Assembly (NCBI GenBank): GCA_904830895.1
Contig: LR882958.1
Coordinates: 800,001-864,000 of the forward strand
DNA: 64,000 bases
DNA from: Planktothrix rubescens CCAP 1459/22
GTDB lineage: Bacteria > Cyanobacteriota > Cyanobacteriia > Cyanobacteriales > Microcoleaceae
Direction of reading: 5' to 3'
The notes under the pieces are model-generated. The model worked only from the letters and a program-made list of their open reading frames with translations. It did not search any database and had not been told where the DNA came from. Positions 1 to 64,000 of the stretch are shown here, piece by piece. The position numbers and the translations under genes are program-made. Position 1 is the stretch's first letter. Every line of letters starts with the position of its first letter.

Positions 1-830
<830 letters not shown>

Positions 831-1014
831 TGAAGAATCTGTTAGCTCTTCTGTTGACTAATTTAATTAGTCATGTTATTTTTGAGTCATCAACTTTACA
901 GTTGACTCCTCGTTTAGTTTTTTGACTAGGAGTTTGTAAATTCGACTTTCAAACGTATTCTTTTTTCTAGGTTCGGTGCGCTCTCGTCGCTTTCGTTTCT
1001 CGAGCGCATTTACT

Positions 1015-1043
1015 AATTTATCTAATCTGCTCTGGTTTGTCAA
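1015..1043 (-). promoter_or_regulatory. Candidate sigma-70-type promoter of the rRNA operon
   Basis: On the minus strand a perfect -35 box TTGACA (1038-1043) is followed after exactly 17 bases by TAAATT (1015-1020), a 4-of-6 match to the -10 consensus. Transcription would start near 1008 and give a leader of about 180 nt before the 16S 5' end. That leader contains hairpins (for example GACTAATT / AATTAGTC near 860-875), as expected for rRNA leader processing. The boxes are seen directly; promoter activity is inferred. Confidence 0.6.
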
Positions 1044-1172
1044 GCTTTTTTTTGAGATTTTTTTGTTTTTTTTTGAAATCCTTGTATCATCAGGCTTTCA
1101 GACGATTGCTTCTTTCAATATTTATATGGAAAGGATGGAAATTTTTTTGAGACTGGTTTTGGCAGTTGACTT

Positions 1173-1859
1173 TTATAAGAAATGGTAGGGAGGTAGAGCA
1201 TCCCCAAGGCTTAACTGCCAATGGTGGGACTGGCTTTGCCATTGGTTGAATTGGTCTTGCAGTTGGAGGGTTTGGGTTTGGTCAATCAATATATAGATGC
1301 GTTCTCGGTTGGGTTGGCTGTCGGCGAAACGGTTTTCTGGATAGGTTTGGCTAATGGTGCCAACTAGCTCTTGCCATTCTTGAGCTTGTTGCTGTTGATA
1401 TTCCAGTTGACGCTGATGGAATTGTTTTTTGCCTAAGAAGTAGTCTCGCCCTCTCTGGGGGGACGAGTTTATGGGGTTGGGTTGAGTAAGAACTGGGGTG
1501 GGTTCGAGAGGAATTCCCTGTAAACAATACTCGGTCTTATGTTGGAATTGCTCTAGTTTTTGCAAGTAGTCCTGTTGATGTAGGGCTAAATGCTCGGAAA
1601 GTGCTATGTCAGAAGGAAAACAAATGCCAAAGCGTAGCGGTAAGAGGGTGGTTTGTTCGAAAACGGAACGGATAATTTGATCATGAATTAAAATAGCTTG
1701 TATTAATTGTTCATCGGTATCTGGGAGGTCTTGAGCTTTTAAATCAGTTTCTACCAAGGCGGATAATCCTTGAAAATTGATAATTTCTAAACAACCTCTG
1801 ATCCCAGAAGAAAGTTTAAGGGGTGATATGGGTGTTTTGAAAAAAGCATAAGTGTACAT
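1173..1859 (-). CDS. Gas vesicle protein, GvpF/GvpL family
   Basis: About 228 residues. The N-terminal half carries the GvpF/L pattern: an initial YTYAFF strand, a short Gly-rich turn, LSALVE, an acidic segment, then HDQIIRSVFEQTTLLPLRFG, followed by a Gln/Glu-rich coiled-coil stretch and a C-terminal strand region. Proteins of this family are accessory components of the gas vesicle shell used for buoyancy. The chosen start is the ATG giving MYTYAFF; a GTG three codons upstream (1868) is also possible. No other gvp gene is in the window, so this copy stands alone beside the rRNA operon, whereas gvpF/L genes usually sit in a gvp cluster. The family call is fairly secure; whether it functions in gas vesicles here is inferred. 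Confidence 0.8.
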   Translation of the reverse strand: MYTYAFFKTPISPLKLSSGIRGCLEIINFQGLSALVETDLKAQDLPDTDEQLIQAILIHDQIIRSVFEQTTLLPLRFGICFPSDIALSEHLALHQQDYLQKLEQFQHKTEYCLQGIPLEPTPVLTQPNPINSSPQRGRDYFLGKKQFHQRQLEYQQQQAQEWQELVGTISQTYPENRFADSQPNRERIYILIDQTQTLQLQDQFNQWQSQSHHWQLSLGDALPPYHFL

Positions 1860-1932
1860 TTCAGTCACCAGTTATGAGTGTAAAAGTTTCATTTGAAAGC
1901 TAATGACTATAAATTAAGTCTTAACTGTTTCA

Positions 1933-2031
1933 GGACTTACGCACAAGACCAAAGAAACCGGGTTTCTGACCCTGATTTTACGGATAAAATCGGTGATTTA
2001 TCGTTCAAAAACCCGGTTTCTGCGTAAGTCC
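1933..2031. repeat. 99-bp palindromic intergenic repeat (MITE-like)
   Basis: The element begins GGACTTACGCA and ends TGCGTAAGTCC, perfect 11-bp terminal inverted repeats. Just inside lies a second inverted pair around AAACCGGGTTT. It sits between the GvpF/L gene and the 572-aa gene and has no coding capacity. The structure fits a MITE or a large transcribed hairpin that could also end transcripts. Confidence 0.7.
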
Positions 2032-2064
2032 GATGTTTAAGAATCATTGATGATTAGAAATGAC

Positions 2065-3783
2065 TTAAAACTGATTTTTCACTGATGACTGATTGGGAAT
2101 CCATTCAAAATCAAAGCTGAGTTGGGCAAATCCAGATTTCCAAGGAATAGATAGTGTTAAATTTTCATGGGAATTACCCCAATCTATTTTGACTCCTTTG
2201 ATCCAACTTTTAAGTTCAGGAGTGGTTTCTAATAAATTAATGATTTGCATTTTTAAAAATTCTAGTGATTGAGGAAATCGACACCATTCATGGTCATCTG
2301 ACTGGATAATCGAGTTAGAGATAAGGAGATTTATGTCAAATTTCAGAGGTTGGCTGCTGGCAATATCTACTTCCCAAGAATCGTTTAGAAATTCGGCATT
2401 TAAAACTGCTAATAATCTCAAGTGTCCGGTTTGCCAAACCAATCCAGGTTGCAGGACTTTGGCTTTAATTCCACTAATAAGTTGCATAATATTATAACTG
2501 CTTTTAACCATCTGCCATAGCAATCTTAGGGATAATTCTGTTAGTGGTATTTCAGGTTGAAGACGCATCAAACTGGAAGGAGATTGGGGACTGTAAATAA
2601 TATCAACTAATTCATCTGCAATTTCAATTAAGTCGATTAAAGAGGAATGTTCGGCTTGAAGATCAAGATTTGAAATGGGTTCGGCAGAAAGGTTCAGATT
2701 ATAGGATTGTTTTTGTTGTTTAAGCCAGTGTAAACCATGATTTTGGATTTGGTTTTGAATATAAGGTTCAATGATTCCTGGGTCAGTTAGTCGAATTTGT
2801 GTTTTGAATAAAGACGCCTGAGAAACGGAAGCTAGGATCGAATATTCAACATTTTGAATGGGTGTATGGATAAAAAGTTCTTCGTCTTTTTGGTCATTTT
2901 CTAGCGAATAATAAAAGGGACTGACTTCTGATGTTTCAGGGTCAGCAATAAATTGAAATCCCATTTTTATGTGGATTTGACTTGATTCCCATTGACTTTT
3001 TGGATAAATAATTTCAGTGTTGATGGGATCATTAAAAAAATTAATTTGATTAAAACTATCTTGAAGGTTATGGGTAATTTGTGTTAATAAAGATTGAACT
3101 TCTAAAGGATGTTGACATAGGGAACAGTCATTAGATTGAACATAGGCTTCAGTCGGAATCAAGGGAGGAGGAAAAAAACTGGTTGCCAGATCGATTGAAC
3201 TCTCTAGATTTTCTGTTTTAATAATTAAACTGGCAACTAATCTTAATTTTCCAGGTGTCCAATCTTGATTAGGTAATAAAATTTCAGCATTAATTCCGGT
3301 TAAAAGTCGCATAAATTGATAGGAAGTCTGGGATAAATTCCATAATAATTGAGGAACTAATGTATTAAGAAATAAAATAACTGGGGGCTGGAGCAGGGGA
3401 GCAGGGGAAGTAAAATATTCCCCATTCGTAATTCGTAATTCGCAATTCGTAATTCCCCTATAAGCTGTTAATACTTCAGAAACTTCTTCTATAACATAAG
3501 GAATGAGGTTTTCAGGGGTTTGGGGTAAATTGCTTGGCCAGGCTCCATTAGGAGATCGCAAATGAGCAAGAATTTGAATCAATTCTTGCATGGCTTGGAC
3601 TAAATTAGCGGGAATTTCAGGAGAGTTAGAGATAGAATTAAAGGAAACTAAATCAATAAATTTAATTAGGGTTTGATCGAGAAAATCATCTAGGTTTTGA
3701 GGTTGGGTTGTTGATGATTTTTCAATAGTATTTATTGTGATTTCTACGGAATCAATTGATTCTATTAATGGATTGTTATTCAT
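2065..3783 (-). CDS. Uncharacterised 572-aa protein coupled to the upstream kinase gene
   Basis: The product is acidic and soluble, with no signal peptide or clear membrane segment and no motif I recognise. It seems internally duplicated: two regions (about residues 150-215 and 425-480) share a pattern of LLW followed by MRLLTGINAEILLP / MQLISGIKAKVLQP and then WTPGKLRLVASL / WQTGHLRLLAVL. Its ATG overlaps the kinase stop codon (ATGA at 3780-3783), so it is probably translationally coupled to the kinase and may be a substrate or regulator. An oddity is a repeat-derived insertion near residues 115-125 (GITNCELRITNG), encoded by the AATTCGTAATTCG-type repeat around 3420-3450 that elsewhere is intergenic. 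Function unknown. Confidence 0.8.
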   Translation of the reverse strand: MNNNPLIESIDSVEITINTIEKSSTTQPQNLDDFLDQTLIKFIDLVSFNSISNSPEIPANLVQAMQELIQILAHLRSPNGAWPSNLPQTPENLIPYVIEEVSEVLTAYRGITNCELRITNGEYFTSPAPLLQPPVILFLNTLVPQLLWNLSQTSYQFMRLLTGINAEILLPNQDWTPGKLRLVASLIIKTENLESSIDLATSFFPPPLIPTEAYVQSNDCSLCQHPLEVQSLLTQITHNLQDSFNQINFFNDPINTEIIYPKSQWESSQIHIKMGFQFIADPETSEVSPFYYSLENDQKDEELFIHTPIQNVEYSILASVSQASLFKTQIRLTDPGIIEPYIQNQIQNHGLHWLKQQKQSYNLNLSAEPISNLDLQAEHSSLIDLIEIADELVDIIYSPQSPSSLMRLQPEIPLTELSLRLLWQMVKSSYNIMQLISGIKAKVLQPGLVWQTGHLRLLAVLNAEFLNDSWEVDIASSQPLKFDINLLISNSIIQSDDHEWCRFPQSLEFLKMQIINLLETTPELKSWIKGVKIDWGNSHENLTLSIPWKSGFAQLSFDFEWIPNQSSVKNQF

Positions 3784-5702
3784 AGGTCTTGCTCAAGATT
3801 AATAGATTTTACAAAGTGTAAGTCACCCTGGGGTTCGGAAGCGGTGAGAATTGCTAAACCTGTTTTTCCCCAAGAGGTTATGGCTTGAGGATGAACAGGG
3901 CCAAGATAATCTCCTAACAATTTTCCTTCTAAATTAAAGAAGGTATATTTTCCCTGTTTATCTACTATAACATATCCCCAGGAGGTAGCGCAAGCGATGG
4001 TGGGCGGAGAGTTTAAGGAGATGCGAATAATACTTAAGGGCTTTAGGTGTAAAAGAATAAGCTGAGGTTGATCATCGCATCCAATACCCAATACAGTATA
4101 GGGTTGAGGAGTGGGAATGATTTGTTTTAAAGGAATGAATAATTTAAGGTTGCCAATGGGGGTTCCTCGGCGGGTATAAACCCTGAGCAACGTGCAGTTT
4201 TTTTGTTTGAAGTTTAGCCAAACTCCGAGTAAATATCTACGGTCTAAAAATATAAGTTCTGGAATTTGAGGAACAGAAAGAGATAATTTTTTAATAAGTT
4301 TTAAAGCGGGAGAACCCTGTTTATCCGTAAGGGAATAAAATCGTAATTGTCCCGAAAAAGCTAAAGCCATATAATGACCCTTTGGTTCAATGGCAACTCT
4401 ATATAATAAATCTTTATGTGAAGCTATATTTAAAGGATTTAAAGGATGGTTTTTTTCTGCTTTAACTTGATTAGAGTCTTGTGATTCTTGATCATAAGAT
4501 GTATGAGATTGAATCGCACTTAAATTCAATAAGGATTTAGGATTGTCTTGAAAATTAGTCGCATAATAAATTTTATTTTTGGTCATCACACAACACCCAT
4601 TTCTCATCATTTGCATGGCTAAAATCGGTTCTGGGAAATGAATTGGATTTTGAGCAATAACCTGAGTTTCTTCAGGAGGGGGAGAAGACCAAATTTTTAA
4701 TGTTTGACCAAACGCTGTATAAAGATAGGGAAAATTAGTAATACAATTTAGGGGGAATTTGGAATTTCCAACGGAATATAATGGAATAGAATGATCAACT
4801 GATAAAGTTAGATTAGAAATCTGAGCTTTGGAGAATTGTTCGTCTTCGGGGGAATCAGGAAATTTCCCCAAAATAATAGAGTTAGCTAGACTTTGAATTT
4901 GAGGATTAACTATGGCTGTTTGCAATGCTTCTGCCATCTCTGCTGCGGTTTTATAGCGACGGGCTGGGAGTTTTTCTAAGGCTTTTTGAATGATTGTTTG
5001 TAGGGCTTCAGGAATCTCTGTAGACATCTCTAACCGCTGATTTAAGTGGGCTGACATCAACTCACCGGGTAACCCATGAAAGGGGCGATCGCCCACCAAT
5101 AGTTCAAATAAGACAACCCCCACCGCATAAATATCTGATCGAGGAGAATAAATACCATAAAATCTTTCTGGAGCCATGTAAGCAGGAGATCCTCCAGTAA
5201 AAGTGGAGGGCTTTTCTGAAGAGGACAGTTTTCCAGCTATGGGAAGACGGCGAGCAATGCCAAAGTCTGATAATTTTGGATGCCACCCTTGGGATTTGAG
5301 GGTGAGTAGGATATTTTCAGGTTTAATATCACAGTGAATAATACCCCGTTGATGGGCGTAGTCTAAACCCTCTAAAACGCCGATGATCAAGTTTAATGCT
5401 TCTTGTAGACGTAGAGAATTCTGTTGTTCGACAAGATGACGAAGTGTTCCTCCTTCACAATATTCCATGACTAAATAGCGTCCGGTCTGGATGTGTTCAA
5501 GACCTAGACAAGCGGCGATATTAGGATGTTGTAAACTGATAATAAACCATAGTTCTTGTAAAAATTGGTGAGTAGGGGCGCTTTGATGACTCAGTTCTTT
5601 GAGAGCTACGAGTTTTCCAGTACGGCGATCGCTGGCACAGTAAACTTTACCAAACTGGCCTTGTCCTACTAACCCTAAAATTCGGTATCGAGAAGCCTGC
5701 AT
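3780..5702 (-). CDS. Serine/threonine protein kinase with C-terminal beta-propeller-like region
   Basis: 640 residues. The N-terminal Hanks-type kinase domain (about 1-265) is complete: glycine loop GQGQFGKV (13-20), catalytic Lys35 in VALKEL, HCD variant of the HRD motif (123-125) in HCDIKPENIL, DFG (146-148), and APE (177-179). An activation segment with several Ser/Thr lies between DFG and APE. The remaining ~370 residues are beta-rich with loose repeats, resembling a degenerate propeller or sensor. No transmembrane helix is obvious, so it is likely cytoplasmic. It neighbours the PAP-like gene set; in Synechocystis 6803 the kinase SpkG (slr0152) ends the equivalent operon, so an SpkG-like role is plausible, though orthology is not proven. 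It is coupled by a 4-bp overlap to the downstream 572-aa gene. Confidence 0.9.
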   Translation of the reverse strand: MQASRYRILGLVGQGQFGKVYCASDRRTGKLVALKELSHQSAPTHQFLQELWFIISLQHPNIAACLGLEHIQTGRYLVMEYCEGGTLRHLVEQQNSLRLQEALNLIIGVLEGLDYAHQRGIIHCDIKPENILLTLKSQGWHPKLSDFGIARRLPIAGKLSSSEKPSTFTGGSPAYMAPERFYGIYSPRSDIYAVGVVLFELLVGDRPFHGLPGELMSAHLNQRLEMSTEIPEALQTIIQKALEKLPARRYKTAAEMAEALQTAIVNPQIQSLANSIILGKFPDSPEDEQFSKAQISNLTLSVDHSIPLYSVGNSKFPLNCITNFPYLYTAFGQTLKIWSSPPPEETQVIAQNPIHFPEPILAMQMMRNGCCVMTKNKIYYATNFQDNPKSLLNLSAIQSHTSYDQESQDSNQVKAEKNHPLNPLNIASHKDLLYRVAIEPKGHYMALAFSGQLRFYSLTDKQGSPALKLIKKLSLSVPQIPELIFLDRRYLLGVWLNFKQKNCTLLRVYTRRGTPIGNLKLFIPLKQIIPTPQPYTVLGIGCDDQPQLILLHLKPLSIIRISLNSPPTIACATSWGYVIVDKQGKYTFFNLEGKLLGDYLGPVHPQAITSWGKTGLAILTASEPQGDLHFVKSINLEQDL

Positions 5703-5792
5703 GGTGTGTTTTAGACCGCCTCGTTAATGCCCTATCCTATAGTATATGGGTATTACTGACAAATTAACCTTATCCAGTAACCAGGGGTGTTT

Positions 5793-6098
5793 ATGTTTTC
5801 GACCGTTGAATCAGACTCTACAACACCAGTTACAGGGCCAGCCCCAACTAAAATCATTCAATCTCAAAATCAGTATCGCACTTGTCGGATCAAGGTGCCG
5901 GATTTGGAGCAACCTGTTCCTGCGGTTTGTGTTGATCAGGAATACTACAGTTTTTTTAAGGCGGTAGAGAATGCTGAGAAAACTTTAGAAATCGTTGCTA
6001 AACTGGGAAAGGTCGGAGACAGCACTGTCATTACTAAAACTCCAAAAGGTTATGCAATTTGGGTGCAAGAGCCTAATGCTCAACTTCATCGCTCTTAA
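5793..6098 (+). CDS. Small conserved-type protein of ~101 aa, possible Slr0149-like PAP member
   Basis: The product begins MFSTVESDSTT and is a small soluble protein with a Pro/Thr-rich N-terminus and a compact C-terminal alpha/beta part (YYSFFKAVENAEKTLEIVAK, then TKTPKGYAIWV). The ATG at 5793 is preferred over the GTG two codons upstream because AGGGGTG lies at Shine-Dalgarno distance. The gene diverges from the kinase and precedes a 2Fe-2S ferredoxin, matching slr0149/slr0148 neighbours in the Synechocystis PAP operon. No enzymatic motif is visible. The assignment rests on context only. Confidence 0.7.
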   Translation: MFSTVESDSTTPVTGPAPTKIIQSQNQYRTCRIKVPDLEQPVPAVCVDQEYYSFFKAVENAEKTLEIVAKLGKVGDSTVITKTPKGYAIWVQEPNAQLHRS

Positions 6099-6260
6099 GG
6101 CTTGAATTTGTTATGAAAATAACAGGGGAGATGAAAAACGAGCCTGTCTAATGATACTGAAACTGTTAATGTGCCACAATAATGGGACGTTAATGTCCCT
6201 GAAATTTTGAATCTAAATGCTAACTTGTGCAATCTACATTTGATTCTCTAATCTAAACAA

Positions 6261-6752
6261 ATGGCTAAAATACTTCGACTAGAACCGATTGCGGAAGAAA
6301 TGGCAGTTCAGACTAATTCTAATTTGCTTTCGGCATTGATGACCAAGGAACTTCATGTTCTGAAAGAATGCGGGGGGCGGGGAATGTGTGCCACCTGTCA
6401 TGTTTTTATTAAGGATGGCATGGATGGTTTATCTAAAGTCAGCCGCCGTGAACAAAGAACCTTAGAAGTGATTACAACGGCTAAACCTAATTCCCGTTTG
6501 GCCTGTCAAGCTCATGTTCTTGGGGAGGGTATTGTTGTTGAATTACCCTCTGGGATGTATATTGATGCCATCGAAGATATAGAATCTTTAGTCGGGCGAC
6601 GAGCAGAACAGGAACTTCTACATCCTATTACTGGGGAAGTGGTTGTGGAAACTGGAAAACTAATCACTCGATCAATTCTGAATCAATTGAAAGAAACTCG
6701 TTTACAAGTGGGCGAATATTTAGCTCGAACTCGGAATGCGAAAGATGAGTAA
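6261..6752 (+). CDS. 2Fe-2S ferredoxin-like protein (Slr0148-type, PAP cluster)
   Basis: 163 residues. Four cysteines with 2Fe-2S spacing are present: Cys37, Cys43 and Cys46 in ECGGRGMCATC, and Cys82 in LACQ. The C-X5-C-X2-C pattern resembles adrenodoxin-type ferredoxins more than plant-type PetF. A C-terminal extension of about 60 residues follows the cluster domain. In Synechocystis 6803 a similar ferredoxin is encoded in the slr0144-slr0152 operon that supports photosystem II assembly, and the same neighbour families occur here. It would carry single electrons in the cytosol or at the thylakoid surface; its partner is unknown. Confidence 0.88.
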   Translation: MAKILRLEPIAEEMAVQTNSNLLSALMTKELHVLKECGGRGMCATCHVFIKDGMDGLSKVSRREQRTLEVITTAKPNSRLACQAHVLGEGIVVELPSGMYIDAIEDIESLVGRRAEQELLHPITGEVVVETGKLITRSILNQLKETRLQVGEYLARTRNAKDE

Positions 6753-6759
6753 TAAACAG

Positions 6760-6914
6760 TTATAGCAGGGAACAGGGAACAGGCTGCGTCGTGAGCCGTG
6801 AGCCAGTCGAACGGTCGAACGAGAACAGGGAACGCCGGATCTGGGAGGAAAAGACTTCACCGTCTAGCTTTGCTGCATCACTCTTTGTCCTAATAGGTCT
6901 GGCGACTGCTATAT
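6760..6914 (-). repeat. Dispersed TATAGCA-ended element, copy A
   Basis: One of five related repeats in the window. It runs from TATAGCAGGGAACAGGGAAC to GGCGACTGCTATAT, with inverted TATAGCA/TGCTATA ends. The interior shares GGAACGCCGGATCTGGGA and GACTTCACCGTCT with the copies near 11.2, 32.9, 43.6 and 46.6 kb, here in the opposite orientation to the 32.9- and 43.6-kb copies. It has no coding capacity. Confidence 0.7.
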
Positions 6915-6946
6915 CAGTTATCAGTCAACAGTTATCAGTATAAGAT

Positions 6947-7429
6947 ATGTTTACTAATTTAGAACGTTTGAGTGTGGAAGTTGATGGTCGTTATGCAACA
7001 CCGGAAGAACTGGATTTTTTAAAATCCTATTTTGGTACGTTTAAATATCGGATCAGTGCCTATCAAAAAATCAAAAATAATGAATCGCTTATCATGAATC
7101 AAATTCAAGAGAATTTGGAAAAAATGAACCCTGATATTTTCATGCAAGGTTCAGTTAATTTAAAATCAAAATGGCATTTAGATACAGTTAGAGTTTTACG
7201 GTATTCAGCCATGGCGTTATTGATCGATGATCCCGAATATTTGCAACAACGCCTATTAATTTGGTTTTCGACAATTTTACAAGCCTTTAAAGTTCAAGCT
7301 CTAACTGAATTAACACATCAAACCATGTCCGATGTAATTAAAGGTTATTTAACCTCGGAAGAAAATAATCTATTTTTACCTATAATTGAAATGAATTACA
7401 ATACTTTATGCAAAAAAAGACCTTCATAA
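6947..7429 (+). CDS. Phycobilisome/globin-like protein without bilin cysteine
   Basis: 160 residues, predicted all-helical. The stretch VLRYSAMALLIDDPEYLQQR aligns with the phycobiliprotein helix region (RYVTYA then D then L.DR), and the N-terminus has the usual helical dimerisation arm. The only cysteine is close to the C-terminus, so the conserved bilin-attachment site is absent and it cannot be a normal light-harvesting subunit. It is related to the minus-strand gene at 9468-9929. Slr0146 in the Synechocystis PAP operon is, by my recollection, of this type. A scaffold or assembly role is inferred. Confidence 0.75.
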   Translation: MFTNLERLSVEVDGRYATPEELDFLKSYFGTFKYRISAYQKIKNNESLIMNQIQENLEKMNPDIFMQGSVNLKSKWHLDTVRVLRYSAMALLIDDPEYLQQRLLIWFSTILQAFKVQALTELTHQTMSDVIKGYLTSEENNLFLPIIEMNYNTLCKKRPS

Positions 7430-7442
7430 AATTCCTTTACTT

Positions 7443-8606
7443 TTAAGAGTTATAAACTTTTCCATTCGGTAATGTAGCTCCATGTAACTTTGCACCCTTA
7501 ATTTCGGCATTGGCTAGAATTGCCCCCTTTAAAATTGCCCCTCTTAAATCAGCCCCGCTCAAATTAGCTCCCATTAAATTCGCATCGGCTAAGTTAGCAT
7601 TACCCAGATGACTATTTCTTAAATCGGCATTAATTAGACAAGATTTACTCAAATTAGCAGAACTTAAATTACTGGCATTTAAGTTAGCATCCATTAATAA
7701 AGCTCCTTCCAAGTTGGCTTCACTTAAATATGCCCCCGCTAAATTAATTCCCGTTAATAATTTTTGTCTTAAATCAATTCCGCCTAAATCAGCCCCACTT
7801 AAATTAATTCCACTTAAATGAGACCCATTTAAACAGACATTCCTCAGATAAGTTTTGCTCAAATTGGCTTTACTCAGATTAGCACGAGTTAAGTTAGCTT
7901 CATTGAGATCGGCTTCTAATAAAGTTGCAGAATTAAGAAAAGCATCGGTTAAATCAGCGTGTCTTAAATTAGTTTTTAACATTTGGGCCTTGGTTAAATC
8001 AGCCCCGGTGCAATTAGCTCCACTTAAATTAGCTCGGACAATAATAGCTTGAGTCAAATCTGCACCGGATAAGTCTACATCTTTCAAATTAGCCTGGGTT
8101 AAATCCGTGTTTTTCAAGATCGCTTGATGGAGATTTGCCTTAATTAAATAGGCCTTAACCAGAGAGGATTGAGTCAAAATAGCTTCTAGGAGAATTGCGG
8201 AACTAAAATCAGCACCTTTGAGATTGCCATGATTCAGATCCGCCTCTTGCAAATTTGCCCAATTCAGGTGAGAGCCTTCGAGGTTAACCCGACTCAGGTT
8301 CGCTCCGGTTAGAATCGTGCCACTGAGACTGGCTCCACTGAGATTAGCCCCGGTTAAATTGGCTCCAGTCAAATTAGCCTTACTGAGATTAACTAGACTG
8401 AGATGGGCTTCGCTTAAGTCAGCATTACTTAAATCGACACCAATTAAATGCGGTCGATTTTGGGGTTCTCGAATATTAGCCAAACCCATAGTTGGTATGG
8501 TATTGGGTCGATAAGAATTGGTACTTAGAATCATACCTCGCAGACTTACGCCCTTAAAATCCCGTTCTCCATCTCCATATCGACTCAGCAGTTCAATCGC
8601 ATCCAT
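7443..8606 (-). CDS. Pentapeptide-repeat protein
   Basis: 387 residues. After about 50 non-repetitive residues, almost the whole protein consists of A(D/N)LxX pentapeptides (for example ANLTGANLTGANLSGASLSG), dozens of copies, which fold as a quadrilateral right-handed beta-helix. There is no signal peptide, so it is probably cytosolic. Repeat proteins of this type are abundant in cyanobacteria and most have no known function. It lies on the minus strand at the end of a run of PAP-like genes and converges with the phycobilisome-like gene at 6947, only 13 bp away. Frames antisense to the repeats are artefacts of the codon pattern. Confidence 0.93.
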   Translation of the reverse strand: MDAIELLSRYGDGERDFKGVSLRGMILSTNSYRPNTIPTMGLANIREPQNRPHLIGVDLSNADLSEAHLSLVNLSKANLTGANLTGANLSGASLSGTILTGANLSRVNLEGSHLNWANLQEADLNHGNLKGADFSSAILLEAILTQSSLVKAYLIKANLHQAILKNTDLTQANLKDVDLSGADLTQAIIVRANLSGANCTGADLTKAQMLKTNLRHADLTDAFLNSATLLEADLNEANLTRANLSKANLSKTYLRNVCLNGSHLSGINLSGADLGGIDLRQKLLTGINLAGAYLSEANLEGALLMDANLNASNLSSANLSKSCLINADLRNSHLGNANLADANLMGANLSGADLRGAILKGAILANAEIKGAKLHGATLPNGKVYNS

Positions 8607-8694
8607 GGGTTAAACCTAATACGAATTATGAATTACGAATTAATATTCTCGTAATTTGTAACTCTTAATTTTTAATTCTTAATTAATTAATATT

Positions 8695-9348
8695 TCATGC
8701 CAGTGATTTCAGAATAGTGTCATGATCTTTCCCCTGATCTACTAAGGCTTCGACTGATTGTAAACGATTACTCAAACCGAGAATAAATTGGTTAGAATCT
8801 GCACCCATGGACTCACAGGTTGTTTGAACACAATGGAGGTCTCGTCCGGTTAATCGACTAAAAAAGGAGCTAAAAATTCCAGCTTCCAAAAAACAAACTG
8901 GTCGATTCCAGTCCTTAGCAACACTAGCAAAGGGGGAATTTTTGGTAATCAGGATCAAAAATCCCGTGTTAGTATATTGGGCATCCAAATCAAATGTTCC
9001 CCAACCATGGGTTTTCCAACATTGTTGTAAACATTGAATGAATTCGATCATTTCCATTTGCGCCACAGTTTTGTCATAATATTCGCTGATTTCTTCACAA
9101 AAACGGACATAAAAATTTTTTCCCCACCAGCGACCACAATTGAATAAGACTAAGCGGGTGGCTTGACCTGTTTCTTGTTCTAATCCAGTGTAAATTGCTT
9201 CAAGTAAGGTTGAGGGAAGACCTAGTAAACGACCCCCAAGACGATTTTCTAGTAAGCCCAATTCCAGATCCCCTTTCACATAAGCATCATAAGCAAAATA
9301 GTTGCCCGGAAGTTGAGGTTTAATTAGTAAATTGTTGATTTCAATCAT
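8695..9348 (-). CDS. V4R-domain protein (Slr0147-type, PAP cluster)
   Basis: 217 residues. The C-terminal ~120 residues match the V4R (4-vinyl reductase) small-molecule-binding domain: FLILITKNSPFA, then CFLEAGIFSSFFSRLTGRDLHC, then CESMG. The last cysteine usual in this domain (G..YC.F) is replaced (GADSNQF), whereas the paralogue at 10382-11092 keeps it (GETYCKF). In the Synechocystis PAP operon, slr0144 and slr0147 are a similar V4R pair, proposed to bind a tetrapyrrole or chlorophyll precursor during photosystem II assembly. Ligand and activity are inferred; the lost Cys suggests the paralogues have diverged. Confidence 0.82.
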   Translation of the reverse strand: MIEINNLLIKPQLPGNYFAYDAYVKGDLELGLLENRLGGRLLGLPSTLLEAIYTGLEQETGQATRLVLFNCGRWWGKNFYVRFCEEISEYYDKTVAQMEMIEFIQCLQQCWKTHGWGTFDLDAQYTNTGFLILITKNSPFASVAKDWNRPVCFLEAGIFSSFFSRLTGRDLHCVQTTCESMGADSNQFILGLSNRLQSVEALVDQGKDHDTILKSLA

Positions 9349-9467
9349 GATTTAAACAGGTGATATTGACGGTTGATAGTTAACCGAATCGCGGTTGTGA
9401 TGAACAGATATTTTTTTACCAGGGTTTCCATAAAAGTGCTAATCAGAATCAATTAACTCTTTTTTAT

Positions 9468-9929
9468 TCAAGGTTTTAGCAAGTAACTTTTAACTTGTTC
9501 TAGGAATGGTTGGATAAAAACCATTGCCTTTGCCGAGAGTAATTCATTTAAACGGGTATTAAGCAATTGGTAGACTTGAGTATCAATTGCTTGGGTATTA
9601 TGGGCTTGAACTATACCTGATAACCAATCAATCACTCGTCGCTGAAGGTATTCTGAATCATTTAATAACATCGCCATTGCACTATGGCGCAAAATCAGAA
9701 TCCATTGTTGTAAAACCTGTTCTAAGCGTTCTTGTTTTTCCTGGGGAAATATAACTGAAATTTGATCGGCAACAGGCTGAAAAATCACCACTTCTCGATC
9801 ACGAAGAAATTCATAAATTTTTAATCGTTGGGCTAAAGTTTCTGAATAGCTCTTGAAACCCAGCAATTCTTCGGTTTGAAGATAGCGATTTTCCGCTTTG
9901 ACTAATAATTGATTTAATTCAGCTTGCAT
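9468..9929 (-). CDS. Phycobilisome/globin-like protein with no cysteines (Slr0146-type)
   Basis: 153 residues, all-helical, containing LRHSAMAMLLNDSEYLQRR, the counterpart of the phycobiliprotein core helix. There is not a single cysteine, so covalent bilin binding is excluded. It is a paralogue of the protein at 6947-7429. It lies between the two V4R genes on the same strand in the order V4R, 88-aa protein, this protein, V4R, matching slr0144-slr0147 of Synechocystis. Together these suggest an assembly-related complex at the thylakoid surface; direct biochemical function is unknown. Confidence 0.8.
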   Translation of the reverse strand: MQAELNQLLVKAENRYLQTEELLGFKSYSETLAQRLKIYEFLRDREVVIFQPVADQISVIFPQEKQERLEQVLQQWILILRHSAMAMLLNDSEYLQRRVIDWLSGIVQAHNTQAIDTQVYQLLNTRLNELLSAKAMVFIQPFLEQVKSYLLKP

Positions 9930-9930
9930 A

Positions 9931-10114
9931 GTAATCAGTAATCAGTAATCAGTAATCAGTGTAAGAATTGAGTAATGGGTAATGAGTAATGGGTAATGGG
10001 TTTAAGAATTGAGTAATGGGTAATGAGTAATGGGTAATGGGTTTAAGAATTGATTGTTTACCTATTGCCGATTACCTACTACCCATTGCCTGTTTCTTTA
10101 CCCATTACCCATTA
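9931..10114. repeat. Short-period tandem repeats with inverted arm
   Basis: The stretch begins with TAATCAG units (9931-9960), continues with a 41-bp tandem unit built from GAGTAATGGGTAAT (from 9962 and 10003), and ends with reverse-complementary TACCCATTACCC (10077-10116). It could fold into a long hairpin between two genes of the same operon. No coding potential is seen. Confidence 0.75.
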
Positions 10115-10118
10115 CCTG

Positions 10119-10385
10119 TTAAAATAAACCCATTAAATCGTCGATGGTAACATCAAGTTGATCCGGGGTATTAGAAGCAGCAGCAGGTATAATCGGCATA
10201 ACTCCGACCTGGGGAACTCCTTCCCAATCAATCCGTTGAAAAAAATCAGCGACGGATAGGGTTAAATTTGACTGTGATGAAGTAGTCGGATGACTCTTTT
10301 CTACCCTCGCGGGTGTACCTAACCAGTTAAGATTACTGAAAAAGTCTTGAACAGATTCACTGAGCCAAACCGGGGGATTGTTCAT
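10119..10385 (-). CDS. 88-aa protein with duplicated SVxDFFxxxxWxGxP motif (Slr0145-like position)
   Basis: A short soluble protein with two copies of one motif: SVQDFFSNLNWLGTP (about residues 10-24) and SVADFFQRIDWEGVP (about 45-59), separated by a Ser/Thr-rich linker. The ATG overlaps the stop of the upstream V4R gene by 4 bp (ATGA), implying translational coupling. In Synechocystis the gene at this place is slr0145, an uncharacterised PAP member. The duplicated aromatic motif looks like a pair of short docking motifs. No catalytic residues are seen. Confidence 0.75.
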   Translation of the reverse strand: MNNPPVWLSESVQDFFSNLNWLGTPARVEKSHPTTSSQSNLTLSVADFFQRIDWEGVPQVGVMPIIPAAASNTPDQLDVTIDDLMGLF

Positions 10386-11092
10386 CGCAACACCACTCCA
10401 TCCTGTAATTTTCGCTGAATATCCCTGGCGGTGGCCCCTTCATTCAGCCAAAAACCCGCAGCATCGATCCGATCTGGGTTTCCCAAAAGAAACTTACAAT
10501 AGGTTTCTCCCATGGAATAACATTGCAGTTCTATACAACTTAGGCTTTTTTTAACTAAATTGCTAAAAAATCCAGCAAATAATCCAGCATAGATATGACA
10601 AACGGGTTTGCCCACATCGCCTAACGTCCGGGCAACGGCTGAGTCAAATAGGTTAATAAAGATACAGCCATGTTTGCGATCGCTCATGTCCACTTCCCAG
10701 CGTCCCCAACCTTGGGCAGTAAAAGGCCACCACCAAGTTTCTAAGAGAAACATCAGGTTAGACTGTCGAATACTTTGGCCATATTCGGCCTCATACCACT
10801 GCTGGAAAAAGATAGCATCCTTAACGCCCCATTCTTTGCCAATGGTATACATGATTACCGAGGAGGCGCTACCGACTTCTTCCTCTAATCCTTCGACCAA
10901 ACCGATGATAAAATCTTCACTGGTAAAGATATTTCGCATTTGATTCCAGTCTGTGACCGTACCCATAGACGGATCAAAGCTGAAAAAATCTTGAAATCGA
11001 TAATGATTATGGGCTTTAGGATTACTTATTTTGAGTTTGGATTGATGCTCAACAGGATGTTGAGGGGCGGCGCTTGAAGCCATTAGCTGCAT
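10382..11092 (-). CDS. V4R-domain protein (Slr0144-type, PAP cluster)
   Basis: 236 residues. The C-terminal half is a V4R domain with the cysteine set intact: KPVCHIYAGLFAGFF, SCIELQCYSMG and GETYCKFLLG. The N-terminal ~60 residues are polar and variable. The ATG at 11092 sits almost on top of an AAGGAG box, so the second ATG at 11083 (MASSAAPQ) may be the true start. It is the first gene of a minus-strand run with the 88-aa, phycobilisome-like and second V4R genes. By the known role of the slr0144-slr0152 operon it probably takes part in photosystem II assembly, perhaps binding a pigment precursor. Confidence 0.83.
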   Translation of the reverse strand: MQLMASSAAPQHPVEHQSKLKISNPKAHNHYRFQDFFSFDPSMGTVTDWNQMRNIFTSEDFIIGLVEGLEEEVGSASSVIMYTIGKEWGVKDAIFFQQWYEAEYGQSIRQSNLMFLLETWWWPFTAQGWGRWEVDMSDRKHGCIFINLFDSAVARTLGDVGKPVCHIYAGLFAGFFSNLVKKSLSCIELQCYSMGETYCKFLLGNPDRIDAAGFWLNEGATARDIQRKLQDGVVLR

Positions 11093-11157
11093 ACTCCTTT
11101 TTAATCGACAGGGTTTAAAACTGGGGTCAAATTTCTCAACCTAGGACTGACAAATAC

Positions 11158-11260
11158 TAGGAAACAGGGAACACCGGATCTGGGAATAGGGGGAAAAGAC
11201 TTCATCTTTTGCCTCTTACCTCTTGCCCCTTTCTTCGGTCAATTCAAGTTATAGGGGATT
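11158..11260 (-). repeat. Dispersed TATAGCA-family element, degraded copy B
   Basis: This segment shares GGAACACCGGATCTGGGA and GGGGAAAAGACTTCA with the other copies and ends with AAGTTATAGG. The inverted termini are not both recognisable, so it is a decayed copy. The rest of the 11093-11507 intergenic stretch shows no convincing gene, only a HIP1 site at 11472. Confidence 0.5.
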
Positions 11261-11507
11261 AATTCTCCTGGCGGCGGTTCTGAGTCAATTTGATTAATGC
11301 ACCTGTTGTATCTAATTTAACTCGATTCTTTGCCATGAAGCACTACATTTTTTGAAACTCACTGACAGATAGGGAAATCAACACCACTTTTGAGGGGAGT
11401 GGGTATCAGATTTTGGAATTGATTTTTGTTTAAGTCGCCTTATGTTCAAAAATTAAATCAAGAGGAAGTTGGCGATCGCTCACCCACTTCCTCTGAGCAA
11501 TTAAACG

Positions 11508-12015
11508 TTGACATCCACCCCGCCGTAAACGGACGGGGATTCCTCACCACGCCACCTTTTTAGGATGGTCGCTGAATGGGGATAAGGTAGATTGCTATCA
11601 AGATATTGTAGTTGATACTCCCCAGGGCTGAAGCCACGGGGATTCTTGAATGAATCCGAAAACTCTCAAAGGCGCTATCAAATCACCTCTACACGCTCAA
11701 AACAACTACCCTTATAAAAGATATTGCAATTGCGCTTACTTTTAAATTGTGTTTGTTTTCATAGACCATCACAACGCCAGATAGGTACGCTTCACACTCT
11801 GCCATTACTTGTCAGTTATACAGGCTTACTACTCCTCAAGGAGTGTGGTGGCTCACTGTGCCGGGATTTCTCCGATACTAGAGTGTTTCAACACGCAGAT
11901 GGTTGTTTTACTTACGATCTATTCTAACTCAACTTTTCAATCAGTTAGATCAGGAAATATTGAAGGCGGTTGAAACCGCAGCCACTTTCCTCCCCATGTC
12001 TAAAGCCAGGGGCTT
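11508..12015 (-). mobile_element. Cluster of three IS200/IS605-type terminal hairpins, no transposase left
   Basis: Three GC-rich hairpins in the same orientation occur within 500 bp: 11518-11538 (CCCCGCCGTAAACGGACGGGG, preceded by TTGACATCCA), 11620-11641 (CCCC, GGCT/AGCC, GGGG, preceded by TTGATACT), and 11992-12012 (CCCC then GGGG, followed by CTTCTCGC). Hairpins of this kind, flanked by TTGAC-like and CTTCTCGC-like sequence, are characteristic of IS200/IS605 (TnpA/TnpB) ends in cyanobacteria. No TnpA or TnpB reading frame survives. The rightmost hairpin abuts, and has replaced, the 3' end of the small membrane-protein gene at 12000-12260. Nested remnants or a deletion derivative are inferred. 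Confidence 0.55.
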
Positions 12016-12260
12016 CTCGCTCGTTTTTTGGTGAGCATCCCCAAAACTACTTGATCAGAACTGTCAATATCTTGCGATCGCGGTTGACAAGCCAATCCCA
12101 AAGCAAACAAACCAAAGCCAGCTACCCGACCTACCACAGTCCCGATACCAGAAACCCCATCCCCTAACAACAACATAGCGACATCCGAAGGAGCGATGAT
12201 TAGGGCTAAACCTGTGAGTATTTCGAGAGCAGATGCTAGACCGAGCAGCTTTTTGATCAT
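12000..12260 (-). pseudogene. Small membrane protein, 3' end replaced by IS-type sequence
   Basis: 86 residues. Two hydrophobic helices are visible (LLGLASALEILTGLALIIA and GIGTVVGRVAGFGLFALGLA), a pattern I associate with a small DUF-type integral membrane family of roughly 120-130 residues. The reading frame runs past GML into TKKRARSPWL, which is encoded by the IS200/IS605-type terminal hairpin. The remaining C-terminal helices are therefore missing. It lies 15 bp downstream of the sulfatase gene and was probably cotranscribed with it. It is either a pseudogene or a shortened but still inserted protein. Confidence 0.6.
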
Positions 12261-12275
12261 GATTTTTCTTGCTGA

Positions 12276-13778
12276 TTAACGACTTGCAATACCAGAGGTA
12301 ATTTTCTCCATCACCTGATCAACCGTAAAACTGGCTGCTTTTTGACGTGGGGGAAACTCTTGGAAAGTGGCGATAAATTTGGCAACGATAGGCTGGGCTG
12401 CTAATACTAAAGGAATGTGATCAAACATCCAATCCCAATAGGTATTTGAGGTAATATCTGCACGCTCATAGGGATCGGTACGGAGATTGAACAGTTTTGG
12501 AACCCGCAACACAACAAAGGGTTCTGCCCAAATCTGGCAAGTACCTGTTACCCGTTGTTCCATGAAAACCGTCTTCCAGTGGTCATAGCGCAGTGCCATC
12601 AAGTTGCCATCATCACTGAAGTAGAAATATTCCAGTCGTGGGCTTTTTTCCACCTCGCCTTTTAGGTAAGGCACTAGGTTATAGCCATCCAGATGTACCT
12701 TGAAGGTTTTATTACCCGCCTGATAGCCTGTGAGTAGTTTTTCCTTAATATCTGGATCACCTGCCATCGCCACAAAAGTTGGCAACCAATCCATGTGACT
12801 GACAATTTCATTCGAGATACTACCCGGTTCAATCACACCAGGCCAGCGCACCAACTTTGGTACACGGAATGCGCCTTCCCAGTTAGTATTCTTTTCACTC
12901 CGAAAAGGGGTCATCCCCGCATCGGGCCAGGAATTCATGTGGGGGCCGTTATCGGTGCTATACATGACAAAAGTATTATCCGTGATCCCAAGGGCATCCA
13001 GATAATTGAGTAATTCCCCAACGCACTTGTCGTGGTCAATCATAACGTCGTGGTATTCCGACTGCCAGCGTCCCGACTGCCCTAAACTCCCAGGCTTGGC
13101 GTGGGTACGGAAGTGCATGTGGGTCGTATTAAACCACAGAAAGAAGGGAATACCTGCCTTTACCTGACGATCAATAAAATCCTTGGCTTTGGCCAGCACT
13201 TCATCATCAATGGTTTCCATCCGCTTCTTGGTCAGCGCACCCGTATCGACAATAGTTTGAGTCCCGTCTGGGTTGGCTTTACAGTCGAGGACACCGCGCG
13301 GGCCAAACATTTTCTTGTAATTAGGAAAATCTGCTGCGGGAGGATAGTCTCGTAATTCGGGTTCTTCTTCTGCGTTGAGGTGATAGAGATTACCAAAAAA
13401 CTCATCAAAGCCGTGGTTGGTGGGCAGCATTTCGTCTTTGTCGCCCAGGTGGTTTTTACCAAATTGTCCGGTGGCGTAACCCAAGGGCTTCAGGAGTTCG
13501 GCAATAGTCGGATCTTCAGCACGCATTCCTAGATTAGCTCCAGGCATCCCGACTTTACTTAAGCCTGTGCGAAAAACACATTGACCCGTGATAAATGCCG
13601 ATCTCCCTGCTGTACAACTCTGCTCGGCGTAGGAGTCGGTAAATAGCATCCCCTCTTTGGCAATCCGATCAATATTAGGGGTTTTATAGCCCATTAAACC
13701 GTGAGTATAACAACTGAGGTTAGATTGACCAATATCATCACCCCAAATGATGACAATATTTGGTTTTTTATCGGTCAT
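12276..13778 (-). CDS. Arylsulfatase-type sulfatase
   Basis: 500 residues, alkaline-phosphatase superfamily. The N-terminus has the metal-binding NIVIIWGDDIG, and residues 54-59 give SCTAGR, the C-x-A/P-x-R signature in which Cys55 is converted to formylglycine, the sulfatase nucleophile. Further conserved elements are FGKNHLGDKD, FLWFNTTHMHFRTH, DHDKCVGELL and STDNGP. It would hydrolyse sulfate esters and release sulfate. There is no signal peptide, so it acts in the cytosol or uses another export route. No formylglycine-generating enzyme or sulfate transporter lies next to it. The natural substrate cannot be told from sequence. Confidence 0.9.
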   Translation of the reverse strand: MTDKKPNIVIIWGDDIGQSNLSCYTHGLMGYKTPNIDRIAKEGMLFTDSYAEQSCTAGRSAFITGQCVFRTGLSKVGMPGANLGMRAEDPTIAELLKPLGYATGQFGKNHLGDKDEMLPTNHGFDEFFGNLYHLNAEEEPELRDYPPAADFPNYKKMFGPRGVLDCKANPDGTQTIVDTGALTKKRMETIDDEVLAKAKDFIDRQVKAGIPFFLWFNTTHMHFRTHAKPGSLGQSGRWQSEYHDVMIDHDKCVGELLNYLDALGITDNTFVMYSTDNGPHMNSWPDAGMTPFRSEKNTNWEGAFRVPKLVRWPGVIEPGSISNEIVSHMDWLPTFVAMAGDPDIKEKLLTGYQAGNKTFKVHLDGYNLVPYLKGEVEKSPRLEYFYFSDDGNLMALRYDHWKTVFMEQRVTGTCQIWAEPFVVLRVPKLFNLRTDPYERADITSNTYWDWMFDHIPLVLAAQPIVAKFIATFQEFPPRQKAASFTVDQVMEKITSGIASR

Positions 13779-13915
13779 TTTTAATTTCTCCTAAAAGTTT
13801 AAAAAAGGGGTATAGACACCTGCTATTTTACAGCAATCTTAATTATTATGGTAGTATTTTTAAAATAATGTTATACTAAATTTGCAATCTTAATATATTG
13901 ACATATATCCATTAT

Positions 13916-14172
13916 TCAATTAGCTAGGTTTAAAAATTCCTCTATTGTAATTATTTTTACTCCTTGAAATAAATTTAAAATAAGTAAGTCCTGATCGCCA
14001 GTGATAATATATTCTGCTTTTCCACTCAAAGCTAAAGACAATATTTTATCATCTTTGGGATCACGACACATTTTAATTATTTCTCTGACTTCTACAAATT
14101 CAACAGTTTTTTAGACAGAACCGCACTGACTAGAATATTGGTATCTAAAACTAAATATTGTCTAGGTTTCAT
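13916..14172 (-). pseudogene. Broken PIN-domain toxin (internal deletion and frameshift)
   Basis: On the minus strand the N-terminus MKPRQYLVLDTNILVSAVLS is read from 14172; it contains the first PIN acidic residue in LDTN. The frame then meets a stop. In another frame the C-terminal half follows from about 14105: CRDPKDDKILSLALSG, ITGDQDLL and a final LANs-like end with TGA at 13916-13918. In intact PIN toxins of this family, around 50-60 residues lie between the two parts, and these are missing. The gene is therefore inactivated by a deletion that also shifts frame. It is preceded by an antitoxin remnant (14162-14215). Confidence 0.75.
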
Positions 14173-14215
14173 TAATAATTGATTCTAAAATTTCTGGTGT
14201 TAAGCCTCTCGCCAT
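14162..14215 (-). pseudogene. Antitoxin remnant (C-terminal ~17 residues)
   Basis: A short frame, MARGLTPEILESIINET, ends at 14162 and overlaps the start of the broken PIN gene, the arrangement usual for an antitoxin-toxin pair. Its upstream part is absent, cut off by the Uma2 gene end at 14225. It is probably the tail of a lost antitoxin gene, although so short a match is weak evidence. Confidence 0.35.
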
Positions 14216-14224
14216 TGCCCTCAA

Positions 14225-14809
14225 TTAGTCTATCAACGGCCTCTGTTTTAACCAACCAAAAATTTGAGAGACCGTTAAATTAATATCAATTGATTCTAAA
14301 ATGGGTAACTTTTCTGCTGAATCAATCTTATAATTCTTCAAAATTTGATTGGGTTGAAATACAAAAATTGATCGTTCATCTGGATCAATTAACCATCCCA
14401 ATTTACAACCATATTCTAAACAATGCAGAATATTATCGATGACTTTTGTTGGTTTTTGATTGGGTGATAAAATCTCAATAGTCCAGTCAGGGAAAGAATC
14501 AAATTGATTAGCAATTTCTTCTTCTGGGGTTAGGGGTATTCTATTCCATAAAAAGACAGCAATATCAGGTACAATGGAACGCCCGCCAAAAGTACAACGG
14601 AGTTCCGGTAAAGCATAAGCGATTTTAGAAGGTTCTGCTATTTGGTTAATCGTTTCACAGAATTTATATTGTAGTTTACTATGTTGTCCTTGAGGCATTG
14701 GTTTTTGTCTGATTTTACCATCAATATATTCCCAGGCAGGAGATTCATCAATATAATATTGTTGAAGAAAAGATTCTAGACTTAAGGATTTAAGTTGGGT
14801 AGTAGTCAT
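14225..14809 (-). CDS. Uma2-family endonuclease (DUF820)
   Basis: 194 residues with the Uma2 pattern: an N-terminal YEYIDG-like element (SPAWEYIDGKI), Q..HS.LQ, then VPDIAVFLW and PDWTIEILSPNQ, which supply the D and E of a PD-(D/E)XK-type fold, and a C-terminal GWLIDPDERSIFVF. This large family is very abundant in cyanobacteria; the members are putative nucleases, often linked to mobile DNA, and the biological role is mostly unknown. It lies just upstream of a broken toxin-antitoxin pair, an accessory-type patch. Confidence 0.88.
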   Translation of the reverse strand: MTTTQLKSLSLESFLQQYYIDESPAWEYIDGKIRQKPMPQGQHSKLQYKFCETINQIAEPSKIAYALPELRCTFGGRSIVPDIAVFLWNRIPLTPEEEIANQFDSFPDWTIEILSPNQKPTKVIDNILHCLEYGCKLGWLIDPDERSIFVFQPNQILKNYKIDSAEKLPILESIDINLTVSQIFGWLKQRPLID

Positions 14810-14976
14810 GGCAAATTTAAGGTATTATTTTACATTTTATAGCAATTTTAGGATATTATCGGATAGTCTGATTATATCAAACCGTCTGCCTCAGTACGGG
14901 AAAGCATGGATTAAAATTTTAAAATTCCAATCCATAAGCTAAACTTTTAATCAGTTTCAGTGGGTTTGTGTTTAAA

Positions 14977-16473
14977 CTAGAAAGACCAAGCTAATCCTAA
15001 ACGCATTCCTTGTGCAGTCATCTTAACCGTTGAGGTGCCAATATTCCCGGCTTGTTCTACTTTTAATTGATATAAACGATAGCCTGTAGATAAGGTTAAA
15101 TCCCGCGATATTTGCCAATCCAAAGCTACTAATAAATCCCAATTGGCTAGGGCTTCACTTCCCCCTGTGATTGCGGTTCCGCCTCTGGTTTTAATTTTAA
15201 GATTATCGGCTAAATTGAGTGTAATTTGCGCTCCGAAGGAAGGATCAAACCAATCCGGTCGATAGTTGATTTTGGGGCCAGGATTAAAATCAAAATCCGT
15301 ATCGAGATAACCAAAACGAGTCCCACCATAGACTTCAAAATCAAGGGAAGGATAGACACTATTCGGTTTTGAGGTATCTTTAACCGTAGTTAAGGGAAGG
15401 GTTCCTAAATGCCATGCAAGTAAGACTTCTGCGACTAATAATTGAGTATTAAAATCAATATCAATCTCTGAACCTTTGTTAGTTAAACCGATTTCAGTAT
15501 ATGACCCCTGAAAGATTAATCCAATATCCCCATTCCATGCTTCTAAACGGGTTCCTAACTGTAAAATTTTGGTAAAATTAAGATCGAGAAGTTTTCCTAT
15601 ACCCAAATTAAAATCAACTTGAATCGGAACTTGACCGTAGGGAACTCGATTTACTATTGTTTGTACTCCTTCTCGAATTTGAGTTTCTAAGCGTGCTGTT
15701 AGGTCTTGTCCCCGTTCTTTTAAACGGTCTCTTACTCCTTGAGCAATGCGGTCTTCTAACCGAGTATTACTGCGATCAAAAGGCAGACGTTCCAAGACTC
15801 GATTAACGGTTTGTTCAATTATATCTTTGGGTAATTGATTTAAGATTCTATTCGTTATTTCAGCCGTAATTAAGTCAACTAAAACCACTCGATTTACACT
15901 TGCACCTTCTCCGACAATGGCATAACCCTGAATATTAAAAGGCACAAATAACATCGGTTCAACTTTAAATCTCCATCGGGATTTCTGTTCAGATGCTTCA
16001 ACATCTGGAGTAGAATTAGGTATATCTTCAGCTAAGAATTCATTGACAATATTATTGGGATTTTGGCTGAGTGTATTTCCCTCAATATTAGGTTGAGTTA
16101 GAATAGTTGTTTCTGGGGCGATCGCATAATTAATTATTCCCTGTTGGGAGAATTGCAAATCAGCAGCATTAATGCTAGGATTTAAGAAGGTTGAAGTTAG
16201 TTGAGAGAGTTTATAATCTTCAGCATTTTTTTCAGTTAATTGTTCTGATGGAGAAGGAGCGATCGCAATTTTTTCAACGGAAATCGGATTAATTTCAACC
16301 GAATATTTATCTACGGGAAAATGCAGATCAGAATTAATCAAAAACTGACCTTGATCTTCAGAAAAAGCTGAGGATACTGTCGGTTCAGAATCCAGATTAA
16401 CAGCACTAGCCCAAGCGGGAGCAGCGACCAGAAATGTTAATATACTTAAACCAGAACTTAAAGTTGATTTCAT
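14977..16473 (-). CDS. Outer-membrane-type protein with signal peptide and C-terminal beta-barrel
   Basis: 498 residues. A signal peptide covers about residues 1-23 (STLSSGLSILTFLVAAPAWA). A long polar linker, rich in Asn, Ser and Gln, follows to about residue 160. A short amphipathic region with heptad-like Arg/Glu helices (RILNQLPKDIIEQTVNRVLE) covers 205-270. The last ~220 residues alternate polar and hydrophobic strands and end in the aromatic residue Phe (LGLAWSF), as expected for an outer-membrane barrel inserted by BamA. I recognise no specific family. A porin or surface role is inferred. Confidence 0.7.
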   Translation of the reverse strand: MKSTLSSGLSILTFLVAAPAWASAVNLDSEPTVSSAFSEDQGQFLINSDLHFPVDKYSVEINPISVEKIAIAPSPSEQLTEKNAEDYKLSQLTSTFLNPSINAADLQFSQQGIINYAIAPETTILTQPNIEGNTLSQNPNNIVNEFLAEDIPNSTPDVEASEQKSRWRFKVEPMLFVPFNIQGYAIVGEGASVNRVVLVDLITAEITNRILNQLPKDIIEQTVNRVLERLPFDRSNTRLEDRIAQGVRDRLKERGQDLTARLETQIREGVQTIVNRVPYGQVPIQVDFNLGIGKLLDLNFTKILQLGTRLEAWNGDIGLIFQGSYTEIGLTNKGSEIDIDFNTQLLVAEVLLAWHLGTLPLTTVKDTSKPNSVYPSLDFEVYGGTRFGYLDTDFDFNPGPKINYRPDWFDPSFGAQITLNLADNLKIKTRGGTAITGGSEALANWDLLVALDWQISRDLTLSTGYRLYQLKVEQAGNIGTSTVKMTAQGMRLGLAWSF

Positions 16474-16520
16474 TTGATAATTGTTATTTATTTGAACGAG
16501 TTTCCTAAATTTAGATTATA

Positions 16521-16958
16521 TCAAAAATTTATGGATTTAACTATCACTCCAATAAAACTAACTAACCCAATTACAAGCAAAGCAATTCCGATAATTTCCG
16601 CACTGTAAGAGGTTTCGTATGTATAGCGATCACTTTCAATTCGTTGAAGTAACCGACGGTGTTCTCTTAACCCTAAAGCCATTCCTACCATTCCCGTACT
16701 AAGAAAAGACAGTCCAACGATAACAGAAAATCTTACGGGGTCAATCTTAGGATGAAGGTGGGTTTGTTCAATTGTTCTAACAATAGTTGGAATCCCAAAA
16801 CCAAAACCAATCAACGAGAGAGAGGTGCGTATCCAAGCCATTAAAGTGCGATCGGCGGCGGCTCGACTGCGGTATTTAGCCATTTCGGTACGATCTGTGG
16901 CTAATTCATCATTAGAAAGATGTTTAGGAGGTTCTGAATTGACGGGTGGCTGATTCAT
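16521..16958 (-). CDS. DUF202/YidH-type membrane protein
   Basis: 145 residues with the DUF202 signature RSRAAADRTLMAWIRTSLSLIGFGFGI at the start of helix 1, and three predicted transmembrane helices (about 40-65, 78-97 and 118-140). It is predicted to lie in the inner membrane, with unknown function. It is 6 bp downstream of the bile-acid-symporter-type gene on the same strand and likely cotranscribed with it. Confidence 0.88.
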   Translation of the reverse strand: MNQPPVNSEPPKHLSNDELATDRTEMAKYRSRAAADRTLMAWIRTSLSLIGFGFGIPTIVRTIEQTHLHPKIDPVRFSVIVGLSFLSTGMVGMALGLREHRRLLQRIESDRYTYETSYSAEIIGIALLVIGLVSFIGVIVKSINF

Positions 16959-16964
16959 AATTGT

Positions 16965-17825
16965 TTAGTTTTCCTGGGGTAATGTAGCTAATTTGCGCTT
17001 ATTCCAAATGGAGTAAGGAATACCTAAAATAGCTCCCAAAATTAAATAAGCTATCAGTGTCGGAATCACTTGCTGTTGTACATTATTCAAAATAGCAATA
17101 AATAGGGCTAAACCGACATTACGAGCAATACAGGAAATCGCTAGAATTGAACGATTATGATCATCTGGCCCCCCTAAAGTGTGTCCAATACCTAGAGATG
17201 TAATTACCATAATAGCGATCGCAATCATCGGTAATCCCCAAACTTTCAACAATAAAGGGAATCCCAATACACATAGTAATATGGCTAATACAAAAAACAA
17301 ACCATTCGACATAAAAGTTAAAAATTTAGCGATAGCATCTACATATTTAGCCCCATATTTTTGTAATAAAAGACCAATAGTAACAGGTAAAAATTGCGCC
17401 ACTGTTACTTGTTTAGCGACTTCTAAAATTGTTGTTCTTTCTGGAATTTCTTTAAATAAAATAGCGAAAATAGCTAAGGTTATAGGAGTAATGAAGACCG
17501 CCAGTAAAGCTAGGGTTAGCTGAAGACTCGCTGAGTAGGGAAATCTGGCTCCAGCCATTTGGGCTCGCATTGTGGTTAGAGGTGCGCCAGGAGATGCTGC
17601 TAACAGGACTAATCCTATTATTACTCCCGGCGGTAAATTAAACAGTTTGATCAGGATAATAACAACTAGGGGAACCAAGACAACAACGGCTAGAAGCGCA
17701 CGGAATAGTAAAGCAGGTTTGCGCCAAAAGGAGAGCATTTTCTCAAAAGAAAGATTGAGTCCGATGGCTAACATCAGAGCAAAAATCGTGACTTTGACGA
17801 AAATCAGTAATAAAGGATATTGCAT
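16965..17825 (-). CDS. Bile acid:sodium symporter-family membrane transporter
   Basis: 286 residues with about nine or ten hydrophobic helices. Conserved features of the BASS/SBF fold are present, including LAASPGAPLTTMRAQMAG near 76-93, a sodium-site region in this family, and ISCIARNVGLALFIAILN near 230-247 on the second repeat. Members move bile acids, small organic anions or similar solutes with sodium; the substrate cannot be inferred. The downstream DUF202 gene is probably in the same transcript. Confidence 0.85.
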   Translation of the reverse strand: MQYPLLLIFVKVTIFALMLAIGLNLSFEKMLSFWRKPALLFRALLAVVVLVPLVVIILIKLFNLPPGVIIGLVLLAASPGAPLTTMRAQMAGARFPYSASLQLTLALLAVFITPITLAIFAILFKEIPERTTILEVAKQVTVAQFLPVTIGLLLQKYGAKYVDAIAKFLTFMSNGLFFVLAILLCVLGFPLLLKVWGLPMIAIAIMVITSLGIGHTLGGPDDHNRSILAISCIARNVGLALFIAILNNVQQQVIPTLIAYLILGAILGIPYSIWNKRKLATLPQEN

Positions 17826-17952
17826 AACTTTAAAAGCTTACTTTTTGTGATGATTTGTGGCTATAAAAGATGCGCGATCGCAATTTAACAAAAACTTAAC
17901 TAAAAATCCTGTCCCCTCCCCTTACCAAGAGGAGGGTTAGGGTAGGGTTTTA

Positions 17953-18387
17953 TTATGTTTTAGAAGCAGAAACAGTAGTTTCTTTTTCGGAATTTGATCC
18001 CTGAGTTCCTAACTGAATTAACTCAATTTTATAACCATCGGGATCTTCCACAAACGCAATTACAGTGTTTCCATGTTTCATTGGGCCGGGTTCACGGGTA
18101 ATTTTACCCCCGGCGGCTCTAATTTGTTCACAAGTGGCGTAAATATCATCAACACCGAGGGCTATATGACCATAACCTGTACCAATTTCATATTGTTCGA
18201 CGCCCCAGTTATAGGTTAACTCAATCACGCTATGATCGGATTCATCACCATAACCGACAAAGGCTAAGGTAAATTCACCCCCTGGATAGTCTTTCTGGCG
18301 CAGTAGTTTCATTCCTAAAATATCACAGTAAAATTTTAAGGAATGGTCTAGGTTTCCCACCCGTAACATTGTGTGAAGTAGTCTCAT
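17953..18387 (-). CDS. gloA: Lactoylglutathione lyase (glyoxalase I)
   Basis: 144 residues. The four metal ligands expected of GloA are present: His5 ([10 protein letters not shown]), Glu in [10 protein letters not shown], His in GYGHIALGV, and Glu in YKIELIQ. It converts the hemithioacetal of methylglyoxal and glutathione to S-lactoylglutathione. MRLLHTML is the usual start of cyanobacterial GloA, so the ATG at 18387 is chosen; a longer frame from 18429 would add 14 unusual residues. The upstream region is a triple hairpin repeat. Confidence 0.93.
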
Positions 18388-18435
18388 TGTTGTTTTTTTT
18401 GGTGATGTATTTATATTAATATAACCCATTAAATC

Positions 18436-18614
18436 GTAGTAAGCCCTTTAGGGCTTTATCCTAGAAAGAGAGTCCTAAAGGACTCACTACGAGTTTTGTA
18501 GTAAGCCCTTTAGGGCTTTATCCTAGAAAGAGAGTCCTAAAGGACTCACTACGAGTTTTGTAGTAAGCCCTTTAGGGCTTTATCCTAGAAAGAGAGTCCT
18601 AAAGGACTCACTAC
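18436..18614. repeat. Three tandem copies of a 62-bp hairpin repeat
   Basis: Copies start at 18436, 18498 and 18560. Each has the arms GTAGTAAGCCCTTTAGGGCT and AGTCCTAAAGGACTCACTAC, which pair in a 20-bp stem with two mismatches, and each arm is itself palindromic (AGCCCTTTAGGGCT). The copies are essentially identical, suggesting recent expansion. The last copy reaches the stop codon of the ABC permease gene. Its stems could end transcription on both strands. Confidence 0.9.
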
Positions 18615-19402
18615 TAGGCGCCCATTCCTGAATATTGTTTTAATCCCCGTTTCCATAGCCAACGGTTGATAATTAAAAACAAAATTCCCCAAAAGAACAT
18701 GATCAATAAACCTCGAAATAAATCAACGGGAAATCCCACAATAATAGAAGCGGGAAAATAAATTAGGTAGGGAAAGGGAGTCCATAATGTTATTTCCCGA
18801 ATCAAGGGAGGAAAGACTGTTAAAGGGGCAATTATTCCTGATAAAAATATATAGGGTAAATACCAAATTTTTTCAATAGCACTAGCTCTTTCTATCCAAA
18901 ATGACAATAAAGCAAAGGTATATTGAATAATAAACCGTAGCATAAAAGCTAAAATTAATACTAATAAAAATAATAAGGTTTGTCCTAAACTGGGTATCCA
19001 AAAAGATTCAGGATAGAGGGCAAAAAATAAAAGAATTAGCCCAACAATAAAGGGAAAACGGGCAAATCGTTCGGCAATATGGCTAAGAAAATGATGCCAA
19101 ACTGGATCAATGGGTTGTAATAATCGAGGGGAAAGTTTTCCTTGAATTACTTCTTTTTCAAACTCCCAAATTACCCAAACCACATTACTTTGTCGGACAA
19201 TAAAAGCAGCCAAAAAATATCGAGCAAATTCAATAGAACTGAGTCCAATATTACCTGTTTCGGAGGCTTTTATCCAAATTCCCATTAAAATAAAAGGTAA
19301 GGAGCCAGACAATACCCAGAAAAATAATTCGGCTCGATATTCAACCATATAAGCATAGTAGGTTGATAGGAAAGTTCGAGCTATTTTTAAAATATGTTTC
19401 AT
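18614..19402 (-). CDS. ABC-2-type transporter permease
   Basis: 262 residues with six predicted transmembrane helices and a cytoplasmic loop WEFEKEVIQGKLSPRLLQPIDP typical of the ABC-2 permeases of exporter systems (DUF-type ABC2_membrane). The start is the ATG at 19402; a TTG four codons upstream is less likely. No ATPase gene is next to it in the window, so the partner must lie elsewhere. It follows the glycosyltransferase gene by 4 bp, suggesting joint expression and perhaps a glycan or lipid export role. Confidence 0.83.
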   Translation of the reverse strand: MKHILKIARTFLSTYYAYMVEYRAELFFWVLSGSLPFILMGIWIKASETGNIGLSSIEFARYFLAAFIVRQSNVVWVIWEFEKEVIQGKLSPRLLQPIDPVWHHFLSHIAERFARFPFIVGLILLFFALYPESFWIPSLGQTLLFLLVLILAFMLRFIIQYTFALLSFWIERASAIEKIWYLPYIFLSGIIAPLTVFPPLIREITLWTPFPYLIYFPASIIVGFPVDLFRGLLIMFFWGILFLIINRWLWKRGLKQYSGMGA

Positions 19403-19406
19403 AATA

Positions 19407-20435
19407 TTATTCAATTAAAATTATTTTTTTGACGAAAAGTTCTGAAGTTTTATCTATTTTTAACATTTGTTTTAATTTTGACCATTGTTGTCTTCTATTT
19501 AAAAGAGAGGATATTAATAATTTCCAGCCTTGAGCAGAAAACAAAGATTTTGAGGAAAAACAAATAGCGTTTTTAACTTTAGCTCTTTTTAATGCCACCA
19601 GACTCCAATGCAGTTTCAGATAATCCCTAATATGTTCAAGTCTAGGGAGTTGGATCTGATATTTTTGATTAACCAATTTATAGATTTTTTCCTTAATTAA
19701 AATATTAGTATCTAATCGCTTTTTTAGGGATATTTTTTGATTAAAAGCTCCTGGCCAAATTGTACGATAGGCTAAACACTGATTAATAAAAATTGCATCT
19801 CCAAATTGAGAAATTTTAATCCAAGAATCAATATCATCACAATTAGTATCCAAACTCGAATCCCAGCCACCGGATTTGATAAATGCTTCTTTGGAATAGG
19901 CAACTTGAACAGGGGTTCCAAATGGCACTTGTTCCAATAACATTCCATAGTGAATATCTTCCTGGGGAATATAATAAACTTTGCCAGGGCCGGTTAAGCG
20001 AGTCCGACTTAATTCTGTACCATTCGGGTCTATTTGACTCGCTTGACAAGAACAAATTACCGCCTGGGAGGATGAATTTTGATTGACTTTAGTTTGATAG
20101 GTTTCAATAGCTTTATTCATTTCCTCGATGCAATTTAACGCCAAATAATCATCATCATCTACGGGTTTAATCCAGTCTCCAGAAGCGGCTTTAACTCCAG
20201 CATTCATTGTGGCAGAATGGCCGAGATTACTGGGGTTACGATGATAAACTAAACGGTGATCTCCCTGTTGAATTAAGGAGGAAGATAAACTACGAACATA
20301 GTCTTCTGTTTGATCAGAGGAAGCATCATCAGCAACAACAACTTCACAAGGAATTGTTTGTTTCAATGCGGAATCAATTGCCCGTTTCAGTAAAGCAATG
20401 CGGTTATAGGTTGTAATCACGATGCTAAACTTCAT
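19407..20435 (-). CDS. Glycosyltransferase family 2
   Basis: 342 residues. The N-terminal GT-A fold is clear: SIVITTYNRIALLKRAIDSA (nucleotide-binding), VVVADDASSDQT, and the DxD-type WIKPVDDDDYLALN near residues 90-103. The C-terminal third is helical and basic. It would transfer a sugar from a nucleotide sugar to an acceptor, possibly in a surface polysaccharide. The permease gene lies immediately downstream, supporting a role in making and exporting a glycan. The substrate is unknown. Confidence 0.88.
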   Translation of the reverse strand: MKFSIVITTYNRIALLKRAIDSALKQTIPCEVVVADDASSDQTEDYVRSLSSSLIQQGDHRLVYHRNPSNLGHSATMNAGVKAASGDWIKPVDDDDYLALNCIEEMNKAIETYQTKVNQNSSSQAVICSCQASQIDPNGTELSRTRLTGPGKVYYIPQEDIHYGMLLEQVPFGTPVQVAYSKEAFIKSGGWDSSLDTNCDDIDSWIKISQFGDAIFINQCLAYRTIWPGAFNQKISLKKRLDTNILIKEKIYKLVNQKYQIQLPRLEHIRDYLKLHWSLVALKRAKVKNAICFSSKSLFSAQGWKLLISSLLNRRQQWSKLKQMLKIDKTSELFVKKIILIE

Positions 20436-20536
20436 CGGACTTCCTCGCTTAATGGTCTGCTAATTCTGTTATTATTAGCCTAACATATTTAGGGATCTCC
20501 TATATTGTTGTTTTTAGGATCGTCGGAGGCTGAATA

Positions 20537-22015
20537 TTAAAAGCTCACAAAGTTTCCATGCAAACCGTAGGGAATATGATGTTTTAAGTGTAATCGAGCG
20601 ATCGCACCTTTGCTCAAATCACGACTATCCAAAATCACAATCTCGGAACGATGATTTTGGGAATCATACACCACCGTTAATACCCATCCATCATCTTCGG
20701 CGATCGCATTTTTACGCGGAACAAATATGGGTTCACTCACAAATCCTTCCGGTGCTGCACTCCATAATTGACGCTGATTTGTGTTTAAATCCACTTTCAA
20801 AATTGCCTGTAAGGGGGCATTTACTTCGGCGTCGTGGGCGGCTGCTAAATATAAATAACGATAGGGTCTACCGACATAATTCGGATGTAAAGTCGGAAAT
20901 TCACAACAGCGAGATTCAATCAGTTGACGTTCTACTTTTCCCGTAGTTAAACCCAAGGAAAAACGCCATAATTGTCCGGGGTCTAATAGACTAAAATCCG
21001 TTTCTCGATAATCTTGATTTGGGCTAATTTGGGATAAGGATTTATAACAAATAGAATCCACAAAAATAGTATCATCTTGTTCATAAGCATTGGCATGATG
21101 AAACACAAATCCCAAGGGCATTTCAAAATATTGAATTTTGCCATTTTTACCCCTGGGAATTACAATAATTTTAGTCGGTTTTTTGGTTTGAAAGTTAATA
21201 CATTCTCCCGCTCCCGATAATCCTAATAAATAGGGAATGGGATTAAACTGGACTGGATTTTGGAAGAAAATACAATAATTAGGAGTAATAGCAAAATCGT
21301 GAATAAAAGCAAATCCAGGTACAGAATGAACCTGTTTTCTGAGTAACTTTCCTTGAGTAGAAATTTCATAAATTGTAATGGTGGTTGATAACATCGGTTT
21401 AATCGAAAAATTGACTAAACAGGGTTCACCGCCATTCCATTCACAATTAGGATCAATTCGAGGATGGGCTGAAAAGGCATCTCCGGGTTCTAAAATTCCC
21501 TCTAAATTATCAATTCCAATGGTTTCTAAGGTATTTGCATCCAGATGATAGGGTTGGGCAGCTTCCCATAATGCTAATAGTTTTCCCGCCCAATAAATGA
21601 CGCTTGTATTAGCAATATTTTTGATTTTTAAATCCATAAAATTTGCTAACCATCCCCCAGCTTTTTGGGTTCCAAATACACCTCGATAGAGAATTTTTCC
21701 GGCTTTTTGTTCTTCTAAATAACCTTGAGTTTTGACAAATTTATTACAATAGTGGGCAGTACCTTTGGTAAAGCGAATCGCAGAAATCATGCCATCACCA
21801 TCAAAGGGATGACGAAAACTTTGTCCATTAACATCTAATAAGCCTGGGCCATTTCGATAGAGGGTTCCTTCTAGTTCAGTCGGAATTTCTCCTTCAATAT
21901 CTTCAATCCAATAGTCGTATTCATTAGGTTGAGAAAGATATCCTTTTGCCCAATCTTGGGGACTATAGGATAAGGTTTTTGTGGAATTTTCTGGCTGAGA
22001 AATTATATTTTTCAT
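20537..22015 (-). CDS. Carotenoid oxygenase (RPE65/CCD family)
   Basis: 492 residues forming the seven-bladed propeller family. The four iron-binding histidines are visible: SAHPRIDPN, FIHDFAITPN, FHHANAYEQDD and the C-terminal LHGNFVSF. The conserved N-terminal LYRNGPG and FDGDGM are also present. The enzyme cleaves a carotenoid or apocarotenoid double bond with O2. It shares a strand and 9-bp spacing with the BT1-type transporter upstream. A second, divergent paralogue is at 58059-59486. Substrate not predictable from sequence. Confidence 0.92.
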   Translation of the reverse strand: MKNIISQPENSTKTLSYSPQDWAKGYLSQPNEYDYWIEDIEGEIPTELEGTLYRNGPGLLDVNGQSFRHPFDGDGMISAIRFTKGTAHYCNKFVKTQGYLEEQKAGKILYRGVFGTQKAGGWLANFMDLKIKNIANTSVIYWAGKLLALWEAAQPYHLDANTLETIGIDNLEGILEPGDAFSAHPRIDPNCEWNGGEPCLVNFSIKPMLSTTITIYEISTQGKLLRKQVHSVPGFAFIHDFAITPNYCIFFQNPVQFNPIPYLLGLSGAGECINFQTKKPTKIIVIPRGKNGKIQYFEMPLGFVFHHANAYEQDDTIFVDSICYKSLSQISPNQDYRETDFSLLDPGQLWRFSLGLTTGKVERQLIESRCCEFPTLHPNYVGRPYRYLYLAAAHDAEVNAPLQAILKVDLNTNQRQLWSAAPEGFVSEPIFVPRKNAIAEDDGWVLTVVYDSQNHRSEIVILDSRDLSKGAIARLHLKHHIPYGLHGNFVSF

Positions 22016-22024
22016 GTCTCTTAA

Positions 22025-23386
22025 TTAAGGATTTACGGTTAATTGATCAAGTTCTGAGGGTTGAATGCTGACCATTGGAGGTTCGATTTCTGCATTACTA
22101 TTGGGCAACCAATGAATTAGGGGAATAGGTAATAAGCTACTTAGGTTAGTAATCATCACCAGTAACCATAATTGGTCAAAATTGGTTTCCGTAATTCCTA
22201 AATAATAGGTAAGGATACCACCTAATTGATAAGAAATTAAACCTGCTAAATTAGAAACCGACATTAATAGGGCAAATAATGTGGCTTCTACCCCGGGAGG
22301 ACAGAGGCGAGCAGCTAATATCAAAACAGGCATATAGGCAATTTGTCCCATCACGGTTAGGATTAAACTATCCCCCAAACTAAACCAATGATCATCAATT
22401 CCTAGGGTTCGGTTAGTGTGGGTGACTAATAGTAACATGGTCATCCCTAATAAGGTGGAAATAATTGTTGACCAAAAAAAGATTGTCCGAAAGGGAACGG
22501 ACTTAAAAAATCTTTGAAATAGCCAAATTCCGAGTAAGGAGGCAATACTTGTAACTAAACGAACTCGCCCTAAAAATTCGGGTTGAAATCCTAATTCATT
22601 AGTGGTAAAAAAGAAAAATGCAGAATCAGCCGTGGGTGTGGCTTGCCAAAGAAAAATAAAGGCTGTAGGCAACCAAATTGATTTTTGGGTGATGGCTTGA
22701 CGCAGATTTTTAATTTGAGATTTAACCGTTTGCCAATTGGAGGGTTGACCCTGAAATTCTTCTGCAATTAATCCCGCCACCATGGAAGTAATTAAGGGAA
22801 AAGTTGCCGTAATTAAAAATATGGTTTGCGGGGGAAATTGCTCTAATAAAAACCCCCCTAAATAGGCGGTAATTAATCCGCCAATAGCCGACGCTCCCCA
22901 GGAAGCGGATTGCAGCGAACCAATATTATTAATTGATTCGTGACGGGCTCTTTCAACAACTAAGGAATCGACAATTACATCGCCAATGGCCACGGAAAGG
23001 GAACTCAAGGCAATCGCCCCCGTAGCGGCTAAAGGAGTATGAACAATTGTGGCCATAGCCACCCAGGATAAGGCCCCCAATATTCCTGATAGGATTAAAT
23101 AGGGACGACGGCGATAACCGAAAATCGGCAGACCGTCGGAAATAAAGCCAAATAGGGGTTTAATAATCCAGGGAATCGCCACAATTCCCAGTAATATTGA
23201 CACTTCCGCCGGACTCATTCCCAGTTCATCCTTGAGGAAAAAACTCACCCCTAAACGGGCCAGTCCTAAAATTCCCTGGACAAAGTACACCAGTAAAATG
23301 GCTATCAGTTCTGGGGTTGGCTCGTTGTCAAAAAATATGGTTTTCTTAAAGAATTGCTTGGTTTTGGCGATGCTTGTTGCAGTCAT
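22025..23386 (-). CDS. BT1-family (folate/biopterin) MFS transporter
   Basis: 453 residues with about 12 transmembrane helices. Diagnostic BT1 motifs include GILGLARLGVSFFLKDELG, LGIVAIPWIIKPLFGFISDG and FGYRRRPYLILSG near the N-terminus, and later SLSVAIGDVIVDSLVVERAR. Cyanobacterial members (for example Slr0642) transport folates. It lies 9 bp upstream of the carotenoid oxygenase gene and is probably cotranscribed. Confidence 0.9.
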   Translation of the reverse strand: MTATSIAKTKQFFKKTIFFDNEPTPELIAILLVYFVQGILGLARLGVSFFLKDELGMSPAEVSILLGIVAIPWIIKPLFGFISDGLPIFGYRRRPYLILSGILGALSWVAMATIVHTPLAATGAIALSSLSVAIGDVIVDSLVVERARHESINNIGSLQSASWGASAIGGLITAYLGGFLLEQFPPQTIFLITATFPLITSMVAGLIAEEFQGQPSNWQTVKSQIKNLRQAITQKSIWLPTAFIFLWQATPTADSAFFFFTTNELGFQPEFLGRVRLVTSIASLLGIWLFQRFFKSVPFRTIFFWSTIISTLLGMTMLLLVTHTNRTLGIDDHWFSLGDSLILTVMGQIAYMPVLILAARLCPPGVEATLFALLMSVSNLAGLISYQLGGILTYYLGITETNFDQLWLLVMITNLSSLLPIPLIHWLPNSNAEIEPPMVSIQPSELDQLTVNP

Positions 23387-23455
23387 CAGGATTTTGTAAA
23401 CAAAAATTAAGAAATATGAATATATTTATCATAACCTACGGATCTACACTCCTAA

Positions 23456-23622
23456 TCAGTTAACAGTTAACAGTCATCAGTCATCAGTCATCAGTCATCA
23501 GTCATCAGTGAACAGTCATCAGTTAACAGTCATCTCTTTACTGTTAACTGACAACCGATAAATTTTTCGGTGATAACTGATAACTCTTGCACTGATAACT
23601 GATAACTGTTTACTGATAACTG
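23456..23622. repeat. Short-period CAGTCAT/CAGTTAT repeats
   Basis: The stretch consists of heptamer-like units (CAGTCAT five times, then CAGTTAA and, reversed, ACTGATAA). The two halves are partly reverse-complementary and can fold into a long imperfect hairpin. Similar blocks occur near 9.9 and 52.7-52.97 kb. Confidence 0.8.
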
Positions 23623-23624
23623 AT

Positions 23625-24941
23625 TTACAGTACCCTTAAAATACTAGGAATACTGTCAATTTCATCAAAACCTTTAATTTCACTTAAAGCTTGATTAAAA
23701 TTACCCTCCAAAACATCATGGGTAACTACAACAATTTCTGCTAAATTTTCATGAAATCCCGTTTGTACAATTGATTCTATACTGACATGATGCTGACCAA
23801 AACAAGTTCCTAATTTTCCAATTACCCCAGGAGAATCCTTGGTTAGAAACCGAGTATAAAAACGGGTGACTAAATCCTCCATCGGCGCAATTTTACAGTA
23901 ATGTTGATGGGTACAATTCATCATTTCATGGGGAATAATCGGATTAACAACTTCTGCTTCTTGCATTTGTAAAACAGCAACAATATTTAAAATATCAGAA
24001 ACTACAGCACTCGCCGTAGGCCCCGATCCGGCTCCCCTGCCAAAAAACATCACCTGTCCAATCGGTTCCCCTTCAACTAAAATGGCATTATAAACATCAT
24101 TAATACTGGCTAAAGGATGGGATAAGGTCACTAAAGTTGGATGAACTCGAACTGATAATAAATCCTGTTCGGGAGTCGCCTGGGGACTGCGGGATGCGAT
24201 CGCTAATAACTTAATCACAAATCCCAATTTTTCCGCATAGGTGATATCCGTCGCCGTTACCTTTCTAATTCCTTCACAGTAAACCTGTTCTAACTTAATT
24301 CTGCCTCCAAAAGCTAGGGACGCCAGAATCGCAATTTTATCCCCCGCATCTAAGCCATCAATATCGGCGGTGGGGTCAGCTTCTGCATATCCTAACCGTT
24401 GAGCATCCGCTAAGACTTCGGAGAAATCTGCCCCTTCATTTTTCATCCGGGTCAAAATATAGTTAGTTGTGCCATTAATAATTCCGGTGACTGTTTGAAT
24501 TCGATTCGCACCCAAGGATTGTTTTAACGGTTGAATCACCGGAATCCCACCCCCAACGGCGGCTTCTAACATCACATAAACCCCTTTTTTATTCGCCGCA
24601 TCAAAAATTTCACTCCCATAACGGGAAATCACGGCTTTATTGGCGGTGACAATATGCTTGCCATTTTCAATCGCTTGGAGAATTAGCGATCGCGCTGGTT
24701 CCAAACCCCCGATTAATTCCACCACAATATCAATGGCTGGATCAATCACAATTGCTTCTAAATCCGTTGTCAGCATATCTTCCGGTATATTGACACTCCG
24801 GGGTTTAGAAAGCGATCGCACCCCTACCCGATGCAAACTTAACTCCGATAACAAGGGATGACGACCCTCCGGGTTGGACAGAATTTCAACCACTCCGGTT
24901 CCAACTGTTCCCAGTCCTAATAAACCAATTTTAAAAACCAC
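23625..24941 (-). CDS. hom: Homoserine dehydrogenase
   Basis: 438 residues. The N-terminal Rossmann fold (GLLGLGTVGTGVVEIL) is followed by VELIGGLEPAR, the conserved HIVTANKAVIS, the catalytic-domain GIINGTTNYILTRM with YAEADPTADIDGLDA, and a C-terminal ACT-type regulatory domain (SPGVIGKLGTCFGQHHVSIESI). It reduces aspartate semialdehyde to homoserine for threonine, methionine and isoleucine. The start is a GTG. Length is normal for a monofunctional enzyme. Confidence 0.97.
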   Translation of the reverse strand: MVFKIGLLGLGTVGTGVVEILSNPEGRHPLLSELSLHRVGVRSLSKPRSVNIPEDMLTTDLEAIVIDPAIDIVVELIGGLEPARSLILQAIENGKHIVTANKAVISRYGSEIFDAANKKGVYVMLEAAVGGGIPVIQPLKQSLGANRIQTVTGIINGTTNYILTRMKNEGADFSEVLADAQRLGYAEADPTADIDGLDAGDKIAILASLAFGGRIKLEQVYCEGIRKVTATDITYAEKLGFVIKLLAIASRSPQATPEQDLLSVRVHPTLVTLSHPLASINDVYNAILVEGEPIGQVMFFGRGAGSGPTASAVVSDILNIVAVLQMQEAEVVNPIIPHEMMNCTHQHYCKIAPMEDLVTRFYTRFLTKDSPGVIGKLGTCFGQHHVSIESIVQTGFHENLAEIVVVTHDVLEGNFNQALSEIKGFDEIDSIPSILRVL

Positions 24942-25081
24942 GATTCTAAACCATCCCTAACGCAAGGCTACACTTCTCATTTTTACATTAGAGGTTGACA
25001 ATCTTGATGAATATGATCACCTAATTGATCTTCTTTTTAACAGACCAGATACTAAATTACCCTATTTTGTTGATTAATTAA

Positions 25082-25906
25082 TTAATTTTTTTCCCGATTA
25101 AGTGCTACTAAAACCGCTTGCTGGCTGACATTTTTGTAAACTGTTTCTAAATATTGCATCACAATATCTATGTCAGATAACGTAGAACGATTTGTAGATT
25201 TAATTCCTATTGTAGCTAAATTTATTGCCCCTAAAATATCAAGTACCGTTTCACTACTCGGAGGAGGTGTAATCACAACTAAAGCGGAATCTAGCTGTTG
25301 AGAGTAATTCCAAAATTGATCTAATTTCAAGGAATTAGGATTAGATTTTATAGTGATTTCTTCCGAGGTAGCAACGTTAATTTCATCTTGACTTTGACCT
25401 CGCAACTGTCGTAAAGAATTAATAATTTGTTCGGCACTTTTTCCCCTAAGTTGAAACAAAACAAAAGGATCTTCACTAAAGCGATCGCCTAACATATAAT
25501 AAACTGCGGCAATATGTTTACAGGGATTAGCTTGATCTGGACAACTACATTCAGAATGAACATTCTCTAGGGAAAAAGGAAATAATCTTAACCCATTGGC
25601 GGCAAATACATCCTCAATATCCTGTGGCATTTCTCCCGCTAATAATTTAGCACTAAAAATTGCCCGTTGTGATAGAGTTGCAATAATATAATTCCATTCT
25701 TCATCACTAAATATATCCAACCACAAAGAAACGGTATAAGGTTCGATTTGAGTCCCCTGAACCTGTGCTAAAACTTTTTGATCTTTAAATTCAATCTTTA
25801 AAACATTACCTTCTCTAGCGTAATTTCTGGCTCGTTCCAAGCGTTTTTTGAACCGATATTTGTCCAATAAATCTAACCATTGTTGTGACCACCATTCCTG
25901 ACTCAT
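25082..25906 (-). CDS. SWIM zinc-finger protein
   Basis: 274 residues. The SWIM motif CSCPDQANPCKHIAAVYYML lies at about 118-137 and provides the C-x-C-xn-C-x-H zinc ligands. N-terminal basic residues (RFKKRLERARNYARE) could contact nucleic acid. The C-terminal ~100 residues have no recognisable motif. Cyanobacterial genomes often pair such a SWIM protein with a SNF2-type helicase, as here. A role with DNA remodelling or repair is inferred. Confidence 0.9.
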   Translation of the reverse strand: MSQEWWSQQWLDLLDKYRFKKRLERARNYAREGNVLKIEFKDQKVLAQVQGTQIEPYTVSLWLDIFSDEEWNYIIATLSQRAIFSAKLLAGEMPQDIEDVFAANGLRLFPFSLENVHSECSCPDQANPCKHIAAVYYMLGDRFSEDPFVLFQLRGKSAEQIINSLRQLRGQSQDEINVATSEEITIKSNPNSLKLDQFWNYSQQLDSALVVITPPPSSETVLDILGAINLATIGIKSTNRSTLSDIDIVMQYLETVYKNVSQQAVLVALNREKN

Positions 25907-25920
25907 TTTGTCCTCCTTCT

Positions 25921-26058
25921 AGTTGTTGCGCTTTAGCGCAGATAGTTGTTGCGCTTTAGCGCAGATAGTTGTTGCGCTTTAGCGCAGATAGTTGTTGCGC
26001 TTTAGCGCAGATAATTGTTGCGCTTTAGCGCAGATAGTTGTTGCGCTTTAGCGCACAT
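25921..26058. repeat. Six-copy 23-bp hairpin array
   Basis: Units AGTTGTTGCGCTTTAGCGCA plus GAT repeat with exact 23-bp spacing from 25921; the fifth and sixth copies carry single-base changes. Each unit contains the palindrome TGCGCTTTAGCGCA. A related inverted copy (GCGCTTAAGCGCAACAAC) follows near 26081. It lies between the SNF2 and SWIM genes of one transcription unit. There are no spacers, so it is not CRISPR. Confidence 0.92.
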
Positions 26059-26099
26059 AATTGTTATAAGATAAGATGCGCTTAAGCGCAACAACGGTG

Positions 26100-29000
26100 C
26101 TACAACGGGGTTTCTTCATCAATAATTGAGTTCCGATCTAATATTAATAGATTTCTGAGTTGATCGGTATCTAAAGCTGTTAACCAATCTTCTCCCGCAC
26201 TAACAACCTGTTCCGCCAACGCTTTTTTACTTTCAATTAAATCATGGATTTTTTCCTCTAAAGTTCCTGTACAAACAAATTTATGGACTTGTACATTTCG
26301 GGTTTGACCAATTCTAAAAACTCGATCTGTCGCTTGATTTTCCACTGCTGGATTCCACCATCGGTCAAAGTGAAAAACATGATTCGCCCGGGTTAAATTT
26401 AAACCTACTCCTCCAGCCTTTAACGATAATATCATAATCGGTGGAGCTTGGGGATCATTTTGAAACCGATCAATCATTTCTTCCCGTTTATTTTTTGAGG
26501 TACTTCCATATAAAAATAATATTTCTCGGTTGAAATAATCTTCTAAATAGGGTTGTAATACTTTTCCCCATTCAGCAAATTGAGTAAAAATTAAAGCCCG
26601 ATCTCCTTCAGCTAAAACCTCATCTAACATTTCCGTCAAACGTTGTAATTTTCCCGAATATTGGGTTTTAATTATATCTGATTTTTTACTATTTTTAACT
26701 TTAGCTTCGATTAAAACCGGATGGTTGCAAAGTTGTTTAAGTTTCACTAATAAAGCTAAAATCATTCCTCGACGTTGAATTCCTTCCGCATCATCAATTT
26801 TTGCCAAGGAGTCATCGACAATTTTTTGATATAGGGTTGCTTGTTCAGTTGTTAAAGGACAAAATACTATATTTTCCTGTTTTTCGGGTAAATCTTGAAT
26901 AATATCCTTATCGGTTTTTAACCGACGTAAAATAAAAGGTTGAACAAGCGATCGCAAAATCTTTAAAGAGTCCGTATCCCCATATTTTTCAATCGGAATT
27001 GCAAACCGTCGTTGAAAAAATAGCCGTTGTCCTAAATACCCTGGATTTAAAAAATCCATAATTGACCACAATTCCGATAGGCGATTTTCTACCGGAGTTC
27101 CAGTTAATGCTATTTTAAACGATGCGTTAATATTTTTAATAGTTTTTGATTGTTTAGCATCGGGATTTTTAATATTTTGGGCTTCATCTAATACCAATCC
27201 TTGCCAAGTTACTCCTTGCAATTCTTTCTGATCTCGGAAGGTTAAGGGATAACTGGTAATCACTAAATTTTTATCTTGAATAACCTTAGCAAAATTATTA
27301 CCTTTGGCGCGTTTATCGCCATGATGAACTATTACATTTAAGGTCGGACTAAACTTTTTAACCTCCCGTTCCCAATTCCCTAAAACCGATGTTGGACAAA
27401 CCAATAAAACCGGATTTTCTAAACTATTTTGTTCTTTTAAATGCAGTAAAAAAGCAATAAATTCTATGGTTTTTCCCAATCCCATATCATCAGCTAAACA
27501 CGCACCTAAACCCCATTGTTCTAGGAAAGATAACCAACCTGCACCTCTAGCTTGATAGGGTCGTAATTCCCCTTTAAAATCTTTAGGATTTGGAATCGGT
27601 TCTAAGTTACGATTATTGGTTAAAGTATTCAATAATTCCTGTAATTTTCCTCCCGCTTCAAAGTTAACAACGGGTAATTTTTCAATCATTTGAGTATCTC
27701 CCGTTGATAACCTTAACGCATCTTCTAAAGAAAGAGTCATTTCATCTTTTCTTTGACTAAAAAATATCTTTGCCGATCTAATATCCGATTCCCGTAACTC
27801 CACCCATTCCCCATTAATTTCTACTAACGGACTTTCCTTAGCAACTAAGCGATCAAATTCCGCTTTAGTCATGGTTTGACCACCAATAGATAATTGCCAT
27901 TTAAAGTTCAATAAACTTTTTAATCCTAATCTTTCATTGGTTTTTAATTTAGGCGTTTCTGCTTTAATACTTAATCCTAATCGACTCGCCCATCCCTCTC
28001 GATTTGCTAAACTCGGAGGTAATATTACCCCTAAACCACTATCAGTAAAACGCCAAGCATAGCTTTTCAAGAATTGATAAGCTTGTAAAGGATTTAAACT
28101 ACAGCTTTGGGGGCGTGCTTGCTGTAAACTGGTTTCAATTACCGGATATAATTTTGAAGCCAATCCTAAGCCTTTTAACAGGGTTTCCTGGGGATGTTTA
28201 ATCGTTCTCCCTCGATAATTAAACGAGTCAACGGGATGATTCCAAACAATATTGGAATTAACAATAAATTCAGGTTGATCAATAGCTTGTAGACAATATT
28301 CTAATTGCCAATTAGGATTATATTCTGTGGGAGGATGTAAATGAAAAGCCGTCGAAAATAGATTAGGTTCAGACAAGGAATATTGTAGGGGAGCAGTCCA
28401 ATTTTTTAAAGTGGTTTCTAAGGATTCTATTTCTATTAATTCGGCATTAATAGTATTTTCCTGTTCCCCCAAACTTTGTAACCATTTCTGCCAAATTGGA
28501 AGTGATAAAATCGCTTTTTTATTAACTTCCTTGGCTACATTTCTCACCTGTTGATCAATCATTACCGATAAAAAATTAATAATAATATCCTGAGCAGATA
28601 GGGGCAAATTAATCGCTAAACTATCACCTGCTATTAACTCCTGATACACTCGACAAACCCTTGGCATTTGTTGGGCAAAACGCAATAATCGAGCTTGATC
28701 AATAGCACTATCAAGAAGCGGTTGCCATTGAGATATAATAGTTTGATCAGATTGTTGAATTAATCCAGGTAAAAATTTAGATCTAGCTAATAAATCCAAA
28801 CTCCAACGAGCAATATGTGACCAAAAACGTAGATCTTCCCCCAGGTCGGAATCAGATGTTATAACGGTATTCAAGGGTAGGGATTGTAAAAATTGAAACG
28901 CTTGTTTAGGATTAAGAGAAATTCCCGTAATTTGCCAAGGATAAAGATAGGATTTAGGAATATTAGTTGTAGCAGAATAAATCGGAGTCAGGTCTCCAGA

Positions 29001-29228
29001 TTCAGAAATATCTGTTGGTAACGCTATAATTTGTTGGGATAGAATATTTGATAACCCCATATTTTTTAACAAGGGTTGAGTCAATAATTCTGTATCATTT
29101 AAAGCAAAGGGATATGGAAAAATTTGTTCTGAAGAAAAGGACTCCGACGGGACTCGCCGCCAGGTTTCTCCCCAGAGGAAAAAACACCCCTTCGACGTCA
29201 TGCACCAACTTCCATGTAAAATTGCCAT
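26100..29228 (-). CDS. SNF2-family DNA helicase/ATPase
   Basis: 1042 residues. The C-terminal half contains all SNF2 motifs: Walker A DDMGLGKT (about residue 580), DEAQ box LDEAQNIKN, TGTPVENRLSELWSI, and the second RecA lobe with GGVGLNLTRANHV, WWNPAVENQATDR and FRIGQTRNV. The N-terminal half matches the bacterial SNF2-associated domain (WVELRESDIR, then LRLSTGDT). It is a dsDNA translocase; bacterial members displace proteins from DNA, and some act in repair or defence. The SWIM-domain gene lies downstream on the same strand across the 23-bp repeat array. Confidence 0.95.
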   Translation of the reverse strand: MAILHGSWCMTSKGCFFLWGETWRRVPSESFSSEQIFPYPFALNDTELLTQPLLKNMGLSNILSQQIIALPTDISESGDLTPIYSATTNIPKSYLYPWQITGISLNPKQAFQFLQSLPLNTVITSDSDLGEDLRFWSHIARWSLDLLARSKFLPGLIQQSDQTIISQWQPLLDSAIDQARLLRFAQQMPRVCRVYQELIAGDSLAINLPLSAQDIIINFLSVMIDQQVRNVAKEVNKKAILSLPIWQKWLQSLGEQENTINAELIEIESLETTLKNWTAPLQYSLSEPNLFSTAFHLHPPTEYNPNWQLEYCLQAIDQPEFIVNSNIVWNHPVDSFNYRGRTIKHPQETLLKGLGLASKLYPVIETSLQQARPQSCSLNPLQAYQFLKSYAWRFTDSGLGVILPPSLANREGWASRLGLSIKAETPKLKTNERLGLKSLLNFKWQLSIGGQTMTKAEFDRLVAKESPLVEINGEWVELRESDIRSAKIFFSQRKDEMTLSLEDALRLSTGDTQMIEKLPVVNFEAGGKLQELLNTLTNNRNLEPIPNPKDFKGELRPYQARGAGWLSFLEQWGLGACLADDMGLGKTIEFIAFLLHLKEQNSLENPVLLVCPTSVLGNWEREVKKFSPTLNVIVHHGDKRAKGNNFAKVIQDKNLVITSYPLTFRDQKELQGVTWQGLVLDEAQNIKNPDAKQSKTIKNINASFKIALTGTPVENRLSELWSIMDFLNPGYLGQRLFFQRRFAIPIEKYGDTDSLKILRSLVQPFILRRLKTDKDIIQDLPEKQENIVFCPLTTEQATLYQKIVDDSLAKIDDAEGIQRRGMILALLVKLKQLCNHPVLIEAKVKNSKKSDIIKTQYSGKLQRLTEMLDEVLAEGDRALIFTQFAEWGKVLQPYLEDYFNREILFLYGSTSKNKREEMIDRFQNDPQAPPIMILSLKAGGVGLNLTRANHVFHFDRWWNPAVENQATDRVFRIGQTRNVQVHKFVCTGTLEEKIHDLIESKKALAEQVVSAGEDWLTALDTDQLRNLLILDRNSIIDEETPL

Positions 29229-29370
29229 ATTGATCAGATTGTGATTGGAAAAAATATTGGGTTTTCTTGCGTTAACCCAACCGACGAGAAAAGATTGGAA
29301 AAATAGCCTTATTGCTAAACCACCAATATCAAACCCTAAATAATTTTAGTTTAAATATCCCTAAAAAAAT

Positions 29371-29628
29371 ATGAAAGCCTCGGAAACCAAGCTACAAAAG
29401 ATTTTAGAAGGAACCCAACAATATCTCGTTCCCCTATTTCAACGTTTCTATAGCTGGGAACGTCAACAATGGGAAAATTTATGGGACGATCTGATAGATT
29501 TGACAGAACAGGAAACAATGAGACCTCATTTTATGGGTTCTATTGTGACTATGCAAACGGTTTCTGTCCCGGAAGGAGTGTCTAAATATTTATTAATTGA
29601 TGGACAACAAAGACTGATAACTATATAG
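29371..29628 (+). pseudogene. Truncated DUF262 (GmrS-like) N-terminal fragment
   Basis: 85 residues. VPLFQRFYSWERQQWENLWDD and the nucleotide-binding motif DGQQRL are hallmarks of DUF262, the N-terminal domain of GmrSD-type restriction enzymes and related defence proteins, usually several hundred residues long. Here the frame stops just after DGQQRLITI, so only the N-terminus remains. It stands first in a row of broken accessory genes up to about 30.6 kb. No intact remainder is found downstream. Confidence 0.75.
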
Positions 29629-29841
29629 TAAAAGATTCTTAATAGGTAATGTTTAAGCTCTTTAATGTTAGCATAAATAGATGGAGCGCGTGAAGCGAAA
29701 CTATCCCGAATCCCAAAGCGCTTAGGCTCCACCAGCCGCAGGCATCGCCCCTAAAAACTCAACTACTAACCAATAGCATTAGCCAAACTCTAATCCCTCG
29801 ATAGTTGCTATAATATCCTTAACAAATAACTCAATAAATGT

Positions 29842-30143
29842 ATGAAAATTAGAGCGATCATTCATCCATCAGCAGAAGGTGGCTATTGGGAAGAAGTTCC
29901 AGCACTTCCCGGCTGTATTACTGAAGGAGAAACCAAGGTTGGGTTTTAAAAAGAATTACTGGAAGTCATTATATCTATGAAAACCCATAATTAGAACAAA
30001 TTTTGTCAATTCCTGTTCACCGCAATCAAGATTTGAAAGTTGGAACCTTGAGAGCTTTAATGAAAATAGCCGAGCTATCTGAGGAAGATTTACTCTGTCC
30101 GAACGAACCCTTACAACTCAAAAAGCAAGAAATAATACCATGA
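29842..30143 (+). pseudogene. HicBA remnant: HicB N-terminus fused to HicA C-terminus by deletion
   Basis: The frame from 29842 gives MKIRAIIHPSAEGGYWEEV and PALPGCITEGET, a typical HicB antitoxin N-terminus, then hits a stop. A second frame follows directly with the HicA toxin C-terminus: KRITGSHYIYENP, an internal stop, then IPVHRNQDLKVGTLRAL and a final acidic tail ending at 30143. The HicA region keeps the SH of the catalytic GSH but lacks its start. A deletion has joined the two genes, so neither product is functional. Coordinates cover both parts. Confidence 0.65.
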
Positions 30144-30385
30144 TTACCCTAAATATAGATGACATTCAACACAATTTATCAGGATTTATCAAACTGATTC
30201 AAGAAGGTAATAGCTTGATCATTACTCAAGCTGATCAACCTATTGCTGAAATCAAACCAATACTAACAAAACCACCTCAAAAAGAACGCCGTCCTATTGG
30301 TTTATGTGAGGGTGAATTTGTTGTACCTGATGATTTTAATGATCCCCTCCCTGGAGAAATTATTAAATTATTTGAAAATCCATGA
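30140..30385 (+). CDS. Phd/YefM-type antitoxin
   Basis: 81 residues. MITLNIDDIQHNLSGFIKLI, followed by LIITQADQPIAEIKPI, is the Phd/YefM-like N-terminal DNA-binding fold. The C-terminal tail (FVVPDDFNDPLPGEIIKLF) is the toxin-binding part seen in VapB/Phd antitoxins next to PIN toxins. The gene looks complete. Its stop overlaps the ATG of the following PIN gene by 4 bp. Because the toxin partner is truncated, this may be an orphaned antitoxin. Confidence 0.8.
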   Translation: MITLNIDDIQHNLSGFIKLIQEGNSLIITQADQPIAEIKPILTKPPQKERRPIGLCEGEFVVPDDFNDPLPGEIIKLFENP

Positions 30386-30555
30386 AAATTCTGTTAGATA
30401 CTCATATATTTCTGTGGCTTATTACTAATAATAAACGACTTTACCCAAAAATTTGTGATGCTATTAGCAATCAAGATAACGAAATTTATCTCAGTGTAGT
30501 TTCTGTTTGGGAAGCTTGGACTGTGAATTCTCCCCGGATAAATGTCTTCTGGTAA
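30382..30555 (+). pseudogene. Truncated VapC-type PIN toxin
   Basis: 57 residues beginning MKILLDTHIFLWLI, with the first catalytic Asp in LLDTH, and reaching VVSVWEA, with the conserved Glu. The frame then diverges into WTVNSPRINVFW and stops. In another frame just after, SSGKLPLI reads like the expected continuation of a normal toxin (usually ~125-130 residues), so a small insertion or replacement followed by a deletion broke the gene. The rest of the PIN domain is absent. Confidence 0.75.
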
Positions 30556-30662
30556 ACTACCTCTAATTATAAAATAAATTTTATTTTTCTAATATAACAG
30601 GTTCTATGGGAAAATTATAACTGTGTAATATTTTATTTATTGACTGGTTACTGGTGAGAGTT

Positions 30663-31343
30663 ATGAACAAGACTTTATTGATTGCTGGAACGGATACAAA
30701 TGTGGGGAAAACAGTATTAACAACGGCGTTAATTTCCTATTGGCAAACCTATTATTTATCTCGAACTTTAGGGGTATTTAAACCGATTCAAACGGGAGAG
30801 GGCGATCGGGAATTATATACTCAACTTTTTGATTTAGGTCAGTCGATTGAAGACATTAATCCTTTGCATTTTAAAGCCCCTCTTGCTCCTCCAATTGCAG
30901 CCGAACTGGAAGGAAAAATAGTCGATTTAAAGTTAGTTTGGTCGCATTTTTGTCAGTTGCAAGAGCGTCGGGATTTTGTATTAATAGAAGGGTTGGGGGG
31001 GTTGGGTTCTCCAGTGACTCATGAATTAATAGTTGCTGATTTGGCACGGGATTGGCATTTACCGACTATTTTAGTGGTTCCGGTTCGTTTAGGTGCGATC
31101 GCTCAGGCGGTGGCTAATGTGGCTTTAGCTCGACAAACGGGGGTATTTCTGAAAGGTTTGGTCTTAAATTGTGTCGAACCTGTTTCTGAACAGGATATTG
31201 AAAATTGGACTCCTACCCATCTGATAGAATCTTTAACCCAAATTCCAATTTTAGGAATTTTACCCCATCTTGATACACCAACGGATCGAGAAAAATTGAC
31301 TCAAATTGCTGCAAATTTAGACATAGAAACTATTTTTAATTAA
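30663..31343 (+). CDS. bioD: ATP-dependent dethiobiotin synthetase
   Basis: 226 residues starting MNKTLLIAGTDTNVGKT, with the Walker-A-like P-loop typical of BioD, then GVFKPIQTGEGD and the second-lobe LIEGLGGLGSP. It closes the ureido ring of 7,8-diaminopelargonate using CO2 and ATP, the penultimate step of biotin synthesis. The ATG at 30663 is preferred over a GTG three codons upstream. No other bio gene is nearby. Confidence 0.92.
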   Translation: MNKTLLIAGTDTNVGKTVLTTALISYWQTYYLSRTLGVFKPIQTGEGDRELYTQLFDLGQSIEDINPLHFKAPLAPPIAAELEGKIVDLKLVWSHFCQLQERRDFVLIEGLGGLGSPVTHELIVADLARDWHLPTILVVPVRLGAIAQAVANVALARQTGVFLKGLVLNCVEPVSEQDIENWTPTHLIESLTQIPILGILPHLDTPTDREKLTQIAANLDIETIFN

Positions 31344-31352
31344 TCACAAAGA

Positions 31353-31522
31353 TGTAGGGGCGGGTTCTGTAATAATTTATGTTCAGCACAAATAATCTGA
31401 AAAACCCGCCCAAACCCAGCATTGATTTTCAGTTAATCTGGAATTTTATTGGACAATAGTTGGGGCGGGTTTAAGTAGGTTATTTGTGCAGATTAAAGAT
31501 TAATTCGGAACCCGCCCCTACA
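31353..31522. repeat. 170-bp MITE-like element with 15-bp inverted termini
   Basis: The ends are TGTAGGGGCGGGTTC and GAACCCGCCCCTACA, perfect inverted repeats. Internal complementary stretches (ACCCGCCC / GGGCGGGT) extend the folding. It lies between bioD and the amidohydrolase gene and carries no gene. Similar GC-rich palindromes are common in filamentous cyanobacteria. Confidence 0.8.
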
Positions 31523-31589
31523 AACATTAAAATAATGTTATAATTAATTTTAGATCCTTAAATAGATTTTTCAGATTTTCTGCACACCG

Positions 31590-32825
31590 ATGGTTTCTAC
31601 AATTCCCAGCTTAAATTCAGTCAATAACTCACAACTGCGACTAGATATCCGTAACTTACAGCCGCAGTTAATCGAATGGCGTCGCCACTTACATCAGTAT
31701 CCTGAATTGGGATTTAAGGAAACCTTAACGGCGGAATTTGTTGCCGAAAAACTGAAAAAATGGGGAATTGAGCATGAAACCGGAATTGCTAAAACCGGAA
31801 TTGTGGCTATTATTGATAGTGGAAAACCCGGGCCAGTTTTAGCGATTCGCGCCGATTTAGACGCCTTACCAATTCAAGAAGAAAATGATGTTTCTTATAA
31901 ATCTCAACATCAGGGAATTATGCACGCCTGCGGCCATGATGGTCATACGGCGATTGCTTTAGGAACTGCCTATTATTTAGCCCATCATCGCCATAGTTTT
32001 CAAGGGTTAGTTAAAATTATTTTTCAACCCGCCGAAGAAGGGCCGGGGGGTGCTAAACCGATGATTGAAGCGGGGGTTTTAAAGAACCCTAATGTTGATG
32101 CTTTGATTGGACTCCACCTATGGAATAATTTACCCTTGGGAACTATTGGAGTCCGTAGTGGCGGGTTAATGGCGGCGGTAGAAAAATTTCAATGTACAAT
32201 CTATGGAAAGGGCGGACATGGTGCGATTCCCCATCAAACTATTGATTCCATTGTGGTTGCTTCCCATATTGTTTTAGCCTTACAAACTATTGTTTCTCGG
32301 AATGTTAATCCCTTAGATGCAGCCGTTGTTAGTGTGGGTTCCCTTCATGCTGGAAATACCGATAATGTGATTGCGGATAGTGCTAAAATGTTGGGAACAG
32401 TGCGCTATTTTAATCCTAGCTATAAAGGGTTTTTTGGGAGTCGAGTTGAACAAATTATTGCCGGGGTTTGCCAAAGTCATGGGGCGAGTTATGAACTTAA
32501 TTATGCCTCTTTATATCCTCCGGTGATTAATGATAAACGGATTACGGAGTTGGTACAAAGTGTGGCGGAAACTTTAGTTGAAACTCCCGCCGGAGTTGTG
32601 CCAGAATGCCAAACCATGGCGGCGGAAGATATTGCCTATTTTCTCCAAGAAGTTCCCGGTTGTTATTTCTTTTTGGGTTCGGCAAATGTGGATAAAAATT
32701 TGGATTTTCCCCATCATCATCCCCGTTTTGATTTTGATGAAACTGTCTTAGCAATGGGTGTGGAAATGTTTGTGCGCTGTGTGGAAAAATTCTGCGTTGG
32801 TAATCATTTAACAGTTAACAGCTAG
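31590..32825 (+). CDS. M20-family amidohydrolase (N-acyl-amino-acid type)
   Basis: 411 residues of the M20D fold. Metal ligands appear in HACGHDGHT (about 110-118), the catalytic pair in FQPAEEGPGGAKPMIEAG, and a final metal ligand in PHHHPRFDFDE near the C-terminus. A lid/dimerisation domain lies between (CTIYGKGGHGAIPHQTIDS). Family members remove acyl groups from N-acyl amino acids or indole conjugates. The natural substrate is not predictable. Confidence 0.92.
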   Translation: MVSTIPSLNSVNNSQLRLDIRNLQPQLIEWRRHLHQYPELGFKETLTAEFVAEKLKKWGIEHETGIAKTGIVAIIDSGKPGPVLAIRADLDALPIQEENDVSYKSQHQGIMHACGHDGHTAIALGTAYYLAHHRHSFQGLVKIIFQPAEEGPGGAKPMIEAGVLKNPNVDALIGLHLWNNLPLGTIGVRSGGLMAAVEKFQCTIYGKGGHGAIPHQTIDSIVVASHIVLALQTIVSRNVNPLDAAVVSVGSLHAGNTDNVIADSAKMLGTVRYFNPSYKGFFGSRVEQIIAGVCQSHGASYELNYASLYPPVINDKRITELVQSVAETLVETPAGVVPECQTMAAEDIAYFLQEVPGCYFFLGSANVDKNLDFPHHHPRFDFDETVLAMGVEMFVRCVEKFCVGNHLTVNS

Positions 32826-32884
32826 TAGAGACGCGCCATGGCACGTCTCTACTTATATAGAGACGCGCCATGGCACGTCTCTAC
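32825..32884. repeat. Two copies of a GTAGAGACG palindrome
   Basis: Two adjacent near-palindromes with arms GTAGAGACGCGCC and GGCACGTCTCTAC, at 32825-32852 and 32858-32884, separated by TTATA. A related sequence (ACAGACGCGCTCTTGGCACG) occurs near 60133. It is probably a small mobile or transcription-terminating palindrome. Confidence 0.75.
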
Positions 32885-32887
32885 TTA

Positions 32888-33034
32888 TATAGCAACCGTC
32901 AAGGCAGTTAGGATACCAGACGGATTTTAGAACCCAGACGGTGAAGTATTTTCCCCCCAAGCCCCCCGTGCACGGGGGGTTTGGGGGGGCTGTTCCCAGA
33001 TCCGGCGTTCCCAGATCCGGCGTTCCCTGCTATA
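32888..33034 (+). repeat. Dispersed TATAGCA-ended element, copy C
   Basis: Runs from TATAGCAACCGTCAAGGCAG to TTCCCTGCTATA, with inverted TATAGCA/TGCTATA ends. Inside are CCAGACGGTGAAGTATTTTC and a G/C palindrome around CCCCCCGTGCACGGGGGG, then two tandem TTCCCAGATCCGGCG units. It is a longer version of the copy at 43.6 kb, in the same orientation. Confidence 0.75.
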
Positions 33035-33040
33035 ACTGAA

Positions 33041-33556
33041 TTATTGGCAAAACTCAAATTTAGCAAGGTCTTTGGGTAAGGATGGAGCATAGGGAACTTT
33101 GACCCCTTTGGGTGCTAAAATACCAATTCCATAAACACATCCATCTTTGCGGCTACAACTGGTCATATTAAGATTAAGTTCATAAATATTAGCAGCCGGA
33201 GGTTTAAATGGCATCACAGATAAAGTATCTTTTTCTGATTGTAAAACCTTCCCATCCAGGGTTTTAATACTTAAATTTACATCGGTACAATTTTCGTCAC
33301 AATAGCCAACAAATAAATATTCTATCGCAGGATCAAGTCTAATGGTTAGAGGAGCATTCGCCTTCGCCGGCCCCTTACGGACAATCGGCCAAAATGCCAA
33401 TTCAAAACCGTCTCTCCCCGCATCCTTAACTACTTCTTTGAGTTTACAAACGACTGTTTTCTCATCTGCGGTGAGTTCCCTAGCAACCGCAGTCCCCAGG
33501 AACACTGTACCCAACAAAAGCGCAAATCCAGGCAAGATAAAATGTTTGCTGTTCAT
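33041..33556 (-). CDS. Secreted protein of unknown family
   Basis: 171 residues starting MNSKHFILPG, with a signal peptide ending near AVARE (about residue 27). The mature part has four or more cysteines (for example VGYCDENCTD and MTSCSRKDGC), suggesting disulfides in the periplasm, and an extended beta-type pattern. An upstream in-frame start at 33589 would add 11 residues before the signal peptide and is unlikely. I recognise no known family. Confidence 0.7.
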   Translation of the reverse strand: MNSKHFILPGFALLLGTVFLGTAVARELTADEKTVVCKLKEVVKDAGRDGFELAFWPIVRKGPAKANAPLTIRLDPAIEYLFVGYCDENCTDVNLSIKTLDGKVLQSEKDTLSVMPFKPPAANIYELNLNMTSCSRKDGCVYGIGILAPKGVKVPYAPSLPKDLAKFEFCQ

Positions 33557-33612
33557 CGATAATTTTTGGGAAGGGATGGTATGTCGCAAAATTGAAAATA
33601 CTCAGGAGGATA

Positions 33613-34239
33613 TCATACTTTGGCACAATTGTTACTGGCATTATGGGCTTTTAAATCATCTATCGTAAATAGACTCTGAAATTCTAAGCCTTCCTGCTGA
33701 TAGAGTTCCCCGCCCCCCTGTTGTCTGTCTACTAAAGCGATAATATGATGGGCCTGATATCCCGCATCCTGTAGGCGTTTGACCGCTTTCATTGCCGATT
33801 GTCCCGTAGTCACCACATCCTCAAGGACTACCACCTGGGCGTCAGGGGGTAAAGTTGGCCCCTCAATATAGGCCTGGGTTCCATGTCCTTTGGCTTCCTT
33901 GCGAACAATTAAGGCAAAAACTGGCCGATTTTGATAGGCAGAAACCACACTCACCGCCGAAACCATCGGGTCAGCACCGAGGGTTAATCCGGCCACCGCT
34001 TGGGTATCTTCGGGTAACATTGCTAATAATAAACGGCCAATAGCCAAAGCTCCATGGGGATGCAAAGTGACTTGTTTACCATTAATATAGTAGGAACTCT
34101 GTTGACCGGAAGAAAGTACAAAATCTCCTTCTTTATAGGCGAATTGACAAAATAAATCCAGTAGCCAATGGCGCAGGGTTGCTAAGTCCGTTGTGGCGAC
34201 AGACTCATTCAGAATTACCGGATGTTGATGTTGATCCAT
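33613..34239 (-). CDS. pyrE: Orotate phosphoribosyltransferase
   Basis: 208 residues. The PRPP-binding signature VVVLEDVVTTGQSAMKAVKR is at about 130-149, and the N-terminal FVLSSGQQSSYYINGKQV and the middle AGLTLGADPMVSAVS, ALIVRKEAKGHGTQ match PyrE. It converts orotate and PRPP to OMP in pyrimidine synthesis. Normal length, nothing unusual. Confidence 0.96.
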   Translation of the reverse strand: MDQHQHPVILNESVATTDLATLRHWLLDLFCQFAYKEGDFVLSSGQQSSYYINGKQVTLHPHGALAIGRLLLAMLPEDTQAVAGLTLGADPMVSAVSVVSAYQNRPVFALIVRKEAKGHGTQAYIEGPTLPPDAQVVVLEDVVTTGQSAMKAVKRLQDAGYQAHHIIALVDRQQGGGELYQQEGLEFQSLFTIDDLKAHNASNNCAKV

Positions 34240-34391
34240 TGATGATTAGACGGGATTGAGTGCATTTTCTTAGTTTACTATAGAAATTGATGAATTTATA
34301 AAGATTTATAATTTATTATCAAAATTAAGAGTTGCTATTTAGGAAAAACTGGCCTAGGATAGAGACAGGTTTCTCTGGATAGGTTAGAAAT

Positions 34392-37300
34392 ATGAATCGG
34401 AAACAAACGCGTCTCCTCAAATTGCAACCTTTTGCACAAATTCCGGTTCTATTCACTCCCCGGGTAGTCCTTCCATCGGTACTGTTAGTTTGCCTATTTC
34501 CCACTTCAATTGTGGCACAAACGATTATTCCGGCACAGGATGGAACCGGAACCCAAGTCATTCATCAGGGAAATCAGTTTAATATTAATGGCGGCAGTTT
34601 ATCGGGAAATGGAGCAAATTTATTCCATAGTTTTGAAAAGTTAGGACTATCTCAGGGTCAAATTATTAACTTTATTTCTAATCCTAAAATTCAGAATATA
34701 TTAGGACGAGTTACCGGGGGAGAAGCCTCTTTTGTTAATGGATTAATTCAAGTTACGGGCGGAAATTCTAACCTATTTTTAATCAACCCGGCGGGAATTG
34801 TTTTTGGAGAAAATGCCAGTTTAAATATTCCTGCCTCTTTTACCGCTACGACAGCAAGTTCGATTGGATTTGGGAATCAAAATTGGTTACAAGCTATCGG
34901 GGAAAATCAATGGCAAACCTTAGTCGGAACTCCTAGGGATTTTGTGTTTAATTCCGAAAATCCTGGGAGTTTAGTTAATTTCGGAAATCTCACGGTTTCC
35001 CCTGGAGAGAATATAACATTATTAGCAGGAACGGTTTTAAATACCGGAACAATATCCGCACCCGCCGGAAATATTACTATTGCGTCGGTGACTGGGGAAA
35101 ATTTAGTTCGACTTTCCCAGGACGGACATTTATTAAATTTAGAATTAACTTCAGATATTCCTCAAAATAATTCTACCTTTACCGCCTTATCTTTACCGGA
35201 ATTACTCACTGGAGGAAATTCAGTTAGTGCGAGTCAAGTTAAGGTTAATGAACAGGGTCAGGTTATTTTAACTGCTTCGGGAATTACAGTTCCCACCACA
35301 CCTGGAACTACGATTTTATCAGGAACTATTGATGTCAGTTCACCCAATCAAAGCGGGGGAAATCTTCAGTTAACAGGGGATAGGATTGGCTTAATTAATA
35401 GTACCTTAAACGCATCGGGATTAACCGGAGGAGGAACAATTTTAATCGGGGGAGACTATAAAGGATTAGGGGATTTTCCCCATGCCCAAAAAACCTTTAT
35501 TAGTCCAGATTCTTTTATTAATGCTAATGCTTTAGACACGGGAAATGGCGGTCGAGTTATTATTTGGTCTGAAGATTTAACTCAAGTTTATGGTAATATT
35601 CAGGTGCGGGGAGGAATCCAAAATGGCAATGGCGGATTTGTTGAAACCAGTAGTCGCGGTATTTTAGATATTAACACCGCCCCCGATATTTCAGCCCCTG
35701 TCGGGTTAGGAGGAACCTGGTTACTTGACCCAAATAATATTGATATTGTTGATGATACGAGGGGAAATACAAACCTGAATCAAAATCCTTTACCCACGGG
35801 TGAATTACTATTTAATACCAGCGATGATAATGGAAGATTAAGTGTTTTTGTATTGAAGTCGGCGCTAAGTGAAGGTAATGTTGTTGTAGAAACCGGGGAT
35901 GTGGGAACCAATTCCCAAGATGGGAATATTACCTTTCAAACTTCCTTTGATTTTGATGGAATTGGGGGGGAAAGAAGTTTAACCTTAAATGCGGCGGGGA
36001 ATATTATTCTGAATGGACAAACTATTAGGGATAGTATCCCGAATGATAGTGATAAATTAAACCTGAATTTTAATGCAGATTTTGAGAATAATAATAATGG
36101 TGCTATTTATATTAAAAACGCTACCCTCGATACAAAGGGAGGAGATTTTACCGCAACGGGTCGAGGAAATGTCCTATTCCATTCTGGAGTTTGGATTGAT
36201 AATAGTCAAATTAATACCTTGGGGGGAAACATCACCCTAGATGGCATTGCGGTTAATAACCAACCCTTTAATCATGGGATTCTATTAACGAATAGTAGCT
36301 TAAATTCTGGCAATGGAAATGTTAATTTAACTGGAACCAGTGGTCTACAAACCGAGACTAATATAGGAGTTTGGTTAGAACAATCTACTATTAATTCAGA
36401 GGCAGGAAATATTAGTATTATTGGCAATAGTCAAGGTAGTCAAAGCAGTAATATCGGGATTTTACTCAATAATAATTCTAGCGTGCAAACCCAAACAGGG
36501 AATATTACCTTAACAGGAAGTAGTGAGAATGGATTAAATGGTTTTGGTGTGAATTTGAACCAAAGTAATATTTCAACCGTTGATGGTACAATTAAAATCA
36601 CAGGAACTCCCGCCGGAATCAATAATAGCGTGGCAGTTTATATTAGTGATAGTAATATTGCTTCAACCGGAACTGGAAATATTGATTTAAACGGAAATAA
36701 TAACGCCACAGGAAATAATAATGACGGAATTTCTATATTAAATAACTCCCTAATTTCTTCCACAGGAACCGGAAATATTACCTTATCGGGGGTTAGTGGT
36801 CAGGGTAATATTAGCGAGGGAATTTTTATCGCGAATGGAAAAATACAAACCCTAAATAGTGATATTAAAATTAACGGTTTGGGACAGGGTTTAACCTCAA
36901 GTATAGGAATTTTTATTGGGGATGGAGGTGAAATTGTTTCTACTGGAATTGGGAATATTAATTTAGATGGACTTAGTAGTGCTACGGGGAATAGTAGTCA
37001 TGGAATTGCCCTATTTGGAGGTGCAAATATTACCGCGACAGCAACGGGAAATATTAATTTAGTGGGAAGTAGTAGTCAAACTCCCGATAGTCATGGGATT
37101 TTGATTTTAGATAACCCTATTATTGGGGTTATTAATGGAAATCTGAATTTAACTGGAGTGAGTTCATCTTCTTTAGGTGGACAGGGTATTTTATTGGGAA
37201 ATAGTCTAATTCAATCGTCAGGAACAGGGAGCATTAATTTAACTGGAACTGGCAATAGTACGGGGAGTGAGAGTAATGGGATTATTTTAATTAATACCGC

Positions 37301-40300
37301 AGAAATTAATAGTTTAGCGAGTGGGAATATTAATATTCAAGGTCGTAGTGCGGCAGTTGCTAATAGTCAGGCGGTGGGAATATTTGGAGAGAGTAAAATT
37401 CAAAGTAATACGGGGTCAATTTTAATCGATGGCGTGAATAATGGCGAGAATGGCGAGAATACAAATAGTGTAATTATTGGAGAAAATACCCCCATTACTA
37501 CCACAGGTTCAGGAAGTATCACCATATCAGGAAATCGAGATTTATTAATTAATTCCGTGACTAATACCGGGGGTGAAATTAATCTCCAAAGTAGTGAAGG
37601 AAATATCAATAGTAGTTTTGGAATTATTGATAGTAGTTCTATTCAGGGAAGTGGGGGAAATATTGCGATTAATGCGGCGGGTAATATTAGGGTTGCCGGA
37701 ATTAATGCCCGTGGAAACACCCAAGGAGGAAGTGTTAGTTTAACTTCTGCTAATAATATTATTACGGTAACTGATAATATTAATACTTCCGCCACCACAG
37801 GTCAGGGTAATACAATTACGGTTTCTGCTACCAATGGGGAAATTAATACCCAAGCTGGCATTTTAGATAGTAGTTCTTCTGATAATGATGGCGGCAACCA
37901 AACCCTCAACGCTTCGGGAACGATTACTTTAGGAGGAATTAATACCAGTACCGCCTCTAATTCTAGCAATAGTCAAGCAGGAACCCTGAATATTTCATCG
38001 GGAAATAATACTATTAATTTAACCGGAGATATTAATACATCTGCTACCCAAGGTCAGGGAAGTAATGTTAATTTTAATGCTAATGTTATTCTACCTAAAC
38101 CCAATATTACTATCAATACAACGGGAAATAATAGCGGGGGGAATGTTACCTTTAATGGAACAATTAACGGGGGTATTGACCCCACCCCTACCCTCCCCTT
38201 GCTAATGGGAGGACGTAATAGTTTAACCCTAGAAACTGGAACGGGAGATGCAACTTTTAGTCAAGCAATAGGGGATAGTCTGCCGCTACAAAACTTAATC
38301 ATTAATAGCGGAAATGTGGTTACTCAGTCTGCGGTAACGGTAGAGAATGGGGGAATTAATGTTAATGCAACTCAAAATATTAATTTAGGTGATACCATAA
38401 CAGCTAATAATAGTCCTATTGATGTTAGTGCTACTGGAGATATTACAACGGCGGATATTATTAGTAATGGGTCAAGAATTTCTCTCACCAGTAATACCGG
38501 AAATATTAATACCGCATCGGGTATTCTTAATAGTAGTTCAACCACCGAAAACGGAGGAGAAATCAACCTAAATGCGGCTGAAAATTTAACTATAGGCGCA
38601 GTAATTACCCGCACAGAATCTAATTTAGGAACCAGTCAAGCCGGAACCCTAACTCTCTCTGGAAATACAATTAATTTAACTAATAATATTGATACTTCTG
38701 CTACTATTGGTTCAGGGAATAATATTATCTTTAATTCTCCGGTGATTTTAGATGCAGATATCGTTACTTTAAACACATCGGGAACCGCCAGAAGTGGAAA
38801 TGTTACCTTTAATAATACCGTTGATAGTAATACTCCAGGGACTGCTAATTTAACCCTGGAAGCGGGGACGGGAACGGTTAATATTAATCAAGCAATAGGA
38901 GCAACAAATCCCTTAAATACTTTAAATCTAACCAGTGGAGATGTCAATAGTAATGGGGGAATTAATCTTGAGGGAGAAGGAATTAATATCAATAGCAGTG
39001 GTACGGTTAATTTAACCCAACCCATCACCGCCACGAATACCGCCACTATTAATATTAATGCCGAAAATAATATCACTACCGCCAACCTAACTACCCAAGG
39101 TCAAGCTATTATATTAAATAGCAATACGGGAAATATTGATAGTAGTGGCGGAATTATTAATAGCAGTTCCACTAATAGCAATGGTGGTGATATTACTATT
39201 ACAACCCCCGCTAATATTACCCTAGGGGAAATTAATACCAGTACCCAAACTAACCAAGCGGGAACTCTAACGGTTACAGGAGAAAAGATTGCGTTAACTG
39301 GAAATATTAATACCTCTGGAAATAGCGGGACAGGTAGCAATTCAACCTTTAATAACCCCGTTGAATTAAATCAACCTATTACCGTTAATACCTCTGGAAC
39401 ATCGGGAAGCGGAAATATAATTTTTAATAATACTATTAATAGTATTCCCGCCAATAATAACGGTTTAACTATACAAGCGGGAAATGGCAATATTCAATTT
39501 AATAATACGGTCAACCTGGGAGGGTTAGAAATTAATGCCCAAACCGTTAATAGTAATTCTCCTATTAACCTTGATACCGGAAATTTAAAGATTAATTCTA
39601 GTGATACTGTCACCCTTCCCCAAGATATTAATACAACCAATGGTAGTAACGTTGAAATCACCGCAACCAATAATATTATTACCGGAAATATTACTACCAA
39701 CGGTCAACCCATCACCCTGAATAGTTCCAATGGAAATATTACGACAAACCCCGGTATTCTGAATACCAGTTCCCCGAATAATGGGGGAAATATTACTATT
39801 ATTACCCCCCAAACCCTGAATTTAGGTGGGGTTAATACCAGTACCTCCAACGGTCAAGCGGGAAATGTTACTTTAAACACTGGAAATAATCCAATTATTT
39901 TAAATGGTGATATTAATACCTCTAGCAATAATGGGGTCGGAAGTCAACAACAATATAATAGTCCCCTACAACTCGCATCCCCTAATATTACCCTAACTTC
40001 ATCGGGAACTAATAATAGTGGTGATATTATTTTCAATAATTCTATCAATGGAAATAGTAACTTAACCCTGAATGCGGGTAGCGGTAATATTACTTTTTCT
40101 ACTGTGGGTGATAGTAACCCCCTGTCTAGTTTGCAAGTTAATACCACCGGACTCACGACCCTAAAAGGCAATTTAACTACAAATAATAATATTGATTTTA
40201 GTAATGCTTCTGGGGGAACTCAACTCGAAAATCCTATTATTATTAATACCACCGGAAATAATGGTAATATTCTATTTAATAATAGTCCGATAACAGGTTC

Positions 40301-43300
40301 CCAAACCCTAACACTCAACGCCGGAAATGGAACAATTTCCCTGAATACCGTTGGTAATAATAATAACCCCATAAACGGATTAATTTTTCAACAAGCGAGC
40401 GCCCTTAACCTGTTTGGAGATATCTACACCAGCGCCGGACTTAACTTTTCCTCCGTAAATACCGTTAATGTTTCTGGAAATTCAGTTACATTAGACACCA
40501 GTATTGGAAATGGAGCAATTGACTTTATTGGTTCAACCCTTGCTGGACAAGGAAATAGTAACTTAACCCTGAATGCGGGTAGCGGTAATATTACTTTTTC
40601 TACTGTGGGTGATAGTAACCCCCTGTCTAGTTTGCAAGTTAATACCACCGGACTCACGACCCTAAAAGGCAATTTAACTACAAATAATAATATTGATTTT
40701 AGTAATGCTTCTGGGGGAACTCAACTCGAAAATCCTATTATTATTAATACCACCGGAAATAATGGTAATATCCTATTTAATAATAGTCCGATAACAGGTT
40801 CCCAAACCCTAACACTCAACGCCGGAAATGGAACAATTTCCCTGAATACCGTTGGTAATAATAATAACCCCATAAACGGATTAATTTTCCAACAAGCGAG
40901 CGCCCTTAACCTGTTTGGAGATATCTACACCAGCGCCGGACTTAACTTTTCCTCCGTAAATACCGTTAATGTTTCTGGAAATTCAGTTACATTAGACACC
41001 AGTATTGGAAACGGAGTAATTGACTTTATTGGTTCAACCCTTGCCGGACAAGGAAAGTTAACCCTTAATGCGGGGAATAATGATGTAAATTTAGATACCT
41101 TTACCACCGAATCTTCCCTGAACGGTTTAGGGATTACCGCCGGAACCGTCCAAGCTAACGCCCCCATCACCCTAGGGTCAGGGGGACTGAATATTAATGC
41201 CAGTAATATTGTTAACCTTAATGCTAATATTGTCAGTAATGGTACGGTTGCAGTCACCGCCAATAATGATATTACCACCCGTGATATTACCGCATCCCCT
41301 GGTATTACCCTCAATAGCCGTAACGGGAATATTACGGTTAACTCCCTGAATAGTTCATCCCCTAATGCTAACGGTGGGGGTATTTCCCTAAGTACCCCCC
41401 AGGGAAATATTACTACTAACACCCTGAATAGCTCATCCCCAGGTAATGCGGGCGGAAATATCTCCCTAGAAGCGAATACCGGAAATGTTACAACCGGAAA
41501 TATACTGACATCCGGTTCGACAGGCGGTAATGTTACGGTTAAAGCCCAAACCAGCATTACCACCGGACAAATTGATACCCAAGGTCAAACCCAGGGCGGT
41601 AACGTCTTCCTCGACCCGATTAATGATGTTCAGGTCGAATTTATTAACGCTGAATCCCCCAATGGTCTCGGGGGTAACGTTTTTGCCGAATCAACTCAAG
41701 GCTACTTCCGTGCTACCAACTCCTTCCCCACCCAATTTTCCCCCACGGGAACCGCCAGTATCTCCACCGCAGGACGTCTGGGCGGGGGTTCGATTACGAT
41801 TCGTCAGGCTGGAGGGCCACTGAATCCCCCTGTTGCTCCCTTTGAAATCGGAGGTAACTTAGCAATGAATGGAACAGCCTCCGTCATTACTACAGGAGAC
41901 TTTAATATTCTGCCACTCCAAAGTTTTGAAGGTTCATTCACATCAGGAAATATTGTTATTTCCACCGATGACGCGCCTAATATTCCCCCCAATGTAAATC
42001 AACCCTTAATTGATACCGAAGTTATCCTACAAGAAGATGTATTAATTCGTCCTGACCAAGAACAAAAAATAGAAGAAACTTCTCCTGAAATTATTATTAA
42101 TGATAACAATACTACAGGAGACTTTAATATTCTGCCACCCCAAAGTCCTGAAGGTTCATTCACATCAGGAAATATTGTTATTTCCACCGATGACGCGCCT
42201 AATATTCCCCCCAAGAAAATTTTATCAACGGTAGATATTGCTTTTGGTTTTGATAACTTAGATTCGACATTTTTAGCATTAGAACAGTCAAGAAATCAAG
42301 AATTTAAACAACATTTAGGAGTCCAAGGAACCCAATTAAATCGTTCAGAAGTTCAACAATTGTTAAAAGAATTAGAGATAAAAACTAAACAGGCTTATGC
42401 GATTGTTTATATTGTTTCCAGGGAAGAGCAACTAGAAATCATTGTGGTTCCTTCCTTCGGTGAACCCATAAGACATAGCGTTCCTGAAGCCACTAAAGAA
42501 AAATTATTCCCCGTTGTTCGACAATTACAAAGTGAAATTACCAACCCCCGAAAACGGGATACAGTCAGTTATCAAGCTCCGGCGGAACAACTTTATCAAT
42601 GGATGATTCAACCGATAGAAGATGATTTGAAAAGATTAGGAATTTCGACAATTCTATTCTCCCTGGATGCAGGTTTACGGAGTTTACCGATGGCAGTTTT
42701 ATGGGATGGTCAACAATTCTTAACCGAAAAATATGGGATTAGTTTAATTCCGAGTACCAGCTTAATTGACTTTCGATATCAACCCATTGGTCAAGCGCAA
42801 GTCCTAGCCATGGGAGCCAGTCAATTTCAACAACAAAATCCACTTCCGGCGGTTCCAATTGAACTCCAAAATATTACTGAAATTTGGCCTGGGGAAAAAT
42901 TCTTAAACGAACGATTTACCCTGGAAAATCTGAAATCCCAACGGCGTATATCTGATTTTCAAGTGATTCATTTAGCCACCCACGCTGATTTTAAAACCGG
43001 ATCTCCGAGTAATTCTTTTATTCAATTATGGAATGAAAAATTACCCTTAACAGAACTTCCTAATTTGGGTTGGGATAATCCCATAGTGGAATTATTAACT
43101 TTAAGTGCTTGTCGAACAGCATTAGGAGATCGACGGTCAGAATTAGGATTTGCTGGGTTAGCGGTGCAGGCTGGAGTTAAATCAGCTTTAGCGAGTTTAT
43201 GGTATGTTAGTGATCAAGGAACCTTGGGATTAATGAGTGAATTTTATGAATCTTTAAAGCAAGATCCGATTAAAGCGATCGCTTTACAAGAGGCACAAAT

Positions 43301-43457
43301 TGACATGATTCAAGGAAAAACTCGGATCGAAAATGATCAATTGATAACCACCTTTGGCGCTATTCCTCTCCCTGAGAATCTGACAGAATCTAATATTACC
43401 AGCCTATCCCATCCCTATTACTGGTCAGGATTTACAATGATTGGAAGCCCTTGGTAA
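34392..43457 (+). CDS. Giant two-partner-secretion (FHA-type) protein with C-terminal CHAT protease domain
   Basis: 3021 residues. After a signal peptide (about 1-42, cleaved after SIVAQ), a TPS/haemagglutination domain covers about 43-420 (NLFHSFEKL, NLFLINPAGIVFGENA). A long Asn/Thr/Gly-rich parallel beta-helix of repeats follows (NITxNxxxGNI type) to about residue 2500, with a recent 501-bp tandem duplication (residues ~1887-2220) and a smaller repeat near 2505-2605. The last ~410 residues form a CHAT domain: IHLATHADF with His2864 and LLTLSACRTALGD with Cys2907, the caspase-like catalytic pair, then GFAGLAVQAGVKSALASLW. The substrate-recognition target is unknown. No TpsB transporter gene is adjacent. 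A secreted or surface-anchored protease is inferred. Confidence 0.93.
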   Translation: MNRKQTRLLKLQPFAQIPVLFTPRVVLPSVLLVCLFPTSIVAQTIIPAQDGTGTQVIHQGNQFNINGGSLSGNGANLFHSFEKLGLSQGQIINFISNPKIQNILGRVTGGEASFVNGLIQVTGGNSNLFLINPAGIVFGENASLNIPASFTATTASSIGFGNQNWLQAIGENQWQTLVGTPRDFVFNSENPGSLVNFGNLTVSPGENITLLAGTVLNTGTISAPAGNITIASVTGENLVRLSQDGHLLNLELTSDIPQNNSTFTALSLPELLTGGNSVSASQVKVNEQGQVILTASGITVPTTPGTTILSGTIDVSSPNQSGGNLQLTGDRIGLINSTLNASGLTGGGTILIGGDYKGLGDFPHAQKTFISPDSFINANALDTGNGGRVIIWSEDLTQVYGNIQVRGGIQNGNGGFVETSSRGILDINTAPDISAPVGLGGTWLLDPNNIDIVDDTRGNTNLNQNPLPTGELLFNTSDDNGRLSVFVLKSALSEGNVVVETGDVGTNSQDGNITFQTSFDFDGIGGERSLTLNAAGNIILNGQTIRDSIPNDSDKLNLNFNADFENNNNGAIYIKNATLDTKGGDFTATGRGNVLFHSGVWIDNSQINTLGGNITLDGIAVNNQPFNHGILLTNSSLNSGNGNVNLTGTSGLQTETNIGVWLEQSTINSEAGNISIIGNSQGSQSSNIGILLNNNSSVQTQTGNITLTGSSENGLNGFGVNLNQSNISTVDGTIKITGTPAGINNSVAVYISDSNIASTGTGNIDLNGNNNATGNNNDGISILNNSLISSTGTGNITLSGVSGQGNISEGIFIANGKIQTLNSDIKINGLGQGLTSSIGIFIGDGGEIVSTGIGNINLDGLSSATGNSSHGIALFGGANITATATGNINLVGSSSQTPDSHGILILDNPIIGVINGNLNLTGVSSSSLGGQGILLGNSLIQSSGTGSINLTGTGNSTGSESNGIILINTAEINSLASGNINIQGRSAAVANSQAVGIFGESKIQSNTGSILIDGVNNGENGENTNSVIIGENTPITTTGSGSITISGNRDLLINSVTNTGGEINLQSSEGNINSSFGIIDSSSIQGSGGNIAINAAGNIRVAGINARGNTQGGSVSLTSANNIITVTDNINTSATTGQGNTITVSATNGEINTQAGILDSSSSDNDGGNQTLNASGTITLGGINTSTASNSSNSQAGTLNISSGNNTINLTGDINTSATQGQGSNVNFNANVILPKPNITINTTGNNSGGNVTFNGTINGGIDPTPTLPLLMGGRNSLTLETGTGDATFSQAIGDSLPLQNLIINSGNVVTQSAVTVENGGINVNATQNINLGDTITANNSPIDVSATGDITTADIISNGSRISLTSNTGNINTASGILNSSSTTENGGEINLNAAENLTIGAVITRTESNLGTSQAGTLTLSGNTINLTNNIDTSATIGSGNNIIFNSPVILDADIVTLNTSGTARSGNVTFNNTVDSNTPGTANLTLEAGTGTVNINQAIGATNPLNTLNLTSGDVNSNGGINLEGEGININSSGTVNLTQPITATNTATININAENNITTANLTTQGQAIILNSNTGNIDSSGGIINSSSTNSNGGDITITTPANITLGEINTSTQTNQAGTLTVTGEKIALTGNINTSGNSGTGSNSTFNNPVELNQPITVNTSGTSGSGNIIFNNTINSIPANNNGLTIQAGNGNIQFNNTVNLGGLEINAQTVNSNSPINLDTGNLKINSSDTVTLPQDINTTNGSNVEITATNNIITGNITTNGQPITLNSSNGNITTNPGILNTSSPNNGGNITIITPQTLNLGGVNTSTSNGQAGNVTLNTGNNPIILNGDINTSSNNGVGSQQQYNSPLQLASPNITLTSSGTNNSGDIIFNNSINGNSNLTLNAGSGNITFSTVGDSNPLSSLQVNTTGLTTLKGNLTTNNNIDFSNASGGTQLENPIIINTTGNNGNILFNNSPITGSQTLTLNAGNGTISLNTVGNNNNPINGLIFQQASALNLFGDIYTSAGLNFSSVNTVNVSGNSVTLDTSIGNGAIDFIGSTLAGQGNSNLTLNAGSGNITFSTVGDSNPLSSLQVNTTGLTTLKGNLTTNNNIDFSNASGGTQLENPIIINTTGNNGNILFNNSPITGSQTLTLNAGNGTISLNTVGNNNNPINGLIFQQASALNLFGDIYTSAGLNFSSVNTVNVSGNSVTLDTSIGNGVIDFIGSTLAGQGKLTLNAGNNDVNLDTFTTESSLNGLGITAGTVQANAPITLGSGGLNINASNIVNLNANIVSNGTVAVTANNDITTRDITASPGITLNSRNGNITVNSLNSSSPNANGGGISLSTPQGNITTNTLNSSSPGNAGGNISLEANTGNVTTGNILTSGSTGGNVTVKAQTSITTGQIDTQGQTQGGNVFLDPINDVQVEFINAESPNGLGGNVFAESTQGYFRATNSFPTQFSPTGTASISTAGRLGGGSITIRQAGGPLNPPVAPFEIGGNLAMNGTASVITTGDFNILPLQSFEGSFTSGNIVISTDDAPNIPPNVNQPLIDTEVILQEDVLIRPDQEQKIEETSPEIIINDNNTTGDFNILPPQSPEGSFTSGNIVISTDDAPNIPPKKILSTVDIAFGFDNLDSTFLALEQSRNQEFKQHLGVQGTQLNRSEVQQLLKELEIKTKQAYAIVYIVSREEQLEIIVVPSFGEPIRHSVPEATKEKLFPVVRQLQSEITNPRKRDTVSYQAPAEQLYQWMIQPIEDDLKRLGISTILFSLDAGLRSLPMAVLWDGQQFLTEKYGISLIPSTSLIDFRYQPIGQAQVLAMGASQFQQQNPLPAVPIELQNITEIWPGEKFLNERFTLENLKSQRRISDFQVIHLATHADFKTGSPSNSFIQLWNEKLPLTELPNLGWDNPIVELLTLSACRTALGDRRSELGFAGLAVQAGVKSALASLWYVSDQGTLGLMSEFYESLKQDPIKAIALQEAQIDMIQGKTRIENDQLITTFGAIPLPENLTESNITSLSHPYYWSGFTMIGSPW
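40050..41051 (+). repeat. 501-bp tandem duplication inside the FHA-CHAT gene
   Basis: The block beginning GGAAATAGTAACTTAACCCT is repeated with a 501-bp period (40050-40550 and 40551-about 41051). The copies differ at only a few bases and keep the reading frame (167 codons). The near identity points to recent unequal exchange or slippage in the stalk, a way to vary its length. Confidence 0.93.
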
Positions 43458-43619
43458 ACTTAGGGAGCGGTTTTTTAAAAATAACCTTTAAGGTTGCAAT
43501 TGCTAAAATTTCTACCTTGTTGTATAGTCAATTTATTTTTTCAAAAGATGTTTTAAACTATGATCTAGTAGATTTTTTTCAACGAAATTCTTTGTTGATC
43601 CGAAAGGACAGTTATCTAT

Positions 43620-43686
43620 TATAGCAACCGCCAAGGCAGTTAGGATACCAGACGGTGAAGTATTTTCTCCCCTGTTCCCTGCTATA
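43620..43686 (+). repeat. Dispersed TATAGCA-ended element, copy D (short form)
   Basis: A 67-bp version from TATAGCAACCGCCAAGGCAG to CCCTGTTCCCTGCTATA. It keeps both termini and the CCAGACGGTGAAGTATTTTC core but lacks the central insert of copies C and E, so it is the minimal form of the family. Confidence 0.8.
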
Positions 43687-43693
43687 CCTAGCA

Positions 43694-43756
43694 ACCTAAA
43701 AAGCAAAGCCTCCATCACTTATTCCCCAAGTCAGGGAAATAGGGAAAGGAGGCTTT
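43694..43756 (-). terminator. Putative terminator of the STAND gene
   Basis: On the minus strand, just after the stop at 43763, the stem AAAGCCTCC (43748-43756) pairs with GGAGGCTTT (43705-43713), followed by GCTTTTTAGG. The 34-base loop is long for a classical intrinsic terminator, so this is moderate evidence. Confidence 0.5.
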
Positions 43757-43762
43757 AAGCGA

Positions 43763-45685
43763 TTATTTCAGTAAGCGTTGGCGAGCAGTCATCCGCCAAG
43801 CCAGCAATTCAGGTAAACGCCAGGTAACACCATTAGATTTTTGATCTAATTCGTCCTGTTCTAAGGCCGTTTTCCAAAACGCTAAGGCTTGTTTATGACG
43901 GTTTTGGGCTTCTAAAACCTGAGCTAAAAGATAGTAAGCCACCACATTAGATTCTTTTAATTCTAAGGATTGACGTAACTCAACTTCAGCCTGTTTTGGA
44001 TTATTTTCTAGGAAATAAGCCCAGCCTAAATTCTTATATAAGGCGGCTCGGATTCCTTTATCCTTAACTTGTACCAAGGTTTTTTCTAATTTATCAATAG
44101 CTTCCTCGGTTTTGCCATCTAAAATTTCCAATCGTGCTAAATTATTCACCGCCGCCTGTGCTGCGCGGTTATTATCCACATCGACTAGAATTTGATAATG
44201 TTTTCTGGCTTCTTCAAACTGATCGAGCTTTTCATAGGTCGAACCTAAATTATAATGACCTGCACTTAAAGCCGAATGATAGCGAATTGCTTGCAATAAA
44301 TTGATTTTAGCCGATTGAAACTCCCCTTCTAAGTAGTGTTTATAACCCAGTTCATTAAAGGATTTACCCATTAACTGATACCAGACGGCTTTTCTGAAGT
44401 TACTATTAACCGTGTAAGCCATAGGAGCGCTAAAATTAGTTGTTTCTAACAGCGATCGCTCAACTAAAAATTCTAAGGAAGTCTGGACTTCGGCTTCAGT
44501 TTCCGAGAGAATTAAATCCGTTGCTAACTCACTCAAGGTTGCCGCTTTTTGATTTACTGCCAACCAACAGACTAAACGAATTTCTAGGTCGGACAATTCC
44601 TGTTCTGCTCGCAGGGATTGACGTACCAATTCTTCAATAACCAAGGTATTTTGCTTGATTAATTTCGTCAGATTTCTAATTGTAAAATCAGGAATCTTAG
44701 CCGCCCATAATTTTAAAATTAAGGGGTTGCCACCACATAAATGAATCAATTCTGATAGGAATTTTTCATCTAAATAGAGGGATTCTTGACCGGATAAAAC
44801 CATTTGTTGAGAGTCTTGTTCCGATAACCCAGTTAACTGTACTGAGGTTTTAGACGCGAACTGTTGCCACGAAAGCGGAAATTCCCAACCGATTAATAAA
44901 ACACTGCTACGATGGGAAGACTCACTAATCTGTTGAAATAAAGATTCATAACTTTTGAAAGCCGCATCTTTACTCCCGAGTTGTGAGATATATTCTATCT
45001 CATCAATTACTAACAAATACCGAGAATCCGATAAGGTTTTCAACAATTGGGCGATTTGTTCCGAATCATCCCAACCTAAAGGGGCTTGAGATTGTTCAGG
45101 AAAAGTTGAGGCGATAAACTCACTCGGAGAAGGTTTATCTCGGAGTGAGCGCCAAATCACTTTGTCAAAGTCCGGGGCAATTTCCTGAACTAATTTAACC
45201 GCCAAAGCCGTTTTCCCAATACCGCCCATGCCCTCCAACATCATCAGGTGAGCACGTTCGGTGACTAATCCTTGTTTTAAGGTAGCCATAGCTTCCAAAC
45301 GGCCATAAAAGGCTGCCAATTTGGGTGCATTCCCCCAATCGATTTGAACATTACTACTGAAACCTTGGGGGTCAAGGCTACTCATCGACCGCTTTTTGCG
45401 ACCGGATTGACCATTGATTTGGCCCCCTTGATTAGTACCATCGGTTTGATATTCTGACAGTAACTTTTGCTGCAATTTTGCTAATTTTCCCGGCCCTGCA
45501 CCGCTAATATTTAGTTTCCTATAAACCTCACCCAAGCGTTTCTGCAAGGCATCCTTGCGAACCCCTAATTGCTTAGAAATCGCAGTCATCGGTTCTCCTT
45601 GGATTGCCCGCGCCATCACTTCGAGTTCATTGTCGGAAATTCCAACTCTCGTAGCTACAGTCTTTAAAAATTCTCTCGGTACCAT
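43763..45685 (-). CDS. STAND-type regulator: HTH, NB-ARC ATPase, TPR
   Basis: 640 residues. Residues ~15-62 form a LuxR-like helix-turn-helix (DNELEVMARAIQGEPMTAIS, then RLGEVYRKLNI). A linker leads to an NB-ARC ATPase with FYGRLEAMATLKQ, Walker A GMGGIGKT (152-159), Walker B YLLVIDEIEYI and sensor GGNPLILKLWA. The C-terminal ~190 residues are TPR repeats (HYNLGSTYEKLDQFEEARKHY, YKNLGWAYFLENNPKQAEVEL). Such proteins are signalling hubs of the apoptosis-like/inflammasome-type class. It converges with the FHA-CHAT gene; together they could be a sensor and an effector, but this is inference. The final part of the gene ends in MTARQRLLK. Confidence 0.93.
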   Translation of the reverse strand: MVPREFLKTVATRVGISDNELEVMARAIQGEPMTAISKQLGVRKDALQKRLGEVYRKLNISGAGPGKLAKLQQKLLSEYQTDGTNQGGQINGQSGRKKRSMSSLDPQGFSSNVQIDWGNAPKLAAFYGRLEAMATLKQGLVTERAHLMMLEGMGGIGKTALAVKLVQEIAPDFDKVIWRSLRDKPSPSEFIASTFPEQSQAPLGWDDSEQIAQLLKTLSDSRYLLVIDEIEYISQLGSKDAAFKSYESLFQQISESSHRSSVLLIGWEFPLSWQQFASKTSVQLTGLSEQDSQQMVLSGQESLYLDEKFLSELIHLCGGNPLILKLWAAKIPDFTIRNLTKLIKQNTLVIEELVRQSLRAEQELSDLEIRLVCWLAVNQKAATLSELATDLILSETEAEVQTSLEFLVERSLLETTNFSAPMAYTVNSNFRKAVWYQLMGKSFNELGYKHYLEGEFQSAKINLLQAIRYHSALSAGHYNLGSTYEKLDQFEEARKHYQILVDVDNNRAAQAAVNNLARLEILDGKTEEAIDKLEKTLVQVKDKGIRAALYKNLGWAYFLENNPKQAEVELRQSLELKESNVVAYYLLAQVLEAQNRHKQALAFWKTALEQDELDQKSNGVTWRLPELLAWRMTARQRLLK

Positions 45686-46602
45686 ATCAAATTTAACCTA
45701 ATAAATCAACTGTGAATTCAATATTGATGCTCAATTCTAATTCTGTCAATAGGTGTTAATTTCTATTGATTTCTATTCAGAATCAAGGATCAATCCCATC
45801 TGATCTTCGGTGAAGGTACAACCCAGCTATAACAATTTTCAGTTATACATCAGAGTCGGCTCCACCCCTTCAAAAATCGCTCAGTTCTAGCTTGAGCAAT
45901 TAGTCCAAGAAACTAAAAACCTCTAATTTTTGATTTTATCATACATTCTCGGTTTTATGAGTTATTTTTTGCAATTTTGGGTTTCCCCCCCTCTACTGCT
46001 GAAAACCAGGTTGACACCGAATCCGCTTTTGATCTGCGAAGACCCTACCTAGACCAATTTTAAGTCTAGCAGGGAGAACAGTCTTAGGGTGAAAATGAGA
46101 ACTTGGGATGATTTTGGGAATAATCGTTTGTAATCAGATAGGTGCTTCTAGGTTAAAAGTGAACGACATTGACCGTCCTAAATTATAGGGTAGGAAAAAT
46201 TTTGGACAACAGAGTTGAGCAACATTTTGGCAAAAGATCGGATTAGACAATTGACCTAAATCAAAATTTATTAAACTAGAATCTTGCCTCAAAATGAGTA
46301 ACCCCAGAGAATCTAAATTGAATCTTTAAATTGTTCTCAATGTCAAAAAAATGATGCTAAGATTTACCAATATTTCCAAAATCAAGAAAAATATGGTGAT
46401 TAATCGTACCCACCCTCAAGATCCCCACCATTTAAGGACAGAAACCCTTGAACCTTGCTCCTCGCCTCAAAACTTAGCACAAGTCAGAAAAGTAAAACTA
46501 TTAGCAACAGGAAAATACTTGCCCAAAAATAAGGAGGGTGGCTTTGAATTTATTCAACGCCGAGATCCCTCCTAAGCAGAAGTCAATGAGTTTTCAAACT
46601 GA
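45686..46602. other. 917-bp gene-poor interval with one doubtful small ORF
   Basis: This stretch between the STAND gene and the RTX gene's repeat holds no convincing gene. A frame at 46351-46575 (+) encodes 74 residues (MMLRFTNISK to RRDPS) without a strong ribosome binding site, recognisable domain or conserved neighbour; VKLLATGKYLPKN within it recalls the start of a ketoacyl-ACP synthase III-like protein but is too short to support that. The upstream half probably contains the STAND promoter, which I could not define. No tRNA or clear terminator was seen. Confidence 0.4.
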
Positions 46603-46739
46603 TATAGCAGGGAACACCGGAACAGCCCCCCAAACCCCCCGTGCACGGGGGGCTTGGGGGCAGGGAACAGGGGGGAAATACTTCACCGTCTGGGTTCTAA
46701 GATCCGTCAGGTGTCCTAACTGCCTTGGCGGTTGCTATA
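46603..46739 (-). repeat. Dispersed TATAGCA-ended element, copy E
   Basis: A 137-bp copy in reverse orientation, from TATAGCAGGGAACACCGGAA to TGCCTTGGCGGTTGCTATA. It contains the CCCCCCGTGCACGGGGGG palindrome and CTTCACCGTCTGG found in copy C. It ends 12 bp before the stop codon of the RTX gene. Confidence 0.78.
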
Positions 46740-46751
46740 ACTAATAACTGA

Positions 46752-49700
46752 TTAAAACACTTGGGACTCAAAGGCTCCGATATCAATAATGTTATTGATG
46801 ATCCGGTTAAAGCCTGCCCCCCGTTGATCAAATTGTCCAGGGTCAGTATAGGGGGCAATAAAGCTATTACTTCCCTTGTTAATAGCAAGACTGGTACTAG
46901 CTAGAGCCAAGGTTGGTGTAGTGCCGCCGTTATTTTGTAAGGGACTGAGTAAGGGATCGATTGGGGCGATCGTACTGCCGACAATATCATTTTTAACCCC
47001 ATCTACTAAACCCTCTCCCCCAGTTCCGTTTCCAATTAGGTTATTGCCGCCACTCTTGAAGGCAAATTCAATGGAGGCTCCCACGTCCGGGTCAAGGGGG
47101 GAGGTATTACTGGCAATAATTGTGTTTTTCAGGTTGGCTACCCCCCCAATATTCCTTACCCCGCCACTGTTTCCGCTCGCATTATTGAAGGCAATTGTGC
47201 TATTAGTAATCGTCAAGTCCGCAACGGAGTTAAATATTCCTCCGCCGATGTTGCCTTGATTGTTAGCAATCGTACTATTAATAATTTGGACTTGACCATC
47301 AATCACAATAATTCCACCACCGTTACTGCCTTTATTATTGCTGATGGTGCTGTTTTGAATGATAAGTTGGCCAGAGTTGGCGATCGCCCCCCCATTATTC
47401 GCCTGGTTTGCATCTAGCCAACTATCGATCACCTTCACGTTACTGGTAGAAGACGTAATATTAATCGCCCCGCCCCGACTTCCTGTGGTGGTACTACTGG
47501 TATTGGGTATAGTTCCGGCGGGGAAACCATTGGTCAGTTTCAAGTCCTCAAAAGTCACATTCCCACCATTAACAGTGAAAACATTGTAGTCCCCCCCCGT
47601 ATCTCGACGAATAGTCAGCTTATCGGCTCCTGGCCCATCAAAAATTACATCGCTACCGATACCGGGTAAAGCCCCTGCCAGATTAATCACCCCAGAAGCG
47701 GCTTTGTCAACAAAGGTAATCGTATCTTCTCCGGGTAGAATTCCAGCATTGAGAATCGCCTGACGTAATGAACCTTCTAGGGTGGCATAGTCTTCGGGGG
47801 CTTGACTCTTAGTATCCCCTAGTTGAGTCACGGCGGTATCATTGGCCAGAATCGTCACCTGTGCCGTATTTTCTTTGGGATTAATCTTATAGTTCCCGTC
47901 CGCTAAGACTAGGGTTAAAGATTCATCAGCTTCGGCTTGGACATCATTAATGGGAGTCAAGATGATATCCATACTGGCTTGATTGTTGGGAAGGGTAACA
48001 GTAGCGGTGGAGTTACCTGTGACCGCTACGGTTTGACCCGTTGAGGTGCTCAGGGTATAGTCCGCCGGGCTAATTTTATCGGGTTCTAGGGTGAGGTTGA
48101 TGGTTAAATCCCCAAAGGTATCCGGGGCGCGACTAATCCGATAAATACCGTTTTTGGGCTGTTCATTGGGGACTTTTGTGGTGACAGGTTCCGTGGCTAT
48201 TGCTTCTACCGTGGTTAAACTGAGGGTGGCTTTGTCGTCATCTTTGATGGTAACGGTACTGGTAGGGATATTATTTCCATCTTGTCCGTTTTTGTTAAAA
48301 TTGGCAAAGGAGAGTCCAAAGCTGCGGTCAGGTTGCACCAGGGTGTTCCCGATAATACCAAGGGGGACAATTTGTTTGTCTTGGTTAATAGCAAATTGAA
48401 TTCTTTGTGGCCCTGGTGTAAAGTCCGTATTAGCGATCGCGGTATCACTGGTAAATACCACATCCACACTAGAGGTTTGAGTAATATCTCCTGAGCGAAG
48501 CACCTGAACTTCATTAAACAGGTTCGTGATGTCTCCTTCATCTAAGCTGTAGTTATTCTGGGTAAAGTTATAGGTTGGTGGGGAATCATCATCTTCAATG
48601 ATTAGAGCCGCCTGCGGGACTGTGGTTCCAGATTGTCCATCGTTATCGAAGCCAGAAAAGGACAGAACTACAGTTTCGGTAGATTCGGATATTTGATCCC
48701 CTTTAATCGTAACTGGTATCGTTTTGCTAATTTCTCCCGGTGCAAATTGCACAGGGATGGTACTCGGAGTAAAATCCTCTCCCGGGGTCGCTCCATTTTG
48801 GGCAGCCGGGTTTAAGTCCACCGTCACCGAGGAGTTAATATCAACCTTTCCTGAGCGAATAATAGTAATTTCACTGTAGGTAATATCATTATTCCCTTCC
48901 CGAATCCGATAAGTATTAGTGGTGAAGTCGTAGGTCGGAACATTATCATCATCAATCACCAGTAACTCTGAGGTGGGATGGATATTTCCCACTAAAGCCC
49001 CTAGGGGGGGATTGAGGGAGAGATTCAGGGTTCGGTTTTGATTGGGTGTGAGGTTGCCCAGAATAGTGATCGGGACGGTTTGGGTGATTTGTCCCGGGGT
49101 GAAGTTCACGGTGATTGGCCCGGGAACAAAATCTACATTGGGGATAGCATTGACCCCAGTGACATTGACTGAGACGGAGGAGTTGACATTAATATCCCCA
49201 GAACGATCAATTTCTACCAGTTGGGTAATATTAGTTGAGTTACCTTCAAGGGTTTTGAATAGGGGTTCTTTGAAATCATAAGTAGTGGGGCCATCGTCGT
49301 CATTAATAATTAAGTTGGTTGTAGGATAAAGGGTTCCAGCCTGTCCGATGGGTAGAAAACCGTCCGGTGCAAAAGAGAGGATAATTATTTCTGAAGGTTC
49401 AATAACATCATCACCAATGATCGGGATTTGGAAGGTATTCTCGGTCTGACCGGGGGCAAATTGGAGGACGATTTCCGTGGGTTCAACATCAACTCCAGGT
49501 GTTCCGCCATTCTGTCCGGCGGGGGTGAGGAGAATCTTGACACTTGATTGCTGACTGGTATCAAAAGTACGATTAACCGTAATAGTAGCTTGCCCAGGAT
49601 TGCCAGGATCACCCTCAAAGATGGAAAATTTAGATTGACTAAAGTTATAAACCGGGGGTTTGGGCGGGAGATCTTCGCTCTGGATACTGGCTACGGCGGT

Positions 49701-51107
49701 GGATTGTTGAGGATTAGCGGTGTATAAAAAGCCGGATTCTCTTAAGGTGATATCGATAGTTAGGGGGTCTTCTTCAAATTTATCGTTGTTGATCGGGGCG
49801 AGTTTGAGGGTGGCGATGGTACTATTTGCTGGGAAGGAAACGCTACCCCCTGTATTCGTAAAGGTTTCGTTATCAATAACGGTATAGTTTTCCCCTAGTT
49901 TTGCTGTTCCTCCAACGGTGAAGTTAACGTTAATGGGTAGGTCGAGGGAACCTCCCGCCCGTGTAAAGGTATAAACAAAGTTTTCTTGGCTATTTTCCAG
50001 AATAGTAGAGGGAGCAACCGACAGACTAATCGCGGAGGGAAAGGGCCCGATGGGAAAAACGATCGGCGGTTTTGAATCTACGGGCGGGACAGTTCCCTGT
50101 GAACTACTATCATTGTCTTGTAGGGTAATAACAATTGCCTGAGATTCTCCTAGGGTAGCTCCTCCCGTGGGATTGGCTAGGGTTAATTTAAAGATTTCAT
50201 TCGGTTCGGCTTCCCGATCATCAATAACGGTGAGGGGAATAGGAACAATTTTGAAAGTTTCGTAAGGTTTGAAAATGACTTCTATGGGTTCTACGCTAAC
50301 GTCACTAGCCGTGGCGGTATCGAGTTGTAGTTCCAGTTTGGCACTTACCGTATTAAAGGGAGAACCTGCTCGTTGAACGTTGACAAATAGGGCTGGTGTT
50401 TCGCCTTCTTTGACTACCAAGGAATTATTATTGGTAAACTCAATAACGGGTGTAAGGCTTTCGATTGATTGGGTAAAGTTGGCTTGATTATTAAGGGTTG
50501 TAGCTTGAGTTTCCTGAATAATAATTAGTTTTTGATTGCTGATCTTATCTTCAGTTACGGTATCATTTCCCACTTGAACAAACCGCAAATCAGCAAATTT
50601 TAATTCCTTAGTTAATCCAATTAAATCGACTCCAACTCTAAAATCAGTAATACTATCAACTTCAGTATCTATCAGTTCTCGACCAATTACAAATACATCG
50701 GAACCTCCGCCTCCGGTGAGTTCATTTTTCCCGCTTCCGCTATAAAGTAGGTCGTTTCCTCTATCTCCAAATAGTTGATCATTTCCACTACTATCAAATA
50801 GGGTATCGTTACCCTGTCCACCATAAAGGAGGTCGTCACCGTCACCGCCATTGAGTTGATCATCCCCATTATTGCCATAGGCAATATCATTCCCTGCTTC
50901 TCCTTCGAGGGTATCATTTCCCAGATCCCCAAACATCAGATCATTCCCATTACCCCCAGACAGTAAATCCTGATCCTGACCTCCATTTAGAGTATCGTTT
51001 TCGCCTAATCCATTCAGGGTATCGTTTCCAGCAAATCCTAAGATTTCATCGGGTTCGGGTGTCCCAGCTAGGAAATCATCGCTCGCGGTGCCAATAAGTT
51101 GTGCCAT
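46752..51107 (-). CDS. Large RTX / Calx-beta / beta-helix surface or secreted protein
   Basis: 1451 residues, no signal peptide, acidic. Residues ~20-150 are calcium-binding RTX nonapeptides (GGxGxDxLx; for example GGNGNDLMFGDLGNDTLEG), followed by SITDFRVGVDLIGL, a domain common after RTX arrays. Residues ~230-1090 hold about seven Calx-beta-type repeats (each with V.R.G....SV and DD or NDD at the end). Residues ~1100-1451 form a right-handed beta-helix with SLRQAI near its start and DIGAFESQVF at the end, as in choice-of-anchor proteins. RTX proteins are usually exported by type I systems, whose signal is C-terminal; here the RTX block is N-terminal, which is unusual. No exporter gene is nearby. 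An adhesin or matrix role is inferred. Confidence 0.9.
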   Translation of the reverse strand: MAQLIGTASDDFLAGTPEPDEILGFAGNDTLNGLGENDTLNGGQDQDLLSGGNGNDLMFGDLGNDTLEGEAGNDIAYGNNGDDQLNGGDGDDLLYGGQGNDTLFDSSGNDQLFGDRGNDLLYSGSGKNELTGGGGSDVFVIGRELIDTEVDSITDFRVGVDLIGLTKELKFADLRFVQVGNDTVTEDKISNQKLIIIQETQATTLNNQANFTQSIESLTPVIEFTNNNSLVVKEGETPALFVNVQRAGSPFNTVSAKLELQLDTATASDVSVEPIEVIFKPYETFKIVPIPLTVIDDREAEPNEIFKLTLANPTGGATLGESQAIVITLQDNDSSSQGTVPPVDSKPPIVFPIGPFPSAISLSVAPSTILENSQENFVYTFTRAGGSLDLPINVNFTVGGTAKLGENYTVIDNETFTNTGGSVSFPANSTIATLKLAPINNDKFEEDPLTIDITLRESGFLYTANPQQSTAVASIQSEDLPPKPPVYNFSQSKFSIFEGDPGNPGQATITVNRTFDTSQQSSVKILLTPAGQNGGTPGVDVEPTEIVLQFAPGQTENTFQIPIIGDDVIEPSEIIILSFAPDGFLPIGQAGTLYPTTNLIINDDDGPTTYDFKEPLFKTLEGNSTNITQLVEIDRSGDINVNSSVSVNVTGVNAIPNVDFVPGPITVNFTPGQITQTVPITILGNLTPNQNRTLNLSLNPPLGALVGNIHPTSELLVIDDDNVPTYDFTTNTYRIREGNNDITYSEITIIRSGKVDINSSVTVDLNPAAQNGATPGEDFTPSTIPVQFAPGEISKTIPVTIKGDQISESTETVVLSFSGFDNDGQSGTTVPQAALIIEDDDSPPTYNFTQNNYSLDEGDITNLFNEVQVLRSGDITQTSSVDVVFTSDTAIANTDFTPGPQRIQFAINQDKQIVPLGIIGNTLVQPDRSFGLSFANFNKNGQDGNNIPTSTVTIKDDDKATLSLTTVEAIATEPVTTKVPNEQPKNGIYRISRAPDTFGDLTINLTLEPDKISPADYTLSTSTGQTVAVTGNSTATVTLPNNQASMDIILTPINDVQAEADESLTLVLADGNYKINPKENTAQVTILANDTAVTQLGDTKSQAPEDYATLEGSLRQAILNAGILPGEDTITFVDKAASGVINLAGALPGIGSDVIFDGPGADKLTIRRDTGGDYNVFTVNGGNVTFEDLKLTNGFPAGTIPNTSSTTTGSRGGAINITSSTSNVKVIDSWLDANQANNGGAIANSGQLIIQNSTISNNKGSNGGGIIVIDGQVQIINSTIANNQGNIGGGIFNSVADLTITNSTIAFNNASGNSGGVRNIGGVANLKNTIIASNTSPLDPDVGASIEFAFKSGGNNLIGNGTGGEGLVDGVKNDIVGSTIAPIDPLLSPLQNNGGTTPTLALASTSLAINKGSNSFIAPYTDPGQFDQRGAGFNRIINNIIDIGAFESQVF

Positions 51108-51507
51108 ATCTAAAAATCTAATTTAAGTGAGCAATTGATTTTAGGCTTTAACTGGGTCAAGTATCATTTTTCTGTATTTCATGATACAAAATACGAATTA
51201 ACTCCAGTCTGGTGCATCCTGTCCCTAGGTTAGTGAGTCCTGTGCTGAAATATTTCCCTCTAATAGAAATTTTGTTAACACTACAGAGCTTACCCATAAG
51301 TGCCATCTTTGTTAACAAATCTCAATATTGCAATGATTAGCGGTTAGTCGTTTAGTTGCCTCCCATCTTCCTCGATCTGTAACGAACTGTAAAGATTATC
51401 CCCAAAACCGTTAAACTTCGTTGCGGGATCATACAGTGTGGCAAAAGACGTGATACCTTCTACCTAGTGACGAAAAAACACAGTTAAGCGTAAAGGGAGA
51501 AAAACCT
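51108..51507. other. 400-bp divergent intergenic region
   Basis: Separates the start of the RTX gene (minus) from the 65-aa gene (plus), so it should hold promoters for both. I see no RNA gene, repeat or clear -10/-35 pair. A good ribosome binding site (AAAGGGAG, near 51494) precedes the 65-aa gene. Confidence 0.5.
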
Positions 51508-51705
51508 GTGAAGTTAGAGATGGGATACTCAACGGTTTCTGATCAGCAAGGCGTAAGTGCCTATGTGGCAGATTTACAACTGCACATGACGTTACAAGCT
51601 CGTAATTTAGTTCCCAACCTGACGATAGCTCGTGATTCTCGTGAGCAAATGCTACAACAAACTCAGGCGGACTTGGAAAAATTTGTTTCTCGCCAAACTC
51701 TCTAG
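51508..51705 (+). CDS. 65-aa protein of unknown function
   Basis: Begins at GTG (51508), with AAAGGGAG at good Shine-Dalgarno distance; translation gives MKLEMGYSTVSDQQGVSAYV. The product is small, soluble and helical, with a Gln-rich second half (REQMLQQTQADLEKFVSRQTL). The ribosome binding site and clean frame support a real gene. I recognise no family, and it lies alone between an RTX gene and an SGNH-hydrolase gene. Confidence 0.6.
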   Translation: MKLEMGYSTVSDQQGVSAYVADLQLHMTLQARNLVPNLTIARDSREQMLQQTQADLEKFVSRQTL

Positions 51706-51725
51706 TCGGTTTGGAATATCCGCGT

Positions 51726-52697
51726 TTAGATAAGTTGGGGGATTTCGATTGACTGATCTGGAGGGAGAACCTCTGATATTAGGTTATTGCGGATGGAGAT
51801 TAAATCGCAATAATCGAAATCCTGTTGTCCTAATGTTTTTAGGGTGATTTTTTCTAGGGTATCTCCAGGTTTAACTTTATAGGAAACCCAACGGTAGGAC
51901 TGTCCATTTAAGGGAAGTTCTGATGATTTTTGTAACCATTTTTGATAGTTATGATCTCGATTTTTGGATAGGCGAGACTCGGTTTGTTTGAGGGCAAATT
52001 GCCAAACTTTGTAACCTTCTGGACTCAGGTGTAAACCATCGGTTGTTAATTCAGAGCGGATATTTCCCTGGGTATTGGTAAATCGTTGATGAAAGTCTAA
52101 ATAGATGCTTCCCTGGTCGTTAACTTGTTGGGCTAACTTTTGATTTAGTTCTTTAATTAAAGAATTTGGAATCGAAAAACTTAGAGTTTCTGTTGGTAAT
52201 TGAGTCGGAAAAATAGATTGAACTAAAATTTGAGTTTCAGGATAATTTTTTTGTAAATAATCTAAGATTTTTTGATGGTTTTCTAATATCTCTACAACGG
52301 GAACTTGCCTTTTTAAATCATTAATTCCAGCTAAAATATAAATATTATTAGGATTATTCTTAGCAAAAATATCCAGACGTTTTAAAATTCCGCTTGTCGT
52401 ATCTCCTGAAATCCCTTGATTTAACCATAATGCTTCCGATGGTAATAAATTATTAGGAAACCACATACTTAGGGAATCTCCTAATAAAATATTCAGACGA
52501 GATGAATCAGAATTTTTGGCAATTTTATCTTGGATTAAATCAGATTCTTGCTTTAATATATCCAGCCAATCTTGATAATTTGGCTGATCAATTTCATCAT
52601 CTAAATTAGTATAAATTTGACTTTTATGCAGAGCAAAAAGTCGCTTTTGGTACATTGCAATGCCAGTTTTTGGAATCATAAAATAATCATTCATCAT
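51726..52697 (-). CDS. SGNH/GDSL-type hydrolase with C-terminal LysM domain
   Basis: 323 residues. The four SGNH blocks are visible: GDS with Ser75 (LLGDSLSMW), GISGDTT, GINDLK (Asn of block III) and DGLHLSPEGY with Asp/His near 231-234. Residues ~272-320 form a LysM module (SYKVKPGDTLEKITLKTLGQ). The combination suggests an esterase or acetylhydrolase acting on a peptidoglycan- or glycan-bound substrate. There is no signal peptide; the N-terminal ~60 residues are charged and helical, so export is uncertain. Start choice among the clustered ATGs is uncertain. Confidence 0.87.
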   Translation of the reverse strand: MMNDYFMIPKTGIAMYQKRLFALHKSQIYTNLDDEIDQPNYQDWLDILKQESDLIQDKIAKNSDSSRLNILLGDSLSMWFPNNLLPSEALWLNQGISGDTTSGILKRLDIFAKNNPNNIYILAGINDLKRQVPVVEILENHQKILDYLQKNYPETQILVQSIFPTQLPTETLSFSIPNSLIKELNQKLAQQVNDQGSIYLDFHQRFTNTQGNIRSELTTDGLHLSPEGYKVWQFALKQTESRLSKNRDHNYQKWLQKSSELPLNGQSYRWVSYKVKPGDTLEKITLKTLGQQDFDYCDLISIRNNLISEVLPPDQSIEIPQLI

Positions 52698-52975
52698 TCA
52701 TCATTCATCAGTTATCAGTTATCAGTTATCAGTCATCAGTCATCAGTCATCAGTTATTAGTTATTAGTTATTATAGTAAATAATTGATTTTGATTTGTCA
52801 GTTAACAGTTGTCATTGAATAACTATTTTTAAGTTAACTGCTTATTGTAGTTAACTTAAAACAGTTAAGAACCAGTTTATAATCGGTGATTTTCAACTTA
52901 AATAAATTATTAACCTGGCAACTGATAACTGGTAACTGATAACTGGTAACTGATAACTGATAACTGATAACTGAT
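52686..52975. repeat. Paired short-period repeats that can form a long hairpin
   Basis: Left block of CATCATTCATCAGTTATCAG-type heptamers (52686-52765) and right block of ACTGATAACTGGTAACTGAT units (52919-52973), largely reverse complementary. The middle (52800-52910) also contains AGTTAACTG-type units. It lies between petH and the SGNH-hydrolase gene. Confidence 0.82.
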
Positions 52976-54235
<1,260 letters not shown>

Positions 54236-54460
54236 TCACTTGCCAGTTTTTTTAACGTGCGATGGACAGAAACAGTTAAATATTACTTTTCCCTCTCAAA
54301 CTGGCTTGAGGGCCGTCACTGTTGTCAATTTGCACTTTGCACTATTTTACAGCTTAGTGTTCATCGGCTAATCGGAATTAATCACAGTTTGGGAGAAGCG
54401 TGCTTTGAAAATTTGTGCCACAATACATTCGGCCTATTGCTTGAAACTGGATATTTTTTG

Positions 54461-55261
54461 ATGATCATGGGGATTCTACCTTGGGTATTATTAGCAATAT
54501 TGGGACTAGCCGCGGGAACAACGGCCGGATTACTCGGTATTGGTGGGGGAATGTTAGTTGTCCCTGGGTTATTTTATATTTTTAATTTAATGGACTTTCC
54601 GCCCGATTTCGTGATGCACAGTGCGATCGCCACTTCGATGAGTATAATGACTTTTACGGCGACTGCTTCGATTGTGGCACACCATTCTAAAGGAGATGTG
54701 CAATGGGGAGTTTTTTGGAAAATTATTCCGGGGATTTTATTAGGTGTTTTATTAGGTGCTTTATTAGATCATACTTTATCTAGTGCTTTACTTAAAATTA
54801 TTTTCGGATTATTTTTATTATTGATTTCTGTTAAACTATTGTTAGATTTTAAACCTCAAGTACAATCAGAATCCTTACCAAGATTAGCTATAATCAACGC
54901 CGTTGGGTTGGGAATCGGTTTTAAGTCAGGACTCCTAGGAGTTGGAGGTGGCGCAATTAGTGTTCCTTTTTTAATTTATTGTGGATTACCTATGTATGAA
55001 GTCGTGGGAACATCTTCATCCTTTAGTTTACCAATTTCTATTTTAGGAACTCTGGCTTTTCTATTATCTTCCCATGGTGATTCTTTTCTACCTGGATTTA
55101 TTGGATATATTTACTGGCCAGCATTATTATTAATCGCCCCATTTACAATTTTAGGAGCTTTTTTAGGGACATCACTTTCCCATTTAATTTCAGGGGAAAA
55201 ATTACGGATGGCTTTTGCTTTATTTTTATTATTCATTAGTTTAAATATGTTATTGACTTAA
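54461..55261 (+). CDS. TauE/SafE-family permease
   Basis: 266 residues with about eight hydrophobic helices. Two homologous motifs occur, GLAAGTTAGLLGIGGGMLVVPGL near the start and GIGFKSGLLGVGGGAISVPFL near the middle, the signature of TSUP (sulfite/taurine exporter-type) permeases. The ATG at 54461 is chosen; the open frame extends upstream but that portion lacks family character. The transported solute is unknown. Confidence 0.85.
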   Translation: MIMGILPWVLLAILGLAAGTTAGLLGIGGGMLVVPGLFYIFNLMDFPPDFVMHSAIATSMSIMTFTATASIVAHHSKGDVQWGVFWKIIPGILLGVLLGALLDHTLSSALLKIIFGLFLLLISVKLLLDFKPQVQSESLPRLAIINAVGLGIGFKSGLLGVGGGAISVPFLIYCGLPMYEVVGTSSSFSLPISILGTLAFLLSSHGDSFLPGFIGYIYWPALLLIAPFTILGAFLGTSLSHLISGEKLRMAFALFLLFISLNMLLT

Positions 55262-55336
55262 ACCCAGAGACTGAAGCACCCGATAAGTTTTTATTCGTTG
55301 ATAAATTCAGCTTCACAGATAGTTGATTCCCTTTAT

Positions 55337-55368
55337 AAAAAACCCCCAAACCGGAAAAGTTTGGAGGC
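55337..55368 (-). terminator. Intrinsic terminator of leuS
   Basis: On the minus strand a stem CCTCC, CAAAC then GTTTG, GGGGG (55343-55367; one A-C mismatch) with an 7-base loop is followed by a run of six Ts (complement of 55337-55342). It lies 28 bp after the leuS stop. A typical Rho-independent terminator. Confidence 0.82.
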
Positions 55369-55395
55369 ATCTTAAAGTATTTTAACCATTCTAGG

Positions 55396-57969
55396 TTAAA
55401 CGACCACAAAATTAACTAATTTTCCTGGGACAACAATCACTTTTTTAATGGTTTTATCCCCAATATGACGTTGACTAACTTCAGAATTTCGGGCATATTC
55501 TTCTAAAGTTTGGTGATTGGCGGTTGCTGGTACTTGCAGCGTGCCGCGGGTTTTTCCATTAATTTGAATCACTAAGGTAATTTCATCAACTACCAAGGCT
55601 TCTGGCTCATGCTCAGGCCATATTTGAGTATGAATTGAACCCGTTTTTCCAATCAATTGCCATAATTCCTCCGCGATATGGGGAGCAAAAGGTGCTAATA
55701 ATTTTAACAGGGTTTCAATGCCTTCAGAATAAACGATAGACTCCTGACAATTCGCTTCTGATAAAGCATTACTGAGTTTCATCAATTCAGATACCGCCGT
55801 ATTAAATTGATAGTCTCCGTTTAAATCCTCGCTGACCTCCTTAATAGCGGTATGAATTGCCCGCTTTAAGTCTTTTTCAACTTTACTTAATTCCCGATTC
55901 TTAGGTTTAAAAGTGGTAATTTCAGTAAACTCCGTGACAATTCGCCAAACCCGATTTAAGAAGCGAAATTGTCCTTCAACATCGGCATCATCCCATTCTA
56001 AATCCTTCTCAGGAGGAGCTTTAAATAGAATAAACATTCGAGCGGTATCGGCCCCATATTTGCCCATCACTTCTAATGGATCAACCCCATTATATTTAGA
56101 TTTAGACATCTTCTCATAAAAGACTTCTAACTTTTCTCCCGTGGTCGGATCTTGGGGATTACTCGGACTAACTTGGGAAGCGGAAAAATACTTACCTGTG
56201 GTGCGGTTTTTATAGGTAATTCCCTGTACCATGCCTTGAGTTAATAACTTTTCAAAGGGCTCTTTACAATGTAATAATCCGCGATCGCGCACAACTTTTG
56301 TGAAGAATCGAGAATATAATAAATGTAAAATTGCGTGTTCAATTCCGCCCACATATTGATCTACCCCCATCCAATCATTAGTAATAGCTGGATTGAAGAC
56401 TTGTTGATCATTTTTGGCATCAGGATAACGCAAATAATACCAAGAAGAATCAATAAAAGTATCCATGGTATCGGTTTCCCGTTTAGCAGGAGTTCCACAA
56501 CTAGGACAAGGCACATTAATCCAATCTTCTAATTGGGCTAAAGGAGATAAACCTCGACCACTAAATTTTACATTTTCCGGCAATTTTACAGGTAAATCTT
56601 GATCGGGAACAGCCACCGCCCCACAATTCGGACAGTGAATAATTGGGATCGGAGTTCCCCAATAGCGTTGACGGGAAATCAACCAATCTCTGAGGCGATA
56701 TTGAATAATTCCTTTGCCATATCCTTCATCTTCTGCATAGTTAATAATTGCTTGTTTTCCGTGTTCGGAATTTTCCCCACTAAAATTACAGGATTCGACT
56801 AAAATTCCTGTCCCCGTATAGGCCGTTGTGATCCGATCATTTTCCTCATTATCATTATCCGCATCATCGGGAACAATCACCTGTTTGATGGGTAAATCGT
56901 ATTGAGTGGCAAATTGAAAATCACGCAGATCATGGGCCGGAACTCCCATGACCGCGCCTGTTCCATATCCATATAAAACATAATCCGCAATCCAAATCGG
57001 AATTTCTTCTTCATTAAAAGGATTAAGGGCTTTTCCCCCCGTAGGAACGCCGCGTTTCGGTTTATCTTCTGAGGTGCGATCGGTTTGACTTTCGTTTTTT
57101 ACCTCTTGAATAAATGCTTCTACGGCGGCTTTTTGTTCCGGGGTTGTCACCTGAGCAACTAAGGGATGTTCCGGGGCTAATACGAGATAGGAAACCCCAT
57201 AAACCGTATCGGGACGAGTAGTAAAAACGGCGATATTTTCATCTAACCCGATGATCGGAAATTCTAACTGTGCCCCAATGGATTGTCCGATCCAGTTAGC
57301 CTGCATTAATTTAACCCGTTCCGGCCAGCCGTTTAAATGCTCTAAATCGTTGAGCAATTCGTTAGCATAATCGGTAATTTTTAGGAACCATTGACGCAAT
57401 AATTTCTGTTCAACAATAGCGCCAGACCGCCAAGATCTTCCCTCATTATCGACTTGTTCATTAGCAAGCACCGTTTGATCAATTGGGTCCCAATTAACCG
57501 CCGCTTCTTTTTGATAGGCGAGTCCACACTTATAGAATTGTAAAAACAGCCATTGTGTCCAACGGTAATATTCCGGGGAACAGGTGGTAACTTCCTTTTC
57601 CCAATCAATGGAGAATCCTAACTTTTGCAGTTGTTCCCGCATTTGGGCAATATTTTGATATGTCCATTCCGCCGGAGGAATTCCTCGGTCAATGGCGGCA
57701 TTTTCGGCAGGGAGTCCAAAGGCGTCCCACCCCATCGGATGTAAGACACGATAGCCTTGCATCCGTTTGAGTCGGGCGATCACGTCGGTAATGGTATAAT
57801 TGCGAACGTGACCCATGTGTAGACTCCCCGACGGATAGGGGAACATGGATAGGGCGTAAAATTTGGGCTTGTCTTTATCGGTTGGGGTTTTGTACAACCC
57901 CTGTTGTGCCCAGGTTTGTTGCCACTTTTGTTCGAGGGATGCAGGATGATATCGAGACTCCACAGCCAT
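55396..57969 (-). CDS. leuS: Leucyl-tRNA synthetase
   Basis: 857 residues, normal bacterial length. Class I signatures are present: HMGH (51-54) in [25 protein letters not shown] in [12 protein letters not shown], the editing domain around residues 230-400 ([23 protein letters not shown]), zinc-type cysteines [12 protein letters not shown] and CPSCG, and a C-terminal tRNA-binding domain. It charges tRNA-Leu and proofreads in the editing domain. Ends with an intrinsic terminator. Confidence 0.98.
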
Positions 57970-58058
57970 ACTTTGTGCCGGATACGTTTTCTTATTTGTT
58001 TATTATTTTTACATATTGGTGAGGTTATACCCCCACCGATTTCGCCTGATTATCAAAC

Positions 58059-59486
58059 CTAAGTCGCGGGTTTCCAAGTTCCATGAAATCCATTCGGAAC
58101 TACATGGGGTAATCCTAACCGACAAACAGGTTCCGTGTTTAAAGATTGGGCATCAAATATCCAAACTTCGCTGGAATTTTGCTGAGCATCATAAACAATG
58201 GTTAAAACCCAACCCTGTTGAGGATGATCGAGATCTTGAACAAATAAAGGTTCCATCGGATAACGATTTTCTCCTAAATTAGCGGTGGTTAAGGTTTGGG
58301 TTTGATGATTAAAACGTCCAATTGTGCCAAACATTTCGACCGCCGGATTAATACCGGATTTATGAAGGGATAAATAGGTAAATTGAGCTTTTTTTCCCAC
58401 TTCTTGGGGGTTGACCGAGGGAAATTCACAATGGCGATCGCAGAGTTCTTCCAATTGTAGTAATTTACCCGTTTGAGGTTGCAATACCATCCGCCATAAG
58501 GTCGATTTTGCTAAGGTTTGAGTGTTTCCGGTGGCAACTTCTTTTAAATATTGATTGGTTTGGAAATCTTGATATCGGACAAAATCAACAATAACCGTTC
58601 CATCTGTTGCAACATAACCATTGCTAAAATGCCACTGAAACCAAGGTTCAGTTTCAATCCGATTAACTAAGGTTAAATTATGACGATCAATTATTAAAAT
58701 TTGGGTGGGGGTTTGGGGTTGCCAGGATAGGGCTTCACTAAAGGATTTCAACTGAAGAAATACGGGTAAAAGTTTTAACCGCAGTGGGGGAATTACAAAA
58801 ATTAAATATTCACCCGCTAGGACAAAATCATGCAGGGCAGAAATTCCATCCAGAGGAATTTTATTTTGTTGTTTGATGTTACCCGTGCGATCGCTCCGAT
58901 ATAAAATTAACTCAGGAGTCGGCCCCAAAATTTGCCCAAAATTAAAAATATCCCCGGTTTCGGGATCAATTTTAGGGTGAGCAGAATAGGGGGTATTTTC
59001 AGCTAAACCCTGGAGGTTGTCCAGTCCCTGGGTTTCTAAGGTTTCTAAATCTAAACTATGGGGTTGTCCCCCTTCCCACAACGCCAATAATTTATCGGGT
59101 AAAGCTAAAACTGAAGTATTCGCCGCATTTTTTAGGGGTTTACGAAAACGTTCCCAAAGGTTTCCCGAGGCTTTCATTCCATAGCCACCATAGATAAAAC
59201 GGTTTTTTTGTTCTTCCTCTTGATAGCCTGCGGTTTGAACATAACGATAGACCCCGGTTGCCCCTTTTTCGGTGAAATGAACCGCTAAAATCGCCCCATC
59301 TCCATCAAACCAATGTCCAACTCGGTGTCCTCCCCGTGCCAATCGTCCTGGGCCATTACGATACAGAGAACCCCTTAACCCTGGGGGGATTTTTCCCGAC
59401 AAAATCCGTAGGGGCGTGGGCGAGAATTCGGTGCCGGGGGTGGTAAACTGTTGATTCCAGGTCGGTTGGGCGGTTGTTGCTGTCAT
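58059..59486 (-). CDS. Carotenoid oxygenase (RPE65/CCD family), second copy
   Basis: 475 residues starting MTATTAQPTW at ATG 59486; a TTG five codons upstream is less likely. Iron-ligand histidines appear in SAHPKIDPETG, ALHDFVLAGE, WFQWHFSNGY and GFHGTWKP. LYRNGPGRLARGG and WFDGDG occur near the N-terminus. Paralogue of the enzyme at 20537-22015, with clear divergence. Likely cleaves carotenoids or apocarotenoids to aldehydes such as retinal; exact specificity is not visible. Confidence 0.92.
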   Translation of the reverse strand: MTATTAQPTWNQQFTTPGTEFSPTPLRILSGKIPPGLRGSLYRNGPGRLARGGHRVGHWFDGDGAILAVHFTEKGATGVYRYVQTAGYQEEEQKNRFIYGGYGMKASGNLWERFRKPLKNAANTSVLALPDKLLALWEGGQPHSLDLETLETQGLDNLQGLAENTPYSAHPKIDPETGDIFNFGQILGPTPELILYRSDRTGNIKQQNKIPLDGISALHDFVLAGEYLIFVIPPLRLKLLPVFLQLKSFSEALSWQPQTPTQILIIDRHNLTLVNRIETEPWFQWHFSNGYVATDGTVIVDFVRYQDFQTNQYLKEVATGNTQTLAKSTLWRMVLQPQTGKLLQLEELCDRHCEFPSVNPQEVGKKAQFTYLSLHKSGINPAVEMFGTIGRFNHQTQTLTTANLGENRYPMEPLFVQDLDHPQQGWVLTIVYDAQQNSSEVWIFDAQSLNTEPVCRLGLPHVVPNGFHGTWKPAT

Positions 59487-59596
59487 AACAATCACAGTCA
59501 ATGAAATTAGATAAAAACTTTAGTTGCACTCAGAATAATTGTCGCTGAATTTGCTAAAATCTACAGGATTGTCCTGATTATATTTTGTAATTATCC

Positions 59597-60100
59597 TTGA
59601 ACCAATCTATCAATCTGCCGAAAGTAGATGACTTTTTAGAAGAATTGGCAGCCATTCAACAAACTGGCTCCAAGCGTCTTGCTTTGTTGGGTTCCCGCCA
59701 TATTCCCCTAACCCATCAAAACTTGATCGAGATGATGAGTTATGCCTTGGTTTTAGAAGGCAATCATTTGATTACATCGGGTTCAACGGGAACGAACGCG
59801 GCGGCGATTCGAGGCGCAATGCGGGCTAACCCCAATTTGTTGACGGTAATTTTGCCCCAAAGCATGAAACGTCAGCCTAGGGAGTCCCGCCAGCAGTTAG
59901 AACAGGTGATTCATGTGGTGGAAAATGCTAAGGGTGACGATTTATCCCTAGCTGAAGCTAGTGGGTTTTGCAACCAACAGATTATTTCTCGGTGTCAACA
60001 GTTAATCTGTTTTGCCTACCATGATAGTGTCACCCTCCTAAGTACCTGTGAGGAAGCTGAAAATCAGCGCAAAATTGTGACGCTATTCTATTTGGATTAG
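59597..60100 (+). CDS. DprA/SLOG-like Rossmann-type protein
   Basis: 167 residues starting at TTG (59597). ALLGSRHIPLTHQNLIEMMS and then GNHLITSGSTGTNAAAIRGA look like the nucleotide-binding loops of the SLOG/DprA fold (GSR, then a Gly-rich loop and RGA). Such proteins are often labelled DNA recombination-mediator-like in cyanobacteria, but this version is short and lacks the DNA-binding parts of DprA. Function unclear; a nucleotide- or ligand-sensing role is inferred. Confidence 0.65.
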   Translation: MNQSINLPKVDDFLEELAAIQQTGSKRLALLGSRHIPLTHQNLIEMMSYALVLEGNHLITSGSTGTNAAAIRGAMRANPNLLTVILPQSMKRQPRESRQQLEQVIHVVENAKGDDLSLAEASGFCNQQIISRCQQLICFAYHDSVTLLSTCEEAENQRKIVTLFYLD

Positions 60101-60195
60101 TAGTTAATACCAATGTTGAATCAGTCACTCGTACAGACGCGCTCTTGGCACGTCTCTACGCTGATAATTTTCTTATTAAATAATTACAATTGACT

Positions 60196-60687
60196 ATGGC
60201 TTCTACTTATTCATTTGATATTGTTAGTGATTTTGACCGCCAGGAATTAGTTAATGCTGTTGATCAAACCGAACGGGAAATTAAAAGCCGTTATGATTTG
60301 AAAGATACTAAGACTACCCTAGAATTAGGGGAAACTGCGATTATAGTTAATACAGATAGCGAGTTTACCCTCGATGCAATTCATACAATTTTGCAAACTA
60401 AATCCGCTAAACGGAATCTTTCTTTGAAGATTTTTGATTATGGGAAAGTAGAATCTTCCAGTGGTAATCGAGTCAGACAGGAAATTAAACTCAGAAAAGG
60501 TTTAACTCAAGAAGTATCAAAACAAATCACTAAATTAATTAAAGATGAATTTAAAAAATTACAAGCATCTATTCAGGGGGATTCTGTTAGGATTTCAGCT
60601 AAATCTAAAGATGATTTACAATTAGTAATTCAGCGTCTGAAAGAAGAAGATTATCCAGCTGCATTACAGTTTACAAACTATAGGTAA
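60196..60687 (+). CDS. YajQ-family protein
   Basis: 163 residues starting [20 protein letters not shown], the family N-terminus. Conserved blocks follow: [13 protein letters not shown], then [20 protein letters not shown] and [14 protein letters not shown]. YajQ proteins bind nucleic acid, and some bind cyclic di-GMP and act with regulators. A TTG two codons upstream is possible, but the ATG at 60196 is preferred. Highly conserved across bacteria. Confidence 0.95.
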
Positions 60688-60756
60688 AATATACACAGTT
60701 ATCTTTGATTGATACTCCACTACCTAAAGGCTAGTGGATTCTTAGTTTATTCTATT

Positions 60757-61734
60757 TCAACTAGGACAATTAGTTTCTAACCAACTGGATAAATCACCTA
60801 CACTAGAAAAGTCGAAAATAGCTTCAGCCAAAGCCGATAACTGCTCTGATGATAGCTGTGATAAACTATCTTCTATTGATTGATTTAGTTCACCTAATTG
60901 CCGTTTTAATTGGCGTTTAATCAGATTTATTTGACCAATTTCAATACCTTCAGCACGCCCTTCAGCACGCCCTTCAGCACGCCCTTCAGCACGCCCTTGA
61001 GTCAACCCTTCAGTTCGCCCTTGAGCCTTACCCAACTCAATAGCACCTATTCTTTCCCGTTCAAACTGTTCTCGTTTCTCCAAATCATCTACTTCCTCTA
61101 AACTTAAGTTTACCCGATCGGCGATCGCAAAAGCCTTCTCAATTTCCGGTACAATTAACATAGATTCTGGCACTACTTCTAAATCCGGTGCTTTGCGTAA
61201 AAAATAAAGCCATTTATCCGTAATAGTTGTTAATTCTTCCAGAGTTTTATTAAATTTGGGTAACTCCACAAATACTAATTTTAACGGACTATGTTGATAA
61301 TTTACTTGTAACTCATCTTCCTTGAGCGTAAATTGTGAAATGACTTTATTATGTTCATTAAACATAATAAAATCCGTCACCGCTACACCAATTGCTGCTC
61401 TTAATTCTGGATAAACTTCCCCTAATTTTAGTTGATTAACATACATTTTTGCCGTATTATAAAGAATCCTTTTGCCAAAAGCTGGGACATTAAACGCCTG
61501 CATTTCAATTAATACATTTTCGCCGTTATTCAGTTGAGCCTTAACATCAAAATAAGTGGTTTTTAAACCAGAAATTCTGCCGGGGGCGTAGGGATCAATA
61601 ATTTCTAAAGAAGTGATGAAAGTCTCACCTTGATAGACAATTGCATTCAGAAAACTAATTAAAATATCTTGACTTTGATCCGAACCAAAGATTTTTTTAA
61701 AGGCGTAGTCTGTTTTGGGATTAATGAATTTCAT
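60757..61734 (-). CDS. Rpn-family PD-(D/E)XK nuclease, copy 1 of 3 (diverged tail)
   Basis: 325 residues from MKFINPKTDYAFKKIFG, the Rpn/PD-(D/E)XK-transposase-like N-terminus. Active-site residues lie in YFDVKAQLNNGENVLIEMQ (Asp ... Glu-x-Gln). The C-terminus is coiled coil, with a run of GRAEGRAEG-type units (near 60955-61020) that is longer than in the other copies. Rpn proteins promote recA-independent recombination and degrade DNA; some are phage-defence genes. The start used is the internal ATG (61734); a TTG-initiated frame from 61791 is unlikely. Part of a tandem triplication. Confidence 0.88.
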   Translation of the reverse strand: MKFINPKTDYAFKKIFGSDQSQDILISFLNAIVYQGETFITSLEIIDPYAPGRISGLKTTYFDVKAQLNNGENVLIEMQAFNVPAFGKRILYNTAKMYVNQLKLGEVYPELRAAIGVAVTDFIMFNEHNKVISQFTLKEDELQVNYQHSPLKLVFVELPKFNKTLEELTTITDKWLYFLRKAPDLEVVPESMLIVPEIEKAFAIADRVNLSLEEVDDLEKREQFERERIGAIELGKAQGRTEGLTQGRAEGRAEGRAEGRAEGIEIGQINLIKRQLKRQLGELNQSIEDSLSQLSSEQLSALAEAIFDFSSVGDLSSWLETNCPS

Positions 61735-61787
61735 AGTGTTAGTGGAAAATAATATAGGTAGGGACTTAGATAATACCTCAGTCCTGT

Positions 61788-62741
61788 TCAACTAGGGCAA
61801 TTAGTTTCTAGCCAACTGGATAAATCACCTACACTAGAAAAATCAAAAATAGCTTCAGCCAAAGCTGATAATTGCTCTGAAGTTAGTTGTGATAAACTAT
61901 CTTCTATTGATTGATTTAGTTCACCTAATTGCCGTTGTAATAGGCGTTTAATCAGATTTATTTTACCCCTTTGTTCACCAATTTGTTCACCAATTTGTAT
62001 CCCTTCAGTTCGCCCTTCAGTTCGCCCTTGAGCTTTACCTAACTCAATAGCACCTATTCTTTCCCGTTCAAACTGTTCCCGCTTCTCCAAATCATCTATT
62101 TCCTCTAAACTTAAGTTTACCCGATCCGCGATCGCAAAAGCCTTCTCAATTTCCGGTACAATTAACATAGATTCTGGCACTACTTCTAAATCCGGTGCTT
62201 TGCGTAAAAAATAAAGCCATTTATCCGTAATAGTTGTTAATTCTTCCAGAGTTTTATTAAATTTGGGTAACTCCACAAATACTAATTTTAACGGACTATG
62301 TTGATAATTTAGCAGTAACTCATCTTCCTTGAGCGTAAATTGTGAAATGACTTTATTATGTTCATTAAACATAATAAAATCCGTCACCGCTACACCAATT
62401 GCTGCTCTTAATTCTGGATAAACTTCCCCTAATTTTAGTTGATTAACATACATTTTTGCCGTATTATAAAGAATCCTTTTGCCAAAAGCTGGGACATTAA
62501 ACGCCTGCATTTCAATTAATACATTTTCGCCGTTATTCAGTTGAGCCTTAACATCAAAATAAGTGGTTTTTAAACCAGAAATTCTGCCGGGGGCGTAGGG
62601 ATCAATAATTTCTAAAGAAGTGATGAAAGTCTCACCTTGATAGACAATTGCATTCAGAAAACTAATTAAAATATCTTGACTTTGATCCGAACCAAAGATT
62701 TTTTTAAAGGCGTAGTCTGTTTTGGGATTAATGAATTTCAT
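61788..62741 (-). CDS. Rpn-family PD-(D/E)XK nuclease, copy 2 of 3
   Basis: 317 residues, almost identical to copy 3 and closely similar to copy 1. The nuclease core is intact; the C-terminal half carries GRTEGRTEGIQIGEQIGEQR rather than the GRAEG run. It is separated from copy 1 by 53 bp, and the same intergenic sequence separates copies 2 and 3. The repeated period is 1007 bp. Copy identity suggests recent tandem duplication. Confidence 0.9.
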   Translation of the reverse strand: MKFINPKTDYAFKKIFGSDQSQDILISFLNAIVYQGETFITSLEIIDPYAPGRISGLKTTYFDVKAQLNNGENVLIEMQAFNVPAFGKRILYNTAKMYVNQLKLGEVYPELRAAIGVAVTDFIMFNEHNKVISQFTLKEDELLLNYQHSPLKLVFVELPKFNKTLEELTTITDKWLYFLRKAPDLEVVPESMLIVPEIEKAFAIADRVNLSLEEIDDLEKREQFERERIGAIELGKAQGRTEGRTEGIQIGEQIGEQRGKINLIKRLLQRQLGELNQSIEDSLSQLTSEQLSALAEAIFDFSSVGDLSSWLETNCPS

Positions 62742-62794
62742 AGTGTTAGTGGAAAATAATATAGGTAGGGACTTAGATAATACCTCAGTCCTGT

Positions 62795-63748
62795 TCAACT
62801 AGGGCAATTAGTTTCTAGCCAACTGGATAAATCACCTACACTAGAAAAATCAAAAATAGCTTCAGCCAAAGCTGATAATTGCTCTGAAGTTAGTTGTGAT
62901 AAACTATCTTCTATTGATTGATTTAGTTCACCTAATTGCCGTTGTAATAGGCGTTTAATCAGATTTATTTTACCCCTTTGTTCACCAATTTGTTCACCAA
63001 TTTGTATCCCTTCAGTTCGCCCTTCAGTTCGCCCTTGAGCTTTACCTAACTCAATAGCACCTATTCTTTCCCGTTCAAACTGTTCCCGCTTCTCCAAATC
63101 ATCTATTTCCTCTAAACTTAAGTTTACCCGATCCGCGATCGCAAAAGCCTTCTCAATTTCCGGTACAATTAACATAGATTCTGGCACTACTTCTAAATCC
63201 GGTGCTTTGCGTAAAAAATAAAGCCATTTATCCGTAATAGTTGTTAATTCTTCCAGAGTTTTATTAAATTTGGGTAACTCCACAAATACTAATTTTAACG
63301 GACTATGTTGATAATTTAGCAGTAACTCATCTTCCTTGAGCGTAAATTGTGAAATGACTTTATTATGTTCATTAAACATAATAAAATCTGTCACCGCTAC
63401 ACCAATTGCTGCTCTTAATTCTGGATAAACTTCCCCTAATTTTAGTTGATTAACATACATTTTTGCCGTATTATAAAGAATCCTTTTGCCAAAAGCTGGG
63501 ACATTAAACGCCTGCATTTCAATTAACACATTTTCGCCGTTATTCAGTTGAGCCTTAACATCAAAATAAGTTGTTTTCAAACCAGAAATTCTGCCGGGGG
63601 CGTAGGGATCAATAATTTCTAAAGAAGTGATGAAAGTCTCACCTTGATAGACAATTGCATTCAGAAAACTAATTAAAATATCTTGACTTTGATCCGAACC
63701 AAAGATTTTTTTAAAGGCGTAGTCTGTTTTAGGATTAATAAATTTCAT
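62795..63748 (-). CDS. Rpn-family PD-(D/E)XK nuclease, copy 3 of 3 (first in transcription order)
   Basis: 317 residues with start MKFINPKTDYAFKKIFGSDQ. The protein is essentially the same as copy 2, with only a few synonymous changes at the DNA level. Its upstream sequence (TAGTATCACCTGG...) differs from that of copies 1 and 2, so this is probably the ancestral 5' end of the array and may carry the promoter. All catalytic residues appear present. Confidence 0.9.
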   Translation of the reverse strand: MKFINPKTDYAFKKIFGSDQSQDILISFLNAIVYQGETFITSLEIIDPYAPGRISGLKTTYFDVKAQLNNGENVLIEMQAFNVPAFGKRILYNTAKMYVNQLKLGEVYPELRAAIGVAVTDFIMFNEHNKVISQFTLKEDELLLNYQHSPLKLVFVELPKFNKTLEELTTITDKWLYFLRKAPDLEVVPESMLIVPEIEKAFAIADRVNLSLEEIDDLEKREQFERERIGAIELGKAQGRTEGRTEGIQIGEQIGEQRGKINLIKRLLQRQLGELNQSIEDSLSQLTSEQLSALAEAIFDFSSVGDLSSWLETNCPS

Positions 63749-64000
63749 AGTATCACCTGGAAATAATATAGTAAAGATTAACGCAGATGGTTATTTATAT
63801 TTACTTTTTTTGACTATAACACAAACACATAAAATTAATAATATCATAAACCTGCCCCATGCCCACGTCAAATCGCTGCGACTTTTTTATGATTTCTGTA
63901 AAATAACCCAGAGAAATATAAAGATTTGTCATTGAGCGGCTAAACCATTGACAACCGAAAAGAACCTTGTTAGGTTATTTATATTGAAAGTGTCGCGTGT
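63749..64000. other. 252-bp intergenic end of window
   Basis: Upstream of the Rpn array, AT-rich. I see no reading frame, tRNA or clear repeat. It may hold the array's promoter on the minus strand. Confidence 0.5.

Follow-up and report, generated by a model that had tools for sequence, protein, structure and literature searches.

Where would a CHAT protease act when it forms the last domain of a giant secreted protein, and is the STAND gene lying beside it a partner? CHAT proteases are known mainly from intracellular systems. The window (the whole 64,000-nucleotide stretch of Planktothrix rubescens DNA that was analysed) carries a gene (34392..43457, + strand) for a protein of 3021 residues in which Pfam recognises both a TPS and a CHAT domain; orthologues of this gene, here called TPS-CHAT, are found in eight other genomes of the genus. 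The initial annotation described its product as an FHA-type secreted protein with an intact CHAT domain at its C-terminus and placed it, together with the adjacent STAND gene, in a cell-contact, self-recognition or programmed-death module. The description of the exoprotein was borne out by its domains, by fold models and by its recurrence in cyanobacteria; the proposed module was refuted by the lack of conserved co-occurrence.

The reading frame, all of it on the + strand, opens with a putative export signal region (residues 1-43, boundary estimated; 34392..34520) consisting of a hydrophobic segment with VAQ at its end. A TPS secretion domain carrying the NPxG motif follows (residues 50-247; 34539..35132), and then a repeat-rich stalk (approximately residues 248-2500; 35133..41891), which is probably a beta-helix, judging from a model of residues 22-451 and elsewhere from the character of the sequence. 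A linker, recognised as fast-evolving by its identity to the genus orthologues (approximately residues 2501-2610; 41892..42221), leads to a complete predicted CHAT fold (residues 2607-3021; 42210..43454). Structure models match TPS exoproteins in the N-terminal part, where the domain match also indicates a TPS domain having the beta-helix fold of TpsA, and CHAT/separase in the C-terminal domain, which is likewise matched by the CHAT profile. The predicted catalytic residues are His2864 (codon 42981..42983), in the His column of the CHAT alignment, and Cys2907 (codon 43110..43112), the sole cysteine of the protein past residue 45. Their spacing of 43 equals that of the Csx29 dyad, given as H615/C658 in the part of the source consulted (PMC10028731). 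A search of PDB sequences with the CHAT profile returned no match to E 0.1, so that kinship to TPR-CHAT and separase is a matter of fold.

When sought in cyanobacterial genomes, this combination of TPS exoprotein and CHAT domain proved recurrent and is not due to chance. Both catalytic residues singled out by the initial annotation are conserved, the histidine in 99/99 aligned CHAT ORFs and the cysteine in all 98 that have that alignment column; the exception, outside the aligned set, is one damaged paralogue (L232, in genome G060 of the same species) in which an internal stretch of CHAT, histidine included, is missing. Full-length TPS-CHAT ORFs (89, counting that of the window) contain 0.47 non-catalytic cysteines per 1000 residues, compared to 11.28 in control ORFs, and all 89 keep the catalytic one; 57 of them have no other cysteine, 27 an even number and 5 an odd number. 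A simple window score assigns a hydrophobic N-terminus to 82/89 of these proteins and to 89/234 control ORFs. The rows of relatives are themselves related, so these counts are not independent. Three loci (L132, L133, L135) duplicate others (L055, L056, L057) and were omitted from the dyad alignment and from the cysteine and N-terminus counts; one comparison of relatives used them in place of L055-L057. Among 17 ORFs classed as TPS-only, some (e.g. L131, L081, L087, L091, L114) are immediately followed by a CHAT ORF and could be pieces of a broken gene. That CHAT serves as a structural or binding domain with no working protease is very improbable, given that the histidine and cysteine persist across the aligned set in proteins that have hardly any other cysteine.

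We consider it likely, with a probability of roughly 0.7, that the gene encodes a TpsA-type exoprotein whose C-terminal domain, a cysteine protease of the separase/TPR-CHAT type, is exported on a stalk and works outside the cytoplasm. The export-type N-terminus, the TPS domain, the CHAT fold, the conserved dyad and the depletion of cysteine support this reading at the level of sequence and structure models. The protein would use Sec to cross the inner membrane, its TPS domain would engage a TpsB pore whose gene lies at another locus of the genome, and the beta-helix would be threaded out to form a surface stalk. The C-terminal CHAT domain, the last to come, would act at the cell surface or in the periplasm, where it might cut a substrate of the envelope or surface in a regulated manner. 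The premise of the initial annotation that CHAT proteases usually act inside the cell is a poor guide here, since several other CHAT genes of the window genome (L034-L038, L043) start, by eye, with export-type hydrophobic stretches. If true, a stalk-borne CHAT family would mean that a large bacterial group carries out separase-like proteolysis beyond the cytoplasm.

The STAND gene (NB-ARC and TPR; 43763..45685, - strand) is the convergent neighbour of TPS-CHAT. The proposal that the two form one recognition or programmed-death module draws on their adjacency in the window genome and in G060, on a paralogue in the window genome (L030:9632-14947) that likewise has a NACHT gene behind it, and on a same-strand CHAT-STAND pair elsewhere in that genome (L049). 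A STAND orthologue (85-100% identity) is present in all ten genus genomes, but it adjoins TPS-CHAT in only two of the nine that hold both, and those two, the window genome and G060, are one species. The genes are 11 kb apart in one genus genome and on different contigs in six, with other genes beside TPS-CHAT. Similarly, none of the flanks retrieved for the 8 other paralogue loci, the same species included, contains the NACHT gene. Among relatives elsewhere, no STAND gene was found within three ORFs of 76 TPS-CHATs, compared to 22/262 control genes, in a comparison where many regions were shortened by contig ends (three ORFs on both sides for only 24/56 and 13/20 TPS-CHATs) and where the controls came from 20 regions, their 22 STAND neighbours representing five ORFs. 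Another tally gave 78 TPS-CHATs, the two additional ones lying in L151 and L168. A Pfam scan of immediate neighbours also gave no support for a STAND partnership. Moreover, an exported CHAT and a STAND protein with no visible export signal would occupy different compartments. The partnership was rejected because orthologue position in the genus, neighbour profiles and the Pfam scan all speak against it. By these genomic comparisons the pair is refuted as a conserved unit and the adjacent STAND gene is judged to play no part; a joint module is extremely improbable.

Within the genus, TPS-CHAT is present in nine of ten genomes. A pyrE-like phosphoribosyltransferase gene is its conserved upstream neighbour (33613..34239, - strand, in the window), found at that position in 8/8 other genus genomes with TPS-CHAT (G067 read from copy L057), and the gene downstream varies. 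A CDI-like polymorphic toxin, with the CHAT tip delivered to neighbouring cells and an immunity gene downstream, might be suspected from the TpsA architecture with its C-terminal enzymatic domain and from tandem arrays of two or more TPS-CHATs at several loci (e.g. L060, L062, L071, L078). However, across seven genus orthologues the CHAT domain (82-91% identical, without gaps) is conserved nearly like the TPS domain (90-95%) and far above the linker (51-70%), and therefore does not look like the exchangeable, highly variable tip of a CDI system. Together with the changing downstream gene, this conservation makes a polymorphic toxin unlikely. It is conceivable, though doubtful, that CHAT is a self-processing domain that matures or frees the exoprotein by cutting the stalk or linker to which it is attached. 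Self-processing caspase-clan proteases occur in other giant secreted proteins, and the CHAT domain sits at the C-terminus behind a fast-evolving linker that is rich in proline, threonine or glycine in several relatives (e.g. L065, L069, L111, L122), but the same module also exists as a protein of 436-525 residues with no stalk to process. TPS-CHAT genes may be dispensable, since in G060 the orthologue is broken into two ORFs and the paralogue lacks the histidine part of CHAT.

The short stalkless form was represented by 20 complete ORFs, spread over 19 of the 20 regions retrieved for it; one of the regions chosen, L151, holds a contig-end fragment. The simple window score found a hydrophobic N-terminus in 21 of 25 short CHAT proteins, a set also used for the tree and including L103, probably a broken TPS-CHAT. 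On a midpoint-rooted tree, short CHATs and TPS-CHATs form one clade (98/97); the next group consists of TPR-CHATs, most of them taken from DUF928 regions, which is a sampling bias. TPS-CHAT might share one extracytoplasmic role with the short exported CHATs. Relatives of the CHAT domain also occur on 122 plasmid records, all below 60% identity, the best being a 450-codon gene in a stretch for which no TPS gene is annotated.

TpsB, and less often exported DUF928 proteins and CHASE2 receptors, are neighbours that recur in part of the TPS-CHAT family. In regions from diverse families, TpsB adjoins TPS-CHAT in 6/20, compared to 0/262 control genes; it is not adjacent in the other 14, and it was not found within three ORFs of any of the 56 TPS-CHATs in L055-L130. 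DUF928 lies within three ORFs in 3/20 diverse regions and 1/56 others, and the same counts apply to CHASE2. The DUF928 regions were hand-picked with TPS coordinates already in view, in most cases one from each family, and L227, at least, was chosen in the knowledge that a TPS match lay next to it. A second method, a Pfam tally of 124/126 complete immediate neighbours of 80 TPS-CHATs in regions partly shared with the profile count, was led by POTRA_2, POTRA and Omp85 (7 each), with ShlB at 6 and DUF928 at 3. The flanking sequence retrieved for the genus orthologues showed no TpsB gene, and the three POTRA_2 matches of the window genome are not adjacent to TPS-CHAT. In some other lineages the TPS-CHAT pathway might include exported DUF928 proteins and CHASE2 receptors. 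More speculatively, and with low confidence, we propose outside-in signalling in cyanobacteria, in which separase-fold proteases, TPS-stalked or short and exported, would work beyond the cytoplasm and pass signals to CHASE2 receptors with cyclic-nucleotide, c-di-GMP or kinase outputs; TPS-CHAT would then combine, in one protein, TpsA and CHAT from a TpsB-TpsA-CHAT-DUF928-CHASE2 gene set. The recurring set offers a concrete, testable pathway, also for DUF928, a domain of unknown function.

Among known systems, TPS exoproteins (the TpsA proteins HMW1, EtpA, FHA and HxuA) share with TPS-CHAT the NPxG-bearing TPS domain, the fold and a long repeat stalk, and in some lineages TpsB lies beside the gene as in TpsA systems. 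Unlike them, TPS-CHAT ends in a caspase-fold protease, and TpsB is not adjacent in the window genome. Separase is eukaryotic and intracellular, and gingipains, of another family, use another secretion route; neither gave a sequence-profile match (to E 0.1 for separase). Csx29, the TPR-CHAT of type III-E CRISPR (Craspase), contains TPRs and associates with a CRISPR effector, whereas TPS-CHAT has no TPR by Pfam and an export-type N-terminus; here too there was no profile match to E 0.1. A Trichodesmium metacaspase-CHASE2 protein links a caspase-fold domain to a CHASE2 receptor, with the protease described, in the part of the source consulted, as predicted cytoplasmic and fused (PMC3501461). Three CHAT-CHASE2 fusions, with partial CHAT matches, were likewise seen here, but TPS-CHAT itself seems to be exported, and its closest tie to CHASE2 is that of a neighbouring gene, in other lineages. 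A literature search, with subscription papers and preprints outside its scope, found no paper joining CHAT to CHASE2 and, among the matches listed, none on a cyanobacterial CHAT-FHA/TPS fusion; a single paper mentions DUF928, and DdvA, known from PDB entry titles, was not named among the matches listed.

Anti-phage defence was rejected after a PADLOC search, which matched the CHAT region to BovA (E 0.00098), the STAND protein to PDC-S27 (E 2e-06), two TPR-CHATs to generic TPR models (one also weakly to C3a156) and the CHASE2-cyclase to Pycsar cyclase models (best E 2.2e-24), with no match for the NACHT protein or DUF928. Finally, a 300-nt sequence occurs in the stalk in two identical copies at a distance of 501 bp (40050-40349 and 40551-40850, together 40050..40850, + strand). 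The segment that holds them (residues 1431-2500) aligns with 167-171 gap positions in 7/7 genus orthologues, consistent with a duplication found only in the window gene.

The open reading frame at 34392-43457 of the window (forward strand) is real and encodes a 3021-aa protein, with a TPS domain at residues 50-247 and a CHAT profile match at residues 2728-3019. The initial annotation had proposed a giant protein joining these two domains, and this was confirmed; alignment also placed the catalytic residues at His2864 and Cys2907, as claimed. The protein is a TpsA with a predicted separase-type protease as its C-terminal domain (hereafter TPS-CHAT). Among genus orthologues, the linker (51-70% identity) and stalk (76-89%) are the most divergent parts, while the TPS (90-95%) and CHAT (82-91%) domains are the least. 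Within the stalk, two identical 300-nt copies lie 501 bp apart (window 40050-40850); this seems to be a 167-codon duplication missing from 7 genus orthologues.

The convergent gene at 43763-45685 had been described as an HTH-NB-ARC-TPR regulator and a possible partner of TPS-CHAT. Its 640-aa product does carry NB-ARC and TPR matches, but the HTH match fell under the cut-off. Across ten genus genomes, the orthologue of this STAND gene was present in all ten and TPS-CHAT in nine, the genome without it being 73% complete. The two genes adjoin only in the window genome and in a second genome of the same species (G060); the distance between them is 11 kb in G067, and in G061, G062, G063, G065, G066 and G068 they lie on separate contigs, with another gene flanking TPS-CHAT. 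A pyrE-like gene is adjacent upstream in 8/8 other genus genomes, whereas the downstream gene changes. The same pattern was observed for the paralogue, the second TPS-CHAT of the window genome (L030:9632-14947): its coaE-like neighbour was kept in all eight other genomes looked at, while its NACHT neighbour was found in none of their fetched flanks, including that of the same species (two of these regions reach only ~3-4 kb downstream, enough to reveal a NACHT gene if it were placed as in the window genome).

Beyond the genus, a STAND gene was detected within three ORFs of 0/20 TPS-CHATs from diverse families (p = 0.38) and of 0/56 from a contig scan (p = 0.019), compared with 22/262 control genes, using a profile built from four seeds that may miss members. 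STAND genes are therefore not enriched near TPS-CHATs, and we claim no depletion. They occur farther away in a few loci (e.g. L062). Neither NB-ARC nor NACHT was among the 25 commonest Pfam families (the least having 3 members) in 124 of the 126 immediate neighbours of 80 TPS-CHATs. Neither kept in the genus nor enriched near relatives, the STAND pairing was rejected. Elsewhere in the window genome, a small CHAT gene (L049:4281-7234) directly adjoins a same-strand STAND gene, a more classical CHAT-STAND pair. The 1451-aa product of the next gene beyond the window's STAND gene (46752-51107) contains RTX repeats, Calx-beta domains and a choice-of-anchor Q domain.

TPS-CHAT itself is real, recurrent and biologically odd. 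Genome contigs were scanned with the CHAT regions of both TPS-CHATs of the window genome and of a short exported CHAT (A1), giving at least 580 pattern matches, at least 542 of them confirmed. The best 80 of these correspond to 76 loci holding 56 ORFs with both TPS and CHAT, some in tandem, so the architecture recurs in cyanobacteria; the closest named loci among the matches listed belong to Planktothrix sp. PCC 11201 and two Oscillatoriales MAGs. Full-length TPS+CHAT ORFs across all loci at that stage numbered 91 (887-3386 aa, same-contig copies included). One 1822-aa TPS-CHAT ORF (L175:7709-13177) has a first part that looks unlike TPS, with no NPxG in its first 400 residues, and is perhaps fused or over-extended at its start. 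Within the order, a TPS protein is present in 55/60 genomes and A1 has matches at E 0.001 in 59/60, a figure that also counts other CHATs; with up to nine candidates scored per genome, a match at E 1e-110 was found in at least 44/194 genomes of the phylum. The window genome has 26 CHAT matches, some being pieces of one gene, and three TPS proteins, of which two are TPS-CHATs. A CHAT match in G060 (C2:104490-105533) nearly coincides in position with one in the P. agardhii NIES-204 record AP017992.1 (104439-105533).

Conservation of the catalytic residues, likewise expected by the initial annotation, was borne out in an alignment of 99 distinct ORFs: the histidine is kept in 99/99 and the cysteine in 98/98, the remaining ORF being cut by a contig end. 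The exception, outside the aligned set, is the G060 paralogue (L232:9550-14454), a single 1634-aa ORF that the CHAT query matches at residues 19-133 and 269-416 only, the internal part bearing the histidine being missing. Both TPS-CHAT genes of G060 look damaged, the orthologue being split into two ORFs (L131:8632-14901 and 15138-16727).

All 89 full-length TPS-CHATs examined for cysteine content retain the catalytic cysteine. Other cysteines number only 77 in 164,946 residues after residue 60 (0.47 per 1000, versus 11.28 in control ORFs); 57 proteins have none, 27 an even number and 5 an odd number. TPS proteins without CHAT are also cysteine-poor (1.14 per 1000, n = 17, some being gene fragments). 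The depletion is thus a property of the secreted scaffold, and the retained cysteine is the special feature. Such a pattern would be expected of an extracytoplasmic protein in which a single functional cysteine is under selection.

The same CHAT module occurs in many families as a short protein with an export-type N-terminus (L038:4134-5633 and loci L152-L170), lacking a stalk and measuring 436-525 aa in 20 complete ORFs. A second cysteine at the position of Ser2757 is found in 19/20 short CHATs and 0/36 TPS-CHATs (alignment A2), and could possibly act as a redox switch.

A proposed mechanism draws on observed domain order, modelled folds, dyad conservation, cysteine depletion and neighbour statistics. 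TPS-CHAT would be exported via Sec and TpsB, its stalk displayed at the surface, and CHAT, periplasmic or surface-exposed, would cleave an envelope or surface substrate. CHAT might instead purely process its own stalk or linker, but the existence of the module as a stalkless protein leads us to prefer cleavage in trans. The boldest step is a putative coupling to CHASE2, suggested by gene order in other lineages.

TpsB adjoins 6/20 diverse TPS-CHATs but 0/262 control genes (Fisher p = 5.9e-8), and DUF928 and CHASE2 each lie within three ORFs of 3/20 (p = 3.1e-4 each). Near the 56 contig-scan TPS-CHATs, TpsB was found at none and DUF928/CHASE2 at one; other TPS genes adjoin 12 and other CHAT genes 13. 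The 20 short CHATs showed no comparable enrichment (DUF928 0, CHASE2 0, TpsB 1). Around 19 DUF928 ORFs from 17 hand-picked regions outside the window genome, CHASE2 adjoins 11, and CHAT, TPS and TpsB lie within three ORFs of 8, 6 and 4, respectively; in L220 all five genes stand side by side. Each of the window genome's four DUF928 genes has a CHAT or TpsB gene next to it or with one small ORF between. Given this gene set, TPS-CHAT can be read as a fusion of two members of it.

A tree built from 90 CHAT regions (midpoint-rooted for drawing only, bootstrap not settled) places TPS-CHATs and the short forms in a single clade (98/97), within which 23 short forms cluster (91/99). The next group comprises eight TPR-CHATs (100/100) and joins this clade at 94/90. 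Of the eight, six were sampled from DUF928 regions, so their DUF928 company is no independent evidence; the exceptions, L043 (window genome) and L161, lie beside DUF928/CHASE2 and TpsB. The TPS label needs four changes on the tree, two of them forced, so either fusion or loss was a repeated event or the tree lacks resolution.

The gene set CHASE2-DUF928-CHAT, sometimes with TpsB and TPS, recurs in L214-L230, L035, L037 and L043, with varying CHASE2 outputs: in ten CHASE2 proteins the accompanying domains are cyclase, GGDEF, GGDEF-EAL, protein-kinase, histidine-kinase or CHAT, and one more has a cyclase. CHAT-CHASE2 fusions, with partial CHAT matches, occur in L215, L220 and L228, regions that also hold separate CHAT genes.
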